Shown: piece after piece, positions 1 through 64,000 of the stretch | Layout of the letters: each line of letters begins with the position of its first letter | Numbering within the stretch: position 1 is the first letter of the stretch | Virus record (IMG/VR): IMGVR_UViG_3300045747_000054 | Coordinates: 62,001-126,000 of that record | DNA from: a virus | Direction: 5' to 3' (one strand) | DNA: 64,000 nt | Made by a program: the position numbers and the translations under genes | The notes under the pieces: model-generated | What the model was told of the DNA's origin: nothing | What the model saw: only the letters and a program-made list of their open reading frames with translations | Database searches by the model: none

Positions 1-633
1 AACGATTGGTCTAATCAATTCCAACATGGCTTGTGCGTATACTCTGATTTCATACTGAGCATGTTCGTGATCACGCAAACGAATAAAGTGTAAAAGATTA
101 TGTAGATCGCAAGTTGCGAACATGCGGCTGTATGCTGCTACTGGCAACACAGAACGTGCGAGTTCTCTTGGGCAACCATCAACTATCAATGCGCGATATG
201 TGGCAAATGCAGCTTGACACTTTGAGTCAATTATATATTGGAAATTTGGTGCTAATGGATGCTGTTCATTCGTTCGCATCTGCTTATTATCTTTTGACTG
301 TGTGGTGATCTGATCTAACTCTGGAACATAGAAACCTTCATCAAGTTCTGTGTATCTCGCGGAGATTTCATTGAATGACCATGTGCGGTGACGATGCCAC
401 TGACGGAATACAAAGATTGGTGCCTTCACTTCGAATGTGAATGTCACTGATTCGAATGGACTTGTGTGACGATTCTTCATCAGATATCCAATGAGTTTTG
501 CATCACTCTTCTCGTCACCTTCGCGCCAATCCGCGTCATACGATACTCTTGCGGCTCTTACGATTGAAAGATCAGAACCCATTGAGTCTACTAGTCTAAC
601 GAAACCACCATTCAATACATCAATCTTACTCAT
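1..633 (-). CDS. thyX: Flavin-dependent thymidylate synthase ThyX (3' end outside window)
   Basis: Makes dTMP from dUMP with FAD, NADPH and methylenetetrahydrofolate, supplying thymidine for phage replication. Reading the minus strand from an ATG at 633 gives an open frame that runs off the left edge (211 codons seen). The ThyX signature RHRTWSFNEISARY is at about residues 81-94, covering the RHRxxSxNxxSxR motif, with HTSPFE at 56-61. The C-terminal part has the family pattern LARSVLP followed by LHNLLHFIRLR and AQYEIR. A GGAGGG ribosome site lies at 640-645, six bases before the start, inside the end of the upstream glycosyltransferase gene. The C-terminus is cut by the window edge. Confidence 0.95.
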   Translation of the reverse strand, partial: MSKIDVLNGGFVRLVDSMGSDLSIVRAARVSYDADWREGDEKSDAKLIGYLMKNRHTSPFESVTFTFEVKAPIFVFRQWHRHRTWSFNEISARYTELDEGFYVPELDQITTQSKDNKQMRTNEQHPLAPNFQYIIDSKCQAAFATYRALIVDGCPRELARSVLPVAAYSRMFATCDLHNLLHFIRLRDHEHAQYEIRVYAQAMLELIRPIV

Positions 634-635
634 AA

Positions 636-1631
636 TCATCCCTCCAAATGTGAAATAAACTGCTCGGCAGACTTCTTCCACGATATATTCTTTACACTAT
701 TATACACACTTTTACGTGAAATAGCAAAACATTTCACCACTGCATTACTCAAACTTTGACTTGTGTAACCGTTGACACCATTAACAATTTGATCGATTGG
801 ACCAGTTACTGGATATGCGGCTACGGGTGTTCCACATGCCATTGCTTCCAGTACAACTATTCCAAAAGTATCAGTTCTGCTTGGAAATACGAAGACACTG
901 GCAGACTGGTAATATCTAGCAAGGTCTTTTCCAAATTTATACCCTGCAAAAATTACATCAGGATACTTCTTTTTCAATCTTTTCTTATCTGGACCATTTC
1001 CAACCACAACCTTTCTTGTGTGAGGAATCTGTAATCGGCAGAAATCTTCGATACCCTTTTCCTTACTTACTCTGCCGACATAGAGAAGAATTTTATTATC
1101 ATTTTCATCGACGGTCGAACTAAACATAAAATGTTCATCATATCCCTTACCAGAAACCTGAACATTCCAATGTGCCTTTTCTTTTGCTACAGAAGGTGAT
1201 GGCATCATGACAATACGAGACTTTCTATGAAACCAGTTGAAAAATGCATTGGAAATAGTCAGTGGAAATCCCCAATTAGTTTTCAAGTATTCTGGAAACT
1301 TGGTGTGGTATGCGGTAGTGTAACGAATACCCATTTCATCCAACGCTCGCTTTGCGGCAACCCCTAATGGTCCTTCTGTGGCAATATGGAAACGGTGTAC
1401 TGGTTCCATATTCTTGAGAATATTCTTCATTCGATTCTTGGTACAAATAGAAAGTTCAATTTCCTTATAGAAGGGAAAGCGAATAGTCTTGAACTGACTC
1501 GGCTCAATGAGTTCTACGTCATAGACATTATGATCTATGTTTTGAATTATATTGGTGTAGGTAGTGACAACCCCATTTACTTGAGGATACCACGCATCAC
1601 TAATGATGACTATTCTTTTCTTAACAACCAT
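636..1631 (-). CDS. Glycosyltransferase, GT-B fold (GT4/GT1-like)
   Basis: Predicted to transfer a sugar from a nucleotide-sugar donor; the acceptor is unknown (phage DNA, host LPS or a virion protein are all possible). The N-terminus has the GT4-like pattern DAWYPQVNGVVTTY. The C-terminal donor domain has FPSRTDTFGIVVLEAMACG, the E-x7-E type motif of GT4 enzymes. About 331 residues, short for GT4 but with both domains. I chose the ATG at 1631 because GGGAG sits 8 bases before it; an in-frame ATG at 1646 is possible. It overlaps the end of the phosphoesterase gene by 22 bases, so the two are probably co-translated. Confidence 0.85.
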   Translation of the reverse strand: MVVKKRIVIISDAWYPQVNGVVTTYTNIIQNIDHNVYDVELIEPSQFKTIRFPFYKEIELSICTKNRMKNILKNMEPVHRFHIATEGPLGVAAKRALDEMGIRYTTAYHTKFPEYLKTNWGFPLTISNAFFNWFHRKSRIVMMPSPSVAKEKAHWNVQVSGKGYDEHFMFSSTVDENDNKILLYVGRVSKEKGIEDFCRLQIPHTRKVVVGNGPDKKRLKKKYPDVIFAGYKFGKDLARYYQSASVFVFPSRTDTFGIVVLEAMACGTPVAAYPVTGPIDQIVNGVNGYTSQSLSNAVVKCFAISRKSVYNSVKNISWKKSAEQFISHLEG

Positions 1632-2359
1632 TCCACAATCTCCCATTTGCCATCATGATGTTCCACAAGTGCTGTGCAACTTTCTACCCAATCTCCATCA
1701 TTCATATACTCTACGTCATTTATCATCTTGATTGCTGGATGATGAACGTGTCCACATATCACTCCATCAGCATGTTTCTTTTTGCAATAGTCTGTGATTA
1801 GATCTTCGAAATCATTCAAATAAGATAGGGCTTCCTTTGTCTTATTTTTCAGGTATGCACTGAGACTCCAATAAGAAAGACCTAATGCGCTGCGGATCTT
1901 CTGTAGAAGGTTATTGACTCTGAGTAACTGTTCGTATACAAAATCTCCGACATGGTATAGGAATTTCAAACGTGTTCTCAATACTCCATCAAACAAATCC
2001 CCATGAATAACCATGTATGTTTTTCCGTTCACTGCTTTGTAGCGGAAGTGATTATATAGTTCTATATTTCCAAACGAAAATGGAGAGAGCATACGAAAGT
2101 CTTCATCGTGATTTCCAGTAATATAGACAACTCTAGTATTTCTTTTAGATGCTGTAAGAAACCTACGAATTACATTGGTGTGTGATTGTCTCCAAAAGAA
2201 TTTTCTACGAAGTCTCCAGCCGTCAATAATGTCTCCTACTAAAAATAGATTCTCGCTTGTGTTGTGTTTGAGAAAAGAACAGAGTTCTTCGGCTTTACAA
2301 CCTCTGGATCCTAAGTGGATATCAGATATGAATATGGACTTATACTTCGTTGTCAGCAT
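1610..2359 (-). CDS. Calcineurin-like metallophosphoesterase (LpxH/UDP-diacylglucosamine hydrolase type)
   Basis: A two-metal phosphoesterase. The family motifs appear in order: DIHLGS, GDIIDGW, GNHDEDF, HGDLFD and GHVHHP. This layout, with the RLRRKFFW stretch after GDIIDGW, matches the LpxH-like subgroup that hydrolyses UDP-sugar-lipid or related phosphodiesters, but phage substrates are not known. The ATG at 2359 overlaps the primase stop (ATGCTGA). A GTG at 2368 in the same frame is an alternative start; GGAG lies only three bases before the ATG. It sits beside a glycosyltransferase, so a role in glycan or lipid modification is possible but inferred. Confidence 0.85.
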   Translation of the reverse strand: MLTTKYKSIFISDIHLGSRGCKAEELCSFLKHNTSENLFLVGDIIDGWRLRRKFFWRQSHTNVIRRFLTASKRNTRVVYITGNHDEDFRMLSPFSFGNIELYNHFRYKAVNGKTYMVIHGDLFDGVLRTRLKFLYHVGDFVYEQLLRVNNLLQKIRSALGLSYWSLSAYLKNKTKEALSYLNDFEDLITDYCKKKHADGVICGHVHHPAIKMINDVEYMNDGDWVESCTALVEHHDGKWEIVEWLLRKE

Positions 2360-3411
2360 TTTCTCCACTCTGCGAACTTGAGCTTCGCTGTTAGACCTTG
2401 AAAAGTATTCTCGCGGATAATGTTCATCACTTCACTCTCACTCATACCATTCATGATCATTTCATTCACATCTTTATAGGGTATATCATTCGGGAACAAT
2501 ACAACTGAATGGTCATTCTCGATGGCACGGTTTATTTGTTTTACAATCTCTTTATTTCGTGGCTCGGCATCATAAACTAAAACACACTCACTGTCGGAAA
2601 GAAAGTCTGGAACAGCACATAGATTACTATCGCCGCTGGCAACACTATTTTCCACGAAGTAAGAGTCGAACTGACCTTCCAAGACGTAGACTGTTTCTTT
2701 GGGGAGCAACCTGTGCAAGCCGAACAACTTTTTTTCATCTAGCACCTTTACTGTGATATACCTGATTTTCGATTCGCCCAATGCTCTACCAGCTACATTC
2801 GTAATTTCACCTTTCGAGTTAGTATAACACAGAACAATACGATCATCGTTTGGAACATTATCCTTGCCGTGATCTTTGAATGTATTGTCTAGGAAATCCT
2901 TGAACTTGTTAGTATAGAAAATCTCTTTCCAGAACTTCTCTGGAATCTTTCTCATGCGAATGTATTGAACAGCAAAATGTTCTGCTGGTAGTGTATCTAG
3001 GCTCCCAAACACATAGTTACCTGCACTTTTGGAAAATATATTTTGCAGTGTAACAGTATCTTGAAATGCTTCTGTTGGTTTCCTGCCACCCTTAAGATCG
3101 ATTATGGGTTTCTCGTAATTTGAGCGATTATTGTCACCAGAACTATAACGATCAAGGCAATATTGTGAATATTCCTGTTCATCGATGTGCTTTAATAGTT
3201 TGGGGAAAGTTGTTCCCGTTTGACAATTGTGACATGTGTAAAAATAGTCATTATTCTTACGAAATACATAGCCACGGGCTTTCGTGCGGTTCTTCTGTGA
3301 ATCTCCGCAAATAGGGCATGAAAAGTTATATAAATCGTTCTTCTTTTCTTTGAAGTTACGAAGACGACTGGATATTTTCAATAGGTAAGTTCTGTCTAAA
3401 AAGACGGACAT
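2353..3411 (-). CDS. 61: DNA primase, T4 gp61-like
   Basis: Makes RNA primers for lagging-strand synthesis together with helicase gp41 (gene at 19970-21361). The N-terminal zinc ribbon has CPICGDSQKNRTKARGY followed by CHNC, closely like T4 gp61. The TOPRIM catalytic core follows, with VYVLEGQFDSYFV and then CVLVYDAEPRNKE. At 352 residues it is the expected size. The stop overlaps the start of the phosphoesterase gene. A sigma70-type promoter lies just upstream (3447-3475), so this looks like the first gene of an early operon running left through thyX. Confidence 0.93.
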   Translation of the reverse strand: MSVFLDRTYLLKISSRLRNFKEKKNDLYNFSCPICGDSQKNRTKARGYVFRKNNDYFYTCHNCQTGTTFPKLLKHIDEQEYSQYCLDRYSSGDNNRSNYEKPIIDLKGGRKPTEAFQDTVTLQNIFSKSAGNYVFGSLDTLPAEHFAVQYIRMRKIPEKFWKEIFYTNKFKDFLDNTFKDHGKDNVPNDDRIVLCYTNSKGEITNVAGRALGESKIRYITVKVLDEKKLFGLHRLLPKETVYVLEGQFDSYFVENSVASGDSNLCAVPDFLSDSECVLVYDAEPRNKEIVKQINRAIENDHSVVLFPNDIPYKDVNEMIMNGMSESEVMNIIRENTFQGLTAKLKFAEWRKC

Positions 3412-3446
3412 GATATAAAGCTTTCAAAGTGACAATCAATGTACTC

Positions 3447-3475
3447 ATGATACTACATTTCAACCAAAAAAGCAA
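3447..3475 (-). promoter_or_regulatory. Sigma70-type promoter before primase
   Basis: On the minus strand TTGCTT (3470-3475), 17-base spacer, TATCAT (3447-3452). It lies in the 66-base gap before the primase gene and reads towards it. Confidence 0.6.
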
Positions 3476-3477
3476 GT

Positions 3478-3867
3478 TTATGGAGAGATGTTTACCATGT
3501 TGGATACTTTTGAAATAATCCACGCTATGATACCTGCCGCGCCGACTGTAATCCAACGCCATTTATTAAGGTCTTCGATCTTTCCAGATTGTTCTTCAAT
3601 CTTTCTTGTGTTTGCATGATGAAGATCTTTAAGTTCTTCACGGCAGTCTTCAACGGCTTCTAGAATTTTCTTCTCTAGTTGTTCCATTTCGCGGCGAAGT
3701 TCTTTGACTTCAAAGGAAGCACCTTCTCTGCGTGCTTCTATGACTGATTCGATCTTCTCTAGAGTGGTGTCGAATTTGTCGTAGACCACAGAAAGAAAAT
3801 AGACTTTCTCTTTCAAAGCAGAAAGTTCTATTTCTAGTTTTGATATCTTTTGTTCGAAGTCTATCAT
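3478..3867 (-). CDS. Coiled-coil protein with C-terminal membrane anchor
   Basis: Unrecognised family. Residues 1-100 are highly charged with heptad-like Leu/Ile/Val spacing (a long coiled coil); residues about 104-121 (WITVGAAGIIAWIISK) form one membrane segment, leaving a very short C-terminus. This layout resembles XhlA-type proteins that accompany phage holins, and the gene is directly downstream of the spanin genes, so a role in lysis or lysis timing is reasonable but not shown. A GGAGAGAACC ribosome site precedes the ATG. Confidence 0.75.
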   Translation of the reverse strand: MIDFEQKISKLEIELSALKEKVYFLSVVYDKFDTTLEKIESVIEARREGASFEVKELRREMEQLEKKILEAVEDCREELKDLHHANTRKIEEQSGKIEDLNKWRWITVGAAGIIAWIISKVSNMVNISP

Positions 3868-3891
3868 TGGTTCTCTCCTAGACCCCGAACA

Positions 3892-4086
3892 TTATTTTGT
3901 AGTTTCACTAGCTCCTGTTTTAGTAGGTGCTTCGGGTTGTCTTATTGTTTTCAATTTCTCTGGCTCTTTCAAAAGCAACTCTGGAGGTGCCGTGACATCT
4001 TCAATAGTTGGAATCATCAGAGTATTGGTGTGGCAACATCCACTCAATAATACAACTGTCGCTAGTGTTATAATTACATTTTTCAT
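3892..4086 (-). CDS. o-spanin (Rz1-like outer-membrane lipoprotein)
   Basis: A 64-residue protein with a lipoprotein signal peptide: charged start MKN, hydrophobic stretch, lipobox LLSGC with lipidated Cys at 17. The mature part is short, proline-rich and without a membrane segment, as in Rz1-type outer spanins. The gene follows the i-spanin gene by 8 bases. Together the pair would span the periplasm and fuse the two host membranes at the last step of lysis. Its presence indicates a Gram-negative host. Confidence 0.85.
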   Translation of the reverse strand: MKNVIITLATVVLLSGCCHTNTLMIPTIEDVTAPPELLLKEPEKLKTIRQPEAPTKTGASETTK

Positions 4087-4094
4087 GATATCCT

Positions 4095-4673
4095 CTATTT
4101 AGGCAATACTGACTTATTAGCTTTGTCAACAGCAGATTTTACCTTTGCAGCCCAATCTTGCATGGCATGAACATAGTCGCGAAGGGCATTGATTTGAGCG
4201 TCTTTTTCATGACATGTACCATAGTTTTCGGCAACTATTGCTAATGCCTGATTATCCATGATAGTAGATGGAGTAGAATCCTTCGACAGAGTTTCATCTG
4301 GTGGAAGTCCCAATGCTGCCTGATCGTGTAGGTAGATCCAACCAGTAGACAATGCATATTGAGATGGAACTTCATGATTAGAGATGTCTCTGTAGACGAT
4401 CTTTAGCTTCTCGACTTCCTGAACCTTGTACAAATACCTAATGACCACGTTCTCTCTAACGAGGGCACGTTCATCTGTCAGTTGTTGTTTTAGATCTTTT
4501 TGATCATTTGCGTACTTGGCAATCTTGAGTTCGTATTTGTCAGTTGTGATGGTTTCTGCTCTGTTATAAGCATAATAGTATGTTCCACCCAATGCTGATG
4601 TTATGACTGCAATCGCAATCAAGATTTTCCAAGGCAGTGGAATTCCACTTGCCGCCATTCCAAGTATACCCAT
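4095..4673 (-). CDS. i-spanin (Rz-like inner-membrane spanin)
   Basis: One N-terminal membrane segment (about residues 15-35), then a charged alpha-helical, coiled-coil-prone stretch (about 40-95) and a further helical C-terminal region. This is the type II membrane layout of Rz-like i-spanins. 192 residues, longer than lambda Rz. It partners with the lipoprotein encoded immediately downstream; the genes are separate rather than nested as in lambda. GGAG precedes the ATG. An alternative role as a generic membrane tether cannot be excluded from sequence alone. Confidence 0.8.
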   Translation of the reverse strand: MGILGMAASGIPLPWKILIAIAVITSALGGTYYYAYNRAETITTDKYELKIAKYANDQKDLKQQLTDERALVRENVVIRYLYKVQEVEKLKIVYRDISNHEVPSQYALSTGWIYLHDQAALGLPPDETLSKDSTPSTIMDNQALAIVAENYGTCHEKDAQINALRDYVHAMQDWAAKVKSAVDKANKSVLPK

Positions 4674-4689
4674 ATTATATCTCCAATAA

Positions 4690-4929
4690 TTATTGCTTAC
4701 TCTGTGGCTCCGTTGTTTTCTTCAACATCAAGGCACCACCACCAGCCGCCATTATCAATCCAAATCCAGTGCCGAATGCTACGGCATCAAAAGTCTGACC
4801 TTTGTAAAGCGAGTAGAACGCGCATCCTAAAAATGACAAACAGCCCACAGCCCAAAGGACTCTACCAATATCAATTGTTTCATTGTCTACTCCCGTAAAT
4901 GCATGTTTGAACATTTCCGAGAATTTCAT
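4690..4929 (-). CDS. Small two-TM membrane protein, holin candidate
   Basis: 79 residues with two hydrophobic segments (about 23-43 and 47-69), short charged ends and a Gly/Ala-rich second segment (FGLIMAAGGGALML). Placed between the endolysin side and the spanin genes, it fits a class II-like holin that would permeabilise the inner membrane and release the endolysin. No family signature is recognised; this assignment rests on topology and neighbours. Confidence 0.65.
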   Translation of the reverse strand: MKFSEMFKHAFTGVDNETIDIGRVLWAVGCLSFLGCAFYSLYKGQTFDAVAFGTGFGLIMAAGGGALMLKKTTEPQSKQ

Positions 4930-4938
4930 TTTAAACTC

Positions 4939-6147
4939 CTATTTCTTTTTTAAATCCATTTCCTTGCCATGCTTGTCTAGGACAACATAACGTCCACCGC
5001 CAACCTGACCTTTTGCCGCATAGTGAATGTGTACATGTCCTTTCTTATCGTGGACTCCTACACTCTTAATGGCAAGATGTTTTCCATCATCCATCTGTTC
5101 AAGATACCTTCTTGCCATGCTGTGTTCGTGATCGGCAGCGCGACGATAACCTTCTTTGATTCCTAATCTTTTCTTCTTGATGATTCTACGAATCTTGTCA
5201 AGAAGTGGTTCGTTGTCCCTTACTGGCTTTATAGGAGGAAGAACGTTACCATTGTGACGTTTGAATACTGCCATGCTTTCATCTAAGTTGTATTTTGCCA
5301 TGTATGATGTCAATCTCTCATGTGCTGCTGCTCTTCTGACAGACTTTTGCGTAACTCTCTTCTTGAATGGATGTTCTGTTCCGCAATTTCGGCATTTCTT
5401 TACAGGTGCCTTTAGTTCATCACTGTATACTCTATCAAAGATGTTGCCGCCACAATGCTTGTCGTTAGAACATGTCCAACCAGTCTGTTTTTCTTCCTTG
5501 TGAAGCATTCTCTTGATACCAAGACCGACAGCACCCCACTTGTCAAATGTCTTATTATCACTTGCTACGCTACTACGATATGCATCAGTCTTTGATTTTG
5601 CGGCTGCTCTAGCAGTCTGATCGGCAGCATCTGCCTGATCATATTTCGCAGCAGTCTTGGCATGAAGTGCCTTGTTCGGATGCTTCTTGCTGAAACTCTT
5701 CAATCTTGTTAACCTATATGCCTTTGCATGTAGTTTCGATGCATCTTTCGATGCAATAGCAGCATCAGTTCTCTTACCAGAATTATGCTTTTCTATGCTA
5801 CGTCTAACCTTGTTTCCAATTGCATCACCAATAGTACTTCCAACAAAATGTAGAACTGGAGCAGAAGCAAGTGCTGCTGCCGCTAATTCAAGGGATTCAT
5901 CCATAGCATGTCTTTCATATTCACTATAGTGTTTTGATGCACCATGTTCATTTCCAGAAGCATAATCAGTTGCTGCCGCATGAAGATGCCCGAACGCTTT
6001 CTCACCATATTTGGTGACAACTTTGTTCTTGATTCTTAGAGTTTTCTTGTGATCCTCTCCATGATTTCTAAGAGCATGGGTATATTCCCCGAATAGATCA
6101 TCGTGGAATTTTTCATCTAGATTTCGAAACTCTTTGAAGGTTCTCAT
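4939..6147 (-). CDS. Predicted internal head protein with capsid-targeting leader and zinc ribbon
   Basis: 402 residues starting MRTFKEFRNLDE, a variant of the T4 internal-protein leader with a gp21-type L-D-E site at residues 10-12. Further (I/L)-x-E sites occur at LDE 288-290 and IKE 330-332. A four-Cys zinc-ribbon-like set is at C225, C232, C252, C255. Most of the chain is Ala/Lys/His-rich helical sequence like other proteins in the 8.8-12.8 kb block. No enzymatic motif is recognised. It lies within the lysis region, between the holin candidate and the endolysin. Packaging in the head is inferred from the leader. Confidence 0.8.
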   Translation of the reverse strand: MRTFKEFRNLDEKFHDDLFGEYTHALRNHGEDHKKTLRIKNKVVTKYGEKAFGHLHAAATDYASGNEHGASKHYSEYERHAMDESLELAAAALASAPVLHFVGSTIGDAIGNKVRRSIEKHNSGKRTDAAIASKDASKLHAKAYRLTRLKSFSKKHPNKALHAKTAAKYDQADAADQTARAAAKSKTDAYRSSVASDNKTFDKWGAVGLGIKRMLHKEEKQTGWTCSNDKHCGGNIFDRVYSDELKAPVKKCRNCGTEHPFKKRVTQKSVRRAAAHERLTSYMAKYNLDESMAVFKRHNGNVLPPIKPVRDNEPLLDKIRRIIKKKRLGIKEGYRRAADHEHSMARRYLEQMDDGKHLAIKSVGVHDKKGHVHIHYAAKGQVGGGRYVVLDKHGKEMDLKKK

Positions 6148-6173
6148 TTCATATCCTGATAGTACTGTTCTAT

Positions 6174-6788
6174 TTATTGCAAAACAATCATTGCTCTGTC
6201 ATAAAATTCGCGTCTTTCCATCAATCCATTGACTCCACCATTGATTCTTTTGGTCAAAGTGACGAAATCTGGCTTATCTGCCCATTCGTTCAGATTGTTG
6301 GATTCCCAAAACCACTTTGCGGACATCATGGCACCTTCGATGGTTTCCAGATAGGCTGGATTGGCAATCAGGTCAATTCCCAATGATTTTCCACATTTGG
6401 TGTAATTTTCCTTTCCGGTGATCTGAATGAAACCCCTGCCACGATAGTTCCAGCCGTCTCCAGAGTCTTCAGGACCGTTTCCAAGCCTGTTGGCATATAC
6501 ACGGGAGGCTATCTTCTGTGGATTGCGAGCATAATCATGTACATTAGTGGCGTTGAAGTATTTTGAGAATATCTTGAGAAGTCCTGTATCTGAATAGTTC
6601 AGGTTTTCTACTGCCACACAATAACTACCAGATTCATGTGCTGTCTGAGCAATGAATGCAGCTAGACGCAATTTTGTATTCAATATACTAGAAGATAGAA
6701 CATTCAATTCTTTAACAATATCATCTTGTTTGAATTTGGTGTATTTTACTTCTGGAGTAATTTGAAGAAGTTGATCTTTTGTTACCAT
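6174..6788 (-). CDS. Endolysin, GH19 chitinase-like muramidase
   Basis: Cleaves host peptidoglycan glycan strands at lysis. The GH19 pattern is clear: TAHESG with putative catalytic Glu at 52, ENLNYS with second Glu at 61, then RGRGFIQITGKENY and later RINGGVNG. 204 residues, the usual size for a single-domain GH19 phage endolysin. No signal peptide or membrane segment is seen, so it needs a holin; the two-TM protein at 4690-4929 is the candidate. Its first bases overlap the next upstream small gene by 7 bases. Confidence 0.93.
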   Translation of the reverse strand: MVTKDQLLQITPEVKYTKFKQDDIVKELNVLSSSILNTKLRLAAFIAQTAHESGSYCVAVENLNYSDTGLLKIFSKYFNATNVHDYARNPQKIASRVYANRLGNGPEDSGDGWNYRGRGFIQITGKENYTKCGKSLGIDLIANPAYLETIEGAMMSAKWFWESNNLNEWADKPDFVTLTKRINGGVNGLMERREFYDRAMIVLQ

Positions 6789-6973
6789 TGTGAATACTGT
6801 ACCTTTACGTTAGTTGAGTCTTTCAGATTTTTATATGCTTCAATAGCTTCTTTTTCTGTCTTATAAGGCTCGTCGTTAATGCGTGTATTTCCACGAAAAA
6901 GGTGATACCCCCTTCTGGAAAGGCTTTTATCACTGAGGCTTAAGAAAGCTGAATGTTCAGTCTCTCTTGCCAT
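6782..6973 (-). CDS. Small protein with a module shared with its upstream neighbour
   Basis: 63 residues, unrecognised. Residues about 21-58 (GYHLFRGNTRINDEPYKTEK and onward) align with the C-terminus of the 200-residue protein encoded just upstream (GFYLVKNGQRLHDEPHRNEK). Both end in a helix plus short strand and lie one base apart on the genome, which suggests duplication of a 40-residue domain. It overlaps the endolysin start by 7 bases and would be co-expressed with it. Confidence 0.7.
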   Translation of the reverse strand: MARETEHSAFLSLSDKSLSRRGYHLFRGNTRINDEPYKTEKEAIEAYKNLKDSTNVKVQYSQW

Positions 6974-6974
6974 C

Positions 6975-7577
6975 TTAGCTTACTTTGTGTATCTTGATAC
7001 CAGTGGTATCATGAATCTTTCTGTATGCATGTAGAACGTCTTTCTCATTTCTATGAGGTTCATCATGTAGTCTCTGACCATTCTTGACAAGATAGAATCC
7101 TGGTTTTGCCTTGGTCTGTAAATGTCTGTTCGCAGTGTGTTCGGATCCATGTTCTGGACCTTCCTTCACTACTACTGGCGCTGCTCTCTTTAGCATCTTC
7201 TTTCTTGAAGAACTCATGGAGGCAGATGCGGTGTCATCTTTCTGTGGTCCACCAATTGGAGAAACAGATGCTCCTGCGCCGCCAGAAGTCATGACAGCAC
7301 CATCTTCATTCATTGCGAATGGGCGAGTGGTATAAGCATGAGAAACCTTTGGTTTTGGTGCCAACTGTCTTGGCTCCTTCTTTGCAACATCAGCCTTTAC
7401 TGCCTTGGATTGTGGGGCTGGCGCAGTGGAAACTGGCTTCTGCACATTTGGTTTAGGGGCATTTACCTTTGGCGCAGTGGATGATACTGGCTTCTTTGGT
7501 TGTGCTGCATTACTTACAGGCTTCTTTACTGCTGGAGTATTGAATCCTTCTTTGATGTTCTTGAGTTTTCTCTTCAT
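6975..7577 (-). CDS. Pro/Ala/Lys-rich protein, possible internal head protein
   Basis: 200 residues starting MKRKLKNIKEG, which contains a gp21-type I-K-E|G site but is a poor match to the canonical leader. Residues about 15-85 are a low-complexity Pro/Ala/Lys/Val tract without predicted fold. The last 45 residues form the small domain shared with the 63-residue neighbour. The start overlaps the previous stop in an ATGA arrangement. A basic, disordered, cleavable protein would fit a DNA-associated head protein, but that is inference. Confidence 0.7.
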   Translation of the reverse strand: MKRKLKNIKEGFNTPAVKKPVSNAAQPKKPVSSTAPKVNAPKPNVQKPVSTAPAPQSKAVKADVAKKEPRQLAPKPKVSHAYTTRPFAMNEDGAVMTSGGAGASVSPIGGPQKDDTASASMSSSRKKMLKRAAPVVVKEGPEHGSEHTANRHLQTKAKPGFYLVKNGQRLHDEPHRNEKDVLHAYRKIHDTTGIKIHKVS

Positions 7578-7963
7578 TTTATCTCTCTTAGTAGTCTAAC
7601 GGCTTCTTTGTCTAGTTCTATGTCGCTGGAAATAATATCCTTTCCATTTATTCCATGTATCACATCTGGCATATAGTTTAAGAAAATCAAAAATGGTTTC
7701 ATCACACTATAGTCTCTTTCTTCTAATCTGAAGAATATGAGTCTGGTAGTAGCGTCTACACCAAAGCAATTATAAAGGACAATCAAGTGATTCATTATGA
7801 GGCGTTCTTTCAGACATCCCGAAGAATAATATTTTGTCAGAAGTCTCTTGATATACAAAATCCTATCCAGATCTTCGTTGAACTCACTCATTACTGCGTT
7901 GGGTCTGTCGTAGACTTTCGCACAATACAATAGAAAATTATCCTCTGTTAAATTATTAAACAT
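7574..7963 (-). CDS. Conserved phage protein of unknown function
   Basis: 129 residues, mostly helical, starting MFNNLTEDNFLLYCAKVYD. The pattern of LKERLIMNHLIVLYNCFG followed by ATTRLIFFRLEE resembles small conserved proteins found in many T4-like phages near structural genes, whose role I do not know. No catalytic motif, signal or membrane segment. The stop overlaps the next gene start. Confidence 0.8.
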   Translation of the reverse strand: MFNNLTEDNFLLYCAKVYDRPNAVMSEFNEDLDRILYIKRLLTKYYSSGCLKERLIMNHLIVLYNCFGVDATTRLIFFRLEERDYSVMKPFLIFLNYMPDVIHGINGKDIISSDIELDKEAVRLLREIK

Positions 7964-7968
7964 ATGAT

Positions 7969-8340
7969 TTAGCTATCTGAAGATCGTCTTGTTTGCCTCA
8001 AATAACTCTCGTCATCTTTGTCATCATCTTCGTCTTCAATGTCGTCGTCCATTTCTTCAAGGTCTTCTAGATCTTCACCATCTATGATCTGAGCATATCC
8101 TTCGAACATTCCGGTGTCGTCCTGATCTACTGCAATATAAAGGTACATCGCATCATTGCCGTCTATGGATTCTACGTTGAATACGAATTCATCATCGATA
8201 CCGTCAGTTTCTATGTTCGGAAGATTGACACCATATCCAAGAAGAATAGATTGAACTGTCTGTAGAATGATCTCAGGATTCTTGAATTTTCCAGCGAGAA
8301 CACTGTCAAATTTTTGGTTTACTTCTTCTACGTCACTCAT
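7969..8340 (-). CDS. Acidic C-terminal-tail protein, unknown function
   Basis: 123 residues from the ATG at 8340, which overlaps the stop of the upstream HAD gene (AAATGAGTG); an in-frame ATG at 8367 would overlap more and is less likely. The N-terminal two thirds looks globular; the C-terminus is a dense Asp/Glu tract (residues about 90-115) ending in a basic RQTRRSS tail. Such acidic tails can mimic nucleic acid or chaperone basic partners, which would suit the basic internal proteins encoded nearby, but no family is recognised. Confidence 0.75.
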   Translation of the reverse strand: MSDVEEVNQKFDSVLAGKFKNPEIILQTVQSILLGYGVNLPNIETDGIDDEFVFNVESIDGNDAMYLYIAVDQDDTGMFEGYAQIIDGEDLEDLEEMDDDIEDEDDDKDDESYLRQTRRSSDS

Positions 8341-8831
8341 TTGTGAAATCCCATGTGTTTTAGCCATCCAATTGTGGTTTGTGCATCAGTATGTAGGATA
8401 CCTAAACCTCCAGCATTTTTCCATTCATCAATATTCTGTTTCCAGTCATCGATAAGAACGTTTGGCTTTCCATCTGGTCCTATGGCATAATGCTTCTTGT
8501 TCTGTCTTGCCACACAATGAAAGTGACTTGGAGGAACCTTAGTATACTTTAGGTTCCACTGCCACTTCTCATGCTTCGAATCCTTTTCATCCCAATCAGC
8601 ATAGGCAGTCAGAATGTTAGGATCGAAGTTCTTCAGAAATCCCCACAACAGATCGAAGTCTCTGGTAGGAGGAAGATTAGCCCAAAATGCCTTTGCCTTA
8701 TGGACTGCCGTATATTTATCTTTTCCATTCCAATGAGGGGCATCAGGATAGTGACCAGTCACATCTCTGAAACCCCTACGGAAATCTACGATGACACCAT
8801 CAAAATCTACGTATAATATAGCTGGTCCCAT
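8337..8831 (-). CDS. HAD-superfamily phosphatase (5'-nucleotidase-like)
   Basis: Starts MGPAILYVDFDGVIVDF, with the HAD motif I DxDG(V) at residues about 9-12 (nucleophile and acid Asp). LTAYADW is a candidate motif II region and LIDDWKQN the DD motif IV. The layout matches phage and bacterial proteins related to 5'(3')-deoxyribonucleotidases, which dephosphorylate nucleotides. 164 residues is normal for this class. No packaging leader, unlike the second HAD protein at 17605-18228. Confidence 0.85.
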   Translation of the reverse strand: MGPAILYVDFDGVIVDFRRGFRDVTGHYPDAPHWNGKDKYTAVHKAKAFWANLPPTRDFDLLWGFLKNFDPNILTAYADWDEKDSKHEKWQWNLKYTKVPPSHFHCVARQNKKHYAIGPDGKPNVLIDDWKQNIDEWKNAGGLGILHTDAQTTIGWLKHMGFHK

Positions 8832-8833
8832 TC

Positions 8834-11563
8834 TTACTGGCTTCTGGTTGTCAGTGTTGGTTCTACATCAACGGCATGTGCCTTTGATCCAGTTGCAGTA
8901 CGTCCACGCTTGTTTCCGAGATACTTCCTTCTCATTCTGGACTTGGTGCCTTCATCCTTCTCGCCAACCTTTAGTTCTTCTTCCACAGTCTCTTCCTTCA
9001 CGATTTTGTGAAGATGCTGGTGGAACATACGAGCAGTAGATCCTGGTGCAGTCTTGGACTTACGATATCCTAGTTCCTTCGCAAAGTCATGAAGACGCTG
9101 GACCTGATCTGATCTTAGGGTATGGAAATCCACTCCGCGTGAACCAGACTTTTCTAGAGCGGCTTCTGCTTCTGGCTTTGTAATTTTGGATTCTTCGACC
9201 TGTTCTACATCTTCGTTAGTTCTTGGTAATGCTTTTCCAGTTTTTCTATCGATCTTAGTACCATGCATAAGTCTTGCAACAATACGAGTTCCTAGACGAT
9301 CTATTGGACCTGTAGAATTAGCATGAACTTTTTCCCATGCCTTATCATCTTTTTTTACACTATCCACAGACTCTCCATAAGTTCTGCCTCTTCCCATAGA
9401 AGCACCCATCATTCCTACGAAATCACCCATGTGACTTCCACCGAATGACTTACGGTTATCCTGTGCTGCCGCCATGATCTCACCACGCTTGTGCTTCTCG
9501 GCGGCAGTGGCGATGTGTGACAATCTGCTCTTCTTTTCGGCATCAGAAAGTTCTGGCTTCTTGACAGTCTTTCCTGCCTGTGTCTTGGAGATCGTAGTCT
9601 TCTCGGCTGGCTTCACACCAGAACGTGCTGCAAGTCTTGCTTGCATTGCCTTGGAAAGCTTGCCACGCATTAGAGTTGCACTCTTGTTTCCGAAACGTGA
9701 TGCTTCGTGAATTCCACTAGCAATATCATCATACTTGCTTGCTGCCTTATTATGTGATCTTATCTTCTTTCGATCACTCTCTGATGGCTTAGAAAATTCA
9801 TGATCCATACGAATCTCTTTAGCAGCATAATCGTGATCTGCTGCACGGGAATCAGCAACTTTCTTGCCGTAGAATGGTAGGAATTTTCTCTTTAGCCTTT
9901 CAACACCTTGAGCCTCTGATAGTTCCTTAGAATGAATGTTGTAATAGGATGTTCCATGATTGTGTGTGATCACAACATGATCTTTACCATGCATACCAAT
10001 GCTATTTGGAGTATGACCAGCAGCAGATACTTCATCAAGTTCCACTTCCACACCTTCTCTGGTATAATACTTTCCAGTATGCTGATTGTATTCATAATCT
10101 CCAGTACGTGGAGCCTTATCTGATTCTTTTGGTTCGTCTCTCTTGATTTCTGTCTTTGCAAGTGCCTTGATCTTCTTCTTGAAGAACGAGAAACCTTCAT
10201 CAATATGGTTTACATCGTGTTCATATCCATGTGTCTTTAGTGTATGGAATACGTCATGACCATCACGCTTTTCCTTAGCCGCAATCATGTGATGATACGC
10301 AGAAACTTTACCAGGTCCGCGAGATCCCTTACTCACATGGAATGTGGTTAGATATGGGTGAGTATGAACTTCAATCTGGTGAAAATTGTCACTGTGCTTT
10401 GTGTGACTATATGTTGATGTGTTTCCATTAAAACGATTGCGAACATGGCTGGCTTTGAATACAGGATGCTTGATCAATGCTCTGAATATAGCCTTTGGAA
10501 CTGCATCATGAAGTTCTCTGTCAGTATTCAGTTTTACTGCTTCTGGTCTTTTGTATGGTTCGATTGATTCGTTGATTGCTTCATTATTTTCATGATCATA
10601 GGAACCAACACGAACATGCTTGCCATCAACAACCTTTAGTGCGCGTGTTGTCTTTGGAGATTCTGGATCATCACTTTTGAAAACCTTAGCACCTTTCTTT
10701 TCCATTTCTTTTCGCCATGTATCATGATCTTCGTTCACCTTGATCTTCTTTGCGAGCTTCTTGTTGGCTTTCCAAAGACCAGAGATTCTTGTGCCAATCT
10801 TCTTGGTTGGAGTATTCTCTGCATTGGTCTTTTCAATATAGGACTTTAGAGTACCTTTTGAGAGTTCATCAAGATTTTCTTCTGCCACTCTAGTAACAAC
10901 ACCATTCTTGATGGTTACTGGATTGCCATTGTGATCTGTCATGGTGTGCTTGATCTCGCCTTTATGAGAAACGACAGCCTTCACTGTCTTCGCGTATTGC
11001 TTGTTCAAGATCTTTGCGGTATCTTTTTTCATCTTATCGGCAGAAATAAGCTTTCCCTTCTGAGGCTTTCCCTTATACATGTCGTCGTCTTCGCGAGTTC
11101 CTTTGTATCCTTCTGAGTCATATTCAAGGACAGTTTCTTCAGCTATTCCATGTATCTGATTTTGAATATGATCTACTTCATTTACTGGTTTCTTCACACC
11201 ATTGATGATATCTCTCAAAGAACGAGGATCATATGGCTTCTTCTTTGGGCGAGTTGTTCCATCTTCATGACCCAATTCATGATTTAATTCAGATCTTTTG
11301 AAATTACTGCGACTCTTGCCGAATACATCACCACGATTTGCACCCCATGCTTCTGCTACAGGACGCTCCAACTGCTTTCCACCATTTCTTCTGTAATGCA
11401 ATACAGTAACGGCATCGTTGACCTGATCAGCATATTTTGAGTGTGCCGCACGATCACCCATTCCGTGGGCATTGTATCTTGCTTCACCAGCATCTTTTAT
11501 GATGTAGTGAAGTTCTGCGTCTGACTTGCTGTGGTATGGATGACCTTTTAGTGGTGTTCTCAT
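8834..11563 (-). CDS. Giant predicted internal head polyprotein
   Basis: 909 residues, very rich in Lys, His, Ala, Ser and Glu, with few long hydrophobic stretches. The N-terminus (MRTPLKGHPYHSKSDAELHY then a DAGEARYNAHG helix and VLHYRRNGG) is a compact module of its own. gp21-type (I/L)-x-E sites recur along the chain: IAE 140-142, LDE 231-233, then INE, IDE, LDE and LSE, usually at breaks between modules. LDELSKGTLKSYIEK at 231-245 is the same cassette that is repeated three times in the next upstream gene. I infer a prohead polyprotein cut into several packaged pieces. No enzyme motif is recognised. Confidence 0.8.
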   Translation of the reverse strand: MRTPLKGHPYHSKSDAELHYIIKDAGEARYNAHGMGDRAAHSKYADQVNDAVTVLHYRRNGGKQLERPVAEAWGANRGDVFGKSRSNFKRSELNHELGHEDGTTRPKKKPYDPRSLRDIINGVKKPVNEVDHIQNQIHGIAEETVLEYDSEGYKGTREDDDMYKGKPQKGKLISADKMKKDTAKILNKQYAKTVKAVVSHKGEIKHTMTDHNGNPVTIKNGVVTRVAEENLDELSKGTLKSYIEKTNAENTPTKKIGTRISGLWKANKKLAKKIKVNEDHDTWRKEMEKKGAKVFKSDDPESPKTTRALKVVDGKHVRVGSYDHENNEAINESIEPYKRPEAVKLNTDRELHDAVPKAIFRALIKHPVFKASHVRNRFNGNTSTYSHTKHSDNFHQIEVHTHPYLTTFHVSKGSRGPGKVSAYHHMIAAKEKRDGHDVFHTLKTHGYEHDVNHIDEGFSFFKKKIKALAKTEIKRDEPKESDKAPRTGDYEYNQHTGKYYTREGVEVELDEVSAAGHTPNSIGMHGKDHVVITHNHGTSYYNIHSKELSEAQGVERLKRKFLPFYGKKVADSRAADHDYAAKEIRMDHEFSKPSESDRKKIRSHNKAASKYDDIASGIHEASRFGNKSATLMRGKLSKAMQARLAARSGVKPAEKTTISKTQAGKTVKKPELSDAEKKSRLSHIATAAEKHKRGEIMAAAQDNRKSFGGSHMGDFVGMMGASMGRGRTYGESVDSVKKDDKAWEKVHANSTGPIDRLGTRIVARLMHGTKIDRKTGKALPRTNEDVEQVEESKITKPEAEAALEKSGSRGVDFHTLRSDQVQRLHDFAKELGYRKSKTAPGSTARMFHQHLHKIVKEETVEEELKVGEKDEGTKSRMRRKYLGNKRGRTATGSKAHAVDVEPTLTTRSQ

Positions 11564-11567
11564 TTGA

Positions 11568-12797
11568 TTATTCCTTCGCCTTCTTTTCTTTGTTTTTCTT
11601 CAGTGCTCTGCGAGCAAGATCACGGGCAGCGGACATTCTGGTGTGTTTTGCACCAGACTTATCTGTGATTGTATCAGGAGTGCGCTTGTGCCATCCAGAA
11701 TCCTTCATCCATTCGGCAACCTGACCAAGCTTATTAGTCTTCTTGGTCTTCACTGGTGCTGGAAGAGTTGCAGAGTAATCATTATTACTAGTGTTTCCAC
11801 CACTTAGATTATCTTCCTTGGTGAGTTCTTTCTTCTTCTGGCTATTGATTTCACGCTTCGCAGAAGCAAACATTTTTGCTTCTTTCTTTTCCTTGGCATA
11901 CTTCGCCTGAACTTCTGGTGGATTCCAAGAAACACTTTTCTTGACTTCATCAAGTTCTTCTCTATCGCCTCTATATGGCTTCTTATTTCCAAGAAGCTTA
12001 TCTCCTGCTGTAGCAAGACCTTTATATCTTTTTTGTGCCTTATTGATATGGTTGTCCCATTCTCCTTTACTCTTCGCAGTGTTCAAAGCAGACATATGAT
12101 TTGTTAAATCTTTGCCAGCCTTATCACGATATGAAACAAGTGTGGACTTCTTGAGTTCATCAATCTGAACTTCTTCCTTGGCAAGCTTTCCAGCAGCCTT
12201 CTTGATTCCCTGAACACGCATGAATGCCTTATGATCTTCCTTCTCTCCATCATCCTTGCCTTTCTCGTCATCTACATGAAGATGGAGTGCGTGCTTCCAG
12301 CCACCTTCTGATGCCTTGTCTACGGCACTATCTGATGCCTTCTTGATATACGAAGCAAGTGTAGACTTATTGAGTTCATCAATCTGAACTTCTTTCTTAG
12401 CAAGTTTATCAACTGCCACATGAACACCATGAAGTCTCTTGTCTGCGATATCAGCGTCTTTATTAGAAAGTTTTTCGTTGCCCCTCTCTGAATGTCTAGC
12501 AGAAGACGCAAAGTGGTGTACTGCATCTCGCGCCGCTGCCTTTGCATATGAAGCGAGTGTGGACTTCTTGAGTTCATCAATAGATTCTACATCTTCCTTG
12601 ATGTGACTGGTGGCAGCATTCAAGTGACTTGGCTTGCCAAAATGAGGATCTGCACAGGTTGCAACCACTCTGTTTACCATAGAGTTATCCGCATGTGGTT
12701 CTGTAGGCTTATAGTCATTCAGTTTTGCTGGATGTTCTGCCATGCATTTTGCGGCTGCATCTGCAATTGATCTATTTGTCTTTGAGAATATATTCAT
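11568..12797 (-). CDS. Repeat protein with three IDEL-K-STL-SY cassettes, predicted internal head polyprotein
   Basis: 409 residues. Three near-identical cassettes are at 73-88 (IDELKKSTLASYAKAA), 139-154 (IDELNKSTLASYIKKA) and 212-227 (IDELKKSTLVSYRDKA), with a weaker LDEV at 282-285. Each begins with an I-D-E gp21-type cleavage site and follows an acidic linker ending EVQ or DVES. Between them lie about 50 residues of charged helical sequence. The C-terminus is very basic. This suggests a polyprotein processed by the prohead protease into basic peptides. It is in one operon with the 909-residue protein. Confidence 0.8.
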   Translation of the reverse strand: MNIFSKTNRSIADAAAKCMAEHPAKLNDYKPTEPHADNSMVNRVVATCADPHFGKPSHLNAATSHIKEDVESIDELKKSTLASYAKAAARDAVHHFASSARHSERGNEKLSNKDADIADKRLHGVHVAVDKLAKKEVQIDELNKSTLASYIKKASDSAVDKASEGGWKHALHLHVDDEKGKDDGEKEDHKAFMRVQGIKKAAGKLAKEEVQIDELKKSTLVSYRDKAGKDLTNHMSALNTAKSKGEWDNHINKAQKRYKGLATAGDKLLGNKKPYRGDREELDEVKKSVSWNPPEVQAKYAKEKKEAKMFASAKREINSQKKKELTKEDNLSGGNTSNNDYSATLPAPVKTKKTNKLGQVAEWMKDSGWHKRTPDTITDKSGAKHTRMSAARDLARRALKKNKEKKAKE

Positions 12798-12800
12798 TTC

Positions 12801-13322
12801 TTATTCGCCTTTGAGTGTGGATTCGATCATCCATTCTAGTTTTTTGTGTGCGTCGATACGATCCTGTAGGAAATTCGACAATCCGACTTCTTCTGCATGT
12901 TCTGCTAATTCGAAACATTCTTTAAGGTTATACAGAAACACCTTATTATCAAATTCTAGTCTGTTCAAGAGTGTTACGGCACCAGTTCCACCTAGATTTC
13001 CTTCAATCGTGGAAAGATTCAAAAGATCCTTGATGTAAAGAGGAACCAGACCATTGATGATACGAATGCGTTCCGCAATGTCATCAAGTTCTTCATAAAC
13101 CTGAGTATAGACCTTCTCAAAGAATGAATGATACTGAGGGAAGTTGGATCCAACTATATTCCAGTGTGCCGAGTGGGCATCATAATAGAACACATAGCCA
13201 TTTGCAAGAAGAACTTTTAGTCTTTCAATCAAATGTGCGCGTGGGTCTGGAGTGAATGCCATAGCAGTTTCTACTGCTTCCTTCATGCTCTTGTTGATCT
13301 TGTTTGCGCTTAAGTAATTCAT
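12801..13322 (-). CDS. Dps/ferritin-like protein
   Basis: A Dps-family miniferritin, which in bacteria oxidises and stores iron and binds or shields DNA. The ferroxidase pattern is present: H53 in SAHWNIVG, H65, E69, D80 and E84 (LDDIAER), corresponding to E. coli Dps H51, H63, D67, D78, E82, with Asp-to-Glu at the third site. 173 residues is the normal Dps length. It has no canonical packaging leader. It sits between the internal-protein block and a P-loop protein, so a role in protecting incoming or packaged DNA is plausible but inferred. Confidence 0.9.
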   Translation of the reverse strand: MNYLSANKINKSMKEAVETAMAFTPDPRAHLIERLKVLLANGYVFYYDAHSAHWNIVGSNFPQYHSFFEKVYTQVYEELDDIAERIRIINGLVPLYIKDLLNLSTIEGNLGGTGAVTLLNRLEFDNKVFLYNLKECFELAEHAEEVGLSNFLQDRIDAHKKLEWMIESTLKGE

Positions 13323-13326
13323 GGTA

Positions 13327-14475
13327 TTATCCTATCTCTTCTGTTCTTATTTTTGTCGAGATCTTTTCTCTGAGTTTATCAAAGGAAGTTCCCTCGGCAG
13401 TCTGTCCCCAAGGTCCGACTAGACCAGAGTTACCAAGATTTACAGTATTGTAGAGTGGCTTGAGTTCGGTAGACCCCGGAAGAAGCTTCTTCTTTTTGAT
13501 CTTTTCGGCTTCTGCTACACTAGAAACACCCATAGATCCAACTGCAACAGAACCCGCTCTGTCATAGTTGGATGGTGTGTTGGTTACTTTGGCGACTTTT
13601 TTGGTGCCTTCTTTTTTGCTGCCGACTTTTTCTTCGCAGACTTCTTCTTTGGCTTTTTTGATGGAATTTCTAACGTGTCTATGTAATCCTTCTGCTGCGT
13701 AGGTTCTCTCGGAAGTTGAAGCGTTTGCAACACTCGTTCCTCCAGTTCTCTCAGTGGCTGGATTCTGTCCACACTTACAAGCCCCATTGCACGTTTTGCA
13801 GCGTGGCTTAGTTGCTTCATCAGCTTCTTGATAGGTTCTAACATTGTTTGTTCCTTGACCTGGTGTTATTGCTTTGGCAAATGCGGCAGTTTCGTCCGTG
13901 CCTACTTCCAACACACGTTCTGCAATCCATGCTAGTGCAGCTTCATTCTTAGGCATCTTTGAAAGAAATGCAGAGACAGTTTCTGTCAACTCTAACAGCC
14001 AACTTGCTATCTCTTTATTCTTCTGTTCGTTTACGTTTGAGAAGTTATTGGAATTATCGTAAATAGCAAAGGCATCAAACATCTCAGTGAATTGATGAAC
14101 GTTTGATAATGCACATTGATATTTATGCTTACGAACACTCTCATTAAATGTTTTTGCACCGCGTGATATCCTCTTGTCATTTCTACTCTTTGATTCCTCA
14201 TCGGTGGTATACACATAGATCATTGCAGTGTCATAACCCATAGATTCTAGGACTGCCTTGGATACGAGAACCTTATCTAGATTCTCTGCATTTCCATTGA
14301 CAATGACTGATGGAAAGCTATGCAATTCTTCAATGTTTGTTCCTTTAACAATGGCATTGAAAACTCTCTCCATAGAAACTTCTTTCAGATTATGCTCGTT
14401 TAGAGTCGAGTGAATGAGAAAGTCCTTCCCACTCCCTGGTCCGCCAACGAGGAATATTGCTTTAAAGTGATTCAT
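13327..14475 (-). CDS. P-loop kinase-like protein with long Cys-containing C-terminal region
   Basis: Walker A GGPGSGKD at residues 11-18, followed by a small NTPase domain of about 150 residues with TTDEESKSRNDKR typical of nucleotide/polynucleotide kinase or zeta-like folds. Residues about 175-382 are of different character: CKTCNGACKCG (C226, C229, C233, C235) may bind zinc, then a Ser/Gly/Lys-rich tail. IAE near residue 184-186 is a possible gp21 site. No packaging leader. The gene overlaps the CTS nucleotidyltransferase gene by 4 bases. A polynucleotide 5'-kinase role would fit its ligase and phosphatase neighbours but is not proven. Confidence 0.75.
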   Translation of the reverse strand: MNHFKAIFLVGGPGSGKDFLIHSTLNEHNLKEVSMERVFNAIVKGTNIEELHSFPSVIVNGNAENLDKVLVSKAVLESMGYDTAMIYVYTTDEESKSRNDKRISRGAKTFNESVRKHKYQCALSNVHQFTEMFDAFAIYDNSNNFSNVNEQKNKEIASWLLELTETVSAFLSKMPKNEAALAWIAERVLEVGTDETAAFAKAITPGQGTNNVRTYQEADEATKPRCKTCNGACKCGQNPATERTGGTSVANASTSERTYAAEGLHRHVRNSIKKAKEEVCEEKVGSKKEGTKKVAKVTNTPSNYDRAGSVAVGSMGVSSVAEAEKIKKKKLLPGSTELKPLYNTVNLGNSGLVGPWGQTAEGTSFDKLREKISTKIRTEEIG

Positions 14476-15932
14476 TTTCTTTTAACCGATAGTTTACCAG
14501 ATTTCATTGCTGTTTGAATTTTCGACATATGCTGTTGAGCTTCTTTCTTAGTAAAGGCAGATCCCAAATGTTTGTGGAAAGTATTTAGATCACCAGCAGA
14601 AGCTGCTGTTCGCATCTTGGTTCCAGACATTCCGTGACTTCTCTCTGAATTTTCTGGAGTATGAACATGAACCTCGTCAAAATGCTTGCCGTGCATTTCT
14701 TTGATTTTTCCGGCAGCAAGAGAGTGCTTCAACTTCTCGGCAAAATCCAGTCTATCCGCTCCGACTAATAGGTGTAGGACTTTCTTACCAGTCTTTGGAA
14801 GAGATGCATGTGCTGCGGCAATCGTCTCTCCACCAGACTTTACTACATGAGTATTTAGATCCTTGTGTCCCCATTGTTTATGGAGTATATCTGATCTTTC
14901 TTTTGGTGAATACAAGTCAGACTTGGATGATATTCCAATATGCTTTGTACCGGGAAGTTTCTTCATTGCTCCACCCAAATCTAGAGCATGACCCATGTGC
15001 GAAATAGGAGAAAATCCAGTCAATGGAACTACTGATGTATGATGTACTTCATCTGATTCTTTGATTAGGTCTTTTGTACCCAATGTTTTCTTCAAGTGCT
15101 GTAGGGCAGCGGTGTGATCACCTTTCTTCTTTCCCATGTCATCCTTGAATTTATCATAGATTTCTTGATGACGGCTAGGATTTATATGCTTCTTGATTAG
15201 GTCAGAGACTCCAACGAAAGAATGTACCTTCTTGTGGTTTGCATCTTTTCCGAATAGAGTGTGTGAAACTTCATCAGGATCATTTGTGCCGGGCTTGGAT
15301 TCATCGGTTCTTGAACGAAGTCCGTGAGTGATAGAGAATTTATGGACACTTCCACCTGCCGCATTCAAGAGTGTCTTGTGGTGCATTCCCTTAATACCAT
15401 GCTTGGTATCTTCCCAACTAGAACTGTGAGCAAACTGTTCACCTTTTGTTGGCTCGTCCTTGTGGTAATCTGCTGCTTCGAAATCGAACTGGTGATGGGC
15501 ACCATTATTATGCCTCATTACTGCCGACACTTCATTGCCATGTTTCTTAGTACCGACTACAGTATAATTACCAAACTTCTTACCTGTGGTAAGGTGCTTG
15601 GCAAGTGCTTCTTTGTGTTCTTTTGGAATCTGAGCGTCGATGTCACCAGTATTTGGCTTGTGGTGTGCATATTCTGCATCTGGAATGTGTTGATTCATCA
15701 AATGCTTGGTTGAACCGGCAAACGCCGATCCTGAGAATAATGCCTTCTTACCTTTTCCGAAAAGGTGTTCGCCGTGTTCTTTATGAAAAGAATCGTGTAT
15801 CGCGCCTAGTGTTTTGTGAATTTCAGCGGCAGTGCCATCTCTTGATTTTTCAGTGACATGAATTGGATCGGCACCTACTGCGCCAATTTTTATATTGCCA
15901 CCTTCTTTTAGAAATTGCTTAAATGTATACAT
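14472..15932 (-). CDS. Two-domain nucleotidyltransferase with capsid-targeting leader
   Basis: 486 residues. Leader MYTFKQFLKEG has an L-K-E|G gp21-type site. Residues about 55-160 look like a Pol-beta-type nucleotidyltransferase: GSAFAGST at 68-75, GDID with D97/D99, and a later FDFE. Residues about 298-450 look like a HIGH-superfamily nucleotidylyltransferase: HMGH at 312-315 and SGTKMR at 436-441 (the ISSTxxR-type motif). Between them I-K-E|S at 290-293 is another gp21-type site exactly at the domain boundary, so maturation could release two enzymes. Substrates are unknown. The gene overlaps its neighbours by 1-4 bases. Confidence 0.8.
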   Translation of the reverse strand: MYTFKQFLKEGGNIKIGAVGADPIHVTEKSRDGTAAEIHKTLGAIHDSFHKEHGEHLFGKGKKALFSGSAFAGSTKHLMNQHIPDAEYAHHKPNTGDIDAQIPKEHKEALAKHLTTGKKFGNYTVVGTKKHGNEVSAVMRHNNGAHHQFDFEAADYHKDEPTKGEQFAHSSSWEDTKHGIKGMHHKTLLNAAGGSVHKFSITHGLRSRTDESKPGTNDPDEVSHTLFGKDANHKKVHSFVGVSDLIKKHINPSRHQEIYDKFKDDMGKKKGDHTAALQHLKKTLGTKDLIKESDEVHHTSVVPLTGFSPISHMGHALDLGGAMKKLPGTKHIGISSKSDLYSPKERSDILHKQWGHKDLNTHVVKSGGETIAAAHASLPKTGKKVLHLLVGADRLDFAEKLKHSLAAGKIKEMHGKHFDEVHVHTPENSERSHGMSGTKMRTAASAGDLNTFHKHLGSAFTKKEAQQHMSKIQTAMKSGKLSVKRK

Positions 15933-16894
15933 TACTTACTTCTCGACTTGAATTTTTCTTTGTTTGAAGAATCGGCTTTATAGTCTCTGAACGTTTGTGA
16001 AGTGACCTTGAATCTTGGAGCATCTGCGTTCTTTTCAGAAGGATGAACTACAAGACCCTCAGTTCCAGAACCCCACTTTGGTTTGATGCTCTTGGATGCA
16101 ATATGACTGTCAACTTTATGAGATACTGCATGTTTGATTTGATCAAACTTGGCTACCTCTTTCATCTTCGCTTCTTTATTCGTCTTTGTCGTTCTTGATC
16201 TCAACAAGGTATGATCCAGTTTTTGGAATTTACTATGCTCGTCTTTGACACTGACATGGGATTGTTTGTGTTCGATCTTGTCATCATCGAAATTCATCTC
16301 ACTATTAGATAGGTGCTTCTTGTGATGTTCTATATCGACATGTTGGTTTTCTGGAAGCTTGGAATGAATTACGTACTTACCGACACTTCCCATGTGATGT
16401 GGATGATACGAGGTTCCTACGAACTTGATTTCATCTTTATGTTCTTCAGAAGGTCTTGAAAGTGGCTTGTAGAATGCCTCACCTTTGACTTTGACTTCCT
16501 TGCCGGTTCTGTGATATTCAGACTTCAAATGATGCTGTAATGCCTTATTATTGAGAAGTGTAGAATGAATGTGAGCAAAGGCATCGGCAGCGGTCGAATC
16601 ATATGGCTTACCAGTCTCTTTTGCTCTCTTCTTTGCTCTGTCATGAAAATCAGATGGTTTTCTCATTTTCTCTGACCCGGATCCAGAACTTTGAGAATAA
16701 AATCCATGTTCATCATGACCAAACTGGTGAGTCATTCCGTCAGTTTTTTCGGTAACATCATGAACATGAACTTTTCCACCTTTTACAAGGTTTCCAAATT
16801 GCTCATGAGACATCGAATGAATATGAGGTAAACCCTGTCTGATAGACTCAGACAAGACTTGGTTTTCTGATAGGAATGTCTTGAATGTCTTCAT
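15932..16894 (-). CDS. Nucleic-acid-ligase-like nucleotidyltransferase with capsid-targeting leader
   Basis: 320 residues from the ATG at 16894, which overlaps the upstream stop (TAATG); an in-frame ATG at 16915 would add seven residues before the leader and is unlikely. Leader MKTFKTFLSEN carries L-S-E|N. The covalent nucleotidyltransferase motifs are visible in order: motif I EKTDGM with Lys50, KGEAFY at 138-143 (motif III-like), EGLVVH at 279-284 (motif IV) and RFKV at 294-297 (motif V). This suggests an ATP-dependent DNA or RNA ligase. The chain is unusually His-rich. Substrate is unknown; packaging is inferred from the leader. Confidence 0.8.
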   Translation of the reverse strand: MKTFKTFLSENQVLSESIRQGLPHIHSMSHEQFGNLVKGGKVHVHDVTEKTDGMTHQFGHDEHGFYSQSSGSGSEKMRKPSDFHDRAKKRAKETGKPYDSTAADAFAHIHSTLLNNKALQHHLKSEYHRTGKEVKVKGEAFYKPLSRPSEEHKDEIKFVGTSYHPHHMGSVGKYVIHSKLPENQHVDIEHHKKHLSNSEMNFDDDKIEHKQSHVSVKDEHSKFQKLDHTLLRSRTTKTNKEAKMKEVAKFDQIKHAVSHKVDSHIASKSIKPKWGSGTEGLVVHPSEKNADAPRFKVTSQTFRDYKADSSNKEKFKSRSK

Positions 16895-17418
16895 TACATC
16901 TTTTCTATGTGCCAACGAACACGACCTTTGCGAACCTTTTTTTCTGGCTTGTCTGCTGAGAACATAACCTTTCTCTTTTTACCTAATAGAGCATTCTGAA
17001 CATGAGGATAGTCAGCAGGATTCTGTGGCTTTCTTCTTGCTTCAAAGATTGCTCTGTTTGCCTTGGCATAGTTTCTCATGATCACGCCAGCCTGACTGTT
17101 TGCTTCATTCTCAATGTCACTTCCAGTTGCTCCAGAATCGTGTTGGATACGATTATCTAGGTTCTGTTTGTGATGCACTAATTCGTGTGCAAGAGTCCTG
17201 AAAACGTCGGCAGTATGTCTTCCTGCAATGTTCACTTTGATAGAATGGTCACTCGGAGAATAACCACCAAACGATGCATTCTCCTGTGCATGTTCCTTGT
17301 CGTCTACAAGTTCAATGCTTGGAGGATTATCCAGACCTAGATGATTGCTGGCAAAGCCCACAAAATGATCAAGATGATCATGCACGGACTCGTTTAGATA
17401 TTGCTTGAATGTTTTCAT
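16894..17418 (-). CDS. HExxH zinc metallopeptidase-like protein with capsid-targeting leader
   Basis: 174 residues. Leader MKTFKQYLNES has L-N-E|S. The zincin motif HELVH is at 78-82, followed by HKQNLD, with a downstream SDIENEANSQAG helix (Glu103/Glu105) that could give the third zinc ligand as in gluzincin/DUF4157-like peptidases. The C-terminus is basic. It could process a host or phage protein after injection; the target is unknown. The gene overlaps neighbours on both sides by one base, so it belongs to the same operon as the ligase-like and HAD proteins. Confidence 0.8.
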   Translation of the reverse strand: MKTFKQYLNESVHDHLDHFVGFASNHLGLDNPPSIELVDDKEHAQENASFGGYSPSDHSIKVNIAGRHTADVFRTLAHELVHHKQNLDNRIQHDSGATGSDIENEANSQAGVIMRNYAKANRAIFEARRKPQNPADYPHVQNALLGKKRKVMFSADKPEKKVRKGRVRWHIEKM

Positions 17419-17603
17419 TACATCTTCTTGTATGTTTTCTTCTTGGCTACGCTTTTTCCAATAACAGTATTAGGTCTGTCTTCCGGCTTTGCATTTGCGT
17501 AATCATCCCAATGCTTTTCGTTTTCTCTGGCGCGTGCCATAAAAGCGTTCCACTTGGCTGTCTTGGATGATATTTCTGCTATGATCTCTTTATATGTCTT
17601 CAT
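17418..17603 (-). CDS. Short internal head protein with T4-like capsid-targeting leader
   Basis: 61 residues. MKTYKEIIAEI is the closest match in the window to the T4 internal-protein leader (MKTYQEFIAE), with I-A-E|I as the predicted cut. After cleavage a basic 51-residue peptide would remain, ending KKKTYKKM. Similar in size and charge to T4 IPI-type proteins that are injected with the DNA. No other function is recognised. Confidence 0.75.
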   Translation of the reverse strand: MKTYKEIIAEISSKTAKWNAFMARARENEKHWDDYANAKPEDRPNTVIGKSVAKKKTYKKM

Positions 17604-17604
17604 A

Positions 17605-18228
17605 TTATTCCCTATGGACTTTCACATGTCCATCGTGCTGGACATGAAATGCGTGAAACTTGACTTGTGGATGGTGCTTCTGTAATCCAAGAAAATGGTT
17701 TAGATTTTCCTTACTATCGTCATACAAAGACACTTTCTTGTACTTACCAGTATTTAGGTGATGGTGAATTATATCTGTTTTACGTTCGGCTACGGATTTG
17801 CCACCATCAGAGTTACCTGCACGATAGACATGGCTTCGATCTATGTCGATTCCATGCTTACGGAATTTGTCTAGGAACTTGTGTTTGTCATCGAAATCAG
17901 CACGGGCAGTGTTGATGATGACATGGTGGTTTGGCTTATCCTTGATGTTATTGTGGATAGCCTTGAACTTCGCAATCATGCCGTGAATAGGATCGGAAGT
18001 TTTATGGAAATGGTCGGCATTACGGAACTCATGGTAATCGTAATGGTGTCCAGCAGGTAGCTTATGAGTGTTATATTCCTGATTTGACAGGGCAGCTACG
18101 TGTTTGTCTCCATGCATGACATGGACTTTGGCATGGGTTCGAAAGAGGGTTTCATCGACATCGAAAACGTGCAGGTGTCCTGCATTTTCGGATTGATTTT
18201 CTTGTAAAAAGGCTCTAAATGTTATCAT
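17605..18228 (-). CDS. HAD phosphatase with capsid-targeting leader
   Basis: 207 residues. Leader MITFRAFLQEN has L-Q-E|N. HAD motifs: FDVDETLF with D23 and D25, NTAR (T107), Lys150 in ERKTD, and LYDDSKEN with D170/D171. This is the arrangement of small HAD phosphatases including polynucleotide 3'-phosphatase domains. Very His-rich, like the adjacent ligase-like protein. It is the first gene of the packaged-enzyme operon. The 53-base gap upstream holds a weak late-promoter-like CCTAAATA (around 18262-18269) and GGAGG. Substrate is unknown; an end-healing role alongside the ligase-like protein is inferred. Confidence 0.85.
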   Translation of the reverse strand: MITFRAFLQENQSENAGHLHVFDVDETLFRTHAKVHVMHGDKHVAALSNQEYNTHKLPAGHHYDYHEFRNADHFHKTSDPIHGMIAKFKAIHNNIKDKPNHHVIINTARADFDDKHKFLDKFRKHGIDIDRSHVYRAGNSDGGKSVAERKTDIIHHHLNTGKYKKVSLYDDSKENLNHFLGLQKHHPQVKFHAFHVQHDGHVKVHRE

Positions 18229-18281
18229 TTTAGGGGATCTGTTCCTCTATTATACCTCCTTTATTTAGGATTTCTTATATT

Positions 18282-19265
18282 TTATATGATTTGACGGAAC
18301 AAATATCGATGGCTGGAGTACCACTCGATAGTCTTTTCAATACCTTTACTGAAAAATGTCTTAGAATACCAACCCAAACCTAATTCTATCTTTGTGGTAT
18401 CTATGGCATATCGAAAATCATGCCCCTTTCGGTCTTCTACAAAATCTATCATATCGTGTGAAATTTCAAGATAATTTAGAATATACTTTGCGATATCCAA
18501 ATTAGTCTTCTCTTCTTTTCCACCGATATTATACTTATCTCCAATCCTACCTTCCAATAAAACTTTGATAAGAGCATCACAGTGATCTTCTACATATATC
18601 CAATCACGAATATTGGCACCGTTTCCATACACAGGAATCTTTTCACCTCCGAGTGCCTTTAAAATTACTGTAGGAATGAACTTTTCCTGATGTTGAAAAG
18701 GACCATAATTATTGGAGCAATTAGTAATAATTGTCTGAAGACCGTGTGTATGTCGATATGCGTTTACCAGATGATCTGATGCTGCCTTTGAGGCTGAATA
18801 TGGTGATCTTGGATCGTATGGAGTTTGTTCTGTAAATGGTGGATCTTCAAGTAAGAGAGAACCATATACTTCATCTGTAGAGACATGGAGAAACCTATAA
18901 TCCCAAGTTACGTATTTACGAATGCAATCCAGTAGGTTCATTGTTCCCATCACATTGGTTTTAATGAAAGGAGAAGAATCATTGATCGAACGATCAACGT
19001 GGCTTTCGGCAGCGAAATTGATGATCATTTCTGGCTTGTATTTTACAATAAGATCACGTACTAATGCATGTGATCCAATGTCACCAACACATTGCTTATA
19101 TCTTCTATTGGTGATAAAGCGTTTATGAAGTTCATCCACACCCAGATTTGCTGCATACGTTAGCTTGTCTAGATTGATAATTGTTTCGTCTGGAAACTGC
19201 TTTGCGAAATTTATGATAAAATTGGTGCCAATAAAACCACACCCGCCAGTAATTAATATAGTCAT
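18282..19265 (-). CDS. rfbB: dTDP-glucose 4,6-dehydratase
   Basis: Converts dTDP-glucose to dTDP-4-keto-6-deoxyglucose, the first committed step towards dTDP-rhamnose and related sugars. Rossmann motif GGCGFIGTNF at the N-terminus, then NFAAESHVDRS, STDEVYGSL and the catalytic YSASKAASD, all as in RmlB/RfbB. 327 residues is full length. No other rml gene is in the window, so the product would feed host enzymes or genes elsewhere on the phage. Five predicted glycosyltransferases in the window are possible users. Confidence 0.93.
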   Translation of the reverse strand: MTILITGGCGFIGTNFIINFAKQFPDETIINLDKLTYAANLGVDELHKRFITNRRYKQCVGDIGSHALVRDLIVKYKPEMIINFAAESHVDRSINDSSPFIKTNVMGTMNLLDCIRKYVTWDYRFLHVSTDEVYGSLLLEDPPFTEQTPYDPRSPYSASKAASDHLVNAYRHTHGLQTIITNCSNNYGPFQHQEKFIPTVILKALGGEKIPVYGNGANIRDWIYVEDHCDALIKVLLEGRIGDKYNIGGKEEKTNLDIAKYILNYLEISHDMIDFVEDRKGHDFRYAIDTTKIELGLGWYSKTFFSKGIEKTIEWYSSHRYLFRQII

Positions 19266-19267
19266 AA

Positions 19268-19966
19268 TTATTTTTTTGATCTTGCTGCCATTGCCTCTAA
19301 TTCAACTTTGTCTTCAAGATCCACTTTAGACCTATTCAATGTTGTTGCTTGGAGTGCTGTTGTGAATCTGTAATTGTATATTGGATTACTGCCTCCGCGC
19401 TTTAGACGAATTCTAAGTCTTAGGGATGGCTTAAATTCTGGAATATCTAATTTTGCAGGGTTCTCACCCATATAGAATAAACCGTATCCACCACCAACCT
19501 GCATGTAATATGTGTGCTTACTTGCATAATAGTTAGCAACTGCGTCAGATGGAATATTTACAAATTTGTCTCTGAAATTAGTATAGTCATATGCTACATC
19601 TTGATTTTTAAATTTAGCTAAAGGCACAGTGAATTTTCTAGGTGGTTCTCTACCCCATGCCTTATCCACAATTTTCGGAACTCCAATAGATTCAAGAAAC
19701 TCTCTCATTTGTTTTCCAGATTCTGTGTTTGCTCCACCAAGAGTCCAGTGTTTCTTTTTCAAATCGAAATCAAGAGATCCTTGACCAAAATCAACTTTTA
19801 GATCTAGTTTGACTTCCACCTTATGATCCTTCCCATCCAAAGTAAGCATGGCATCAGGAGCATTTGAATCAGATCCGGCAGGACGAAAACTCTTATCTTG
19901 AAGACCAGTACTCTTCAAGAGTTTGTTTATTTTTTGTTCGTAAAGAAATCCTGCATTACCTGCCAT
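19268..19966 (-). CDS. PD-(D/E)xK-like nuclease candidate
   Basis: 232 residues. SNAPDAMLTLDG followed by HKVEVKLDLK gives the D...ExK core of PD-(D/E)xK nucleases, preceded by a helix that includes GFLYEQKINKLL. A following GQGSLDF strand resembles the region after ExK in restriction-type enzymes. It is encoded 3 bases after helicase gp41 and may act in recombination or DNA processing, but no specific family is recognised. Confidence 0.65.
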   Translation of the reverse strand: MAGNAGFLYEQKINKLLKSTGLQDKSFRPAGSDSNAPDAMLTLDGKDHKVEVKLDLKVDFGQGSLDFDLKKKHWTLGGANTESGKQMREFLESIGVPKIVDKAWGREPPRKFTVPLAKFKNQDVAYDYTNFRDKFVNIPSDAVANYYASKHTYYMQVGGGYGLFYMGENPAKLDIPEFKPSLRLRIRLKRGGSNPIYNYRFTTALQATTLNRSKVDLEDKVELEAMAARSKK

Positions 19967-19969
19967 GTC

Positions 19970-21361
19970 TTACACCTTTAGTGAACTGAACTTTGACTTG
20001 CCTCCACCGCCATTTCTTGGTGGAGGTGGATCATTATTTTGTCCTGAATCTGAAATACCCTTTTGTGCGCTCTGTTCGATATCATACAGTTTCATCTTGG
20101 ATCTGTCAACACCGATTGCGAACCTCTTATTTAGGGTCGGATCATTATAACGGTTTTTCAACTGCTTTACCATAATCTGATTCAGTTTTTCGAGTTCTTC
20201 ACTGGTTACTAGTGCAAACATCAAGTCTGCCGTTGCAGGTAGACCGAAAGATTCTGATGTATCTTCAAGACCCGGATCAGTGTTTGTAAATCCAGAACGG
20301 GTTGTCTGTGTCGCAGACATGACTGGAATCTTGAATTCCACTGCCAATCCACGAAGTTCTTCTGCAATTGCCTTAATGTAGGAATATGAGTTCACGTTGG
20401 CACCATGCTTCAATCGTGCCGAAGTACAAATGTTCAAATAGTCAATGAACAGGATATCTGGCTTGAAATGTTTCTTCAATGACAATTCGTTTATCAAATT
20501 ACGGAAATGGACTACACCAGCAGCCGCAGTTGGATATTCCTTGATAATCAGCTTACCCTTGATTTTCTCCTTTAGGCGTTCAATCTTACGATCATAGTCC
20601 TTCTGTGGAAGATTCATAAGATCTTCCAGCTTCACATTCATTAGGTTCGCATCGATACGTTCTGCGATCTTTTCTTCCGACATTTCTAGGGTAATATAGA
20701 GTACATTGAAGTTCTGTGCAAGACATGCTGCTGCATGGTGACACATGAACAATGACTTACCGACACCAGTACCCGCGAGTACGATGTTCAGTGTTTTCTG
20801 TGGCAAGCCACCCTTTGTGATTCTGTTGAAATAATCCAGATCGAATGGAATACGCTTCTCTTGCTTGTGGTAGTACTCGTATCTCTGATCCGCATTTTCG
20901 ATATAATCGTGACCGATATTTGGATCAAACGAAATAGACAAGGCTTCCGAAAGGATGCTAGGAATAGATCCCTTACCCTTTTCAGTCTTAGACTTGCCAT
21001 CCAGAATCTGAATAGACTCTAGGATGGCATTGTGAATTGCCTTCTCTTGACAGAACTTTTCAGTCTGTTCAAGAATCCAATCCGCTGGACTTGGCTCAAT
21101 CTCTTCCTTAAGTTCATCAAGTAGAATCTGGCACTTCTTGAAGTCTTCTTCATAAAGACCATCACGATTACCAAGTTCTATCTGAATTGCTTCATGCGTC
21201 GGAATCAGGTTGAACTTTAGAACGTACTTGTTTATTTCCTCGTACAGTATTCTTTCGCTTCTTTCCTGAAGATATTCGCTTTTTAGATACGGCAGGATCT
21301 TTCTTACGAACTGTTCGTTGAGGAACAAGTTCTTCAAAATAATCTTCTCTATCTTCTTCAT
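19970..21361 (-). CDS. 41: Replicative DNA helicase, T4 gp41-like
   Basis: Hexameric DnaB-type helicase that unwinds DNA 5' to 3' and recruits primase gp61. Walker A GTGVGKSLF with the preceding LNIVLA strand, Walker B LFIDYLNI, and the DnaB-family helices are all present; the N-terminal domain aligns with T4 gp41. 463 residues, full length. The ATG at 21361 lies well inside the upstream ORF (170-base overlap, other frame), and the ribosome site before it is weak (AAGAGA). Confidence 0.95.
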   Translation of the reverse strand: MKKIEKIILKNLFLNEQFVRKILPYLKSEYLQERSERILYEEINKYVLKFNLIPTHEAIQIELGNRDGLYEEDFKKCQILLDELKEEIEPSPADWILEQTEKFCQEKAIHNAILESIQILDGKSKTEKGKGSIPSILSEALSISFDPNIGHDYIENADQRYEYYHKQEKRIPFDLDYFNRITKGGLPQKTLNIVLAGTGVGKSLFMCHHAAACLAQNFNVLYITLEMSEEKIAERIDANLMNVKLEDLMNLPQKDYDRKIERLKEKIKGKLIIKEYPTAAAGVVHFRNLINELSLKKHFKPDILFIDYLNICTSARLKHGANVNSYSYIKAIAEELRGLAVEFKIPVMSATQTTRSGFTNTDPGLEDTSESFGLPATADLMFALVTSEELEKLNQIMVKQLKNRYNDPTLNKRFAIGVDRSKMKLYDIEQSAQKGISDSGQNNDPPPPRNGGGGKSKFSSLKV

Positions 21362-21728
21362 CTGTTAGTCTCTTTTGCTCAAGATTTAATCCACCTTCTT
21401 TTCTAATAGCCGTTTCTAGAATAACTAGGAGAATGTCTCCTGAAATCTGTTGAAACTTTGGATCCGCAGTTATATTCTGGTTTCCAATCACTACTTCAAC
21501 GTCGAACGTTGCCATCTGTCCCATGTATTCTGGTTCCATTGGGTCGCCAACTTTGATGGTACCGTAACTGTATATTGTACCAGAAAACTGTCCCTTTAGC
21601 AACTTTATGGGTAAAAGACCTGTGTGAGTTACGTTAGGTTCAATTTCGAAATAGACGTTTTCTTTGTACTTTCGATTTCGATTCCAACTTGTAAATTTAT
21701 CAATATAAGGCTGTAAATATTTACGCAT
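21192..21728 (-). CDS. Conserved protein between uvsX and gp41, long out-of-frame overlap with helicase gene
   Basis: 178 residues, unrecognised. Residues 1-120 look globular (beta-rich, with LPIKLLKGQFSGTIYSYG). The last 56 residues, basic and low-complexity, are read in a different frame across the start of the helicase gene. Either the overlap is real or a frameshift near 21370 extends the ORF artificially; the natural end would then be about 21365. No other gene covers 21362-21720, so the N-terminal part is very probably real. The start overlaps the uvsX stop by 8 bases. Confidence 0.7.
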   Translation of the reverse strand: MRKYLQPYIDKFTSWNRNRKYKENVYFEIEPNVTHTGLLPIKLLKGQFSGTIYSYGTIKVGDPMEPEYMGQMATFDVEVVIGNQNITADPKFQQISGDILLVILETAIRKEGGLNLEQKRLTDEEDREDYFEELVPQRTVRKKDPAVSKKRISSGKKRKNTVRGNKQVRSKVQPDSDA

Positions 21729-22779
21729 CTTCTTCTTCCTCTATTGCTGGAACATCCTTAATAATCGAACCATTACCCTGACGATAATTGTCCATTACCC
21801 ATTGCTTGAAGGATTCGTTCTCAAGAACTGGATTCCAGAATTCTTCTGAATTGGTATCGTTCTCACGCCACTTTCTTTCTTCTACTTCACCAGTGTCGGT
21901 ATCGGTGCGAGAATACCATCCGTTCGATGGCTTTGTTACGTGACCAGAAAGAAGTGCCATTGCTAGCAATCCAGACCACTTGGAGATACCACCATCGAAT
22001 GTAATTTCGACTGGAATCTTTGCCTTCTCTCGGACATAACGTGACTTCTCAACATTGATAATGAAGTTGTATCCGACAAGTTCTGTACCGTCCTTTTCCT
22101 GTTGACGACCGAGAATAAAGATATTGTCGGCTGAATAGTAAGATCCTGTTCCACCACCGACAACATCCTTGGAATATAGTTCCATAGTCTTGTATGTGTG
22201 GTTGACAACAACCATTGGAATATCCTTTAGATTCAGGTGTGGTGTTACCATTCTGAATAGTGACTTGACTTGCTTTGCGCGAGTCATGTCTGTTGTGGAC
22301 TTCTGATCCAATGCGTCTTCAATTTCCTTCTTGGATGCCAATTGACCGATAGAGTCAATGATGATCATTAGCTTATCGCCACGCTCTACTGACTTCAATT
22401 GGTTCATGATATCAAACTTCAACTGTTCGATATCTGTCAGTGGCGTATGAATGACACGTTCCATGTCAATTTGGAATGTTTCGAAGTAACTCTTTGGAGT
22501 ACCGAATTCGGAGTCATAGTATAGAACAACGGCATCTGGATACTGATCCATGTAAGACTTCACCATCAATAGACTGAATCCAGTCTTGAAGTGCTTTGAA
22601 GGTCCAGCCCACATTGTAAGACCCGGAGTTAGTCCACCATCTAGTCTTCCAGACAACGCAATGTTCACTGCTGGAATGGAGGTAGGGATGGAGTCTTTGT
22701 CGTTGAAAAACTTTGATTTTGAAAGAATTGCCGATTCTTTGATTGTTGAATTCTTCTTAATCTTGTCTAATAAACTCAT
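21721..22779 (-). CDS. uvsX: UvsX RecA-like recombinase
   Basis: Strand-exchange recombinase for recombination-dependent replication and repair, working with UvsY and UvsW, both also encoded here. Walker A in UvsX form GPSKHFKTGF, Walker B KLMIIIDSIG, and a VVVNHTY strand equivalent to the L2 region border. 352 residues, slightly shorter than T4 UvsX. Followed by the 178-residue protein and gp41 in one operon. Confidence 0.95.
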   Translation of the reverse strand: MSLLDKIKKNSTIKESAILSKSKFFNDKDSIPTSIPAVNIALSGRLDGGLTPGLTMWAGPSKHFKTGFSLLMVKSYMDQYPDAVVLYYDSEFGTPKSYFETFQIDMERVIHTPLTDIEQLKFDIMNQLKSVERGDKLMIIIDSIGQLASKKEIEDALDQKSTTDMTRAKQVKSLFRMVTPHLNLKDIPMVVVNHTYKTMELYSKDVVGGGTGSYYSADNIFILGRQQEKDGTELVGYNFIINVEKSRYVREKAKIPVEITFDGGISKWSGLLAMALLSGHVTKPSNGWYSRTDTDTGEVEERKWRENDTNSEEFWNPVLENESFKQWVMDNYRQGNGSIIKDVPAIEEEEDA

Positions 22780-22788
22780 TGTATTTCC

Positions 22789-25329
22789 TTATGCGAATAG
22801 TGATTCTAGTGAACTTGTCTTTTCCGATTCCCATCCAATGGCAGTCAAGACTGCCTTGAGTGGTTCTAGAAAAGCTTTGTCGAATTGTGTATTATAGTCG
22901 ATATAGTTCTCCAAGTCAAATTCTTTCGGAATAATATTTGGAAACGCTATCACTGGTGATTGAATTGGATTTGGCTCTTTCAGCATTACGAATTTGATCT
23001 TATCCCCATCACGAATCTGAGGATACTTCTTATCTATGTTGTTCTTCTTCAAATGATGATTGTAATATAGGGCACCTTTTACATGCATTGGTGTCTTGAA
23101 ACCATACACAGTATTGTTGTCCGCATACTTCTCCATTCCATTAATTCCGCGAGGAAAGGCAACCTGATCCACCGGAAGATTTGAGAATTCCTTACGAAAG
23201 TTCTCAATGAACTTCATTACGAATGTTTCATCTTTGGTGATGATATGCTCAAAAGCCTCCTTAATCTTCTCACGGCAGGATTGTGGAGTCGATGACTGAA
23301 TAGCCTGTAGACCCATGATCTTAAGCTTAGGCTTCTTGTATTCGACACCTTCGTTGTTATACACATTGATCAGATAACGCTTCTTGGCAGTCCAAATTGC
23401 TCTATCGGCTAATGCTTCACGCTTCATGACCATCTTCTGTGCATAAGCATTCAGATATTCCTTGAGTTCCTCATAGGATTCATCAATGAACTTCTGAAGT
23501 TTATTCTCACAGAACTTATCCAACATGCGAATAACTTTCAAGCGATTATCTTGATTTGGAATGAATCTGTCTACGACTCCACCTAGATTCAGGTAGATCG
23601 AATCGGTATCTGATGCAATGACATAATCAGCATCAGTAGTTTCCAACATTTCGTTCAGATATTTGTTCAGACGACGTTCGATCCAACGAATACCCAACTG
23701 ACCAGACATTGTAATTGCTTCTGCAATGCGAATATCATAGAATCTGAAATATGGATTACCGATAGCACCGTAAGCCGAGTTCAGTGTAACCTTCATCGCT
23801 AGCTGCATGTTATTGTAGTGTGCAATCTGCTTGTCGAGTTCTGTCTTTTCCTGTTCGCTTACCGCAAGTTCCTTGCGCTTACGTGCTTCAATTGCCTTCG
23901 ACTTATAGATCGAACGATCTTCATACATGGTTTCCATAATTTCAGAAAGGAATCCCTGCTTCACAGTAGAGAACAACTGCGCATTCGGAGTTAACGTCAA
24001 GTTGTACTTCTTTAGAGGACTGGTATCTACAACCTTATCCAGAAGCTTATCCACGGTGATATTACGTGCATTCTTAGACATGAATTCACGAATTTCGTCT
24101 GGATAATGCATGACATCTACCAGAGTTTCTGGACTGAGATTATACATCATAATCAAGTGAGGGTATAGTGAGTTCAAGTCGAATGACGCAACCCACTTAT
24201 GCATTCCAAGAATTGGGTCTTTTACATACGCACCGGCATATTGCTGATCCTTCTTGGAGTTTCTCTTTGGAGGAACTACGATATGCTTACTCTTCAAGAC
24301 GTTGTTTGTGAACGTATCCCAAATACGAACCTGAGAGAATACATCTTCGAAGTTGACCTTGACATAGTAGGCTAGAGTCAAGGCAAGACTGATAAGACCC
24401 AACTTATCTTCCATTCTTTCAGGAAGTTCTACGTCGCGGATGTTATATTCAATGAACAACTGATAATTTCGGATGAACAGATCGTTCAAGCTTTCATAGT
24501 CAGAATAGTCGGTCTTTTTCTCACCAAGTTCGACATATGCGATATTGTTCAGAGAGAAAGATTCTTGGTTTGGATTTGATGAATACTTACGGTAAAGTTC
24601 CATATAGTCCAGAATCGCGATACCCATAATGCTATATGAGGTTATGTCGCGACCCTTGTAATTTCCCTTGGATTCAGAAACCTTACCCCAAGGGGAAAGC
24701 TTCTTGACCTTATCTTCACCGAATAATTTGGCAATACGATTGACAAGGTATGTGATATCGAAGAACTTAACGTTCCAGCCAGAAACAATGTCTGGATAGT
24801 ACTGTGTCCATAGATCGATGAACTTGTTTAGTAGATCGAATTCATCAGAACACTTCGTATAAATCACATCATCACGGTGTGGAGTATAATCCCCACAGCC
24901 GAATGTGTAGTACTTGTCTCTTAGATGAAGTGTGATTGCTGTGATTTCATGGTTCGCATCTTCTGGTTGTGGAAACCCATCGTCCGAGCGAACTTCGATG
25001 TCGAGATATGAAATTAGAATATGTGAAACATCCCAAGATACTTGATCTGGAAATGCATCGGACAGAAACGCCGAATCATAGCGAGTCTGTCCGTATATCT
25101 GGAAGTTGGAAACATCTTCATATTGCTTTACGAAGTTACGGGCATCCCTGATAGTAGGAAACACCATTTCTTCCAGAGGTTCTTTGAAGAGTGTTTGCCA
25201 CTTCTCACCTTTCTCACTCTTCACATAAAGCTTCGGCTTGTACTTGATCTTCTGGCGGATTCTCTTTCCATCCTTTACTCCACGATAAAGGATGTTATCG
25301 CCAATCATGCTAACATTGGTATAAAACAT
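22789..25329 (-). CDS. 43: DNA polymerase, family B, T4 gp43-like
   Basis: Replicative polymerase with proofreading. Exonuclease motifs: LDIEVRS, NVKFFDITYL and YNIRDVELPE. Polymerase motifs: A FDLNSLYPHLI, B KVTLNSAYGAIGNPY, C ASDTDSIYLN. 846 residues, near T4 gp43 (898). No intein or split is seen, unlike several relatives. It has its own sigma70-type promoter immediately upstream (25359-25387). It would work with the clamp gp45 and loader gp44/62 encoded at 33.4-36.0 kb. Confidence 0.97.
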   Translation of the reverse strand: MFYTNVSMIGDNILYRGVKDGKRIRQKIKYKPKLYVKSEKGEKWQTLFKEPLEEMVFPTIRDARNFVKQYEDVSNFQIYGQTRYDSAFLSDAFPDQVSWDVSHILISYLDIEVRSDDGFPQPEDANHEITAITLHLRDKYYTFGCGDYTPHRDDVIYTKCSDEFDLLNKFIDLWTQYYPDIVSGWNVKFFDITYLVNRIAKLFGEDKVKKLSPWGKVSESKGNYKGRDITSYSIMGIAILDYMELYRKYSSNPNQESFSLNNIAYVELGEKKTDYSDYESLNDLFIRNYQLFIEYNIRDVELPERMEDKLGLISLALTLAYYVKVNFEDVFSQVRIWDTFTNNVLKSKHIVVPPKRNSKKDQQYAGAYVKDPILGMHKWVASFDLNSLYPHLIMMYNLSPETLVDVMHYPDEIREFMSKNARNITVDKLLDKVVDTSPLKKYNLTLTPNAQLFSTVKQGFLSEIMETMYEDRSIYKSKAIEARKRKELAVSEQEKTELDKQIAHYNNMQLAMKVTLNSAYGAIGNPYFRFYDIRIAEAITMSGQLGIRWIERRLNKYLNEMLETTDADYVIASDTDSIYLNLGGVVDRFIPNQDNRLKVIRMLDKFCENKLQKFIDESYEELKEYLNAYAQKMVMKREALADRAIWTAKKRYLINVYNNEGVEYKKPKLKIMGLQAIQSSTPQSCREKIKEAFEHIITKDETFVMKFIENFRKEFSNLPVDQVAFPRGINGMEKYADNNTVYGFKTPMHVKGALYYNHHLKKNNIDKKYPQIRDGDKIKFVMLKEPNPIQSPVIAFPNIIPKEFDLENYIDYNTQFDKAFLEPLKAVLTAIGWESEKTSSLESLFA

Positions 25330-25358
25330 TAATGCTCCAACTCAAAACAACAATCTAC

Positions 25359-25387
25359 ATTATACCACCTTTCGGGGTGGATATCAA
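25359..25387 (-). promoter_or_regulatory. Sigma70-type promoter before gene 43, spacer forms a hairpin
   Basis: Minus strand TTGATA (25382-25387), 17-base spacer, TATAAT (25359-25364). The spacer contains CCACC-CCGAAA-GGTGG, a small perfect stem, just after the stop of the previous gene. Confidence 0.75.
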
Positions 25388-25677
25388 GTTATTAATTGCT
25401 TTGGAGGAACTACAAGTCCACTGAATAGTGATGCGTAACTATTCTTTAAATCATCCGTTGGTTCTGATGCGTAAATTACAGCAGACTGTGGGATTGTCTT
25501 ATCGCCATCTGCCATTGGACCCCAAGGTACAAATCCATATAGAATCTTGCCACTATCGCGATCTTGTTGTGGAATCAACATCAAGGTATTCTTGACGACA
25601 TAGTTTCCTTCATTTGAAATTAGTTCTCCGACAACTTCTTCACCTGTTACAATCTTTAAAAATACAATATTCATCAT
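25384..25677 (-). CDS. Small beta-barrel (Sm-like) protein
   Basis: 97 residues. VFLKIVTGEEVVGELISNEG then YVVKNTLMLI is the bent two-strand pattern of Sm/LSm-like barrels (target strand, GxE turn, second strand). A similar but longer protein is encoded at 47403-47828 (FRLVNGDNIITEVKRV then LSIVNPMVI). Such proteins occur in marine T4-like phages; RNA binding is possible but not shown. It lies immediately before the gene 43 promoter. Confidence 0.75.
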   Translation of the reverse strand: MMNIVFLKIVTGEEVVGELISNEGNYVVKNTLMLIPQQDRDSGKILYGFVPWGPMADGDKTIPQSAVIYASEPTDDLKNSYASLFSGLVVPPKQLIT

Positions 25678-25724
25678 TTCTCCTAATATATTAAATTCAT
25701 ATTACTATTTTATTACCTTTTCTT

Positions 25725-25841
25725 CTATTCTACACAATAGTTCTCAGGTTTTACACACGAAATTATGTGTGCATTTAGAGATTGTGTTGTAGTCTGTTGT
25801 TTACAGATAATACAAGAACATAGAAGTAAAAATTTACTCAT
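25725..25841 (-). CDS. Possible 38-residue Cys-rich membrane or lipoprotein peptide
   Basis: Short ORF in the otherwise empty stretch between the tRNA and the Sm-like gene. AAAGGAT precedes the ATG at 25841. It starts MSKFLLLCSCIICK, a hydrophobic Cys-containing N-terminus that could be a signal or lipobox. No homology is recognised, and the ORF could be chance. The rest of 25678-25858 shows only a weak CACACA/TGTGTG hairpin around 25755-25775. Confidence 0.35.
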   Translation of the reverse strand: MSKFLLLCSCIICKQQTTTQSLNAHIISCVKPENYCVE

Positions 25842-25858
25842 CTATCCTTTAGAAAATC

Positions 25859-25931
25859 AAGCGAAGATTGGAATTGCACCAATGACCCCAAGTTTATGAG
25901 ACTTATGCTCTGCCACTGAGCTACCGCCGCT
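25859..25931 (-). tRNA. tRNA-Met (CAT)
   Basis: On the minus strand: D arm TAGCTCAGTGGCAGAGCA, anticodon stem TAAGT/ACTTG around CTCATAA, variable loop GGGTC, T arm ATTGG-TGCAATT-CCAAT. The acceptor stem AGCGGCGG / CTTCGCT pairs fully only if one C is bulged out; the 3' CCA is not encoded. The GGGTC variable loop is like elongator tRNA-Met. With the bulge it may be slightly degenerate, or the CAT anticodon could be modified to read AUA. Confidence 0.75.
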
Positions 25932-25939
25932 CCTGAAAA

Positions 25940-26137
25940 TCATCCACCCAATGGTGGTTCCAAATTAGCCAAATATAACATTCTCCGAATTGTCAATCCA
26001 AGTCCCATACCTTCTTCTGGAGTTTTGATACGGAAAAACATATACTCTTGACTATCAGGAATGTGGTCATCTTTACAAATGTAAATCTTGACTTCTTCAT
26101 CCTTCCAATTTATTTGCCCTATTAATCGCTCACTCAT
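25940..26137 (-). CDS. Small hypothetical protein
   Basis: 65 residues, unrecognised: MSERLIGQINWKDEEVKIYI then a short helix and GMGLGLTIRRMLYLANLEPP. Beta-strand-rich N-terminus, no membrane segment. It is in line with the small genes upstream (4-base gap) and is followed 8 bases later by the tRNA, so the tRNA is probably in the same transcript. Confidence 0.65.
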   Translation of the reverse strand: MSERLIGQINWKDEEVKIYICKDDHIPDSQEYMFFRIKTPEEGMGLGLTIRRMLYLANLEPPLGG

Positions 26138-26141
26138 ATCA

Positions 26142-26363
26142 TCATCTATGGTTATTTAGGTACTGTTTTAAATAGTTTTCGTATTCCATGAGTGCCCTGA
26201 TGGCTTCCTTATACTCCAGAGTACCTATCGTTTTGTTATTCTCGTCAATAATATCGAAACCAATTGGTTTCGGCGTGTTCATTGGTTGCAGTAAAACCCT
26301 AAGCTTTACTACTGGTATTGGTGCAGCCACTGGTTCTTTACTCTGAAACAGCTTCTTCCACAT
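26142..26363 (-). CDS. Small hypothetical protein
   Basis: 73 residues. Starts MWKKLFQSKEPVAAPIPVVK, with a Pro/Ala stretch, then a GFDIIDENNKTIGTLEYKEA hairpin-like region and a C-terminal helix. No family recognised. Start overlaps the previous gene by 22 bases. Confidence 0.6.
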   Translation of the reverse strand: MWKKLFQSKEPVAAPIPVVKLRVLLQPMNTPKPIGFDIIDENNKTIGTLEYKEAIRALMEYENYLKQYLNNHR

Positions 26364-26547
26364 CGACGTTACCCTTCATTGAGAGACGCTTACGAACAAC
26401 TTCCTTGTGGTGTGCATGTGCCTTTGCCCAATCTTGACACTCACGGTGGAGTTGATTCTTTGACCAACCACCCTTAACTGAAGACATAAGGAGTAGTCTC
26501 TTTACGTCTCTTGGTAATGATGAATTGAATGTGCTTCTGTTTGCCAT
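26338..26547 (-). CDS. Small basic hypothetical protein
   Basis: 69 residues. Positively charged, helical: RDVKRLLLMSSVKGGWSKNQ then HRECQDWAKAHAHHKEVVRK. Could be a small DNA- or RNA-binding protein; no signature is recognised. It follows the glycosyltransferase-like gene by 4 bases in the same operon. Confidence 0.65.
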   Translation of the reverse strand: MANRSTFNSSLPRDVKRLLLMSSVKGGWSKNQLHRECQDWAKAHAHHKEVVRKRLSMKGNVDVEEAVSE

Positions 26548-26551
26548 AATA

Positions 26552-27271
26552 TTATCCTAATGCCTTTTCGCAACGTGCCCAAAACTTCTGTTGATTATTA
26601 CCTTGAAAGATTTGAAAGTTGTGGTAAAACAAATCTCCAAGTTCTTCTGAACCGTATGTGGTTCCCTGACCATATGGAATTCCGTTTGGAAGCTTCCAAA
26701 ATGGGTCACGATCCTTTTCCCAATCATAGCGAACTACAGGATCATCATACCTCATTGGCATGATTAAGTCAAGTTTTATACCAGCTTTTTCTGCCATCCA
26801 AGTGTATTCTTCAAGAACATCCCCTCTTGCAGTCGGGTTTGCCGATGGTTTTCCAATAGTTAGAAAAATTTCTCTGTGAATTGCTGTTGCTGATGGAGCA
26901 GCAAATACATGCTTTCCTCCATCAATATGATTCGAACTTTGAGCATTTCCGATTAGCTTGGATTCGGCTGCACCATTTACATAATGATCAATGGCAGTTT
27001 CACTCAATGGAATACAGTCAAGATCCAGAGAAAGAATAATATCAAAATCTAGTTGCTTCTGGAGATTTTGACCTTGCATAGTCTCCACCTTCACACCGTT
27101 AATACCCCAAAAATAGTCAAGAGTCAAAGCGTGTGTAGCGTTGGTCTTGATCTGGAAGTGTGGATACTTGCTGACATTGTATTTTTCGACAACTTGCTTT
27201 TGTAGTTCTACTGTCTTTGGATCAATATTGTCCATGAATACTGATACCAGACATGCGTTATGGTTCCCCAA
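26552..27271 (-). CDS. Glycosyltransferase-like protein, GT-A type
   Basis: 239 residues. A central LDFDIILSLDLDCIPLS segment gives a DxD motif (DLDC) after a hydrophobic strand, as in GT-A glycosyltransferases, followed by an acceptor-side region (GGKHVFAAPSATAIHREIF). It is the third of three adjacent predicted sugar-transfer genes (26.5-28.7 kb). It overlaps the previous gene by 14 bases. Donor and acceptor unknown. Confidence 0.7.
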   Translation of the reverse strand: MGNHNACLVSVFMDNIDPKTVELQKQVVEKYNVSKYPHFQIKTNATHALTLDYFWGINGVKVETMQGQNLQKQLDFDIILSLDLDCIPLSETAIDHYVNGAAESKLIGNAQSSNHIDGGKHVFAAPSATAIHREIFLTIGKPSANPTARGDVLEEYTWMAEKAGIKLDLIMPMRYDDPVVRYDWEKDRDPFWKLPNGIPYGQGTTYGSEELGDLFYHNFQIFQGNNQQKFWARCEKALG

Positions 27272-27971
27272 GATACATCTCCCTTAAATAATATTTTAGA
27301 TCAAATCGTTCAATCTTGATGTTGTTGTTTTCAAGATGCTTTCTCAATACAGATTCTGGATGCAGAGTGATGCCATTATCGTGATAAGTTCTAAGGCATT
27401 CAAACAAACGACAGTACTTGCCGATTGTTTCACTATCTCCAATTGCCAGAAGGTCGCTCAATCCACCCCTGCAATCCCAACCGGAAGGAACGTACACAGT
27501 ATTCTTCTCTGGAATAATATCTGGAAAATCATCGAATCTCAAATCAAATCTTGACTTGATTACTCTGTCATATTTGAAAACATTGAGATTTTCGTATGAA
27601 CATCTGTGTGTGTTTGCCTTCCATACTTTATAGTACATATAGAATACGTTTTGAAACTTGGTTTCCCAAGGGAATGTACCATCATAGGCATTCCTTCTTT
27701 CGTATTCGAATTCTGCAATATGCTTCATTAATGGAGTATCAAAATCTTCTACCTGAATAACCTTTGGATTATAGCTTTCAATAACTTCATCAATGGTCAT
27801 TTCATTGGGAATATATGCTCCCCTATGATCCATGATTCTATTCGACGGCTTCCATGTATCAATGAAGACATCTGGATTGAACTTATCCAGAATGTGAGTC
27901 TTGACCGACTCGAAACAATTCTTTGCATCTCTGATTTGACCAGAGATTTGAAGTGCAGTTTTTATTTCCAA
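27258..27971 (-). CDS. Glycosyltransferase-like protein
   Basis: 237 residues. The N-terminal ALQISGQIRDAKNCFESVK is the pattern of a phage/giant-virus glycosyltransferase-like family that starts SGQxR; KYDRVIKSRFDLRFDD carries an RxDxxF element likely to coordinate donor or metal. Overlaps neighbours on both sides (10-14 bases). Function inferred from pattern and from the adjacent GT2 gene. Confidence 0.65.
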   Translation of the reverse strand: MEIKTALQISGQIRDAKNCFESVKTHILDKFNPDVFIDTWKPSNRIMDHRGAYIPNEMTIDEVIESYNPKVIQVEDFDTPLMKHIAEFEYERRNAYDGTFPWETKFQNVFYMYYKVWKANTHRCSYENLNVFKYDRVIKSRFDLRFDDFPDIIPEKNTVYVPSGWDCRGGLSDLLAIGDSETIGKYCRLFECLRTYHDNGITLHPESVLRKHLENNNIKIERFDLKYYLREMYLGEP

Positions 27972-28705
27972 GGTAGATTTCCGCCATATCGCTTGAGCAT
28001 TTCTGCGTTACCCCTGTCGAAGAATTCTTTCTGTACAGAGTTCTCAGTATTTCCCACAGTGTAATTCACAGTGTACTTATATGTAGTATCATGCTTTGGT
28101 CCCAATTGTCGCATGGCATGAGAAAGCACACGATCAATTTCTGGTTGTCCGGGTTCTCTGAACTTACGAAACCAGAGTGGAGTAATCTGCACTGCTAGAA
28201 GGCGTGGAAGAAAGAAACAGTTGACATCGATGAACAGATCTTCTGGATGCAGAACACTTGCCCACTTTCCAAGACTTTCACAGTTATCTTCACAGAGAAC
28301 ATTTCCTGCCTTATCTGTGATATTACGGAAGGAAAATGCCCACTGATTTCCAGCTTCGATAACCTTCAAGCAATCTTCGATGTGAGTTTCGGCAATGGTG
28401 TTATCATCATCAAGGAACATGATATATTCACCTTCGGCAATGAAGGATCCTGCTGCATACATTCTATGACCGTTCCAACGATCCTTACCGATAGAATATG
28501 GAAGCTTCACAACGTTGATATTTTTATTACCAACAAATCCCATACGAGTAGGAAGTTGTTTCTCAACATCACTCCAACGTTCAGGACCGTCAGCAAAGAT
28601 TAAGTGCTGAACGTTAGGGTGAGTTTGTGTTACAACTGATTCGACGGTCCTATGGAGAATAGGATTTCCAGTGGATGCCGTGATAACTGTAACTTTAGGA
28701 GACAT
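27962..28705 (-). CDS. Glycosyltransferase family 2
   Basis: 247 residues. GT-A fold of GT2: VTVITASTGNPILHRTVESV at the N-terminus and MFLDDDNTI containing the DDD metal/donor motif. C-terminal acceptor region ends GGNLPWK. Transfers a sugar to an unknown acceptor, perhaps phage DNA, virion protein or host LPS. The start overlaps the upstream small gene by 1 base (TAATG). Confidence 0.88.
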   Translation of the reverse strand: MSPKVTVITASTGNPILHRTVESVVTQTHPNVQHLIFADGPERWSDVEKQLPTRMGFVGNKNINVVKLPYSIGKDRWNGHRMYAAGSFIAEGEYIMFLDDDNTIAETHIEDCLKVIEAGNQWAFSFRNITDKAGNVLCEDNCESLGKWASVLHPEDLFIDVNCFFLPRLLAVQITPLWFRKFREPGQPEIDRVLSHAMRQLGPKHDTTYKYTVNYTVGNTENSVQKEFFDRGNAEMLKRYGGNLPWK

Positions 28706-28992
28706 TAAATCTCGTCCTCAATTGGGAAAATTACAGTCTCTTCTTCCCATTCGGAATCTGCCAGTACCTCTTCTCCTAAAGAAGTAATGTCAAACACTAC
28801 ATCATCTTCTACAGGGCGAAGCTTGTCGTTCAGATTGAACAGATATCCACAACCAACTAGAAACTGTTGAAATTGATCACAGAGTTCCATGTGTGTGATA
28901 TCTGGACTCGCTTCAAATTCAAGATTAACTCTCTTGTAAGGAAGATTTTCACTATCCCCGTCTCGTTCCATAATAAAAGTAAAAGTAGCCAT
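28705..28992 (-). CDS. Small acidic conserved protein
   Basis: 95 residues, unrecognised. ATFTFIMERDGDSENLPYKR looks like two beta strands; a helix DITHMELCDQFQQFLVGCGY follows; the C-terminal region is Glu/Asp-rich. No signal or membrane segment. It sits between a phosphoesterase and a GT2 gene in one operon. Confidence 0.75.
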   Translation of the reverse strand: MATFTFIMERDGDSENLPYKRVNLEFEASPDITHMELCDQFQQFLVGCGYLFNLNDKLRPVEDDVVFDITSLGEEVLADSEWEEETVIFPIEDEI

Positions 28993-28994
28993 AA

Positions 28995-29825
28995 TTAAAC
29001 CTCGAAAGTAAATGTTGGATTGAAATCTCGATTTAGATCCTGTGGAGCATAGCCGCGAGGGTTACAAATAACTCTTGCGTCTCCAACAGGATAATCGTGC
29101 GAATCGTGAGTGTGTCCATGAACCCAATGTTTGATTCTTGGGTATTCAAAGAACAGACCATCTAGATTAGAACAATATGCATAGTTCAACGGATTATTGA
29201 TACCATGCTTTGGATGACTGCTCTTGAATGTTGGACAATGATGAGTCATCACGATAAAATTCTTATCATGCTGAATCAGTTGCTCACGAAGAATTTTCAA
29301 AGAATTCTTATGTTCTTCGATTACGTCATCTACACGTAGTCTGCCGAGCGCAGAATAATGCTGGTAGATTCCGCGAGTAGAAGTGTACTTCTTCTGAATG
29401 ATGTGGAAATCATTCATGCCGTGATTAGCCGCATTCATGAACAGTGGATTTCCATTGCTGTAATCTGTCCACAATGTGGCACCGAAGACGACGGTATTAT
29501 CGTCAATCTCGGCAACTTCGTTCTGTAGATATGTTACGTTCGTACCATTCAGATACTGGCGCAGAATATCATGAGTATCTTCGTAGACACCAGAATAGTG
29601 TTCGTGGTTTCCAGCAATGTAGAAAACCTTCTTGTACTTGTCGCACTCTTCAAAAAAGAATTGGTTGCATACTTTCTTTAGATTGCGAGCATCCTTGTCC
29701 GTACGTTCTGGACGCAGGTAATCAGCAACAGTGATGTCTCCTGCAAGCAAAAGAACATCACCACCCGATAGTTCTAGACCACCGAATTCAAGATGTAGAT
29801 CACTCAGGAGTTGGATTGTTGTCAT
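28995..29825 (-). CDS. Calcineurin-like metallophosphoesterase
   Basis: 276 residues with the family motifs SDLHLEF, LLLAGDITV, YIAGNHEHYSG, VMTHHCP and HWVHGHTHD. A two-metal phosphoesterase or phosphodiesterase; substrate unknown (nucleotide, cyclic nucleotide or protein phosphate). Distinct from the LpxH-like enzyme at 1610-2359. The start overlaps the upstream small gene by 26 bases. Confidence 0.9.
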   Translation of the reverse strand: MTTIQLLSDLHLEFGGLELSGGDVLLLAGDITVADYLRPERTDKDARNLKKVCNQFFFEECDKYKKVFYIAGNHEHYSGVYEDTHDILRQYLNGTNVTYLQNEVAEIDDNTVVFGATLWTDYSNGNPLFMNAANHGMNDFHIIQKKYTSTRGIYQHYSALGRLRVDDVIEEHKNSLKILREQLIQHDKNFIVMTHHCPTFKSSHPKHGINNPLNYAYCSNLDGLFFEYPRIKHWVHGHTHDSHDYPVGDARVICNPRGYAPQDLNRDFNPTFTFEV

Positions 29826-30036
29826 TTTTCATTAATGGCTTTAGAAGGTGAAATACTACCTTCTCGTTGATCATTGATGGGATATCTGTATATGGATCTT
29901 CCAAAAGGAAGTTACATCCATTTCGCCAGTTCTTTGTCTTTACAAAAATAGCATATTCTTTCAGATGCTTTCTGTTTGCCGGATTGAACACAACACGCGG
30001 AGCAAGAGAAATAGCAGATTTCCGATAATTATTCAT
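29800..30036 (-). CDS. Small hypothetical protein
   Basis: 78 residues from the ATG at 30036. A TTG at 30042 is better spaced from the upstream GAGG, so the start is uncertain by two residues. Basic N-terminus (NNYRKSAISLAPR), no recognised domain. First gene after the promoter at 30074-30102, leading the phosphoesterase and glycosyltransferase operon. Confidence 0.65.
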   Translation of the reverse strand: MNNYRKSAISLAPRVVFNPANRKHLKEYAIFVKTKNWRNGCNFLLEDPYTDIPSMINEKVVFHLLKPLMKNDNNPTPE

Positions 30037-30073
30037 AAGCAATAGCCAACCTCAAATGGTAAAACACTGTTAC

Positions 30074-30102
30074 AGTATAACATATGAGTTTCTTAATAGC
30101 AA
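30074..30102 (-). promoter_or_regulatory. Sigma70-type promoter for the 25.9-30.0 kb operon
   Basis: Minus strand TTGCTA (30097-30102), 17-base spacer, TATACT (30074-30079), in the 76-base gap downstream of the 268-residue gene. Confidence 0.7.
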
Positions 30103-30112
30103 GCTATTTAAC

Positions 30113-30919
30113 TTAATCCCAGAGGTTTTGGAAGTATACGCCGAAAAGACGGGTTCCATTTTTGATACGATCATGATGGATTTTCATAGCATCGTAATCC
30201 ACCTTGTAGGTGTGTTTTGGTCCATCAACTATTTCGTAGTATTCAGTACCTTCAACATTCTTTTTTCTTTCACCCAAAGCGTGTGGTTCACCGATAGGCT
30301 TGCTATCCTTATCCAGAGATTGCCAGAGTGAATCCATATCACCAGAAGAGAATTGAAGATCGTTATCTTCATCATTGAGTTGTTCGAATGCCCAAATCAT
30401 TTCATTGAGAACCCAATCCCAACGCTTGAAGTGATTATCATCAACATCCCAATCATTTTCTTTTGGTCCTGCTGATGTACTACGAAGTTCTTCTGGAACA
30501 TCGGCATCATCAACAAATCCAGCACCGTGTTGAACTTCCTTTAGCTTCTTTAGCAAGGGAAGAATGATTGGACTGAGAGTACTATCCATACTCCATACGT
30601 CATAGCTATCGATTCTTACCTTGATCTTACGATCTCTCTTGGCATGAATCCAAGTACATACTTTCATTAGCCAACTTTTCTTCTGATCTGGACCACATAG
30701 CCAGCCACCAAAATCATGACTGACCTTCTTGAATTTTTCATCGATTGGATACCAGACATCAATGTTCTCGATGTGAGTCTTGAATTCTGGCTTGAACCAA
30801 ATGTGGCGAACATCGTATGCTTCCTTACTCCAAAGAAACCACTTGTAAGGCTTTAGGAGGATTTCCGCAATTTGATATGGACCGTACCAATTTAAATATG
30901 GTCCCATTACTACTTTCAT
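30113..30919 (-). CDS. Conserved phage protein of unknown function
   Basis: 268 residues. The central KIKVRIDSYDVWSMDSTLSP followed by ILPLLKKLKE is a very conserved block in many marine and enteric phages, but no function is known to me. The N-terminus (MGPYLNWYGPYQIAEIL) and a C-terminal Lys/Glu-rich region complete it. No catalytic motif is recognised. Overlaps the dCMP deaminase gene by 4 bases. Confidence 0.85.
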   Translation of the reverse strand: MKVVMGPYLNWYGPYQIAEILLKPYKWFLWSKEAYDVRHIWFKPEFKTHIENIDVWYPIDEKFKKVSHDFGGWLCGPDQKKSWLMKVCTWIHAKRDRKIKVRIDSYDVWSMDSTLSPIILPLLKKLKEVQHGAGFVDDADVPEELRSTSAGPKENDWDVDDNHFKRWDWVLNEMIWAFEQLNDEDNDLQFSSGDMDSLWQSLDKDSKPIGEPHALGERKKNVEGTEYYEIVDGPKHTYKVDYDAMKIHHDRIKNGTRLFGVYFQNLWD

Positions 30920-31425
30920 TCTTTACTCCACTTTACAATTCTAACTTTCACACCAGCTTCTTCAAGCATCTGTCCTGAATAGGACAAGTGATAGTGCGTT
31001 CCAGCACCCTTACCAGCAAATGGGATATCGGGTCCAATAATTTCTTTGATACCTGATTGAATCATGGCACGGGTGCAATCTGCACACATTGCCATAGGTT
31101 CGAAATTCAGGTACATTCTGGCACCAGCCAGTCTGATTCCATTGCGTGCCGCATTATATACAGCATTACGTTCTGCGTGTTCTATCCACGAATACTTCTC
31201 TGGACGATTCCAGCGTGTGAATGTAAAATCATCGAGTGCTTCACTTTTGATGAATTTAGTCCATTCAAATTCATCTTCTATGACGCCTCTTGGGAATCCA
31301 TTGAAACCCATAGAAAGAACTGCGTTACCATCACCGACAATAACGCAGCCGACTTTCGTACTTGAGTCTTTGCTTTTCTCAGCAATCAACATCGCTTGTT
31401 TAATAAACAACTCATCCCAATTCAT
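30916..31425 (-). CDS. dCMP deaminase
   Basis: Deaminates dCMP to dUMP, the substrate for ThyX encoded at the left edge. Zinc motif HAERNAVYN (His-Ala-Glu) and a downstream EPMAMCADCTRAM carrying the two Cys ligands. SSTKVGCVIVGDG is the family N-terminal block. 169 residues, normal. An insertion between the strand containing FNGFPRG and the HAE helix is typical of phage enzymes. Confidence 0.93.
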   Translation of the reverse strand: MNWDELFIKQAMLIAEKSKDSSTKVGCVIVGDGNAVLSMGFNGFPRGVIEDEFEWTKFIKSEALDDFTFTRWNRPEKYSWIEHAERNAVYNAARNGIRLAGARMYLNFEPMAMCADCTRAMIQSGIKEIIGPDIPFAGKGAGTHYHLSYSGQMLEEAGVKVRIVKWSKE

Positions 31426-31440
31426 AATATACCCGAACTA

Positions 31441-31539
31441 TTACCACATATATGATATGATAACACAAAAACCAACAACTGTCAAGGTTAATGCACCAAG
31501 TGCAGCAACAACTCTCTTGTTTGATGTAATAGTTTCCAT
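31441..31539 (-). CDS. 32-residue membrane peptide
   Basis: Small ORF in the gap between hsp20 and the deaminase. GGAGAG precedes the ATG at 31539. METITSNKRVV is followed by a single hydrophobic segment to the end (ALGALTLTVVGFCVIISYMW). Too short for family recognition. The good ribosome site and typical N-in, positive-before-TM layout support it as a gene. Confidence 0.6.
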   Translation of the reverse strand: METITSNKRVVAALGALTLTVVGFCVIISYMW

Positions 31540-31560
31540 TTTTCTCTCCTTCTTATTTTT

Positions 31561-31598
31561 TGCACACTTGTGCAGGTGGGTACCTTTCGATACCCACC
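31561..31598 (-). other. Tandem hairpins after hsp20
   Basis: A perfect 8-bp stem GGTGGGTA/TACCCACC (31575-31582 with 31591-31598, 8-base loop) is followed on the minus strand by TGCACAAGTGTGCA (31561-31574), a second short inverted repeat, and then an A-run, not a T-run. It could be a processing or stability element between hsp20 and the small ORF rather than an efficient intrinsic terminator. Confidence 0.6.
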
Positions 31599-31616
31599 AA
31601 TCGTTCCAATAAATCA

Positions 31617-32045
31617 TTACTTTACTTTGACCTTACGAGCGGTTTGCTCTTCGGGTACGATGTTTTCCAGACTGACTGAAAGAATGCCGTCTGCGAGAAC
31701 CGCATCATTGACGACAACAGTATCCGCTAGAAGAAACACTCTGGTAAACTGACGACCGGCAATACCCTTTGCAAGATACTGACGTTCATCCTTGTCAGCC
31801 TTCTTGCCGACAATCTTGAGTGAATTCTTCTCAACGGAAACATCGATTTCTTCGTTCTTGTAACCAGCAATTGCTAGTTCAATTACCCACTTGTTGGTGT
31901 CCACGGCAACTACGTTGACTGGAGGGAAAGTGGTGTTTGTGGTATTTACGATATCTGCGGCACGATCTAGAATGTCGAAGAAATGTTCGAAACCTAGTGT
32001 GGATGGTAGATAACGGTCGAGCGAAAGTTTTGGAAATGCTTCCAT
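31617..32045 (-). CDS. hsp20: Small heat shock protein Hsp20/IbpA
   Basis: ATP-independent holdase. 142 residues: short N-terminal arm, alpha-crystallin domain about 38-130 (PPVNVVAVDTNKWVIELAIA, then EEIDVSVEKNSLKIVG and a DGILSVSLEN strand), short C-terminal tail with no clear IxI. It has its own strong promoter and structured leader (32061-32140). Hsp20 genes are common in T4-like cyanophages and relatives, where they may help folding of virion proteins. Confidence 0.93.
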   Translation of the reverse strand: MEAFPKLSLDRYLPSTLGFEHFFDILDRAADIVNTTNTTFPPVNVVAVDTNKWVIELAIAGYKNEEIDVSVEKNSLKIVGKKADKDERQYLAKGIAGRQFTRVFLLADTVVVNDAVLADGILSVSLENIVPEEQTARKVKVK

Positions 32046-32060
32046 TTTGAGACTCCTTAA

Positions 32061-32140
32061 TTAAGCAAGTTATATTACGTGTGTAGACCCCAAATGGGCA
32101 TCTACACATACATTATATAGGAAACTTGCTTAAGAGTCAA
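32061..32140 (-). promoter_or_regulatory. hsp20 promoter with inverted repeat and 5'-end hairpin
   Basis: Minus strand TTGACT (32135-32140), 17-base spacer, TATAAT (32112-32117). Transcription would start near 32105, at the first bases of a stem GTGTAGA/TCTACAC (32081-32107) with an inner CCC/GGG. An 11-base perfect inverted repeat, TTAAGCAAGTT on the plus strand at 32061-32071 and AACTTGCTTAA at 32123-32133, flanks the start site: one arm is in the promoter spacer, the other just before the AAGGAG ribosome site. Confidence 0.8.
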
Positions 32141-32394
32141 GGAATTTTTTGTGTAAAAGTTACGATACCATCAATTAACTTTTGAATGCGGTGCGGCTCT
32201 TTCGAATCTTCTACGATAGATGGCGCTACTGCTTTTATGTAACCGATAGCCTGATCACATGTGGTTTTCTTAGTCTTTACATCATCAATGATAACTTTGA
32301 AAAAAGGTGCAAATCTCTGCACACTAGGATCATGTTCTTTCTCTACTGTATCGACAAGATAATCTAACCATTCTTGCTTTTTCACTGCACTCAT
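32137..32394 (-). CDS. Small helical hypothetical protein
   Basis: 85 residues, unrecognised; helical with KKQEWLDYLVDTVEKEHDPS and TTCDQAIGYIKAVAPSIV. Its stop codon is embedded in the -35 box of the hsp20 promoter. The start overlaps the methyltransferase stop (ATGA). Confidence 0.7.
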   Translation of the reverse strand: MSAVKKQEWLDYLVDTVEKEHDPSVQRFAPFFKVIIDDVKTKKTTCDQAIGYIKAVAPSIVEDSKEPHRIQKLIDGIVTFTQKIP

Positions 32395-32960
32395 TTTCTA
32401 TGCATCCATGTATATTGTTGTGGATCTGATGTGAAATTTCCATTCGGAAAATACTCATTCACCGCTCTGTGAACTCCGAATCCATATGCGTCGCCGCCTT
32501 GATAGTAATCATGACCGGCTATGATTCCGCCTTTCTTGACTTTAGGATACCATGCCTTGATATCTTCAATGACATCTTCGTATTGGTGGGAAGCATCTAT
32601 GAATACGAAATCGAATATTTCATCAGCAAAAATTCTTGCTGCTTTTAAAGATGACATTTGCATCGGGGTATAATAATTTTCTACTGGTGCCATGTTAGAA
32701 ATGAAAGTATCATAAAGACTTTTCAAATCTTCACGATCTTTATGTTCCACACTACCTTCCCAAGTATCTACACAATAAAACTTTATATTCTTGTTTGAGT
32801 TAGCAATCTCTACTGCCATATAGGCAGAAGATTTACCTTTCCAAGAACCAACTTCTACAAAGATACTTTCAGAAGGAAACTCATGCACCATGTTGGTGTA
32901 GAGTTTTTGAAATGTAAACCAATTTTCCCCGAATCTTGGGGCTTCATATATGTGATCCAT
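32391..32960 (-). CDS. SAM-dependent methyltransferase, class I (Methyltransf_24 type)
   Basis: 189 residues. SAM-binding motif I IFVEVGSWKGKSSAYMA, acidic motif CVDTWEGS, and motif post-I FDFVFIDASHQYEDV followed by IIAGHDYY, as in the FkbM/cephalosporin hydroxylase-like Methyltransf_24 group. Such enzymes often methylate sugars or small molecules; target unknown. Lies after regA by 3 bases. Confidence 0.85.
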   Translation of the reverse strand: MDHIYEAPRFGENWFTFQKLYTNMVHEFPSESIFVEVGSWKGKSSAYMAVEIANSNKNIKFYCVDTWEGSVEHKDREDLKSLYDTFISNMAPVENYYTPMQMSSLKAARIFADEIFDFVFIDASHQYEDVIEDIKAWYPKVKKGGIIAGHDYYQGGDAYGFGVHRAVNEYFPNGNFTSDPQQYTWMHRK

Positions 32961-32963
32961 AAT

Positions 32964-33407
32964 TTACGACTCAGTTGTTGTCTTTTTACGTCCAATATTA
33001 TACTTTGCTACTAACTGCCAATCGTTCTTATCCTTGAATGCAATAATCTTGATTTGTGATAATGGGGCAACTGGCTCTTTTGCCTTTTCGGAATTTACGA
33101 TCTTGATCAGACCCCATTCTTCCAAAAGCTTTGCGATTGTATTACGCCTTGCTAGATCATTCTCTATGATCGAAGATGGCTTGCCATCCAACAGGAATAA
33201 TTCCTTGAAATGGACGATGGCATATCTACCCTGCTTGTGTAGAATATGGCATGATTGGTAGAGTACGTTGTCTTTCTTTGCGGCTACGCCGATTCTGGTA
33301 AGAGTCTCGCGGACTTTTAGGAAATCATCCTTTTTCTCTAGAGTTACTTCTACTCCGTTACCAGAAAAAATATCGTTGTTTTCCTTAACTGGATTTTCAA
33401 CACTCAT
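32964..33407 (-). CDS. regA: RegA translational repressor
   Basis: Binds ribosome sites of early mRNAs and represses their translation. VTLEKKDDFLKVRETLTRIG, then NVLYQSCHILHKQGRYAIVH and LARRNTIAKLLEEWGLI match T4 RegA nearly block by block. Start at ATG 33407, with AGGTGA five bases before; a GTG at 33416 is possible. Gene order 45-44-62-regA is as in T4. About 147 residues, longer than T4 (122) because of an N-terminal extension. Confidence 0.93.
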   Translation of the reverse strand: MSVENPVKENNDIFSGNGVEVTLEKKDDFLKVRETLTRIGVAAKKDNVLYQSCHILHKQGRYAIVHFKELFLLDGKPSSIIENDLARRNTIAKLLEEWGLIKIVNSEKAKEPVAPLSQIKIIAFKDKNDWQLVAKYNIGRKKTTTES

Positions 33408-33408
33408 G

Positions 33409-33789
33409 TCAGTCACCTATAGTTGTTTTTCTTCTTATAACATCGATCTGACTATCAGTAAGTGTCTTTAGGGCTTCTCTAGCATGTCTATCAGAATAAC
33501 CAAAGTATAACTTAACTGCTTCCAAATCACTTTCTTTAGCTGCCTTGAACCACGGGGTAAATGGTCTTTTAGCAGATCTGATAGTATTTATGTAGAATTG
33601 ATATTGGGTCTTTTTGTCTAGGTGAAAATTCTGATTCATCACATTTGCATACATTATTACATCAATATGGTGCGAAAGTGCCTTATTTACCAGAAATGGG
33701 TTATAGGTTTTTGCTTCCTCTTCGTCTGGAAGAACGTCCTTTTTGGTGTGTAGGATGGATGGGAGGATTTCTTTGAAAAGATCAGCCAC
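33409..33789 (-). CDS. 62: Clamp loader small subunit, gp62-like
   Basis: 126 residues starting with GTG at 33789. Pattern FLVNKALSHHIDVIMYANVM then HLDKKTQYQFYINTIR and KRPFTPWFKA resembles the short gp62 of cyanophage-type T4 relatives, rather than the 187-residue T4 form. Together with gp44 it loads clamp gp45. Overlaps its upstream neighbour by 8 bases and follows the T4 gene order. Confidence 0.85.
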   Translation of the reverse strand: MADLFKEILPSILHTKKDVLPDEEEAKTYNPFLVNKALSHHIDVIMYANVMNQNFHLDKKTQYQFYINTIRSAKRPFTPWFKAAKESDLEAVKLYFGYSDRHAREALKTLTDSQIDVIRRKTTIGD

Positions 33790-34150
33790 GGGGATACTTC
33801 ATCAGTTCTTTGATACTCTTCTCGAAAACTTCAGAGAGAATAGCACGATTTACCTCATATGCCGCACCGCGAGTGTGCGTGCGATCTGGAAATAAGTCAG
33901 TTTTGATGTCATAGGTCTTTCCATTGACCTTGAACAAAAAGCGATAGTGCTTCTTCTGTGTGCTGTAGTCTTCCCATGTATCAACACGAACAACCTCAAC
34001 CTCGTTGTAGGCACCAAACTTATTGATAGTTGCAGATACAACTTCTTCTTCTGCGGCTCTCTTTAGTTCACCATAAAGGCGTGCTGAATCCGCAGCGTTA
34101 TTTGGTTGTTGCTTGATATTTACATCTACATAAACGTCTGATGATCTCAT
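33782..34150 (-). CDS. Conserved protein between gp44 and gp62
   Basis: 122 residues, unrecognised. Beta-rich C-terminal half (YRFLFKVNGKTYDIKTDLF) after a helical N-terminus (DSARLYGELKRAAEEEVV). Overlaps both neighbours (stop of gp44 by 1 base). Its place within the clamp-loader operon suggests a replication-linked role. Confidence 0.8.
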   Translation of the reverse strand: MRSSDVYVDVNIKQQPNNAADSARLYGELKRAAEEEVVSATINKFGAYNEVEVVRVDTWEDYSTQKKHYRFLFKVNGKTYDIKTDLFPDRTHTRGAAYEVNRAILSEVFEKSIKELMKYPRG

Positions 34151-35094
34151 TACGCTATCTCACAATCTACCATAAGTTCTACAAGGAATGCCAGAAGGTT
34201 TACTTCCTGATCTGCACAGAACGCTGCCTGATACTGATACTTGGCAAGTAATACAACGGCTGCTGGAATGCTGTCCTTCTTGAGAACCTCATAGAGATTA
34301 TCATAGATTTGACGATAAACTACGCTTACATCATTATCTGAGTTTGTGGCTACCCACTTACGTACTTCGGAGAAATTCTTGTCCTTGATAGACTTCATCA
34401 GTTCTGAAATACGTGGGTTGCTATCTGATGCCAGAATGCCTGTATCTATAGTTCCAGAATTTGAATATCTCTGAAGTTCATTGAGAATACGACGATAATC
34501 TGGAAAGAATTTCTTGATCAATTCTACGATCACTTTCTGATCATAGGTAATCTTTTCGCCCCTTAGGATATTCTCGACACGCCCCATGAATGCCATTGCC
34601 ATCTTTGCCTTCTCACCGTTGATCAACTTGAAGTCGATTACAGTACAACGAGAGTGCAATGGTTCAATGATGCGATTCTTGTAGTTACAGGTAAATACGA
34701 ATGAACAGTTACCGGAGAATTCTTCGATAACTCCACGAAACGCTGGCTGTGTTGAATTTGGATTTAGATAGTCAGCCTCATCGATGATGATAACCTTTCT
34801 ACCGCCCATCAGTGAAACTGATGACGCGAATCCCTTGATCTTTACGCGAAGTGTATCGATACCAGATTCATCTGATCCGTTGATCATGATGTAATCTGCA
34901 CCAATTTCTTCACACAATGCTCTTGCTACTGTGGTCTTACCGGAACCGGCACCACCAGCAAGAATCATGTTTGGAATCTCTTGGCGGTTTACCATTTCCT
35001 GAAATGGCTTCTTTAGTCGATCCGGTAGAATACAGTCTTCAATCGTGCGTGGGCGGTATCTCTCCACCCACAACATCTGTTCATCATTAATCAT
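34150..35094 (-). CDS. 44: Clamp loader ATPase, gp44-like
   Basis: AAA+ ATPase that opens and loads the sliding clamp. N-terminal WVERYRPRTIEDCILP, Walker A LAGGAGSGKTTVA, Walker B KVIIIDEADYL, sensor-1 FTCNYKNRI and an SRC arginine-finger motif (HSRCTVIDF). 314 residues, as in T4 (319). Confidence 0.95.
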   Translation of the reverse strand: MINDEQMLWVERYRPRTIEDCILPDRLKKPFQEMVNRQEIPNMILAGGAGSGKTTVARALCEEIGADYIMINGSDESGIDTLRVKIKGFASSVSLMGGRKVIIIDEADYLNPNSTQPAFRGVIEEFSGNCSFVFTCNYKNRIIEPLHSRCTVIDFKLINGEKAKMAMAFMGRVENILRGEKITYDQKVIVELIKKFFPDYRRILNELQRYSNSGTIDTGILASDSNPRISELMKSIKDKNFSEVRKWVATNSDNDVSVVYRQIYDNLYEVLKKDSIPAAVVLLAKYQYQAAFCADQEVNLLAFLVELMVDCEIA

Positions 35095-35100
35095 AATGTA

Positions 35101-35358
35101 TCAACCCTTTTCTGGAAACACCGTCTCGTATGTCTCTTCGAACTCTTCATGCTCTGCGCGAACTTCATCAAGATTACGCTTGTGAAATGCCTTTGCAAGC
35201 TTACGGGCAAGCTTTGGTGGTAGTTCGAATTGATCCTTTAGATCAGTCAGAATTTCCTTTACTAGATCCTTCTCGCCTTGCTGGCGAGTCATCGAATTTG
35301 AAATTTCGGTGAACTTGTTCTTGATAGTTAAGAGTTGTGCGTCTGTGAATTTAGCCAT
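35101..35358 (-). CDS. DsbA-like dsDNA-binding protein (late transcription accessory)
   Basis: 85 residues from the ATG at 35358 (an ORF extension to 35403 overlaps gp45 too far). Helical; the C-terminal KAFHKRNLDEVRAEHEEFEE then TYETVF resembles T4 DsbA (small dsDNA-binding protein that assists late promoters) in pattern and size. In T4 dsbA lies elsewhere near regulatory genes. A role linking clamp gp45 to late transcription is an inference. Confidence 0.6.
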   Translation of the reverse strand: MAKFTDAQLLTIKNKFTEISNSMTRQQGEKDLVKEILTDLKDQFELPPKLARKLAKAFHKRNLDEVRAEHEEFEETYETVFPEKG

Positions 35359-35365
35359 GTTTATC

Positions 35366-36046
35366 TCACTTGTTGAATGTAGAAGAGTCTTGTTCGATAG
35401 CAATCCAATAAGTCAGATTCCTATCCGAATTATAGAACTTACATGCACCCTGTGATGAAACTTCAACTTTATAGGCACCCTGAAGAATCTTCAGGTTTTC
35501 GATCTTGAGAACTGCTTGGAAAGCAATGTCTGATGTACCTTCTACCTTGACATTCGCATCGTTGACAATTTCGCCCTTGACATCCATTGCCCAAATATTG
35601 ATATCGCCGTCCTTTCCACCTTCACTCTTAATAACGACATTAGGGCACTTTAGAATCGACGCAGTGTTGAAAATCCACTGGAGAACTTCTTGTGAAAGAT
35701 TAAATTCAACATCATAATCTGTAATGCTGATATTCTTGTTTGGTGGAGTTAGAATCAGTGTTGCTGGTGTATATCGGATTCGGATACTACCGACTGAACT
35801 GAAAACAAGGAAATCCTTTTCGAATTCTACCTCTGGTGAATTCTTGTTCTGTGAAATAACACCAAGAAGAGTGTTCAAATCATAGATTCCAAATTCGGTT
35901 GGAAAGACTTCATCGACACTGGCTTCGGCAAGAATTGCCTTATTCGAAGACATAGTTCTAAGAAGCTTTCCGGGCTTCACAACGATACCTTGATTGATCG
36001 ATGCAAAATTCTTGAGAACGTTTAGTGTATTATCAGACAATTTCAT
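35366..36046 (-). CDS. 45: DNA polymerase sliding clamp, gp45-like
   Basis: Trimeric clamp for gp43 and co-activator of late transcription. 226 residues (T4: 228). N-terminal MKLSDNTLNVLKNFASINQG and GIYDLNTLLGVIS, plus the C-terminal YKVEVSSQG strand, match gp45. It heads the operon 45-dsbA-like-44-62-regA and is preceded by its own promoter. Confidence 0.93.
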   Translation of the reverse strand: MKLSDNTLNVLKNFASINQGIVVKPGKLLRTMSSNKAILAEASVDEVFPTEFGIYDLNTLLGVISQNKNSPEVEFEKDFLVFSSVGSIRIRYTPATLILTPPNKNISITDYDVEFNLSQEVLQWIFNTASILKCPNVVIKSEGGKDGDINIWAMDVKGEIVNDANVKVEGTSDIAFQAVLKIENLKILQGAYKVEVSSQGACKFYNSDRNLTYWIAIEQDSSTFNK

Positions 36047-36075
36047 AATTTACTCCATATCGAAACATAACATAT

Positions 36076-36104
36076 AGTATACAGCAAAATCACTGTAATA
36101 TCAA
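36076..36104 (-). promoter_or_regulatory. Sigma70-type promoter before gene 45
   Basis: Minus strand TTGATA (36099-36104), 17-base spacer ending TTTTGCTG, TATACT (36076-36081). Just upstream of gp45 in a 54-base gap, overlapping the stop of the dNMP kinase gene. Confidence 0.75.
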
Positions 36105-36706
36105 ATCAAAGTCAATAGGACTTCTTCCAAATCCTTAAGAGATCCATCGTTTGTAATAATTGCGTCTAGATCACAGCCAATCCATGCCCATTCTGAATAG
36201 TGGACTTCTGGAAAGCGAATCAATTTTTGAATATTAGAACCGCTTACGTTTGAGCGGTAGGCATCGTTATACCAGACAGGTTCGACGCCTCTGCGAATAC
36301 GAAATACTTTTCCACCTAGACGATGAATCATATCGATTTCGTTAGGAAAACGAGTATCTGTAATAACGTAATTTTTATTTGGATCTAGGAGACGTTTCTC
36401 CATCGAAAGAACCCAAATATCTTCATGGAATACATTGCGTCCTGCTTCTGTTCCCATCAATTGTAATGCATGTCTTGGAGTGAACGGTCTTCCAAGTCGT
36501 TGTTGCCACCAAAGATCTGGTTGCTCTCTCCATGCACGCGACTCTGGAGTGTCACCTTCCAGCATCGCACGGTCCCATCCGAAGATGGGAGCCAATGCGT
36601 CTTTTACTGCGCTGGCAAAGCTTTCTTTTTGAAAGCCTCGTTGTACCAGAATATCACCACAGGCACCCTTACCAGCACCCATGAAACCAACTAAACCGAC
36701 TAGCAT
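36101..36706 (-). CDS. 1: Deoxynucleoside monophosphate kinase, gp1-like
   Basis: Phosphorylates dNMPs for DNA synthesis. P-loop GFMGAGKGACGD at residues about 7-18, then LQLMGTEAGRNVFHEDIWV and TDTRFPNEID, typical of the T4 gp1 / DUF dNMP kinase family. 201 residues versus 241 in T4. Acts with dCMP deaminase and ThyX in the same window. Confidence 0.9.
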   Translation of the reverse strand: MLVGLVGFMGAGKGACGDILVQRGFQKESFASAVKDALAPIFGWDRAMLEGDTPESRAWREQPDLWWQQRLGRPFTPRHALQLMGTEAGRNVFHEDIWVLSMEKRLLDPNKNYVITDTRFPNEIDMIHRLGGKVFRIRRGVEPVWYNDAYRSNVSGSNIQKLIRFPEVHYSEWAWIGCDLDAIITNDGSLKDLEEVLLTLI

Positions 36707-36709
36707 AAC

Positions 36710-37060
36710 TCACTCACTTTTCATATATTCAATAAGTTTTTTTGCTTGTTCGTAAGACAAATCTGCTTTAATTGTATTTGCTCTCTTAGAGATAATGGCA
36801 ACGTTTCCTTTTACGTAACCTTTACTATTATCGATACGATCATATGATGCCGTATTCAAAGCTGGACGAGTACCTTTTCCTCTTTCGAAAGAAATTGGTG
36901 TACCTAATATTGGACAAGTTTCTGGACACTCTAGTGATAACAAATATTCTTTATCACAAGGCATTCCGTTGGCTTTAGTTCTACCAGCTATTTTATATAC
37001 AACAAATTCTTTGGCGTGAGTTCTGCGATACTCTTCCATATACAATTTACGAGGATCCAC
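36710..37060 (-). CDS. Small HNH/His-Me-finger-like endonuclease candidate
   Basis: 116 residues. CPETCPILGTPISFERG followed by ASYDRIDNSKGYVKGNVAII is the beta-beta-alpha core of a common phage HNH-like family (zinc Cys pair, then DRIDN.KGY..GN). AT-rich compared with its neighbours. Such genes are mobile free-standing endonucleases in some phages and domesticated nucleases in others; here it sits between dNMP kinase and a glycosyltransferase. Confidence 0.65.
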   Translation of the reverse strand: MDPRKLYMEEYRRTHAKEFVVYKIAGRTKANGMPCDKEYLLSLECPETCPILGTPISFERGKGTRPALNTASYDRIDNSKGYVKGNVAIISKRANTIKADLSYEQAKKLIEYMKSE

Positions 37061-37858
37061 TTACAATTCTCCGACTAACCCCGCAACAGCAGCAAGATCA
37101 CCAGTAAATGGGTATGTGCCAATATGGTGGGTTTTCATCCACGGACACAACCAAATTTGACCACCGATATTGCGGAACCACTGACAGAACATATAGTCTT
37201 CTGAAAGATAGCGATCACTCTTACCATGATCAATTACTGTATCGAAGTAAGCATGGATATAACGGGATCCATCGAAGTTAGCTTGACCCACATGATCTGG
37301 CTTGTATCGTAGTTGTGGGTATGCGGCTTCGAACTTACCGAATACTTCACGCTTAATCATCATGAATCCAGTACCGAGTTCTAGAACTTCTAGTGGTTCT
37401 CCGACATTGAACTGCCCTGTTCCAGCAACAGCATTGAACACATAGTCACCAGTGACTTTTTCGAGTTCTCCTGCTGGAAGATTTGGATTGTTTCTTGCTG
37501 CCTTAGCAACTGCTCCCCACTTGATAGACTTCTTAGGATATGGTCCACCGACAACATCCTTATCCATTGCAAGCATTGCAACAACGTCGCGAGGATCGTA
37601 GTGAATGTCTGCATCGATAAACAAGAAGTGTGTAAAATCTGTTCTTAAAAATTCGTCAACAAGATAATTTCTTGCTCTTGTAATAAGAGACTCATTAAAG
37701 ATAAATGAGAATCTTACTTCAACTCCATATTGCATGAAGATTGCCTGTAAGTCTAAACAGGACTTCATATACATTCCGTGTGCCATTCCACCGTACATAG
37801 GTGTGGCTACGAATAGTTTATTCTTTCTTAACTTTTCTGCGCTAATTTCTAGTTGCAT
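37061..37858 (-). CDS. Glycosyltransferase, GT-A/GT2-like
   Basis: 265 residues. KLFVATPMYGGMAHGMYMKS at the start and HFLFIDADIHYDPRDV with the DAD metal/donor motif; LELGTGFMMIKREVF is the typical acceptor-side strand and helix of this phage family. Followed by a C-terminal DYMFCQWFRNIGG region. Acceptor unknown. It is the first gene after the promoter at 37917-37945. Confidence 0.85.
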   Translation of the reverse strand: MQLEISAEKLRKNKLFVATPMYGGMAHGMYMKSCLDLQAIFMQYGVEVRFSFIFNESLITRARNYLVDEFLRTDFTHFLFIDADIHYDPRDVVAMLAMDKDVVGGPYPKKSIKWGAVAKAARNNPNLPAGELEKVTGDYVFNAVAGTGQFNVGEPLEVLELGTGFMMIKREVFGKFEAAYPQLRYKPDHVGQANFDGSRYIHAYFDTVIDHGKSDRYLSEDYMFCQWFRNIGGQIWLCPWMKTHHIGTYPFTGDLAAVAGLVGEL

Positions 37859-37916
37859 GTTTTAATAATCCTCAATCAGTCGTTGGTAATATGAATTCAT
37901 AGAAAGGCTATGATAC

Positions 37917-37945
37917 ATTATATAGCAAACTCACCAGAATAGCAA
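37917..37945 (-). promoter_or_regulatory. Sigma70-type promoter before glycosyltransferase operon
   Basis: Minus strand TTGCTA (37940-37945), 17-base spacer ending GTTTGCTA, TATAAT (37917-37922). It follows the terminator at 37957-37987. The stretch around the -10 is nearly the same as at hsp20. Confidence 0.8.
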
Positions 37946-37956
37946 ATTTTTATCAC

Positions 37957-37987
37957 AAAAACAAAGGGGTCTTCATTGAAGACCCCT
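37957..37987 (-). terminator. Intrinsic terminator of the HTH gene
   Basis: Minus strand stem AGGGGTCTTC / GAAGACCCCT (10 bp, 3-base loop, 37965-37987) followed by TTGTTTTTG. It ends the transcript of 38018-38308. Confidence 0.92.
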
Positions 37988-38017
37988 ATGAACCTTTAAG
38001 GTTTTGAGAATCACCTA

Positions 38018-38308
38018 TTAGGCAGCGCGGCTGTAAAGTGCCTTAATAGCAAGACTCTTGCGACCGGCACGCATGTTACGAGTGTAACGCTTGCTTGGTG
38101 TGCCAAGACGATAGAACTTGATTCTGCGTCCATCAGCAAGTGTCTTGCTATTGGTGTAAATTACATGACCTTCTGCGCGAAGATCCGCAATATGTGCAGA
38201 TGGATTCTTAATGCCGAAACGCGCTCTTGCCTGACGGACAGTAAGTGTGTTATAGGCACTCTTGCTCTTTAGGAAAGCGAGCAACTTCTGATTTGAACTA
38301 GTGGACAT
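38018..38308 (-). CDS. Small helix-turn-helix protein, single-gene transcription unit
   Basis: 96 residues. LLAFLKSKSAYNTLTVRQAR then FGIKNPSAHIADLRAEGHVI is a winged HTH pattern (helix, turn, recognition helix), followed by a basic tail (TRNMRAGRKSLAIKALYSRA). It has a consensus promoter upstream and a strong terminator downstream, so it is expressed alone and probably abundantly. A phage transcription regulator or nucleoid-type protein is plausible; targets unknown. Confidence 0.8.
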   Translation of the reverse strand: MSTSSNQKLLAFLKSKSAYNTLTVRQARARFGIKNPSAHIADLRAEGHVIYTNSKTLADGRRIKFYRLGTPSKRYTRNMRAGRKSLAIKALYSRAA

Positions 38309-38330
38309 ATTTCATAAACCTCAATTATAA

Positions 38331-38368
38331 TAAAAAGAAAACAGCCGTCAGAATTAACTAACGGCTGT
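38331..38368 (-). terminator. Hairpin with T-run at the very 5' end of the HTH transcript
   Basis: Minus strand stem ACAGCCGT / ACGGCTGT (38361-38368 with 38341-38348, 12-base loop) then TTTCTTTTTA (38331-38340). It would terminate read-through from upstream genes, yet it lies at or just after the predicted start of the promoter at 38374-38402. Confidence 0.8.
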
Positions 38369-38373
38369 CTTAT

Positions 38374-38402
38374 ATTATACACAGTTTATGTGTAATTGTC
38401 AA
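38374..38402 (-). promoter_or_regulatory. Consensus sigma70 promoter for the HTH gene
   Basis: Minus strand TTGACA (38397-38402), 17-base spacer, TATAAT (38374-38379): perfect consensus, the strongest promoter in the window. The predicted start is near 38367, at the first base of the hairpin. Confidence 0.92.
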
Positions 38403-38405
38403 CTC

Positions 38406-39872
38406 TTAGAAAGGAACCTTCGAATCGTTTTCCGAATCATTCTTAAGAGTTACCATGTGCTGCTCAAGTTCTGTAAGAGCAAGGCGAGCATACTTTGGAT
38501 CAATATTGACACTCGAAACAATCTTCATGCGACCATAAGCAAATAGATTCATAGTTCCACTAGCAGTGTTTGGAGTGATCGAAACTGTGGTGTTATGAAC
38601 CATTCCTAGTGAAGATGCAATTGCAGAAAACTGCGAGGAACATTCCGGTGCTGCCATTGCAATGCTTTCTGCATTCTTCACATTAGCGGCAGGAGTGGCA
38701 GTTCCATCTACTGGATTCACAGAAGCATCGATCTTACTGTAAAGATCCATGAATGCATTCTTGGTTTCCGCATCGAAACGATTGAGTGCAAGCTTGATTG
38801 CCTTCGCACGATCCTGAAAGATTGCGAATGCCTTCACGATGTGAGTAAGACGGCGAGTAGTGATGATTTCATCAATCGCGCCTTCGGCAAAAGTCTTGCG
38901 CGAGATTTCCGCGAAAGTGCAAAGCTTGGTCGCAAAGTCATCATCCTTGAAACCGTAGAGTTCCATATTCTTGACGACAATCTTCTTTTCAACCTTGGAA
39001 TCAGGATACTCCTGTTCCATCGTAATCGCGAAACGCTCAAGGAACGCCTCGTTCATAACCTTGGTACCAACGAAGCGACCATCTTCGCTACCCTTACCCT
39101 TGGTGTTACCAGTGATAAAGATGTTGAAACCCTCGGCAGGGTGAATGACTTCACCAGTCTTCTTGTTGAAGTATGGCTTACCTTCAAGAATTGGCATGAG
39201 GCAGAGAATCTTGGTATTGTTCAAATCGCCTTCATCGATCAGAAGCACTGCACCGCGACGCATTGCAAGAAGCACCGCACCCTCACGGTTGACGGTCGAA
39301 CCGTTGACAAGTTCAGTTCCACCGATAAGATCGAGTTCATCGGTTTCTTCGGTGACGTTGATACGCAGAATTTCACGCTTCAACTTCGCACATGCCTGAA
39401 TGATACTCATGGTCTTGCCGTTACCAGACATACCAGTAATGTAAACAGGAAAGAATACCTTGGTGCGAATGATGGTTTCAACATCATCGTAGTTGCCGAA
39501 CGGAACGTATGTCGGATCCTTTTCAGGAACCGTACAGGAAACGTCGGCTTGAATACTCGCTGGCATTTGAGTAATGACAGCACCCGCAATTGCGGGAACG
39601 GGTTCAGGAGTCTCAGCCTTCTTAGGTGCCTGAAACTTTGGAAATGGCTTGTTAGTAGGAAGCTTGCTGACCGCAGCTACCATTGCAACGGAATACTTAC
39701 CGTGCGAAATCTTGCGATCTTCATCGTGATAGATGAAGTATGGAACAGGAAGCTTACGCTTTTTGCAGAATGCATCAATCTGCTTCTTCGACAGAATGGT
39801 GTTATTGTACTGAACAACGATGTTCTCCAGAAACTTCTGCTTCTGTTCAGTGGTGTACGAAATGCGAGGCAT
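38406..39872 (-). CDS. cobS: MoxR/CobS-like AAA+ ATPase
   Basis: 488 residues. Walker A TGMSGNGKTMS, Walker B GAVLLIDEGDLNN, sensor ITGNTKGKG. This is the CobS-type MoxR AAA+ family, also seen in T4-like cyanophages as cobS. An N-terminal region (residues 1-120) is of unknown fold. It is followed on the transcript by nothing else but is encoded next to the vWA protein (39962-42439), the usual partner of MoxR ATPases. A role as remodelling chaperone or chelatase-like motor is inferred; cobalamin synthesis is only the name of the family. Confidence 0.9.
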   Translation of the reverse strand: MPRISYTTEQKQKFLENIVVQYNNTILSKKQIDAFCKKRKLPVPYFIYHDEDRKISHGKYSVAMVAAVSKLPTNKPFPKFQAPKKAETPEPVPAIAGAVITQMPASIQADVSCTVPEKDPTYVPFGNYDDVETIIRTKVFFPVYITGMSGNGKTMSIIQACAKLKREILRINVTEETDELDLIGGTELVNGSTVNREGAVLLAMRRGAVLLIDEGDLNNTKILCLMPILEGKPYFNKKTGEVIHPAEGFNIFITGNTKGKGSEDGRFVGTKVMNEAFLERFAITMEQEYPDSKVEKKIVVKNMELYGFKDDDFATKLCTFAEISRKTFAEGAIDEIITTRRLTHIVKAFAIFQDRAKAIKLALNRFDAETKNAFMDLYSKIDASVNPVDGTATPAANVKNAESIAMAAPECSSQFSAIASSLGMVHNTTVSITPNTASGTMNLFAYGRMKIVSSVNIDPKYARLALTELEQHMVTLKNDSENDSKVPF

Positions 39873-39904
39873 CTTTAAATCTCCAAATTTTCAGTTTATA
39901 TACT

Positions 39905-39947
39905 ATTATACGGGGGTTTTTCAGCAATTGCAAACCTGAAAACCCCC
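39905..39947 (-). promoter_or_regulatory. Sigma70-type promoter merged with a hairpin before the CobS-like gene
   Basis: Minus strand TTGCAA (39928-39933), 17-base spacer, TATAAT (39905-39910). A GGGGGTTTTCAG / CTGAAAAACCCCC stem (39912-39947, one bulge) occupies the spacer and -35, so the two signals cannot form together: single-stranded RNA hairpin from upstream transcription, double-stranded promoter otherwise. Confidence 0.75.
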
Positions 39948-39961
39948 ATATTATCAACCAC

Positions 39962-42439
39962 TTACGCAGCCAGAGTCTGAACAAACTTGTTCAGGAACAT
40001 ACGCTGCAATCCACGCTTGTCCAGCGACTTCATGAATGCCTTTGCGATCTTACTCTTCGAAGCTTCACTTTCAACATCAATACCGTGTTCATCGATCTTG
40101 AGATTATCGTTAGGAACGAAGAAGTATTCATCGAAACCAAACTTGTGTGAACTTACGAAACCATCATCGACAAGCTGCGAATTGAGCGACTTGCGCTGAA
40201 CCTTCTCAGTATTGTGATTCACATACGAATACTCATAAGGATACACAAATCGAGTAATGTCTCGGCGGGAACTGACCAAATATCCAGTATACTTAGCACC
40301 AGTCACACGCTTTGCAATTTCGATGAGCGCACGCGAAGAAATAAATTGATCACCATTACAATCATTCTTCAACATGCTCTGGTAACGAACACGGTGCTTC
40401 GTTCCCTTATGCTGGAGATAGATAGTGTCCCTTTCAGGGTACATCCAAGTCTGATTTTCGTAAGCGTACTTGCCACCCTTATTGTTGTAGACAGCATTGG
40501 AAACACCACCACAACCGTCAGTGAGGAAAACACAGTTTACAATATCAAGACGGTTACGAACCTTGAATTCGCCAACCAGATCAATAGAAGCAATGATAGC
40601 TTCATCCAGCGGAGTTCCACCAAGGTGTTCGCTCTGCGGAATTGCCTCACTAAGATTACGATAATTTCCAGTGCGATATGCACCATAGACAGAACCAATA
40701 TACATCATGTTCGCAAATGCCTTACGATATTGTGATGAAGTCATGGTGCTTGAAAGATACTGCTTCATTGTGAAGTCTGTATCCCAACCAGCAAGATCAT
40801 TGTTATTTCTGGTGTAATAAGGAGTACGCTTGGAATCCAGAAGATTCGAAGAACCTCTATCATCACAGAAACCATAAACATCGAACGGAATGTTTACCTT
40901 ACGGCAGAACATAGTGAGCATCATAGCCTGTTCAAATGCATTCTTGAGAATGTCAGTCATCGAACCCGAAAGGTCAATGACCATCACAAGACCGTGATTC
41001 TTACCCTGCGGAATAGAACTGATACGCTGAAAAATATCGTTTTCCATCGTGTAGCGCGAAAGACGCTTAGGATTGATCTTACCAGACTTGTGCTGCTTCG
41101 CACGCGCAAGCTGAGTAGCATTCTTACGCATTTCGAATTCCTTCACCATGTAGTTAACTACAGGAGTAGAACGCTTGATGAAATCCTGAACATTATCCAC
41201 GGTAAATGTCTTGATCATTGGCTTGTGATCAATCCACTCACTACTCAGAGCAAGACTCTGTATGTGTGCGCTGATTGAAGCATGAACCTTCTGATGCGAA
41301 ACAAGGTAATTCTTGTTGAACTGTGGGACGTTCACAACATAGGTATTACCAGTGCTGGTGTCGATCAGCAACTTTTCGTTATCACGGAATGCCTTGTCGG
41401 TGTGTGAAGAAACGTCAGGATCCGGTTCTGACTGATTGCCACCTTCGCGGCTCTTGTCTCCATCTGCGCCCTTTTCATCATTTTCATCACTGCCGTCACC
41501 GTCCGAACTTCCACCGCGACCAGTGTTCTTGTTTTCTTCATCTTCTCCGTCGCCATCGTCAGATTCATCTTCATCAGAATCGCCAGAACCCTCAGAGTCC
41601 TCGCCTTCTTCATCAGACTTATCATCCTTGGATGCGCCAGAATCACCATCGTCACAGTCGGTGGACTGTTCATCAGTAGACTCAGAATCGTCAGAATCTT
41701 CGGATTCCTCAGAATCATTCTTGTCTTCCGAATCATCTTCGTAGGACATATCACTAAGATCATCCCACTCTTCTGATTCATCAGATTCATCCGACTCGCC
41801 ATATTCGGCATCAGAATCGTCTTCATCTTCATCAGAATCGTCAGATTCATGAGTATCAGTCTGTGGCTCAGGATTATTCTTCTTGTCTTCCTTTGCCTTT
41901 GCGTGAAGTTCACGCGCAATTACTTCTACATCTTCCCAAGTCTGTGCGGCAGAAATGCGATCAATGTAAGTAAGTTCGGCAGGAGTAAATCCTACGCGAA
42001 CAAATGAGCCGATCTTATAGAAGATATTGATGCGATCAATGAGCATCAATCGATTTACATCAAGTCCACGCAGACCGAAGAAATCGAGTTCATGAAGATG
42101 CTTGTACGCAAGATTGAACGAACGACGCAGACCCGGAAAACGTTCCTTCATCTTGCGTTCGATGCGTGCATCTTCGATGATATTCAAATAACCCTTAAGG
42201 CTACGATCCTGCTTGATAGCAGTGTGCCAACCTTCCTCGGGAGTATAAAGAGCATGACCAACTTCATGTCCAGTAAGACCGTCATAAAGGTCGCCGTCCA
42301 TATCCTTCAACATTGGAAGGACAAGGGTGCGGCTCTTTAGATCGAACATTGCCGTATGCACCTTACGATGCTCTACGTTAATGTTTTCTTGCGCGAGAAG
42401 TCGCGCAAGAGTCGATTTGGATTGAAATAGGTCAGTCAT
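39962..42439 (-). CDS. CobT-like vWA protein with N-terminal HExxH motif
   Basis: 825 residues. The N-terminal part has HEVGH at 58-62 (a zincin-like motif), then helices; residues about 190-330 are an Asp/Ser/Glu low-complexity tract; the C-terminal half has a von Willebrand A domain with the MIDAS motif VIDLSGSMTD and FLTDGCGG. The order HExxH, acidic linker, vWA is as in CobT-like proteins that partner MoxR/CobS ATPases. With 38406-39872 it forms a MoxR-vWA pair. Target unknown. Confidence 0.88.
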   Translation of the reverse strand: MTDLFQSKSTLARLLAQENINVEHRKVHTAMFDLKSRTLVLPMLKDMDGDLYDGLTGHEVGHALYTPEEGWHTAIKQDRSLKGYLNIIEDARIERKMKERFPGLRRSFNLAYKHLHELDFFGLRGLDVNRLMLIDRINIFYKIGSFVRVGFTPAELTYIDRISAAQTWEDVEVIARELHAKAKEDKKNNPEPQTDTHESDDSDEDEDDSDAEYGESDESDESEEWDDLSDMSYEDDSEDKNDSEESEDSDDSESTDEQSTDCDDGDSGASKDDKSDEEGEDSEGSGDSDEDESDDGDGEDEENKNTGRGGSSDGDGSDENDEKGADGDKSREGGNQSEPDPDVSSHTDKAFRDNEKLLIDTSTGNTYVVNVPQFNKNYLVSHQKVHASISAHIQSLALSSEWIDHKPMIKTFTVDNVQDFIKRSTPVVNYMVKEFEMRKNATQLARAKQHKSGKINPKRLSRYTMENDIFQRISSIPQGKNHGLVMVIDLSGSMTDILKNAFEQAMMLTMFCRKVNIPFDVYGFCDDRGSSNLLDSKRTPYYTRNNNDLAGWDTDFTMKQYLSSTMTSSQYRKAFANMMYIGSVYGAYRTGNYRNLSEAIPQSEHLGGTPLDEAIIASIDLVGEFKVRNRLDIVNCVFLTDGCGGVSNAVYNNKGGKYAYENQTWMYPERDTIYLQHKGTKHRVRYQSMLKNDCNGDQFISSRALIEIAKRVTGAKYTGYLVSSRRDITRFVYPYEYSYVNHNTEKVQRKSLNSQLVDDGFVSSHKFGFDEYFFVPNDNLKIDEHGIDVESEASKSKIAKAFMKSLDKRGLQRMFLNKFVQTLAA

Positions 42440-42464
42440 TGCTTTTCCTCAACTTGTATTACCA

Positions 42465-42493
42465 TTCTACGGGAGAATCTATGTAATGTCAAG
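42465..42493 (-). promoter_or_regulatory. Sigma70-type promoter before the vWA gene
   Basis: Minus strand TTGACA (42488-42493), 17-base spacer, TAGAAT (42465-42470). Confidence 0.8.
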
Positions 42494-42521
42494 TGGCAAA
42501 AACTGGAATTAAATCAATCAC

Positions 42522-43256
42522 TTACAGTGAGGCTGGTGTAGAATCTGGCTTAGAAATAGGGATTTCTTCACTTGTGGTCTGACGCAGTGGTGGCGCGACT
42601 CGATCCTTAATAGTGATGACACTATTTGGAGTATTGAATTTCGAAGACTTGATTGTTCCTTTAGAACGATTCACAACATTTTGTGCTGCCTTCTGAATGG
42701 CAATCTGCTTATCCAATCTCTTGCAGTTACTTTTTACTTTATCCTTTGCGCGTTCCAAGACAGTCTTAGAAACCTTCGAAGTGAATACAATACCATCTAG
42801 ATGATCACGTTCATGTTGGAAAATTCTACCAGTGAGTCCACTGAAAGTTTCTTCCTTGACAAGACCGTTCCAATCCTGATAACGAACCTTTACTCTTTCT
42901 GGACGGTTGATAGAAAGGAACAATCCTCTGAAACTTAGGCAACCCTCTTCAAATCTATCATAGCCATGATACTCTTCTAGAATCTCTGGATTGAAACACG
43001 CGAATCCTACACCTTCGGCACCCATTACGAATACACGATATGGAAGACCAACTTGTGGTGCGGCAAGACCAACACCATTATTCTTTACCATTGTTTCTAC
43101 AAGAGATATACCAAGCTTCTTGGGATCTGTTGGTGGATTCTCGAAATCGAAATGTGGTGTAACTGTTTTCAGTACTTCTGAATATGGATCGACAAGATCC
43201 ATAATCTCGTACTCATACATCTCACCATCAACGAATTTGATTTTCTTTTCACTCAT
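42522..43256 (-). CDS. def: Peptide deformylase with C-terminal extension
   Basis: Removes the formyl group from nascent peptides. Motif 1 GVGLAAPQVG at 61-70, motif 2 EGCLS at 104-108, motif 3 FQHERDHLDG with H148, E149, H152. The core ends near residue 180; an additional 60-residue Lys/Ser/Pro-rich tail follows. Deformylase genes are known from cyanophages. The gene starts 1 base after gp46. Confidence 0.92.
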   Translation of the reverse strand: MSEKKIKFVDGEMYEYEIMDLVDPYSEVLKTVTPHFDFENPPTDPKKLGISLVETMVKNNGVGLAAPQVGLPYRVFVMGAEGVGFACFNPEILEEYHGYDRFEEGCLSFRGLFLSINRPERVKVRYQDWNGLVKEETFSGLTGRIFQHERDHLDGIVFTSKVSKTVLERAKDKVKSNCKRLDKQIAIQKAAQNVVNRSKGTIKSSKFNTPNSVITIKDRVAPPLRQTTSEEIPISKPDSTPASL

Positions 43257-43257
43257 G

Positions 43258-44964
43258 TTATTTCTCTATGTAACTGAAATTGTTTTTCTTTACGAATTTG
43301 ACGACACTCTTGAACTTATCAAGAAGAACGTCACCCTTATGTGATATTACAAACACGTTTGTATCCGAAAGTGTATTAATTAGCTTCATGAACTCTTCTG
43401 TACCAGTGTTATCTAATGAACTATCGAAGACTTCATCCAGAATGAGTAGGTTAGTATTCATGCTGTTCTTCATCTTAGCCACTGCTCGCCATGTGAAGAG
43501 CAATGCCAAATCAATACGCATTCTTTCACCTTCGGAGAAGTTGTTATAGCTGAAATCGTCTCTGTGGCGTGACTTGATGGTTTCCTTGAACTCTTCGTTG
43601 ATTTCGAATGCAACAAAGAAGTCCATAGATGCAAGATACTTGTTTACCAACTTATTGATCACTGGCAGATACTGTTTGATGATCTTAGCCTTGATTCCAC
43701 TGTCTTTCAGGAGACTCGATGCCATATCAACATAGTTCTTGGTATCTACCAGTTCTCTACGTTCTTTGTTTAGAGTCTCAAGTTTGTCCACAAGTTCCTT
43801 TGAGACATTCATCATGTCTTCCGACAGAACCTTCTTACTTTGCAAATCCTCTATTTCGGCAGAGAGTTTTCTGGCATACTTTTGTATCTGGACGATTGAT
43901 GCATTGATACGAGCAATCTCACTAGTGTGTTCACTAATCTTCCTATGAACACCAGTAATTTCAGTAAGTCTCTCACTGACCTTATTATACTCTTCTTGAA
44001 GTTTTGCGATACCTTCCGAATATCCATTTAGCTTGTAGTTACACTCATGTACCTTTGCTTCTCCATTTGAAATGGTCTGATCACAGGTTGGACATGTACT
44101 ATTTACTGTGTAAAACTGAATATCCTTTTTGACCTTGTTAATATTACCTTCGATCTTAGCCTCAAACTGATCTAGTTTCTTCTGCTTGTCTTTCAGAACT
44201 TTCTCGTCTGATATGGACTTTAGCAGAGAATCGATATGCTTCTGCACCAATTCACCATCTTTAGTCAGTTTGTCTATTTGTGCAATCTGGTCTTGATAAT
44301 CTACTTCCTTTCTAAGAGAAAGTTCCTTGTTGTTCTTCTGAGCATCTTCAATGAACTTCTTTTGAAGTTCGATCTTGGAAAGAACTGTGTCTACTTCTAT
44401 CTTTAGTTCCGAACCACGATTCTTGATCGTCATCGCTCTTTCCTTCACCACTATGTTCATAGCAGAAAAGATATCGATTCCCAAAAGATCTTCGATGATA
44501 GTCCTACGATCCGCTGCCGAAAGTTGCATGAACGGAACGAAAGAAGAAGATCCTAGAATTACGATCTGTGTGAATGCTTTGTAATTAAACTTTAGAATCT
44601 GTTCCTCAAGGATTTGCTGGTAATCCTTTGCGGCAGCATCCTGATCCACCAGAATATCATCGATGTAGATTTCAAAGACGGCTGGCTTGATTCCACGCAC
44701 AATTCTATAGTGCTTGCTATTGATCTTGAAATTTACTTCGACAAGGCAATCTTTCTGATTAATGGAATTCAATAGCGTAGGTTTATTGATGTTTCTGAAT
44801 GGCTTTCCAAACAACGCAAAAGTCAGTGCATCCAGCATCGTGGATTTACCAGCACCATTAGTTCCAACCACAAGTGTGTTGGGAGACTTATCAAGTTCAA
44901 TCTCGGTCCAGATATTACCTGTTGAAAGAAAATTCTTCCATCTTAATGTCTTAAATATAATCAC
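43258..44964 (-). CDS. 46: Recombination endonuclease subunit gp46 (SbcC/Rad50-like)
   Basis: ATPase of the gp46/47 end-processing complex. Walker A GTNGAGKSTMLDALTFALFG, long coiled coil with zinc hook CPTCDQ near the middle, signature FSEGERMRIDLALL and Walker B LLILDEVFDSSLD. 568 residues, as in T4 (560). Overlaps gp47 by 4 bases. Confidence 0.96.
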   Translation of the reverse strand: MIIFKTLRWKNFLSTGNIWTEIELDKSPNTLVVGTNGAGKSTMLDALTFALFGKPFRNINKPTLLNSINQKDCLVEVNFKINSKHYRIVRGIKPAVFEIYIDDILVDQDAAAKDYQQILEEQILKFNYKAFTQIVILGSSSFVPFMQLSAADRRTIIEDLLGIDIFSAMNIVVKERAMTIKNRGSELKIEVDTVLSKIELQKKFIEDAQKNNKELSLRKEVDYQDQIAQIDKLTKDGELVQKHIDSLLKSISDEKVLKDKQKKLDQFEAKIEGNINKVKKDIQFYTVNSTCPTCDQTISNGEAKVHECNYKLNGYSEGIAKLQEEYNKVSERLTEITGVHRKISEHTSEIARINASIVQIQKYARKLSAEIEDLQSKKVLSEDMMNVSKELVDKLETLNKERRELVDTKNYVDMASSLLKDSGIKAKIIKQYLPVINKLVNKYLASMDFFVAFEINEEFKETIKSRHRDDFSYNNFSEGERMRIDLALLFTWRAVAKMKNSMNTNLLILDEVFDSSLDNTGTEEFMKLINTLSDTNVFVISHKGDVLLDKFKSVVKFVKKNNFSYIEK

Positions 44965-46037
44965 TTTGTTTCCACATTTAATGCTTGTAGATAAATGTCT
45001 CGCATGACAGTCTTGAGTTTGTTCTTATCCAGACCCATTTCCAGTGTGTCTACGAACTTATCCAGAGTAGTCATAGTATCATCTGACTGATCTACAATGT
45101 CTTCATCGGAAATTTCCGAATAATCTGTAAAGTCCTCAACGATAGTAACTTCCTGTGGAGAAACTTCATAAAGCTTCTCTAAGAAGATATCATATAGAAC
45201 TGGATTACCTTTTGTTGCTACGATTACCTTGACATAAGTATTTTTATACTGGTCATAGTCTTTGCCATTGATGGATTCAAGTGTTTCTACTTTGTCATCG
45301 TATGTGATCTTATAGAACATACGATATGGATTCTCAATGAAATCCAATTCACTCGTCTTAGTATCGAAGATATGGAACCCACGATGATCACCATAATCTG
45401 CCCATGTAAATTCGGCAGGAGTTCCTACGTAGTAAATGTGTCCATCAGATGACTTGTGATGAAAGTGTCCAGATATAACCATATCATAGACATCAAGCTT
45501 TTCACGGGACATACCATCATGACAAACGTTACCACGATCCATTTCGAATCCAGAGATTTCGAAGTGTCCGAAACAAACGTGTGATTTGGTATTCTTGATG
45601 AACTCCAGAATCTGCTTCTCATTGTCTTCACAGATCCAAGGAATGATGTCAATAGAAGCCCCATCGAATACTCTGGTTTCTGGAGTCTTGATACATTCAA
45701 TCACTCCCTTGTCAATATAATCGACAAGGGTTAGTTCGACACAATTTACTTCCAGTGAATTTCTGAAGTAGGTATCGTGGTTTCCAAGATACACTATGAG
45801 CTTGATACCAAGTTCTTCAAATCTGTTGAAGAAGTATTTCTTGGCAAGATGGAGTGTATGATACGAGACGAATTTTCTTCGGTCGAATAGATCTCCTGTT
45901 TGAATAACGGTCTTAATGTCGTTTTCAATCAGGTATGGGAAGAAAACAGTTTCATAAAACTTTTTATTGTTGTTATGAAACTGTAGACTATCTCCACGAA
46001 TGCCGAAATGTGAATCTCCAAGCACGCAAACTTTCAT
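44961..46037 (-). CDS. 47: Recombination endonuclease subunit gp47 (SbcD/Mre11-like)
   Basis: Metallophosphoesterase nuclease subunit working with gp46. Motifs GDSHFGIRGDS, QTGDLFDRRKF, YLGNHDTYF, CFGHFEISGF and ISGHFHHKS. 358 residues (T4: 339). Preceded by its own sigma70 promoter at 46068-46096. Confidence 0.96.
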   Translation of the reverse strand: MKVCVLGDSHFGIRGDSLQFHNNNKKFYETVFFPYLIENDIKTVIQTGDLFDRRKFVSYHTLHLAKKYFFNRFEELGIKLIVYLGNHDTYFRNSLEVNCVELTLVDYIDKGVIECIKTPETRVFDGASIDIIPWICEDNEKQILEFIKNTKSHVCFGHFEISGFEMDRGNVCHDGMSREKLDVYDMVISGHFHHKSSDGHIYYVGTPAEFTWADYGDHRGFHIFDTKTSELDFIENPYRMFYKITYDDKVETLESINGKDYDQYKNTYVKVIVATKGNPVLYDIFLEKLYEVSPQEVTIVEDFTDYSEISDEDIVDQSDDTMTTLDKFVDTLEMGLDKNKLKTVMRDIYLQALNVETK

Positions 46038-46067
46038 GAATTAATCCAAAACAAATATATACCAATC

Positions 46068-46096
46068 ATTATACAGCATTCACCAACTTTAATCAA
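46068..46096 (-). promoter_or_regulatory. Sigma70-type promoter before gene 47
   Basis: Minus strand TTGATT (46091-46096), 17-base spacer ending TGCTG, TATAAT (46068-46073). The -35 overlaps the stop of the upstream gene. Confidence 0.75.
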
Positions 46097-46749
46097 CTCA
46101 ATTTTTGGTTTACGCGCATCTGTCCAGCAAACCCAAGTGTCTTGTTTTTGTAATTGATCCAGCGACGATCATTGTGTGCCCATCTTGGATCATTTTCATC
46201 GAATGAAATATCATCTTGTGGATGAATTCTCCAACCCAAAAAGAATTTCGTATAGGTCTTTTTGTCATGGTTGAAATTGTAATAGTAAAATCCCCAATGT
46301 GGAAATTTCCAGCAGAAAAACCACTGATTCTCTGCTCTCGGATCTGTGTCTTCCAAAGAGTTATCCATTGCAGTTCCGATGTACTGATTATGTAATGGAT
46401 TGGTGATGATTGGATTGAAATATGGAATGTATTTCAAATTGTTAACTGGATTTCTTAAATACCAACTCCAGACTAATCCCCACTGAGATTTCCCTACATT
46501 TTGGTCTGCCCACCAATTATGACCATCGATTCCATCTTCATCGTTATCCCACAGCCACATAAGTTTACGTAATTTGAAGTGAAGGTATCCAAGATCGTCT
46601 TCTTTTGTTCCGATTAAGAAAGCGAGTGGTACCAATACCAATCCAATAATATAGAGCGGAAGGAAAATGCAGACTTCATGCAGAAACCAAGTCAATATTG
46701 ACCACGGAACTCTGTACAGCAATTTCCAGCTTTGTGTTTCTCTACTCAT
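46093..46749 (-). CDS. Conserved Trp/Asn-rich membrane-linked phage protein
   Basis: 218 residues, function unknown. One or two hydrophobic segments near the N-terminus (about residues 16-46), then a Trp-, Asn- and Tyr-rich globular part (WFFCWKFPHWGFYYYNFNHD). Similar proteins are seen in many phages, but I know no role. Overlaps gp55 by 8 bases. Confidence 0.8.
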   Translation of the reverse strand: MSRETQSWKLLYRVPWSILTWFLHEVCIFLPLYIIGLVLVPLAFLIGTKEDDLGYLHFKLRKLMWLWDNDEDGIDGHNWWADQNVGKSQWGLVWSWYLRNPVNNLKYIPYFNPIITNPLHNQYIGTAMDNSLEDTDPRAENQWFFCWKFPHWGFYYYNFNHDKKTYTKFFLGWRIHPQDDISFDENDPRWAHNDRRWINYKNKTLGFAGQMRVNQKLS

Positions 46750-47323
46750 CTTTGTCCTCTCCTATTAACAATTCGAGTGCTTTTTTACTCTTCTTTTTCT
46801 TTTTTAGTCTTGCTTTTTCATAAGTGTCAATGAATTCTGAAATATTTTCGTATAGTCCTTCGTATTGTCTGTTTGTACCGCCACCAGATTCATCTGATTC
46901 AAATTGCTCAAATTCATCTAGTACTCCCTTTTGTTCTGTTGACTTATACTTGACGTACAACTGCTTCTTCTCTTTTTGAATTCTACGAATGAATGCAAAG
47001 TATATGATCTGTGTGAAATACGCAAAAGGATTCTTAGACTTCTTCGGATCAAAATTGTCAAAGTACATAATACAATTTTCAATAGCATCTGCCACCATTT
47101 CATCTCTGAACGTGTATGATACGAAGTTACCTTTGTGAGAAAGATTCTCTGCAATCAACATAAGACACTTTCCAATATAGTCAGGTATCTTTGGCTTCGC
47201 CAAAGACTCTCGCTTCGCTCGACGGCAATCCTTACGATACTGTATAATGGTCTTTAATAGATCAGCATTGTTTACGTAATGGGTCTTACGTCTTTCACCC
47301 TCTTTCTTTACTGGTTCACTCAT
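46742..47323 (-). CDS. 55: Late sigma factor gp55
   Basis: Directs host RNA polymerase to late promoters (TATAAATA), together with clamp gp45. NNADLLKTIIQYRKDCRRAK, IPDYIGKCLMLIAENLSHKG and KSKNPFAYFTQIIYFAFIRR are the conserved gp55 blocks. 193 residues, as in T4 (185). The TATAAATA sites in the window are its predicted targets. Confidence 0.95.
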   Translation of the reverse strand: MSEPVKKEGERRKTHYVNNADLLKTIIQYRKDCRRAKRESLAKPKIPDYIGKCLMLIAENLSHKGNFVSYTFRDEMVADAIENCIMYFDNFDPKKSKNPFAYFTQIIYFAFIRRIQKEKKQLYVKYKSTEQKGVLDEFEQFESDESGGGTNRQYEGLYENISEFIDTYEKARLKKKKKSKKALELLIGEDKDE

Positions 47324-47345
47324 AATAATTTTCTCTCATAAAAAC

Positions 47346-47393
47346 TTGACAACTTATGTAAATCACTGTAGAATACCCTGTGTAGGGTTTCAA
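47346..47393 (-). promoter_or_regulatory. Overlapping opposed promoters before gene 55
   Basis: Minus strand, towards gp55: TTGAAA (47388-47393), 17 bases, TACAGT (47365-47370). Plus strand, in the opposite direction: TTGACA (47346-47351), 17 bases, TAGAAT (47369-47374), followed by an ACCCT-GTGT-AGGGT stem. The -10 boxes overlap. The plus-strand one is closer to consensus although no gene is on that strand. Confidence 0.6.
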
Positions 47394-47402
47394 TGAATAG
47401 CT

Positions 47403-47828
47403 TTAAGAATTATTAGTATCTTTAGGAATATTCTTTGTATCTCTAGAGAATCTTACAACTTTCTTATCTCCATCAACATACTCATTAGGCTTCTTCTCAG
47501 CCAGTACTGGTGCATCTTCTTCGGAAAGATCTTTAATCGTACCAGTGTAGTATTCAATAATATCATTCTCTACATCAGCAGAGAAAATAATATCCTTAGT
47601 ATTAAGATTGCATTGGTTTCCTTTTGCAATTCCTTGTGGCATCCATAGATGCATGTAAATAGTTTGCTTTCCTGCTTCAAAGTCTGGATCGATAGCAATC
47701 ACCATAGGATTTACAATAGAAAGCTTACCCTTGTATACTCTCTTCACTTCCGTAATAATGTTATCTCCATTAACTAATCTAAAATATTTAATTTTGGTGT
47801 ACGGGTCTTTTACTTCTTCGTTAGGCAT
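47403..47828 (-). CDS. Sm-like beta-barrel protein
   Basis: 141 residues. IKYFRLVNGDNIITEVKRVY then KGKLSIVNPMVI repeats the fold pattern of the 97-residue protein at 25384-25677, with an additional C-terminal acidic region and a basic tail. Possible RNA-binding regulator; not proven. Overlaps uvsW by 8 bases. Confidence 0.75.
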   Translation of the reverse strand: MPNEEVKDPYTKIKYFRLVNGDNIITEVKRVYKGKLSIVNPMVIAIDPDFEAGKQTIYMHLWMPQGIAKGNQCNLNTKDIIFSADVENDIIEYYTGTIKDLSEEDAPVLAEKKPNEYVDGDKKVVRFSRDTKNIPKDTNNS

Positions 47829-49326
47829 TTTTTAGGTCCACCTTAAAGGTTGAGATTCTGAACTTCTCTGAATGATATGTTTTCATTCTTTCAGCGTAGT
47901 GCTGCATTGTGTAATTCACATACTTTCCTACTCTTAGATCGTCCGATATATCATATAATGTGGCTTTCTCTTTGCCATCACCGAGTCTCAAACCTCTACC
48001 TATGGATTGAAGATTACGAATCTTCGACTTTGAAGGTGAAGCGAACATAATATTATGTAGGCGACGGATATTAGTGCCAGTTGAGAATACACCAAAAGAT
48101 GCAACGATAATTGCATCGTTCTCTTTTTCTGTAATATGTCTCACTGCTTCTCTATCCTCCGCATCCACTCCACCATGAACAAAGAAAACCTTACGAGGCT
48201 TATCTTTCGTTTTGTCAAGTAATATATTATACAGTATTTTTCCATGTTTTTCAACAAATTGGAAGAGAATTAACGTATTTCCATTCAAATCTAGGGCTAA
48301 GTTCGTAATAAATTTGTTGCGAGCTTCATTCTTAACGATGAAGTCGAGTTCCTGTGCGTATTCAACCTCCTTGACTATCTTACATAGGTGTTCTGGATAT
48401 TTTAGAATGATGCACTTGATGTCAAGTTCGGCTATCTGACCACGATCCATCAGTTCCTTAGTAGTAACCACTTTAGCCTGTGGTCCAAAATGACCTTCCA
48501 GAGTCAATCTATTAACAATCTTGTCATCGATAGTTCCGGTAGTTCCAATACGATATTTCGCATTGGTCATCTTTGTCATAATAGATGTAAGAGATTTCGC
48601 TTGAAATCCATGTGCTTCATCGCCTATTACGAAATCGAACTGTTCCAGATATTGTTTCGATGCCGTGTAAATACTTTGCCATGTTGAAATAGTAATGGAT
48701 TTTGTAATGTTCTTATCTTGACCTTCGAAGATTAGTTGAACACTTCCATCTACATTCCATTTGTTAATTGCAGAATAGTCTTTGAAATCTCCTAGCATCT
48801 GATGAATGAGTCCAAGAGTCGGAACAACAATCAAACCACGTTTACAATCTGTGGCAAGGAGATATCGACATATCATGTAGATAACGAGTGACTTACCAGA
48901 TGCCGTAGGTGACAGCAGTAGATATCTCTTCCACTTGATTGCTCCTACGAATGCCGCTATCTGGTAGTCATGTGGCGTGATTGTTTTTCCATTCGAATGA
49001 AGTTTGAGTTGAACAGCAAATTCTTTGGCTTGTTCTTCTGTGAATGTTGTATTGAGATTTTCGGAAATCTTAGGATCAACAAACAGACTATACTCACGTT
49101 CTTTACAGAATGCCTTTAGATGTGAAAGTAGTCCACCAAAGAGCATCGAAGTCCTCTTGTTGAACAGATGCGCCTTACCGTCCCAATGGCGAGCCTTGAA
49201 GCTTGGGCTATACTGATATCCGGGTTTATAGAACGAAAAGAAATCGTCCATTTCTGCCTTGATACCATCGTCCGCTAAAATACGGAGGTATACCTCATTG
49301 ACCTTCTGGACGATAATAAGTTCCAT
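47821..49326 (-). CDS. uvsW: UvsW helicase
   Basis: Superfamily 2 helicase that processes branched DNA and R-loops and turns off origin replication. N-terminal domain with SFKARHWDGKAHLFN, Walker A LLSPTASGKSLVIY, DEAH VIGDEAHGF, and motif VI QSIGRGLRLGDGK. 501 residues (T4: 503). Confidence 0.95.
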   Translation of the reverse strand: MELIIVQKVNEVYLRILADDGIKAEMDDFFSFYKPGYQYSPSFKARHWDGKAHLFNKRTSMLFGGLLSHLKAFCKEREYSLFVDPKISENLNTTFTEEQAKEFAVQLKLHSNGKTITPHDYQIAAFVGAIKWKRYLLLSPTASGKSLVIYMICRYLLATDCKRGLIVVPTLGLIHQMLGDFKDYSAINKWNVDGSVQLIFEGQDKNITKSITISTWQSIYTASKQYLEQFDFVIGDEAHGFQAKSLTSIMTKMTNAKYRIGTTGTIDDKIVNRLTLEGHFGPQAKVVTTKELMDRGQIAELDIKCIILKYPEHLCKIVKEVEYAQELDFIVKNEARNKFITNLALDLNGNTLILFQFVEKHGKILYNILLDKTKDKPRKVFFVHGGVDAEDREAVRHITEKENDAIIVASFGVFSTGTNIRRLHNIMFASPSKSKIRNLQSIGRGLRLGDGKEKATLYDISDDLRVGKYVNYTMQHYAERMKTYHSEKFRISTFKVDLKNA

Positions 49327-49331
49327 CTATT

Positions 49332-49775
49332 TTAGTGCTGACCAGCTATGAATCTTTCCCATTCCATGAATGCCTTGATTTGGAAAGTTCTTGAGTTCAA
49401 TTCTTTCATGATAGCCGCACAAACTTCGATAGCCTGATCATGCAGCGTCTTACGTGCCTGTATCTTTATGAGATCTTCATCGGCATCGAAGTAGATTGAG
49501 ATATCACTTTTGATTACGAATCTGAATGGTTCCAGACCATACTTCTTTAGTGTATCTTCATCTAGCTTACCGTTGTAGTATTCCCACTTGATTTTCTTCA
49601 TACGTGCAAGTTCCATGCCACATTGCTTCGCAGCAAGTGTATGGAGTGCATGTTCTCTTACGTATTTTGAGTGCAATACAGGAATGTGAATGATCTCGCT
49701 GCTCGGATCTGTTTTATCCACATTCGCATCTTTTTCCCACATCTCCATCAATTCTTCAATACCAGTCGGCTTCAT
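49332..49775 (-). CDS. uvsY: UvsY recombination mediator
   Basis: Loads UvsX onto gp32-coated ssDNA. 147 residues. Helix with HSKYVREHALHTLAAKQCGM, then MKKIKWEYYNGKLDED and the C-terminal ELNSRTFQIKAFMEWERFIA agree with T4 UvsY block order. Followed by uvsW after 5 bases. Confidence 0.88.
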   Translation of the reverse strand: MKPTGIEELMEMWEKDANVDKTDPSSEIIHIPVLHSKYVREHALHTLAAKQCGMELARMKKIKWEYYNGKLDEDTLKKYGLEPFRFVIKSDISIYFDADEDLIKIQARKTLHDQAIEVCAAIMKELNSRTFQIKAFMEWERFIAGQH

Positions 49776-49795
49776 AATTAAACTCCATTAATAAA

Positions 49796-50338
49796 TTACA
49801 GTCTTTCTATATCATACCAAGCATACTTGAAGGCTGCTTGTCCTGTTATGATAACATCAGCGTTGTCCTGAGTATTGAATACTATAGAGGACAATGATAT
49901 TGGAAAACAATCTCTAAACTTCACACGAATGTTTGGATTGTTCATGTTAGTATATATGGTGAGTGTTGCATCACTATATTGCGGTCTGTCCGTCTGTGCG
50001 TTCAACTGCGATAGTGGACTGCTACGAAGTTGATTTCTTAGGTTCTTGTATTCATCGAAGGTTGTTGGGAATGTAACACCACGAATCCAATCGTGAACAC
50101 TCAACCACGAACGATAGTCTTCATCAACCATGAAGTTAATACTTAATTCTTCGTACTTGATCTTGTCACCGGGAATTGGAATATCCGAGAATGGTGTCGC
50201 ACGGGCAACTTCTGGATATGAAACGCCGGGAAGATTCACCGACATACAGAAGAATGTCAGATATGGGAGCCTGTCAAAATTCAACCTGAATTTAGTTGTC
50301 TGTGCTGGATTCTGATTTGCTGGCTGTAAAAACGACAT
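49796..50338 (-). CDS. Tail-tube-like structural protein
   Basis: 180 residues. The pattern (short N-term, RLNFDRLPYLTFFCMSVNLP and PGVSYPEV, DEDYRSWLSVHDWIRGVTFP) resembles gp19-like tube proteins but is clearly diverged from the gp19 at 57940-58518. It could be a tube initiator, completion or baseplate hub-linked protein. A TATAAATA late promoter is 31 bases upstream. Confidence 0.75.
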   Translation of the reverse strand: MSFLQPANQNPAQTTKFRLNFDRLPYLTFFCMSVNLPGVSYPEVARATPFSDIPIPGDKIKYEELSINFMVDEDYRSWLSVHDWIRGVTFPTTFDEYKNLRNQLRSSPLSQLNAQTDRPQYSDATLTIYTNMNNPNIRVKFRDCFPISLSSIVFNTQDNADVIITGQAAFKYAWYDIERL

Positions 50339-50368
50339 TAGTGTGACCTTGAATGATCAGTATACTTC

Positions 50369-50376
50369 TATTTATA
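50369..50376 (-). promoter_or_regulatory. T4-type late promoter
   Basis: Exact TATAAATA on the minus strand, 31 bases before the start of the tube-like gene and directly after the gp23 terminator. Confidence 0.8.
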
Positions 50377-50380
50377 TCAT

Positions 50381-50410
50381 AAAAAAGGGGAGGGCATTTC
50401 TGCCCTCCCC
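50381..50410 (-). terminator. Strong intrinsic terminator after gene 23
   Basis: Minus strand GGGGAGGGCA-GAAA-TGCCCTCCCC followed by TTTTTT: a perfect 10-bp G/C-rich stem with a GAAA loop. Confidence 0.96.
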
Positions 50411-50446
50411 AATCGTTTCGCTTTATATTATTATAGTTTTACACTA

Positions 50447-51811
50447 TTACTTCAAGTTGCTTACGATAAACTTGCGGTAGTAGAGGTTGCTGTTGTTGCT
50501 CAATGCGCCTGAACCCTGTGTGGTTCCCTGTGCGAATGGATTTGCAACGATTCCGTAACGGGTCTTGAAGCCAATCTTTGGCTGGAAGGTGTTAGGATCG
50601 ATTGCACGAACCATCTGTAGAGGAACGTATGGGCAGTAGAACAGACCAGCATCATACGCGACCGCACCCTTGTATCCGACGACGACATAATCTGCGCCTG
50701 ATACTGAGTATGGATCAACATAGACCTTTAGGCGACCGAATAGAACACCTGCGAAGGTATTTCCAGTGTCGTCAACCTGTAGACCAGTGTTGTTGCTTAG
50801 TGCTGAGTTGTAGTCAAGAAGTCCGCTCATCGCAAGGGCTGATGCCACATCGGTTGATGTGATGATGATGTTGCCCTTTCCACGACGAGTATCTTTCGCG
50901 ATCTTGTTAGCTTCACGCTCGATCTGGAAGATAAGACCCTTGTACTTTTCTACCTGCCAACGACCATCTGTATCTAGACCTGTTGCTAGGTTAAATACGC
51001 CCGGTGTGTTGGAGAACGCTGCGCCCGGCTTTGCAGTTGCATACACGGTGCGGACGACTTCACGGTTGATTTCAGCAAGAACTTCTGTTGAAAGAATATT
51101 TGCCAATTCCGTTTCTGCGTCTAGACCATGAACTGCCTTCAAGTCCTGTGCAAGTTCTAGGGTGTAGGATGCTGCTAGCGCACGGGTGTTTGCTGTTACA
51201 GTAACCTTTTCGATTGAGAAGCCCATCTGGTTCATTGTTGTACCAACGGATAGACCTTCACCAGTTCCGGTGTCGAATCCTTCACCAGTGTTCGCTAGAC
51301 CGAAGATAGAAGCATTGCTTGTACCTGGGTTAACGTTCGCATCAGGGTTGTTACCCGCAGTGAATGGTGATGTTGCGCCAGTACCAGAGAATGATACGTT
51401 TGCTTCGTTGTAGAACGCTTCTGGAGTTGCTGATCCTAGTGCTGCGCTTGTTGCGTTAGCATAGGTTGAGCGCATCGCGAAGATAAGACCTGTTGGACCA
51501 GTCATTGGCTGAACGCCGCAGATGTCATATGCCATTAGGTTAGGTAGTGAACGACGAACTAGGCTGATTAGGATTGGATCGAAACCGGCTACTGGACCAC
51601 CAGCAGTTGCTCCACCACCATATCCGCCCGCGCCTACGAAGTTGGATCCACCAGCTTCTGCAAGGATACCTGCTTCTTCACGAAGAGCGCGTTCCTGATT
51701 TTCTAGGACAATCGCAGTAACGGCACGGCGATATGGGTCAGTGATCTTAGCCATATCAGCGTGGTCCAATACTGGTGCCCACTTCTTTTGAATTGTTTCT
51801 GAGAGATACAT
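50447..51811 (-). CDS. 23: Major capsid protein gp23
   Basis: Forms the capsid hexamers. The N-terminal 52 residues are a propeptide: the first Gly-rich segment after LAE (residues 50-52) fits the gp21 cut AGIL-AE|AGG. Then MAYDICGVQPMTGPTGLIFA and SYTLELAQDLKAVHGLDAE are gp23 blocks. 454 residues (T4: 521, larger insertion domain). It is followed by a strong terminator, as in T4. Confidence 0.96.
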   Translation of the reverse strand: MYLSETIQKKWAPVLDHADMAKITDPYRRAVTAIVLENQERALREEAGILAEAGGSNFVGAGGYGGGATAGGPVAGFDPILISLVRRSLPNLMAYDICGVQPMTGPTGLIFAMRSTYANATSAALGSATPEAFYNEANVSFSGTGATSPFTAGNNPDANVNPGTSNASIFGLANTGEGFDTGTGEGLSVGTTMNQMGFSIEKVTVTANTRALAASYTLELAQDLKAVHGLDAETELANILSTEVLAEINREVVRTVYATAKPGAAFSNTPGVFNLATGLDTDGRWQVEKYKGLIFQIEREANKIAKDTRRGKGNIIITSTDVASALAMSGLLDYNSALSNNTGLQVDDTGNTFAGVLFGRLKVYVDPYSVSGADYVVVGYKGAVAYDAGLFYCPYVPLQMVRAIDPNTFQPKIGFKTRYGIVANPFAQGTTQGSGALSNNSNLYYRKFIVSNLK

Positions 51812-51849
51812 TTTTATAATCCTTCTATGATTTTAAGTAAAAACCCTTA

Positions 51850-52995
51850 TTATACTGGGTTGGTTCTAGAGAGTGCCTTAACATAACTATCCATCGATGG
51901 AGATACATCTCCATTTGATGTTACAACAGGTTCCGCGCTTTCTGTAATGGCAATTGGATTGGAAGCCTGTTTCACTGTTTTTGTATCACTTGCGGTCTGA
52001 TTGAAATAACTCTCACGAATTATCTTGATCTTTCCTTCATATTCACCCTCTGTGGTGAACTCAACTCCCTCTGCGAGAGTCTTTACCTTTTCAGATTGTG
52101 TGGCAGTGAGTCCCTCACAAACTGATGCAATTATTTCAGCCTTACGAGCTTCGGTGATTGCAAGTGCAAGGCTGATGTTGTCATTTAGTGACTCATTCAA
52201 CTTACCCTTGAGTTCATCGATTTCTTCAGCCATAGCTTCTAGTACATCTACCTTCTCTTCTGGAACGTCGATATAATGTTCAGCAAATAGATTCTTGAGT
52301 CCAGCCATGAATTCTTCCATGATTTCAGTCTTTAGACCAGAATCAACGGCAACTTCATTTTCCTGTACCCATTCGTTAACCATATAGTTGAGGTAGGTAT
52401 CAACCTGTTCCTCAAGTTCTTGCTTAACTTCTTCAATTGTCTCTTCGGCAGCAGCAAGAATTTCTGATTCCATTTCTTCGATAACCTGTACTGCGCGAGC
52501 AATAACGGCACCTTCGAAAATGGTGGAAACCTTGGTGCGGAACTCTTCGGAAAGTTCTTCGCCAGAGAAGATTGCATCGATATCTTCCTTAGAACCGAGA
52601 GCAGCAAGCTTTTCCTTAAGCATTGCGACCTTTGCTGCATATGCAGCTTCGACTTCTTCGGCAGTCATTTCTTCGAAGATTTCTTCGTCTTCGACTTCAT
52701 CTTCTGCAATAGTCTCAGTACCTTCAACGTCATCTTCTGACACTTCGGCTTCTTCCTGTGCAAGCTTCTTCATTCCTTCCTTTGAATCGGCTGCTGGTGG
52801 AGTGCCTGGTGGTGTTGCTGTTCCGACCGCTGCTGCGGCACGGGAACCAACGTCGCCGCCTGATGGATCGGTCTGTGTAGATCCGCCAAGATCTACGACT
52901 TCTGCACCAATGGATGGCATTGGTTCTGAAGGCGCAGCGGCTCTAGACTTTGCGAGTACGTCAGCGGCAGCTTCTGCTAATGTTCGAACTTTCAT
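51850..52995 (-). CDS. 22: Prohead core scaffold protein gp22
   Basis: Scaffold degraded by gp21. 381 residues, highly acidic with long helices (EEVEAAYAAKVAMLKEKLAA; ILAAAEETIEEVKQELEE). The N-terminus MKVRTLAEAAADVL has a gp21-type LAE|A site at residues 6-8. Located between gp21 and gp23 as in T4; preceded by an exact late promoter. Confidence 0.92.
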   Translation of the reverse strand: MKVRTLAEAAADVLAKSRAAAPSEPMPSIGAEVVDLGGSTQTDPSGGDVGSRAAAAVGTATPPGTPPAADSKEGMKKLAQEEAEVSEDDVEGTETIAEDEVEDEEIFEEMTAEEVEAAYAAKVAMLKEKLAALGSKEDIDAIFSGEELSEEFRTKVSTIFEGAVIARAVQVIEEMESEILAAAEETIEEVKQELEEQVDTYLNYMVNEWVQENEVAVDSGLKTEIMEEFMAGLKNLFAEHYIDVPEEKVDVLEAMAEEIDELKGKLNESLNDNISLALAITEARKAEIIASVCEGLTATQSEKVKTLAEGVEFTTEGEYEGKIKIIRESYFNQTASDTKTVKQASNPIAITESAEPVVTSNGDVSPSMDSYVKALSRTNPV

Positions 52996-53019
52996 GAGTA
53001 AACTCCTTAGTTATATCTT

Positions 53020-53027
53020 TATTTATA
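53020..53027 (-). promoter_or_regulatory. T4-type late promoter before gene 22
   Basis: Exact TATAAATA on the minus strand, 25 bases before the gp22 ATG. Confidence 0.88.
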
Positions 53028-53030
53028 AAA

Positions 53031-53675
53031 TTACAATTTTGAGATAAAATTCTCAAAAGCGCGTAGCTTGACTTCTTCCAGTTGCTTTGCTCTTGCTTTC
53101 TTAATGGTTTGCTGTAGGTAATTGACATCGGCTTCTTTTACGATTCCGTTGTCCCACACCCATTCTTTGCCTTCCATTATTCCTTCAACAAACGCACCCG
53201 GTGCTGATGGGTCAGCTACAATATCTGCCGCTGTGGCTAGATAGAAATCTTCCTGAACATGATTAATACCATTGATAGCCTTCAATGATCCCATTCCTCT
53301 TGATGATACTCCAAGCAATCCACCGCCTTCGATAATACCTTTTGCGATGCGACCCATTGGAGTATCAAGAATCTTTGCCTTACCTTCAAAAACGTTACCA
53401 TTTTGTCTTAGGTTGGTGATTAGATGTGATACACGCTCTAATCCAATTGCTGGTGTTTCTGGATGTCCAAGTTCTCCAAAAGCACGATTTTTGTTTACGT
53501 ATTCTTCGTTATAACGCTTGACTTCTCTCTCAAGAAGGTTACGAGCATATATTCTACCATTACGATTAGCCTTTTCGCTAACCAAAAATGGTCCCTGAAT
53601 AAAGAGAGTCTTTACGCCACCGACATCTTCGGTGAGATACTTGACTTCTTCAATTGTTTCTTTAATAAGCTTCAT
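53031..53675 (-). CDS. 21: Prohead protease gp21
   Basis: Serine protease that cuts after (I/L)-x-E in prohead proteins. Residues about 30-70: GPFLVSEKANRNGRIYARNL; AFGELGHPETP with the putative catalytic His; GVSSRGMGSL with the catalytic Ser. 214 residues (T4: 212). It is the enzyme expected to process the internal proteins of this window. It may cut itself (YLTED near residue 14). Confidence 0.95.
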   Translation of the reverse strand: MKLIKETIEEVKYLTEDVGGVKTLFIQGPFLVSEKANRNGRIYARNLLEREVKRYNEEYVNKNRAFGELGHPETPAIGLERVSHLITNLRQNGNVFEGKAKILDTPMGRIAKGIIEGGGLLGVSSRGMGSLKAINGINHVQEDFYLATAADIVADPSAPGAFVEGIMEGKEWVWDNGIVKEADVNYLQQTIKKARAKQLEEVKLRAFENFISKL

Positions 53676-53677
53676 TT

Positions 53678-53956
53678 TTACCTTAACCCCATTGATGCTC
53701 TACGTTTCAACGATCTCTTTCTTTTTATCAAAGCGCGTGCCATCTTTGCTCTACGCTTAACTTTTGCTCTTCTCGCTCCACGCTTTCTATGCATTCTTTC
53801 GCTAGTACTCATTCTTATCAACTTTCCACCGCGAATCGTATAACCTTTTACACCAGAAACTTTCTTTCTTCTCTGTACTTTTCCGTTACGTATTCTCGCT
53901 CTGATAATACGAATTCTTTGTACCTCAGTGAGCAAGAACTCCTTGAACGTCTTCAT
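53678..53956 (-). CDS. Basic internal/core protein with capsid-targeting leader
   Basis: 92 residues starting MKTFKEFLLTEV (L-T-E|V). After cleavage an 81-residue chain with very many Arg and Lys (RMHRKRGARRAKVKRRAK) would remain. It is placed where T4 has core protein genes (67, 68), near gp21. A DNA-condensing packaged peptide is the best inference. Confidence 0.85.
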   Translation of the reverse strand: MKTFKEFLLTEVQRIRIIRARIRNGKVQRRKKVSGVKGYTIRGGKLIRMSTSERMHRKRGARRAKVKRRAKMARALIKRKRSLKRRASMGLR

Positions 53957-54408
53957 TAGCCACCGACATATCTATTATCATTGTATTCAATGAACGCATT
54001 AGCATAACCAGCTTCTTTGTTAATAGTAATAATTAGATCCAGTGTATCTAAGTTTGCAGCAGCATTGATCCACAATCCAAGTTCACCAGTAGGACCAGTT
54101 GCATTGTTCTGAACATATGCATCAAGAGTACCGGCATGTGATGTTCCGAAATTGTAAATCGGAGTATTTGCACTCGCCCCTGCCCAATACAACTGAGCGA
54201 ATCCTGCAAGGTCTGATGCAAACTGAACCTGTGAGATACTCAACGAGCATACGTTGGAACTCTTTGATGTGTTCGCAAATGCAAGTGTGTTGGCTCTTAC
54301 AATGGTTGTGTTGGAAGTTGTTGCTCCCGTGAAATATGCGGTAACTTTGACTCTGGCAGTCTGTCCGTTATCGAATATTACTTGTACTTCTGGTGCATTT
54401 GCTGCCAT
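53956..54408 (-). CDS. Structural protein of unknown function in the prohead gene cluster
   Basis: 150 residues. Beta-rich, Ala/Asn/Thr-rich: VQVIFDNGQTARVKVTAYFT, a series of short strands, Gly-rich C-terminus NDNRYVGG. No packaging leader. It could be a head decoration or fibre-type protein; I do not recognise the family. The start is next to a stop/start overlap with the basic core protein gene. Confidence 0.8.
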   Translation of the reverse strand: MAANAPEVQVIFDNGQTARVKVTAYFTGATTSNTTIVRANTLAFANTSKSSNVCSLSISQVQFASDLAGFAQLYWAGASANTPIYNFGTSHAGTLDAYVQNNATGPTGELGLWINAAANLDTLDLIITINKEAGYANAFIEYNDNRYVGG

Positions 54409-54420
54409 GTTAGTTTCCTA

Positions 54421-54891
54421 TTATATGGTTGTTGTAAAATCAACAACTTTCTTAAAATCTTGTGGAGAATTTCCCATCTGTCCTAAATTCTGCTTATTTC
54501 TCTTGTTCACCTTGCCGTGCAGATCGACAATATTCTTTGCAGTCGATGGTTGTACAGTCGCAGTGGTTCCATTTGCAAACGTCACAATTCCAGGCTTATC
54601 CTTCTTCATGATTGCTCTTAAAGACTGGACAATGGATTCATCAATCACAATTTGCAATGTATTTAGATCTTCTTTAACAATAGAACCATACCCTACTTTT
54701 CCACCAGACCCGGAATCTGGAAAGTATGGAACACTGACATCAAGGTTCATCTTGTCATTTCTGTAAAGAGCAACCTTGGCACCAGTAGGATAGTTACGAA
54801 TACCCAAACGTCTCAATACAATCATAGCAGGAGGATCAGCCGCAGGGACTGCCTCATTTAATTCCTGAATGTATTGAGAGAATGTTTTCAT
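54421..54891 (-). CDS. Internal head protein with capsid-targeting leader
   Basis: 156 residues starting MKTFSQYIQELNEA, with I-Q-E|L and L-N-E|A sites. The mature part is a mixed alpha/beta domain (MIVLRRLGIRNYPTGAKVAL; GIVTFANGTTATVQPS), of unknown fold, with a basic KVNKRNKQN stretch. It follows the prohead genes, so it may be a core protein as well as an ejected one. Confidence 0.8.
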   Translation of the reverse strand: MKTFSQYIQELNEAVPAADPPAMIVLRRLGIRNYPTGAKVALYRNDKMNLDVSVPYFPDSGSGGKVGYGSIVKEDLNTLQIVIDESIVQSLRAIMKKDKPGIVTFANGTTATVQPSTAKNIVDLHGKVNKRNKQNLGQMGNSPQDFKKVVDFTTTI

Positions 54892-54894
54892 CTA

Positions 54895-56085
54895 TTATTC
54901 TTTTGGAAGCTTACCATTTGGACCATTGATATTGCGATGCTTGGCAATGTCCTTCATTGCTCTTTGAGTTGATGCTGGAACCTTACCTCTTTTTGTAAGG
55001 TTTGTTGTTGTTCTCCAAGTTCCTCTTAGACCACCAGATAGATCATTTTCTCCTTGGCGATATTTGCGAGTGCTCGGAGCATCCACAGCCTTGTCGGCAA
55101 CATCAGTTCCTTTCTTACCCCACTTTCTTGCAATCTTGTTTCTGAAACGATTGACTCTCTTTGAATCTTCCTTCGAAGCTTCATAGTCACTAGCAGTATT
55201 ATGTAACGAACGAATAGCGTTTACGGCAGTCTTTAGAGAAACTTCATCAACCTTTTCTACTTCTTCATTTCTACGGAACGGACCAGCAGATGGTTTATAT
55301 ACACTGGTTGGATCTTCTAACTTAGAAGGTTTTGGTGAACTCTTTATTCTACTCTTAAAGATCTTTTCGTGATACGCCTTTTCTTTTTCGGCACCAGATT
55401 CACGATCATTACTAAAATGATCACTCCATTCTGGCTTTGCACCTTCATGCAGATCTTCTCTGTGATGCTCTTCCCAATGGGATGCAGCTTCATCACGAAC
55501 ACGCTTAGGGAACATTTCATGCCATTTGCCAACGCCACTATATTCCTTATGATAGGATGCAGCAGCACGATCAGCATGATATCCCCAAAGCTTCTTTGCC
55601 TTTTCAGAGTCATAGACACCCTTGGCGTGCTTCTTCGCAAGATTCTTCATGATTGGTTCATGACTTGAACGGTGCAGGTGACTATCGTTATCTGCGTGAA
55701 GAACTAGTTCCTTCGCAGTGTCTGAAAGTTTGTGATATTCTTCGGATACTGTTTCTTCGTTTCTAGGATGATTCTTTTCCCAATTGGACTTTTCTTCTCT
55801 TCCCTTATTGAAACCATGAACAAAGGATTTCTTATGCTTTGAGTAGAGGTTGCTAATTTTGAATGCAGATTCGGCATCGTGATGACTATCGAATTCACGC
55901 CCTGCTCTAAATCCAGTTGCACGACCCCAATTGATACCTTCATCAACTCCAAAGATACCTTGTGCGAGTTCTTGCTTTCTTGATGCAAGTGCATCTGTGA
56001 CCTTCTCCGCAACAACTGCATTGAAAGTGTCTACGAAAGAATCTGCATCTTGCGCGTGTGCGAGTGTTACGAATTTAGTGGTCAT
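54895..56085 (-). CDS. Long core/internal protein with gp67-like N-terminus
   Basis: 396 residues. N-terminal MTTKFVTLAHAQDADSFVDT then FNAVVAEKV and ALASRKQELAQGIFG is a paralogue of the short protein encoded just upstream (56088-56255). The rest is charged, Lys/His/Glu-rich helical sequence similar in character to the 909-residue protein. A gp67-type core domain appears to have been fused to an internal-protein tail. Confidence 0.8.
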   Translation of the reverse strand: MTTKFVTLAHAQDADSFVDTFNAVVAEKVTDALASRKQELAQGIFGVDEGINWGRATGFRAGREFDSHHDAESAFKISNLYSKHKKSFVHGFNKGREEKSNWEKNHPRNEETVSEEYHKLSDTAKELVLHADNDSHLHRSSHEPIMKNLAKKHAKGVYDSEKAKKLWGYHADRAAASYHKEYSGVGKWHEMFPKRVRDEAASHWEEHHREDLHEGAKPEWSDHFSNDRESGAEKEKAYHEKIFKSRIKSSPKPSKLEDPTSVYKPSAGPFRRNEEVEKVDEVSLKTAVNAIRSLHNTASDYEASKEDSKRVNRFRNKIARKWGKKGTDVADKAVDAPSTRKYRQGENDLSGGLRGTWRTTTNLTKRGKVPASTQRAMKDIAKHRNINGPNGKLPKE

Positions 56086-56087
56086 TT

Positions 56088-56255
56088 TTATTCTTCTTCT
56101 GATTCTTGAACTGGAGAATTGAACATTGCGCGAGCAACATCAGCCTTGCGACTTTCTAGTGCATCAAATGCCTTTTCAGCAACGGCAGTTTCAAAGGCAT
56201 CTCTAAATGATGATGCATCCTTGGTCTGTGCTAGTTCTACGAATTTAGTGGTCAT
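56088..56255 (-). CDS. 67: Short gp67-like prohead core protein
   Basis: 55 residues from ATG at 56255: MTTKFVELAQTKDASSFRDA then FETAVAEKAFDALESRKADV and an acidic end. Size, position between portal gp20 and protease gp21, and charge match T4 gp67 (PIP). It is in tandem with a long paralogue starting at 56085, two bases after its stop. Confidence 0.8.
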   Translation of the reverse strand: MTTKFVELAQTKDASSFRDAFETAVAEKAFDALESRKADVARAMFNSPVQESEEE

Positions 56256-56276
56256 TTTCCTGTTCCTATAGTCTTG

Positions 56277-57881
56277 TTATTGCTGATTTCCGAACAATTT
56301 AGATACCTTTTTATTTATATCTTCTTTGTCGTCACCCTGCTTTCCTTGCCCACCACCATCAGGCTCTTCTTCTTCTGGAGTGCCCATTTCTGGTTGTGGT
56401 GCCATAGCAGCTTCTTCATCCATTTGCTCATTCATCTTTTCGATTTCATCTTCGTTCAATTGCAGGATGTTTTCCTGAACCCAACGCTTGGAATAGAATC
56501 TTCCGATGTATGGTTCAACCTGAACGAGAGTCTGCATTCTACCCTGTAGAAGTTCAGCTTCCTTGAGTTCTGTGAAGTTGTTGTCTTTGATGTAATCATA
56601 GTGAATTTGCTGCTTGAATTGATTCCATTCATCCAATGTACAGACGCCCTTGAGGGCAAGCTGACGAGCCAGTAGTTCATCGAATAGAATGGAAAATCTT
56701 GAACGAAGCTTGTCTACGAACTTATCGAACTTGAGTTCATCGCGGGTGATTTCATTGGTGCGTCCCAACGAGAATCCAGTGCTTGCTTCAAGTCTCGAAA
56801 TTGGCACATTGAGTGCCTTGTAAAGCTTCTTTTCGAAGTAAAATACGTCATCCATCTGACCGAGGTTTTGACCGGCAGGAAGTGTTGTGATTTCTGTAGA
56901 CTTACCTTCACCACGGCGAGGCATCCAGAAATCTTCCAACATCGACATGTGCTTGCGGTCATCACGTATTTCACCTGTGGAAGCATCATAGGTAAGCTTA
57001 TTTCTAAACTTAGTCATGATGTCCTTGAGGTATTGTTCTGCCTTCATCTTAGGCATGTTACCTACGTCAACGTAGAACACGCGACGTTCTGGTGCGCGAG
57101 AAACACGGTAGATAACGGTTGCATCTTCAACGAAGCGCAACTGATTCATAGGGCGTATTGCCTTATGAATGTATGAAAGTACTGTGGACTTTGCTGGATC
57201 ATATAATCCAGAAGAAAGGTGAACTACAGAATCATCTGATAGTTTAATACCACCTGCGTAGTTACCAAGAATCTGTGGAGACTGGACATTGTTGTTGACC
57301 ATCTTCTCATTGTAGAGATAGAATGTTTCAATCTTGTCAACGATATCAACACCATCTTTCTTGGACTTGTTAATATTACGAATCTTACGAATGCGGCGAG
57401 GATCAATATAGACTAGCTGTTGAATTCCTGCTCTTGGATTGTCGTTATCAATGACTACGTTATAGTATAGTCTGCCGTCAACATACCAACGACGGAAAAT
57501 ATCTGAACCAAAATTATTGAAATCTAGAAGTCTTTGAATTGTCGTGAACTCGTCACGAATCATTCCTTTGATTCTATCTGGAAGATCAAGACCATCTAGA
57601 ACGATCTTTACAACATTGCCATGCTTATCATGGACAATTGCTTCGTTGATGATATCTTCCACAGCCTGTTCGATTTCTGGCTGCATTGCCATTGTGCGAT
57701 ACTTTGTGATTAGATCAACTTCGGTTCTGTAAGAACCATCCAGATCTACGTAAATTCCGTAGTGTGCGCCAGTCTGGATATTGATAGCACCATCTTCGAC
57801 TTGTGGCGTTACGACTGATGGTAGAGTTTCTTCTTCATCATCCCTGACAAGCTTAAATCCGAATAACTTTAATTGAGCCAA
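56277..57881 (-). CDS. 20: Portal protein gp20
   Basis: Forms the dodecameric DNA-entry vertex. EQAVEDIINEAIVHDKHG, RRWYVDGRLYYNVVID, VYIDPRRIRKIR and LYKALNVPISRLEASTGFS are the conserved gp20 blocks. 534 residues (T4: 524). The C-terminal codons contain an exact TATAAATA late-promoter sequence reading towards the gp67-like gene. Confidence 0.96.
   Translation of the reverse strand: MAQLKLFGFKLVRDDEEETLPSVVTPQVEDGAINIQTGAHYGIYVDLDGSYRTEVDLITKYRTMAMQPEIEQAVEDIINEAIVHDKHGNVVKIVLDGLDLPDRIKGMIRDEFTTIQRLLDFNNFGSDIFRRWYVDGRLYYNVVIDNDNPRAGIQQLVYIDPRRIRKIRNINKSKKDGVDIVDKIETFYLYNEKMVNNNVQSPQILGNYAGGIKLSDDSVVHLSSGLYDPAKSTVLSYIHKAIRPMNQLRFVEDATVIYRVSRAPERRVFYVDVGNMPKMKAEQYLKDIMTKFRNKLTYDASTGEIRDDRKHMSMLEDFWMPRRGEGKSTEITTLPAGQNLGQMDDVFYFEKKLYKALNVPISRLEASTGFSLGRTNEITRDELKFDKFVDKLRSRFSILFDELLARQLALKGVCTLDEWNQFKQQIHYDYIKDNNFTELKEAELLQGRMQTLVQVEPYIGRFYSKRWVQENILQLNEDEIEKMNEQMDEEAAMAPQPEMGTPEEEEPDGGGQGKQGDDKEDINKKVSKLFGNQQ
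56312..56319 (-). promoter_or_regulatory. T4-type late promoter inside gene 20
   Basis: Exact TATAAATA on the minus strand, 57 bases before the gp67-like ATG, within the end of gp20 coding sequence. May be chance. Confidence 0.55.
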
Positions 57882-57902
57882 AATAGTTTCTCCATATTAT
57901 AT

Positions 57903-57930
57903 GGGGAGAGAACGAAAATGTTCTCTCCCC
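57903..57930 (-). terminator. Hairpin between gp19 and gp20
   Basis: Perfect 11-bp inverted repeat GGGGAGAGAAC/GTTCTCTCCCC with a 6-base loop, followed on the minus strand by ATATAATATGG rather than a T-run. Probable weak terminator or mRNA stability element. Confidence 0.6.
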
Positions 57931-57939
57931 TGCCAATCA

Positions 57940-58518
57940 TTAACCCAATAGACCGCGAACAACTCCACCCAATGCGGAGGTATTCTGCTGTGAAGTCCAG
58001 TACTGAACTGCGAGTGTTACTTGGAATTCTTCGATGGTATCGTTCTGACTCCAACTCAAATCAATTGGTTGAATATCAATTGGGAACATTCCAACGAAAT
58101 CGTATGTCTTGATAACATCGCCTTTCTTGCCGTACTGAATTACAGTTGCGTTAACACCATACCCTCCATCTACCACTGCTGCGCTTGCTGCACGAACGTT
58201 GAATACTGGATCACTCATTCCGTTCATCCAACGCTCAAATCCGTTACGAACAACGAAATCTTCGTCGTTCATAATAGAAATGTTCCACTCTTGAAAGGTT
58301 CTATTACCGGCTAGCTTGACTTCGCGACCGAAGTAGAATGCTGGTGTAAGACCAATAGTGGATCCCGGCAACTGCGCTGCATTACAGAAGAATGAAATCT
58401 TACGATTTACATCACCCTGTGCCGCAAAGCTTGGGAAGTTCATGCGAACTTCGAATAGATTAGGACGGGCACCGTCACCTACAATCTGTTGTCTAAAATC
58501 GTTAACGTTAAAGCTCAT
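57940..58518 (-). CDS. 19: Tail tube protein gp19
   Basis: 192 residues starting MSFNVNDFRQQIVGDGARPN; FFCNAAQLPGSTIGLTPAFY and FQEWNISIMNDEDFVVRNGF are the gp19 blocks. Main component of the inner tail tube. Its ribosome site AGGAG lies within the end of the homing endonuclease gene, whose stop overlaps the start by 4 bases. Confidence 0.93.
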   Translation of the reverse strand: MSFNVNDFRQQIVGDGARPNLFEVRMNFPSFAAQGDVNRKISFFCNAAQLPGSTIGLTPAFYFGREVKLAGNRTFQEWNISIMNDEDFVVRNGFERWMNGMSDPVFNVRAASAAVVDGGYGVNATVIQYGKKGDVIKTYDFVGMFPIDIQPIDLSWSQNDTIEEFQVTLAVQYWTSQQNTSALGGVVRGLLG

Positions 58519-59039
58519 TTTAATAATTCTCCTGATATATTGGACTTTCTATTTGCCCAAATTTCTTTCATCTTGATACTCATTAAAGATGAATGTTGTG
58601 GACGTTTTATACCTTTTAAATACTCTCTAGGCTTTCCTTTTTGAGCAGCACTTATTTTCGCTCTAGTTTCCGCAGTATGAACTTTTCCTTTATGGGAAAT
58701 AGACTTTTTCAAACGAGTAGCATCTGTATGAACATATTTAGCAGCATCTGGTGATATAGAAATATTATCTGTTTTATTCAACCAATCAATATTTTGAACA
58801 CACTTCATTCTTCTAAGAACTTTATGCTCCCACTTTCTAGCCGAATTCACATTCGGAAAAATCTTTCTGACTTCTTGTATATCGGGAACACCATGATTTT
58901 TTATCATTTCCTTAACATACTTTGAACTAGAAAAATATGTCTTACATAATTCACTAGGATTACTTTTTTTAGAATAGCGAACACCGTAATAAAATTTACG
59001 GTGTTCTGACCAACCTATTAAGTATGTGTATGAAATCAT
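58515..59039 (-). CDS. Homing endonuclease, GIY-YIG-like with NUMOD3 region
   Basis: 174 residues, AT-rich. SYTYLIGWSEHRKFYYGVRY is a GIY-YIG-like core (YLI...YYG), then KVLRRM helices; HTAETRAKISAAQKGKP is a NUMOD3-type DNA-binding motif. Inserted between gp18 and gp19, where T4 has no gene. Free-standing homing endonucleases often sit between essential late genes and convert the empty site in coinfecting phages. Confidence 0.8.
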   Translation of the reverse strand: MISYTYLIGWSEHRKFYYGVRYSKKSNPSELCKTYFSSSKYVKEMIKNHGVPDIQEVRKIFPNVNSARKWEHKVLRRMKCVQNIDWLNKTDNISISPDAAKYVHTDATRLKKSISHKGKVHTAETRAKISAAQKGKPREYLKGIKRPQHSSLMSIKMKEIWANRKSNISGELLK

Positions 59040-59042
59040 TTA

Positions 59043-60752
59043 TTAAAAGTGCCCAACAATCTCTTCAAAGGCAACGCCAGTGCGAACTGCTACGAAATTA
59101 AGCTGAATAAAGTTTACACTACGTGCTGGCTTAATGTAGATATCACCAACAAACTGGTTGGCATCAATGACATCTGGTGTGTTATTTGTGGTGTCACAAA
59201 CTACACGGAAGTCATAGATACCGCGACGACCCTGAACAGTGCGTAGGAAAGGTTCTACCAAGTTGACAAATGCTGCTCTTGTAAATTCATCGTTGAATTC
59301 GAACAAGCTTGCCTTTGCTGCTCTTGAAATTGCCTTCTCTAGAACAATGAACAATCTACGAACATTGATACGATCAAAGGATGATGGACGAGCCAATAGG
59401 GTCTTATCACCGTATAGGATTGTTCCTTCACCCGGAAATGCGACAACTGGATTAATGCCAGCCTTGTAAAGCGTGTCGCGATCCTGCTTGTTAGGGTTGA
59501 ATGCTAGCTTGATGACATTCTTAATAACACCACGCTGATATCCTGCTGGTGAGAACCAAGGATCTCTCTGGTTATCTGTACGAGCGCAAAGACCGGCAAT
59601 ATCTCCGTTCAATGGAACCCAACGATACTTGTCATTGTACTTATCGTACATGTACTTCCAACCACTATCCATTACTGCGTATGAAGATGAAGTCATCGCA
59701 TTTCTGTAAGCTGCAATTGCTGCTGCTGGTCCAGAAGTGTTCTGAGTTGCGGCAAGTGATGGGGAAACAAATGCCAAGCAGTCCATTCTACTTCCGGCAA
59801 GGTCAACGACATATTCAGAAACAGTCTGATCCGCACCACCCGTCATGATTAGTGAGATATCGACATATTCTGGATTTGCGAACAATGCATATGCAGATTC
59901 GATATTGGCAGTTACTGGAGTTCCATCCGCACCACCTGTGAAGGATACTGTGTAAGTATTTCCTGCACCGAATGTGGAGGTTGATACTCCACCCCAATTT
60001 GTGGTGTTGGTTCCTGTTACTGCATCGTTTGCGATTGTGCTTGAGAAGTACACATAAAGTGACTGTCTGTATAGAACTTCCTTGTAGTAAGAACTTGCAC
60101 CAGTGTCATCCTTGGCATCGACAGCCTTGGAGATGTGTGAGTATCTTTCTAGAATTGTGTTTGCAGTTCCGGTGAATAGACCGTCTTGATCTACAACTAC
60201 CATGTGCATTTCGTCGTTTGCTCCACCCTGTGCAGCAACATATACTGATGTACTTGGAGCAGAATCAAACGCACTTGAGTATGCCCAACTTGCGAATGCG
60301 GTTGCTGATGGGCAGACGGAAACCTGTAGAGAATTTCCTAGTGCGCCAGCGTACTTAGCGATAAACGCTACGTTTGCAATTCCGGTAACATATTCGTTGT
60401 TGAAGTAGGCATCTTCATTCTTGACTAGAACACCAGACACCACAACGTTTGCATTCGCATTCGCTGTTGCGACAGAGTTCAACTGACCGTTAGCAGAAGA
60501 ACGAACAACCAACAGATCATTTGAATATGATAGGAAGCTTGCTGCGGTTAAGAATGTGATTGCATTATTGTCATTCGGAGCATCTAGCTTATTGACAAGA
60601 TCGACTTCGGTTGATACGGAAACGATCTTTTCGACTGGTCCCCATGAAAAAAGTCCGGCAATCGCTCCAGTTGACACTGAAATTGCGGGAATGGAAGAAG
60701 TTAGGTCAATTTCAGATACATTGACGCCAGCGGAAACTTGGAAAGAACTCAT
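59043..60752 (-). CDS. 18: Tail sheath protein gp18
   Basis: Contractile sheath subunit. 569 residues (T4: 659). SSFQVSAGVNVSEIDLTSSI, DLLVVRSS, RDTLYKAGINPVVAFPGEGT and the C-terminal RRLFIVLEKAISRAAKASLF blocks agree with gp18. It has an exact late promoter upstream. Confidence 0.95.
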   Translation of the reverse strand: MSSFQVSAGVNVSEIDLTSSIPAISVSTGAIAGLFSWGPVEKIVSVSTEVDLVNKLDAPNDNNAITFLTAASFLSYSNDLLVVRSSANGQLNSVATANANANVVVSGVLVKNEDAYFNNEYVTGIANVAFIAKYAGALGNSLQVSVCPSATAFASWAYSSAFDSAPSTSVYVAAQGGANDEMHMVVVDQDGLFTGTANTILERYSHISKAVDAKDDTGASSYYKEVLYRQSLYVYFSSTIANDAVTGTNTTNWGGVSTSTFGAGNTYTVSFTGGADGTPVTANIESAYALFANPEYVDISLIMTGGADQTVSEYVVDLAGSRMDCLAFVSPSLAATQNTSGPAAAIAAYRNAMTSSSYAVMDSGWKYMYDKYNDKYRWVPLNGDIAGLCARTDNQRDPWFSPAGYQRGVIKNVIKLAFNPNKQDRDTLYKAGINPVVAFPGEGTILYGDKTLLARPSSFDRINVRRLFIVLEKAISRAAKASLFEFNDEFTRAAFVNLVEPFLRTVQGRRGIYDFRVVCDTTNNTPDVIDANQFVGDIYIKPARSVNFIQLNFVAVRTGVAFEEIVGHF

Positions 60753-60794
60753 GTGGGTACTCCTAATTGAAGGGGTTATATCAATATTTACTAG

Positions 60795-60802
60795 TATTTA
60801 TA
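60795..60802 (-). promoter_or_regulatory. T4-type late promoter before gene 18
   Basis: Exact TATAAATA on the minus strand in the 61-base gap, 43 bases before the gp18 ATG. Confidence 0.85.
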
Positions 60803-60813
60803 AAAAATGGGTT

Positions 60814-62538
60814 TTATTGATTTCCGAAATCCTTGAAATATCCCCCGTAATAGTCTTCGGTATTCAAGCCATCACCTGGCATGACAGTTTCCCAAACTAC
60901 ACTGTCTTGTCTAAAGTATTTAGGGTTATCAGAAATGTCATCTGATGTTGCAGGAAGAGGGGGCATTTCATCTTCCATTGCTCGCATTCTTTCTTCGAAT
61001 AGACGCTTTCTGATATCGTGATTGGTCATGTCTTTGAAGAATGGCTGAATCGTCAACCAACTGAATAGAACCAGACACATTACCAAGTCATCGTGCATAC
61101 CTTCTTCGGCAGCATAGTAACCATTGTTCTTGACCACGAACGTCGAAAGTTCTTCGATAATGTTGAAATCTGTAATAATGAGCTTCTGGTTTTCAATCAA
61201 ATCTTTAAGAGCATTACATCCCTGACGCTTGACCTTTTTGGTCGTTTTCAGACCCAATTGTTTGGTTCTGCCATGTGCAGTCAGATTATACTTACCATTC
61301 GATTCTTCACCGTGAAATACGTTCTCGTATTCCAGTTCATGACAGACCAGATCGACAACCTGACCACCAATATCGTTGTTTTCGACAACTAGCCATGCAC
61401 TGTTATACCATTTTGCAGTATTAACAATTACGTTAGGAAAGAGTAGTGGAGATACCACATTGTTTTTGTACTTCGCGACAACCCTATAAGGATGTTCAGT
61501 GACATCTACCACTACAAATGCAGAATAGTCCAGACCACTGCCTCTAGAACAGTCTACTGACTGGACATAGAAATGATCTGGTTTTGGTTCTTCGTAAATC
61601 TCCAAGCCACCCAACATTTCCTTGAGTGCGCGAATGAATGCCATGTTCTTGAGTGCCGTTGCAGAAATGAGAGTTCCAGAGGACCCAAGGAATGAACATT
61701 CCATTTCCTGCATGTACTTCTGTTCTCCAAGTGCCTTCTTCTGTTGCGCTGCCCATTCTTCTGTACGACCAGGAACCTGACGCCAGTTTGCTTCAATTCC
61801 AATGAACCCGTTGATCCCTTGCTCTTGTTCTTTCCACATCTTGTAGAAGTGGTTCATACCATTAGGAGTGGAGGAAATTAGAACCTTTGATGTCTTACCT
61901 GATGAAATTGTTGGGTATACAGACGTAAAGAATTCATCCGCAATGTTATTGGGAACGAATGCGTATTCATCGAGATACAGGAAGTTAATGGTGAATCCAC
62001 GGGCTGCACTGGACGCAGTGGAGTCTGCGAAAACTTTGCATTGGTTTTCCAATAGAATGAAACCTTTGTTCCATTCCTTGACACCCTGTTGAAGCCACAT
62101 TGGAAGTGCTTCATAAGCAATTTGAATACGATTAAGAATTTCTCTGGAGGTCTTTGCCTTGTTTGCAAGAATCGCAACAGTCTTGTCTTCACTGAAAAGA
62201 ATATACCAAAGAATATAGGCAACAACCATCGTGGTCTTTCCGACCTGACGCCCTGCCTTCATAATAACAAATCGATTATCTTGTACTTTTTCGATGGCAT
62301 CCTTCTGAAACGGATACAAATCGATAGGAACGAAACCACGATCAAGAGTAACAATCTTTACGTAATTCTGAGCAAAGTAAATTGGATCGACTTGGCACTT
62401 CTGATATTCTGTAATGTCGTCCTGCGACATTGCAACCGGAACCCCAATCTTCTTGAGTTGAGGGTTTCCTAAGTAAATATTTTTCTTTACTTTGGCTACA
62501 GTCGGACGATTAATCGTAGTTTTTTTATTACTTGCCAT
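60814..62538 (-). CDS. 17: Terminase large subunit gp17
   Basis: DNA-packaging motor and nuclease. Walker A MKAGRQVGKTTMVV, Walker B INFLYLDEYAF, motif C SSTPNG, nuclease Asp in SVDCSRGSGLDYSAFVVVD. 574 residues (T4: 610). Overlaps gp16 by 11 bases. Confidence 0.96.
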   Translation of the reverse strand: MASNKKTTINRPTVAKVKKNIYLGNPQLKKIGVPVAMSQDDITEYQKCQVDPIYFAQNYVKIVTLDRGFVPIDLYPFQKDAIEKVQDNRFVIMKAGRQVGKTTMVVAYILWYILFSEDKTVAILANKAKTSREILNRIQIAYEALPMWLQQGVKEWNKGFILLENQCKVFADSTASSAARGFTINFLYLDEYAFVPNNIADEFFTSVYPTISSGKTSKVLISSTPNGMNHFYKMWKEQEQGINGFIGIEANWRQVPGRTEEWAAQQKKALGEQKYMQEMECSFLGSSGTLISATALKNMAFIRALKEMLGGLEIYEEPKPDHFYVQSVDCSRGSGLDYSAFVVVDVTEHPYRVVAKYKNNVVSPLLFPNVIVNTAKWYNSAWLVVENNDIGGQVVDLVCHELEYENVFHGEESNGKYNLTAHGRTKQLGLKTTKKVKRQGCNALKDLIENQKLIITDFNIIEELSTFVVKNNGYYAAEEGMHDDLVMCLVLFSWLTIQPFFKDMTNHDIRKRLFEERMRAMEDEMPPLPATSDDISDNPKYFRQDSVVWETVMPGDGLNTEDYYGGYFKDFGNQ

Positions 62539-62986
62539 CTGATACTACAGAGTCATCGGATATCTGTTTTTCCTGTTCATTCTTGATCATTTTGAGCAAT
62601 TCATGAGTACTGCCGACAAAAATTGCCTTATCGATGTTAACATCACCAGATCTTTCGCTTCCACTATCAACAAGTTCTCTTCTATCTTTTTGAATTTTCA
62701 ATAACTTGTCTGTGTTGTCTGATTGAATCTTTAGTAACTGACCGAGAACTTCGGCACATCTAGGATGTTGTGTTTCTTTCAAAACATCCATAGTGAAGTT
62801 GATAGCCTCTAGACCTTTTTCGAGAACATTGTATATTGAGTCTCTGGCATATGTGGCATCATTTTCCACTTCGTTTCCAACTGTAGTGGTGACAACTGGA
62901 TTGGATTCTAACACCACAACAGGTTGTGGCTGTTGTTGGGGTTCCACATCAAAAGTTTCTGCAAGTGTATTATTAACTATTTCCAT
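62528..62986 (-). CDS. 16: Terminase small subunit gp16
   Basis: DNA-recognition subunit of the packaging complex. 152 residues (T4: 164). A central coiled-coil region with GLEAINFTMDVLKETQHPRC, LGQLLKIQSDNTDKLLKIQK matches the gp16 pattern; N-terminal Gln/Pro-rich linker. Confidence 0.9.
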   Translation of the reverse strand: MEIVNNTLAETFDVEPQQQPQPVVVLESNPVVTTTVGNEVENDATYARDSIYNVLEKGLEAINFTMDVLKETQHPRCAEVLGQLLKIQSDNTDKLLKIQKDRRELVDSGSERSGDVNIDKAIFVGSTHELLKMIKNEQEKQISDDSVVSDGK

Positions 62987-62994
62987 GATGATCC

Positions 62995-63996
62995 TTATAC
63001 ATACTCAGTATTTACTTCCGTAAATCCGAAGTCATCATTCAAGTTGGCATTAAGTGGATTTGGAGTAATAACGATAGTGTCAAGTAACTTGGTCTGAGTT
63101 ATTATGGTATTGGCATTATGAGACGCACTGCTTATGGTGCCATGTACATTTGCATTTGCATGGAAGTTTCCTACGGTGTTTGTCACAATGAGTTTTCCAG
63201 ATATGCTGTCCCATGCGAGTACATCTGCCGTTGCAGTGGCATCTGGAAGTGAACTTCCCTGATATACCGTTTCTCCGAGTCTGAAATTTCCAGTTCCATT
63301 AGGATTTAGTAACATTTCGATATTATCCAAATGCGACGTATTATAGAGGTATGTGTTTGCAGTGGCAGTTCTGATGATAGATCCAGAATTGATAGGTCCG
63401 AAGAAGTACGTCTTCATCTTGAACGATAGAGTCCAAGTCAGAATTCTGGTGGCACTATCTGCCGCTCCTTGGTAATTTGGATCGTATCTGACGGACTCAA
63501 GAATGATAGGAACGTTTTTAGAAATGCCCATGCTGTCTACGAACACCATCGAAAGAGTATAGTCTGGATTGAAGTACGGAAGAATCTGCTCGACAATCTG
63601 AGTGCCATCTTCCACATTACGAATGTAGAGACTCAGTTCAAATCCTAGATTGTATGGAGTTCCAATGTACTGTTGATATGCTCCAGCCTGACCTGGAATC
63701 TGGCTGAATGAACTCAGATACGATGAAAGTTTTCTAGATGAGTCATAGGAAATGTCAGTCATTTCAAATGACATTCTTGGAAGATCTATCTGAGTTTCTT
63801 TGTGAAGATCGGGGTTGGCATAGAGTCTGGTAATATAGTCTTCCTTACCAGCATAACTCAGAGGGACTGTGATTCTATCGATTTCAGTGGTTGTATCCTT
63901 GTCATAGGTCAACATCTGAATGTGCTTGAATAGCGTACCAAACGCAATAACGTTGCGTCTGATTGTTCTGTGATAGAAATGTTGATTCGAAAGCAT
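62995..63996 (-). CDS. 15: Tail sheath stabiliser gp15
   Basis: Caps the tail and joins it to the neck. 333 residues (T4: 272). HFYHRTIRRNVIAFGTLFKH, VPLSYAGKEDYITRL, QIVEQILPYFNPDYTLSMVF are clear gp15 blocks; an Asn/Thr-rich C-terminal extension is longer than in T4. The ATG at 63996 is close to the window edge, so an earlier start cannot be excluded. Confidence 0.92.
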   Translation of the reverse strand: MLSNQHFYHRTIRRNVIAFGTLFKHIQMLTYDKDTTTEIDRITVPLSYAGKEDYITRLYANPDLHKETQIDLPRMSFEMTDISYDSSRKLSSYLSSFSQIPGQAGAYQQYIGTPYNLGFELSLYIRNVEDGTQIVEQILPYFNPDYTLSMVFVDSMGISKNVPIILESVRYDPNYQGAADSATRILTWTLSFKMKTYFFGPINSGSIIRTATANTYLYNTSHLDNIEMLLNPNGTGNFRLGETVYQGSSLPDATATADVLAWDSISGKLIVTNTVGNFHANANVHGTISSASHNANTIITQTKLLDTIVITPNPLNANLNDDFGFTEVNTEYV

Positions 63997-64000
63997 TAGT

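Follow-up and report, generated by a model that had tools for sequence, protein, structure and literature searches.

A predicted helical-hairpin cassette behind a gp21-type site recurs in core proteins and polyproteins of T4-like phages

Two adjacent long proteins of a T4-like virus, p409 and p909, carry copies of a cassette that is probably a mobile module of the T4-like prohead core, with the protease gp21 cutting after the glutamate of the site at the head of each copy and so releasing the modules. The modules of p409 and p909 follow a protease motif and recur in core proteins that gp21 shreds, so the cassette looks like a portable head-core part that is cut loose. The window analysed here is a 64,000-nt stretch of IMGVR_UViG_3300045747_000054 (positions 62,001–126,000), and its relevant features are collected in Table 1.

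Table 1 Cassette-bearing, head and CTS-like genes in the window (a slash marks the putative cut).
Feature	Coordinates	Strand	Basis and remarks
p409, 409-aa cassette polyprotein	11568..12797	-	ORF, cassette matches, site list; three full cassettes
p409 cassette 1, residues 73-141, IDE/LKKSTLASY up to the following IDE	12375..12581	-	translation, alignment
p409 cassette 2, residues 139-214	12156..12383	-	cassette match, alignment, site list
p409 cassette 3, residues 212-284	11946..12164	-	cassette match, alignment, site list
p909, long basic 909-aa protein, a single cassette plus more (I/L/V)xE sites	8834..11563	-	ORF, site list
p909 cassette, residues 231-278, short form	10730..10873	-	translation, alignment
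gp21-type prohead core serine protease, presumed processing enzyme	53031..53675	-	PF03420 Peptidase_S77 5.3e-33; phrog_207 head maturation protease 4e-74
gp22 scaffold (CASP)	51850..52995	-	PF25623 1.9e-71; no cassette here; in relatives, cassette in variable N-terminal part
gp67-position protein, between gp20 and gp21	54895..56085	-	gene order, motif; degenerate cassette start VEKVDEVSLKTAV
gp68-like basic core protein, CTS-like start MKTFKEFLLTE	53678..53956	-	sequence, motif; weak PHROG scaffold match (E 0.012)
402-aa basic protein, CTS-like start MRTFKEF	4939..6147	-	ORF, motif
486-aa protein, CTS-like start MYTFKQFLKE, cytidyltransferase-like C-terminus	14472..15932	-	motif
327-aa protein, CTS-like MKTFKTFLSE at residue 8, the likely true start	15932..16915	-	sequence, motif
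174-aa metalloprotease-like protein, CTS-like start MKTFKQYLNE	16894..17418	-	weak Pfam and PHROG metalloprotease matches, motif
61-aa protein MKTYKEIIAE/ISSKTAKW, CTS-like start then cassette-like start	17418..17603	-	sequence, motif
207-aa protein, CTS-like start MITFRAFLQE	17605..18228	-	sequence, motif

The preliminary description had placed IDEL-type cassettes at residues 73, 139 and 212 of p409 and at residue 231 of p909, and translation of the two minus-strand ORFs confirmed all four, as the starts of IDELKKSTLASY, IDELNKSTLASY, IDELKKSTLVSY and LDELSKGTLKSY, respectively; P3 is I or L in each. Beyond its three full copies, p409 has a degenerate fourth cassette start at residue 284 (ELDE/VKKS). 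Its [ILV]xE sites lie at residues 68, 75, 141, 214, 284 and 362; successive cassette starts are separated by 66, 73 and 70 residues, with 78 more to the last site, and none of the three modules has an internal [ILV]xE site. The sites of p909 include PVNE, GIAE, RVAE, KVNE, AINE, HIDE, ELDE, ELSE, GIHE and others, with the IAE reported earlier found at residues 140–142.

The 12-mer at the start of each cassette opens a real domain of about 60–75 aa, (I/L/V)xE-[LIV]SKxTLxSYxxKA..R..GIxKAxxKLAK; the repetition described earlier is real, but its unit is a module of about 65–75 aa, not the 12-mer. The pattern is not due to chance, as the domain recurs in relatives. A two-helix hairpin is predicted for it, and the AlphaFold model of p409 cassette 2 with its flanks is a helical hairpin in which the predicted cut site falls where a low-confidence linker meets helix 1. 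In cassettes, P1' is L, I or V without exception; this hydrophobic residue together with S..TL could partly represent helix capping, which counts against the cleavage reading. One cassette per ORF is the commonest arrangement, and many proteins hold 3–6 copies. An origin of the copies by recent duplication was rejected because those sharing an ORF are no more alike than those from different phages (identity 40.8% vs 40.6%).

All 70 aligned cassettes matched phrog_5709 (676 positions, no recorded function; best 1e-11), and searches of the cassette against PDB sequences and Pfam gave no match and no consistent family, respectively. A PDB fold search with the hairpin returned generic helical hairpins only, at chance level (best E 0.8), and a literature search on the cassette sequence found no paper. 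In Pfam, p409 and p909 had no match to gp22 or gp67, and the gp67-position protein matched nothing in Pfam or PHROG. Whole p409 searched against viral contigs yielded no relatives, because the cassette alone is conserved.

The evidence for a putative cut site lies in its position and conservation, not in triplet counts. Among the matches listed, we took 122 distinct cassette copies chosen solely by the residues downstream of the site: P1 was Glu in 122/122 and P3 was I, L or V in 121/122 (L/I 107, V 14, M 1), with P2 being D, E, N or other, P4 variable, and the neighbours of P3 and P1 thus not fixed. Cassettes outside the first scan pattern gave the same picture (P1 Glu 131/131, P3 I/L/V 130/130), and P1 was never Asp, though P2 interchanges D, E and N. 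In the T4 CTS, gp21 processing is decided by residues 8 and 10 (P3 and P1), and an Asp at P1 is inhibitory (PMC9026906). The earlier claim that each cassette is headed by a gp21-type site is thereby supported, the two positions conserved among phages being precisely those that gp21 reads. Val at P3, found in about 12% of cassettes, does not conform to the T4 L/I rule. Counts of [ILV]xE triplets were dropped as evidence, since that of p409 is not above the expectation from composition (6 vs 4.1) and that of p909 only modestly so (16 vs 10.1). Similarly, site depletion inside cassettes (54 observed vs 90 expected) was dropped as a sign of protection from cutting because unrelated control motifs were equally or more depleted.

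The cassette is widespread in T4-like phages, many of them aquatic: viral contigs were scanned with two patterns, either of which matched at least 120 pieces, with at least 277 copies in the first-scan loci plus named phages and at least 371 in the loci from both scans. Across 85,000 prokaryote genomes there was one match, on a contig with T4-like head genes in the order gp20-cassette-gp21-gp22-gp23. Among the matches listed, less than 500 bp separated the cassette ORF from gene 21 in 47/176 loci, and a gp21-family protease (PF03420) was present in 19/19 cassette-bearing records longer than 100 kb, the present phage included. We looked for the cassette in phages devoid of gp21, where its being common would speak against the link, and found none among the listed records longer than 100 kb. 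As gp21 is common to all T4-like phages, co-occurrence alone is weak; the cassette is absent from T4, S-PM2, Syn9, P-SSM2, HTVC008M, phiM12 and S-CREM1, all of which have gp21. A search for the virion proteome of a cassette phage found none, and S-CREM1, which has a virion-proteome paper, is without the cassette.

The transplantability proposed in the preliminary description was borne out, as the cassette occurs in gp22, in gp67, in separate polyproteins and right behind a CTS. Alignment of gp22 sequences with and without it located the insertion in the N-terminal part at six loci (L064, L095, L114, L038, L107 and L037), and it is fused to gp67-like proteins in BUCT-ZZ01, L069 and L051; in the T4 annotation, gp67 is a precursor that gives rise to internal peptides, and gp22 is broken down by gp21. 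In L118 the cassette directly follows a CTS-like start, MKSFKAHIIESAEEVNELSKKT. Such starts occurred in 18/183 cassette ORFs elsewhere vs 33/890 control ORFs, among the matches listed. Within the window, seven proteins have one, vs 0.27 expected, and six of these lie in the 4.9–18.2 kb block alongside p409 and p909. The N-termini of p409 (MNIFSKTNRS) and p909 (MRTPLKGHPY) are not CTS-like, and both genes are about 40 kb from gene 21 and the head genes; together with Val at P3, these features count against the cleavage reading.

We propose that the cassette is a helical hairpin of about 65 residues, usually basic, behind a gp21 site (I/L/V)-x-E; singly or strung together in gp22, gp67 and dedicated polyproteins such as p409 and p909, cassettes would join the prohead core. 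At maturation, the phage gp21 would cut after the Glu of each site, and the modules would be freed as separate short peptides. The cutting at cassette sites and the entry of p409 and p909 into the head are inferred, and the peptides may either stay with the DNA or exit. The "small basic" peptides expected earlier fit the cassette family (mean net charge +7.8, about +8), but the predicted p409 fragments range only from -1 to +9, except for a 7-aa piece at -4. The suggestion of many small basic head peptides is also weaker than claimed, since neither p409 nor p909 carries its own CTS and most T4 core fragments exit the head (PMC9026906). More speculative, and rather doubtful, is an extension in which many aquatic T4-like phages share shuffled, self-contained site-and-hairpin modules and build true polyproteins from them; gp21 would cut these into sets of differing small basic peptides, to be packaged alongside the DNA and injected, an arsenal evolving by module exchange.

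The hairpin might instead act uncut, binding gp22, DNA or the shell in the prohead, with (I/L/V)xE kept for folding or binding. The hairpin is indeed the conserved part, cassettes are basic and found in core proteins, and from the alignment L-S-x-x-T-L resembles a helix N-cap with a hydrophobic staple. We nevertheless judge this unlikely: no residue varies less than the P1 Glu, which lies at the linker/helix junction and is never Asp; the two upstream positions under restriction are precisely the ones that gp21 reads in T4 (PMC9026906); and the core proteins around the cassette are gp21 substrates in T4.

Less probable still is that the cassette serves targeting, not liberation, as an internal counterpart of the T4 CTS that brings cargo into the core and is merely removed by cleavage. 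This motif also closes the T4 CTS (PMC9026906), some cassettes sit right behind a CTS-like start, as in L118, and one per protein is commonest; however, the conserved cassette body is downstream of the cut site, whereas the T4 CTS is wholly upstream, and 3–6 copies are more than targeting alone needs. Distance from the head genes, the presence of gp21 in all T4-like phages, and a cassette gene near nucleotide-metabolism genes in P-TIM68 and S-SKS1 would suit a function outside the head, p409 and p909 being ordinary cytoplasmic or tail-associated low-complexity proteins linked to gp21 by T4-like ancestry only. Cassettes within gp22 and gp67 and beside gene 21, and the CTS-tagged neighbours of p409 and p909, make this very improbable.

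If cassettes are cut-loose core modules, large "hypothetical" proteins of aquatic T4-like phages gain an identity, new prohead-protease substrates can be predicted by sequence alone, and the T4 head core evolves through swapping ready-to-cut modules, not slow divergence. Since neither the site nor the domain is long and both are portable, laboratory phages with cassette fusions could directly test head-packaging ideas proven for the T4 CTS.

Among known families, phrog_5709 differs in having no recorded function or modularity. The inner-body and ejection proteins of phiKZ and SPN3US (gp175/gp245-type proteases) likewise comprise numerous head proteins that are cut at maturation and bear short motifs ending in Glu (PMC9026906); they are large packaged proteins of a different phage clade, and the available text of PMC9026906 mentions no such module. 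T4 IPI–IPIII are likewise basic and internal and follow an (I/L)xE site, and several neighbours of p409 and p909 have CTS-like starts, but the CTS, a propeptide at the N-terminus, precedes the cut, whereas the cassette is mostly internal with its conserved body downstream. T4 gp67 and gp22 share with the cassette proteins multiple gp21-type L/I-x-E sites and, presumably on the cassette side, a core location and fragments freed at maturation, and homologues of both contain the cassette; T4 lacks the repeated cassette, which here forms a discrete domain headed by a site of its own, strung in as many as 6 copies and also found in separate polyproteins.

The cassettes that the preliminary description had noted were confirmed at residues 73, 139 and 212 of the 409-residue protein p409 and at residue 231 of the 909-residue protein p909. 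Alignment with homologous stretches from Caulobacter phage Cr30, cyanophages P-TIM68, P-RSM6 and S-SKS1, and one marine single-cell virus shows that the repeated unit is not just a 12-mer, but a domain of 60–80 residues with conserved ends (xxLDELSKxTLxSYIxKA and R..GIxKAxxKLAK) and a variable middle. The sole PHROG matched consistently was phrog_5709 (function unknown; 70/70 aligned cassettes), and we found neither a consistent Pfam family for these cassettes nor a solved structure matching the cassette. AlphaFold modelled p409 cassette 2 as a helical hairpin (H13-44, H51-97; pLDDT about 80–90 in the body), in which helix 1 begins at the protease site itself, preceded by a low-confidence linker. 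Sequence likeness was 40.8% within one ORF versus 40.6% between phages, which fits an old shuffled repertoire and argues against recent tandem duplication as the source of the copies.

We then consider the protease site, where the proposed cut follows a conserved Glu (P1). A first viral-contig scan, using a pattern for DE.xKxTLGxY, gave at least 120 rows, and a profile search found the cassette in every listed locus; the matches listed, the named phages and the window together hold at least 277 copies (maximum 6 per ORF). Among the matches listed, copies outside the scan pattern had Glu at P1 in 131/131 and I/L/V at P3 in 130/130. The second scan relied on residues beyond the cut alone, so that P3–P1 were not selected for; its 122 distinct peptides among the matches listed all carried P1 Glu, with L (55), I (52), V (14) or M (1) at P3, D (92), E (13), N (10) or others at P2, and a variable P4. 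Asp never occurred at P1 in this set, though Asp and Glu interchange freely at P2. PMC9026906 states that T4 gp21, the prohead protease, cleaves after L/I-x-E, that residues 8 and 10 of the T4 IPIII targeting sequence (equivalent to P3 and P1) are needed for processing, and that with Asp at position 10 targeting still takes place but processing is inhibited. The conserved positions, P1 and P3, are therefore those that gp21 reads in T4. The main rival is that the cassette is an uncut core-binding domain, and the L-S-x-x-T-L part of the conservation does resemble helix capping; such a domain, however, poorly accounts for an invariant Glu and a restricted P3 upstream of the helix. Site counts and the depletion of sites inside cassettes were also tried as evidence, and dropped as uninformative. 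No virion data on the cassette turned up in the literature and data searched.

In several phages the cassette occupies the variable N-terminal part of gp22 (L064, L095, L114, L038, L107, L037), and in others it terminates gp67-like proteins (Synechococcus phage BUCT-ZZ01, L069, L051). In the T4 record, gp67 is described as a precursor of internal peptides, and gp22 as being degraded by gp21. Gene 21 was within the fetched piece (mean 9.3 kb) in 59/176 loci (both scans' listed matches plus named phages), and a cassette ORF lay within 500 bp of it in 47/176, near-duplicate contigs included, versus roughly 4 by our estimate if a gene were placed at random in a ~150-kb genome. PF03420 occurred in 19/19 cassette-bearing records above 100 kb (Cr30, P-TIM68, P-RSM6, S-SKS1, BUCT-ZZ01, 13 IMG/VR records and the window phage); the five carriers without a match are all fragments below 76 kb. 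The cassette was not found in the gp21-bearing phages T4, S-PM2, Syn9, P-SSM2, HTVC008M, phiM12 and S-CREM1. Shared T4-like ancestry could underlie the co-occurrence with gp21, but explains neither insertion into gp22/gp67 nor gene 21 adjacency. The second pattern matched once among about 85,000 prokaryote genomes, on contig JAFMJQ010000165.1 (L202), filed as a Thermoleophilia MAG; its ordered gp20, cassette gene, gp21, gp22 and gp23 indicate T4-like phage DNA, most likely a mis-binned fragment.

Gene-21-adjacent cassette polyproteins often have an N-terminal domain in common, M[A/K].[ST][FL]K..[LIM].E...SxDEQKFxDKHxVxK (L048, L065, L076, L081, L086, L094, L103, L202), some also a C-terminal domain (..MLDFAIRHRGE / EILGFAREAL); they form a separate gene family that occupies the gp67 position. 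Two other small modules, EAKVDxGRSxxGKxxxRNxRxxG..RGVK and CWxGYKxxGxKxxGxxVPNCV, recur in the cassette polyproteins of L008 (11422-13038), L009 (9859-12879) and L012, and L106 has the second of them too; both may likewise be shuffled modules of the core.

The window covers bases 62001-126000 of a 178,732-base IMG/VR virus record, whose closest named relatives by major capsid protein are T4-like cyanophages (about 60% identity). Its T4-like head cluster is on the minus strand, with gene 21 located 40 kb from p409/p909. Six genes in the p409/p909 block encode products (402, 486, 327, 174, 61 and 207 aa) with starts like the T4 capsid-targeting sequence (CTS), M-[KRIY]-T-[FY]-[KR].., and the gp68-like gene is a seventh; composition predicts 0.27. 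Two more ORFs matching the loose search pattern lacked CTS resemblance. In the 61-aa protein and L118 (MKSFKAHIIESAEEVNELSKKT), the CTS-like start runs straight into a cassette-like start; p409 and p909 themselves have no CTS. The Dps/ferritin-like protein might be packaged or DNA-protecting. The C-terminal half of the 382-aa protein is separate and charged, with several E-rich sites. A cytidylyltransferase is also encoded just before the cassette gene in P-TIM68 and Cr30.

Features of the p409/p909 block and the head gene cluster
Feature	Position	Strand	Basis or remark
Chitinase class I/GH19-like endolysin candidate	6174-6788		PF00182, 8e-11
p909	8834-11563	-	
p409	11568-12797	-	
Dps/ferritin-like protein	12801-13322		PF00210, 6e-17; just upstream of p409, with CTS-tagged genes beyond it
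382-aa protein	13327-14475		kinase/Zeta-toxin-like N-terminal half, PF06414, 6e-6
CTS-tagged protein, cytidyltransferase-like C-terminus	14472-15932		phrog_3041, 2e-11
gp23	50447-51811	-	gene order and sequence appearance
gp22	51850-52995	-	PF25623, 1.9e-71
gp21	53031-53675	-	PF03420, 5.3e-33; phrog_207, 4e-74
gp68-like gene	53678-53956	-	adjoins gp21; CTS-like start
Gene in gp67 position	54895-56085	-	gene order and sequence appearance
Genes for portal, tail tube, tail sheath and large terminase	beyond gp67-position gene		gene order and sequence appearance

The cassette is a widespread, shuffled, previously unnamed module from which gp21-processed core proteins would be built. The earlier reading of p409 and p909 as gp21-processed polyproteins is largely right on the cassette and its protease site, with cutting and peptides predicted. 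The description "small basic peptides" suits the family more than this phage: predicted main-module fragments of p409/p909 have 45–80 residues and net charges of only -1 to +9, although cassette bodies across the family average +7.8 and are positive in 99%. Most likely, the cassette is a prohead-core module, and precursors with one to six copies would enter the core, where gp21 would cleave after every conserved Glu and release the hairpins. Given its presence inside gp22 and gp67, the cassette itself may confer core affinity, which would account for p409 doing without a CTS. The released hairpins could be retained like the T4 internal peptides and IPs, which stay with the DNA, or lost like most T4 core fragments, which leave.

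Follow-up and report, generated by a model that had tools for sequence, protein, structure and literature searches.

Leader-tagged enzymes of a T4-like phage: a candidate RNA end-repair set predicted to be packaged in the capsid

The window, by which we mean the whole 64,000-nucleotide stretch of DNA that was analysed, is part of a 178.7-kb record of a T4-like phage. A preliminary description had placed a ligase-like protein, a HAD phosphatase, a two-domain nucleotidyltransferase and a P-loop kinase-like protein in one operon, and all four open reading frames (ORFs) were found, on the minus strand and in a single tightly packed run. A leader scan, with F/Y at position 4 and [LI]xE at positions 8-10 as the pattern, then detected a leader of the T4 capsid-targeting type on five consecutive minus-strand genes (14472-18228), encoding the two-domain protein, the ligase-like protein, a zincin-like peptidase, a 61-aa ORF and the HAD phosphatase. 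The three proteins previously said to carry the leader all did so, but that set was incomplete, as the peptidase and the 61-aa ORF are also tagged. The features are listed below, POLB and CT denoting the N- and C-terminal domains of the two-domain protein and a slash the putative cleavage point.

17605..18228, minus strand: HAD-superfamily phosphatase, 207 aa; leader MITFRAFLQE/N at 18199-18228
17418..17603, minus strand: 61-aa ORF; leader MKTYKEIIAE/I at 17574-17603
16894..17418, minus strand: zincin-like metallopeptidase (HELVH; HExxH); leader MKTFKQYLNE/S at 17389-17418
15932..16894, minus strand: ligase-like covalent nucleotidyltransferase, 320 aa; leader MKTFKTFLSE/N at 16865-16894
14472..15932, minus strand: POLB-CT two-domain protein; leader MYTFKQFLKE/G at 15903-15932
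15057..15065, minus strand: putative internal gp21 cleavage site IKE/S, residues 290-292, at the POLB/CT boundary
13327..14475, minus strand: P-loop kinase-like protein (AAA_33/zeta type), leaderless
18282-19265: dTDP-glucose/GDP-mannose dehydratase-like gene, neighbour of the run

A TTG at 16915 was rejected as the start of the ligase-like gene because the leader appears with ATG 16894; counted from that codon, the motif-I lysine has the number 50 that the preliminary description gave it. In a 10-sequence alignment K50, D52, G53, E139, E279, G280 and K296 were invariant, and the covalent nucleotidyltransferase motifs (KxDG motif I, acidic motif III, EG motif IV and K of motif V) were all present. 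Since sequence profiles compared with solved structures gave only noise for the ligase-like protein, the HAD protein and the nucleotidyltransferase, folds were judged from AF2 models and Foldseek. The ligase-like model (pLDDT 79.5) had as its best PDB match and nearest solved structure the Naegleria gruberi RNA ligase (Rnl5-type; probability 0.99, though E 3.7e-3 and TM 0.37), and the PDB matches listed were RNA ligases, DNA ligases and capping enzymes; a cytidyltransferase-fusion protein and ~400-aa phage proteins were also matched. The check on an active site around K50 that the preliminary description had proposed thus did not count against its claim, because the model shows an adenylation fold with K50 in motif I. 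On this model, we predict a ligase/capping-type adenylation fold and the corresponding activity. The 320-aa model showed no OB or C-terminal domain in its predicted secondary structure, and its ~50 residues before K50 and ~25 after motif V leave no room for an OB fold; a partner could supply such a domain. The Naegleria enzyme carries an additional N-terminal domain. Pfam RNA_ligase (PF09414) matched neither this protein nor anything else in the genome, and a tblastn search of named phages detected no relative of either the ligase-like or the HAD protein. Assignment to DUF6267 (PF19782), which shares the KxDG motif, was dropped, as profile-profile comparison failed to join the two (hhalign probability of 7% against the DUF6267/phrog_455 profile). 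Elsewhere this phage encodes a separate, canonical DNA ligase of replicative type, and therefore the ligase-like protein would do another job.

The HAD protein has the complete motif set of the T4 Pnkp type (DxDxT, [ST]xR, K and DD), with D23 and D25, T107 and R109 of TAR, K150 and D170/D171 conserved in 19 relatives. It matched phrog_415 'polynucleotide kinase' at E 2e-7 (down to 5e-13 for its relatives) and by sequence resembles the phosphatase of T4 Pnkp. In the two-domain protein (AF2 pLDDT 86.6; phrog_3041/395 cytidyltransferase by profile), alignment identified S69, D97, D99 and D150 of a predicted N-terminal Pol-beta nucleotidyltransferase (NTase), for which Foldseek returned weak FAM46C/Cid1 matches, and H312, H315 and SGTKMR of a C-terminal HIGH-type adenylyltransferase, matched to CoaD/NadD with probabilities of 1.00/0.99. 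The kinase begins directly at its domain (MNHFKAIFLVGGPGSGKD), matches Zeta_toxin (E 6e-6) and AAA_33 (5e-4), and ends in a long low-complexity C-terminal tail. The peptidase gave weak matches to M91 and a phage metallo-protease and retains an internal IFE motif, and the 61-aa ORF had no homologue among the relatives' loci compared.

The leaders of this phage have F/Y4, F/Y/I7, L/I8 and E10. Mutagenesis of T4 IPIII indicated that residues 4 and 7 direct targeting and residues 8 and 10 processing, and gp21 of T4 cleaves after L/I-X-E (PMC9026906). All five consecutive genes have the features of T4-type capsid-targeted internal proteins, aromatic or hydrophobic residues at 4 and 7 and [LI]xE at 8-10, and resemble T4 IPI, IPII, IPIII and Alt in their short N-terminal leader with key residues 4/7/8/10. 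A chance origin was rejected: 0.064% of the positions in the record's proteome match the pattern, ~0.2 matches are expected at its some 260 gene starts against the five consecutive ones, and only 1/923 internal methionines matched. Among relatives, 172/251 module ORFs carried the leader versus 41/626 other ORFs of the same strand, an odds ratio of 31 whose p-value overstates independence, the sequences being homologous. These sequence data support identification of the leader as a T4-type capsid-targeting sequence.

Head-assembly genes of the same phage are consistent with such a route. It encodes homologues of gp21, gp22 and gp23, and a gp21-type protease and a scaffold thus occur together (phrog_207, phrog_237 and phrog_138), as in T4, where head proteins are processed by gp21 at L/I-X-E. 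The gp21 and gp23 homologues and a further leader-bearing protein were located in the window as follows.

53031..53675, minus strand: gp21-type prohead protease, predicted leader processor; phrog_207 head maturation protease, E 4e-74
54421..54891, minus strand: leader-bearing protein (MKTFSQYIQE) near gp21, found by leader scan; weak phrog_696 match, E 0.007
50447..51811, minus strand: gp23 major capsid protein; phrog_138, with LAE/A at residue 52 by motif scan

The LAE/A of gp23 is consistent with an L/I-X-E specificity of this phage's protease, and the product of 54421..54891 is probably a prohead-core or head protein. A motif scan also found the scaffold to be rich in LxE sites.

In relatives the leader tracks the polypeptide: split domains have one each, and fused domains have one in common. 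The strict leader was found on 69/80 DUF6267, 12/12 DUF6267-CT, 31/42 HAD and 6/6 peptidase-HAD proteins. It is not universal, as kinase-only proteins mostly lack it and so do the DUF6267 proteins of S-CAM1 and S-SM1; packaging of the ligase-like partner is therefore not universal either. In 25 relatives a kinase homologue follows the adenylyltransferase within one fused protein, and the peptidase is fused to HAD at 'IFE/' in six (L001, L059, L060, L062, L093 and L096). An [LI]xE motif was present at the joint of 23/25 CT-kinase, 6/7 POLB-CT and 6/6 peptidase-HAD fusions, against a background of 5.7% of 14-aa windows within domains; that every joint has such a motif was refuted by DUF6267-CT (1/12). 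Furthermore, in one relative (L025) POLB and CT are separated at the place equivalent to IKE/S, with a leader of its own on the second part.

Virion proteomics of cyanophages bears on packaging independently. Mass spectrometry detected cytidylyltransferase T4-GC190 in S-SM1 virions (PMC3037559), NMNAT-like ORF91 in those of S-SCSM1 (PMC9602691) and ORF154 in those of S-CREM2 (PMC10665884). These HIGH adenylyltransferases bear the same leader as the window POLB-CT (MKKFSAFLNE, MKSFLQFLKE and MKNFSSFLTE, respectively), and in ORF156, likewise a virion protein of S-CREM2, an NTP_transf_2 domain scored higher than the Pfam cut-off. Genes gp41 and gp61 lie on either side of the CT gene in the window, in S-SM1 and in S-SCSM1, and the CT gene of S-CREM2 is elsewhere; in S-SM1 it adjoins a DUF6267 gene, from whose product the window ligase-like protein differs by sequence. 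The authors state that carry-over through CsCl is possible (PMC9602691, PMC10665884), and the parts of the three reports consulted mention neither leader removal nor, for the virion proteins, a leader, a ligase fold or POLB/HAD partners. Detection of these CT homologues in virions of relatives supports packaging. Together with the leader and the gp21-type protease, it strongly supports packaging of the tagged enzymes.

From the leader, protease, folds, catalytic residues and conservation of the module, seen in sequence, structure prediction or relatives, and from the tagged homologue in the virions of three relatives, we infer injection in this phage, polyprotein cleavage, an RNA substrate and a role for each enzyme. 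The leader on five genes suggests that ready-made end-repair enzymes, probably for RNA, are injected with the DNA. The T4-type leader would load the enzymes of the run at 14472-18228 into the prohead, where the gp21-type protease would free them after [LI]xE and probably also cut POLB-CT and other fused proteins into separate enzymes. The freed enzymes would enter the cell together with the phage DNA and, in the first minutes of infection, most likely process and rejoin cleaved RNA: HAD would take off 3' phosphates, the Pol-beta NTase put back lost nucleotides and the ligase-like protein seal, the leaderless kinase being provided after infection. End repair by the module is plausible, and we give the packaged, RNA-rejoining set an even chance. 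Of the earlier proposal that end-repair activities arrive with the DNA, the leader, the protease and the virion homologues support packaging, whereas the kinase is untagged; likeness to ligase and Pnkp repair is borne out by the adenylation fold and the phrog_415 match, but no OB or C-terminal domain was seen and Pnkp/Rnl does not explain CT. Of all components CT has the best support for presence in virions, and the standard heal-and-seal scheme leaves it without a role.

A real rival, though an improbable one in our judgment, is that the packaged enzymes make NAD+ or nucleotide cofactors. CT would be an NMN adenylyltransferase and, with the kinase, resemble NadR (nicotinamide riboside kinase plus NMNAT), restoring NAD+ on entry against NAD+-depleting defences or priming host metabolism, with the ligase and HAD proteins serving nucleotide chemistry. 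CT has the CoaD/NadD fold, CT-kinase fusions are laid out like NadR, the cyanophage reports name NMNAT-like proteins and propose NAD+ synthesis (PMC9602691, PMC10665884), and NAD salvage by a HIGH NTase and a P-loop kinase is described for jumbo phages (PMC7824862). Some relatives, distant ones, weakly match NMNAT, CoaD or NadR models, but the window POLB-CT matched neither the NMNAT nor the NadR model of NCBIfam, NadV/NAPRTase was not found in this genome, and the Pol-beta domain and the CT-fused ligase-like proteins of relatives are left unexplained.

We consider it distinctly unlikely that the set repairs DNA ends, sealing restriction-made nicks or breaks in incoming DNA or joining genome ends. 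DNA could be a substrate for a covalent ligase, an NTase and a HAD phosphatase, DNA ligases were among the structural matches, and packaged T4 IPI acts on an incoming-DNA defence (PMC9026906); the best structural matches, however, are RNA ligases, the canonical DNA ligase of the phage is a different protein, and no DNA-binding domain was seen. Sealing of genome ends, raised in the preliminary description, was dropped, as nothing in the evidence points there and the phage encodes its separate DNA ligase. Very improbable, too, is synthesis of small molecules or modification of sugars or proteins after injection (nucleotide-sugar chemistry, AMPylation) with the 18282-19265 gene in the pathway: HIGH NTases co-occur with epimerases in phage sugar pathways (PMC7824862) and this dehydratase-like gene adjoins the run, but it has no leader, is missing at the equivalent place in the L001, HTVC008M and S-CAM1 regions, and leaves the pairing of Pol-beta and ligase unexplained. 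That the leader is real but marks prohead-core or structural internal proteins whose enzyme folds are relics fits the tagged probable prohead-core/head protein, the many LxE sites of the scaffold and the repeat-rich long ORFs nearby, yet there is equally little chance of it, since the ligase, HAD, Pol-beta and HIGH catalytic residues are invariant or nearly so in family alignments, which argues for selected activity.

The RNA end-repair reading has counterparts in known systems. Like T4 Pnkp and Rnl1 in tRNA repair, the window encodes a HAD phosphatase, a P-loop kinase and a covalent ligase-like protein together, but kinase and HAD are separate genes rather than one polypeptide, the kinase is untagged, and leaders, Pol-beta, an adenylyltransferase and predicted arrival with the DNA are added. 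Jumbo-phage RNA repair sets have the composition of the window module, a ligase, a Pol-beta NTase (RlaP), a kinase and HAD, and the account consulted does not describe their packaging (PMC7824862); by comparison, the RlaP model of Pfam (PF10127) gave no match to the window POLB. In T4 the packaged proteins comprise small inhibitors and an ADP-ribosyltransferase, whereas the leader here marks a set of several enzymes, and cleavage motifs also lie between those that are fused. To our knowledge, those packaged proteins of T4 whose function is known are one inhibitor and one modifier of transcription. T4-like capsids may, as we tentatively suggest, hold a pre-made RNA (tRNA) repair machine, formed in part from protease-cut fusions, that reverses anticodon-nuclease damage before phage expression. 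A set of enzymes tagged in this way would point to a function for the widespread DUF6267 (at least 471 named phage records) and would account for the recurrent cytidylyltransferase in cyanophage virions, and the leader would be a sequence rule predicting injected enzymes in T4-like phages.

The virus record spans 178.7 kb, 64 kb of which form the window, and carries T4-type core genes (DNA polymerase, primase, terminase, portal, tail sheath and tube, gp21 protease, gp22 scaffold and gp23 capsid), five tRNA genes and, elsewhere, a separate DNA ligase. The module lies on the minus strand between a helicase-like gene and the primase:

19970-21361, helicase-like gene, resembling gp41 of relatives by inspection
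17605-18228, minus strand, HAD
17418-17603, minus strand, 61-aa ORF
16894-17418, minus strand, peptidase
15932-16894, minus strand, ligase-like protein
14472-15932, minus strand, two-domain nucleotidyltransferase (NT; Pol-beta-type POLB plus adenylyltransferase CT)
13327-14475, minus strand, kinase
2353-3411, primase

All four ORFs of the preliminary description (ligase-like, HAD, NT and kinase-like) were present, and the packaging leader that it had assigned to the first three was confirmed as one of T4 capsid-targeting type. We scanned the window together with stretches that make up the remainder of the record; six proteins begin, where their genes are expected to start, with a strict leader: five consecutive genes at 14472-18228 (from HAD to NT, MITFRAFLQE, MKTYKEIIAE, MKTFKQYLNE, MKTFKTFLSE and MYTFKQFLKE) and 54421-54891, near the prohead protease. 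The kinase (AAA_33/zeta type) carried none in this phage. Across the proteome, 0.064% of positions fit the pattern, as does 1 of 923 internal methionines. In T4 IPIII, targeting information resides mainly in residues 4 and 7 and processing information in residues 8 and 10, with gp21 cleaving after L/I-X-E (PMC9026906); the phage capsid protein has LAE and then A at residue 52, in agreement with this rule.

Around the module, 12801-13322 in the same gene run encodes a leaderless ferritin/Dps-like protein (PF00210, E 6e-17), similar to one at the same place in L001, a relative with 82% ligase and 84% NT identity. A dTDP-glucose/GDP-mannose dehydratase-like gene (18282-19265) adjoins HAD and is not at that place in L001; a peptide deformylase lies at 42522-43256 (phrog_2890, E 1e-36). 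Two long basic ORFs (8834-11563 and 11568-12797) carry repeated DEL..STLxSY motifs, and similar charged repeat proteins, annotated as virion proteins, adjoin the module in S-SCSM1.

Viral contig scans retrieved further ligase, NT and HAD relatives and 80 DUF6267 loci, and domain models were run over all loci. The ligase-like, POLB, CT, kinase, peptidase and HAD domains were reshuffled and joined (ligase-POLB-CT, ligase-CT, DUF6267-CT, CT-kinase and peptidase-HAD fusions). The strict leader occurred on 69/80 DUF6267 (two open at a contig end), 12/12 DUF6267-CT, 6/6 peptidase-HAD, 31/42 HAD, 13/25 CT-kinase and 0/8 kinase-only proteins, and in all on 172/251 module ORFs versus 41/626 other same-strand ORFs; these counts come from related sequences rather than independent events. 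A second recurrent leader-bearing family (~300-385 aa, without module domain; L025 5933, L031 761, L044 on the minus strand and 20 other loci) is a candidate for another packaged protein.

The leader followed the polypeptide: POLB-CT split into two genes (L025) had one on each, whereas the ligase-POLB-CT fusion (L024) and the peptidase-HAD fusions of L001 and five others had one. [LI]xE was kept at 23/25 CT-kinase, 6/7 POLB-CT (IKE292 in the window protein), 1/1 ligase-POLB, 1/1 ligase-CT, 6/6 peptidase-HAD (at IFE) and 1/12 DUF6267-CT joints, against 5.7% of 14-aa windows inside domains, a slightly generous comparison because linker windows were 18 aa, and one among homologous linkers. Separate kinases in HTVC008M and L029 have a leader-like start ending in LKE directly before the kinase domain. 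These patterns suggest, short of proof, polyprotein processing by the prohead protease. The unfused window peptidase retains IFE near residue 125, where relatives fuse HAD, and may therefore lose its C-terminal tail by cleavage inside the prohead.

Kyanoviridae share the module position: S-CAM1 and S-SM1 have DNA polymerase, UvsX, gp41, DUF6267 plus cytidyltransferase, then gp61, and HTVC008M has polymerase-UvsX-helicase-DUF6267-cytidyltransferase in the stretch read, the primase lying beyond it. Published work reports detection in virions of S-SM1 citidylyltransferase T4-GC190 (purified virions, Sullivan et al.; PMC3037559), S-SCSM1 ORF91 (PMC9602691) and S-CREM2 ORF154 (PMC10665884), whose recorded N termini are MKKFSAFLNE, MKSFLQFLKE and MKNFSSFLTE; in S-SM1, 69 CDSs from two stretches were checked and GC190 alone had the leader. 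S-CREM2 ORF156, also a virion protein, matched NTP_transf_2 above the Pfam cut-off. Unlike the after-gp41 position in S-SM1 and S-CAM1, the S-CREM2 cytidylyltransferase follows uvsW and a late sigma factor. The published S-CREM2 virion list also holds a SAM hydrolase and a protein named CRISPR-Cas9 nuclease (OR473000, 7704-10313; PMC10665884). The authors of PMC10665884 and PMC9602691 themselves consider carry-over during CsCl purification possible. Taken alone, packaging of the leader-bearing proteins is very probable.

In the ligase-like family, EKxDG, the acidic residue of motif III, motif IV EG and the motif V lysine are retained by ten homologues. The model of the window protein (pLDDT 79.5, pTM 0.75), with no visible OB domain, had Naegleria RNA ligase as its top match (prob 0.99, E 3.7e-3), in line with the ligase likeness proposed earlier; further RNA and DNA ligases, capping enzymes and the ligase of Pnkp came next. 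Because TM-scores were low (0.2-0.4), this assigns a fold, not a family. In NT, CT matched CoaD (prob 1.00) and NadD (0.99), and POLB only weakly FAM46C and Cid1, so POLB's Pol-beta membership is inferred from GS, DxD and a third Asp, invariant in seven sequences. HAD has the full catalytic motif set; the peptidase has HExxH with weak profile support. DUF6267 (PF19782), with invariant KxDG and QGD and conserved EG motifs (L030, L031, L044, L046, L057 and others), looks like an unannotated covalent nucleotidyltransferase. POLB homologues also occur in Campylobacter, Vibrio and Xanthomonas phages, in the latter two near adenylyltransferase genes (the Vibrio one alone with profile support, that of the Xanthomonas phage by its record's annotation) and proteins with KxDG and EG motifs read by eye.

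By analogy, the composition matches jumbo-phage RNA repair sets of ligase, Pol-beta NTase, kinase and HAD (PMC7824862), in which RlaP, the NTase, has the predicted role of putting back nucleotides that are missing once an anticodon has been cut; RloC takes out the wobble nucleotide, which could defy simple sealing (PMC2610378). Neither RlaP nor NAPRTase was found in the phage genome. Packaged NAD+ metabolism is the second-ranked prediction and rather unlikely. Packaged RNA end repair ranks first, and we give this predicted model, as a whole, an even chance.

Text searches found no paper mentioning DUF6267 and none joining capsid targeting, nucleotidyltransferase, virion and phage, which is weak evidence of absence because most subscription journals lay outside their scope. 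Each of the three elements, internal proteins, RNA repair sets and cytidylyltransferases in virions, is already known; the leader that joins them, the ligase fold and the joint motifs appear new.
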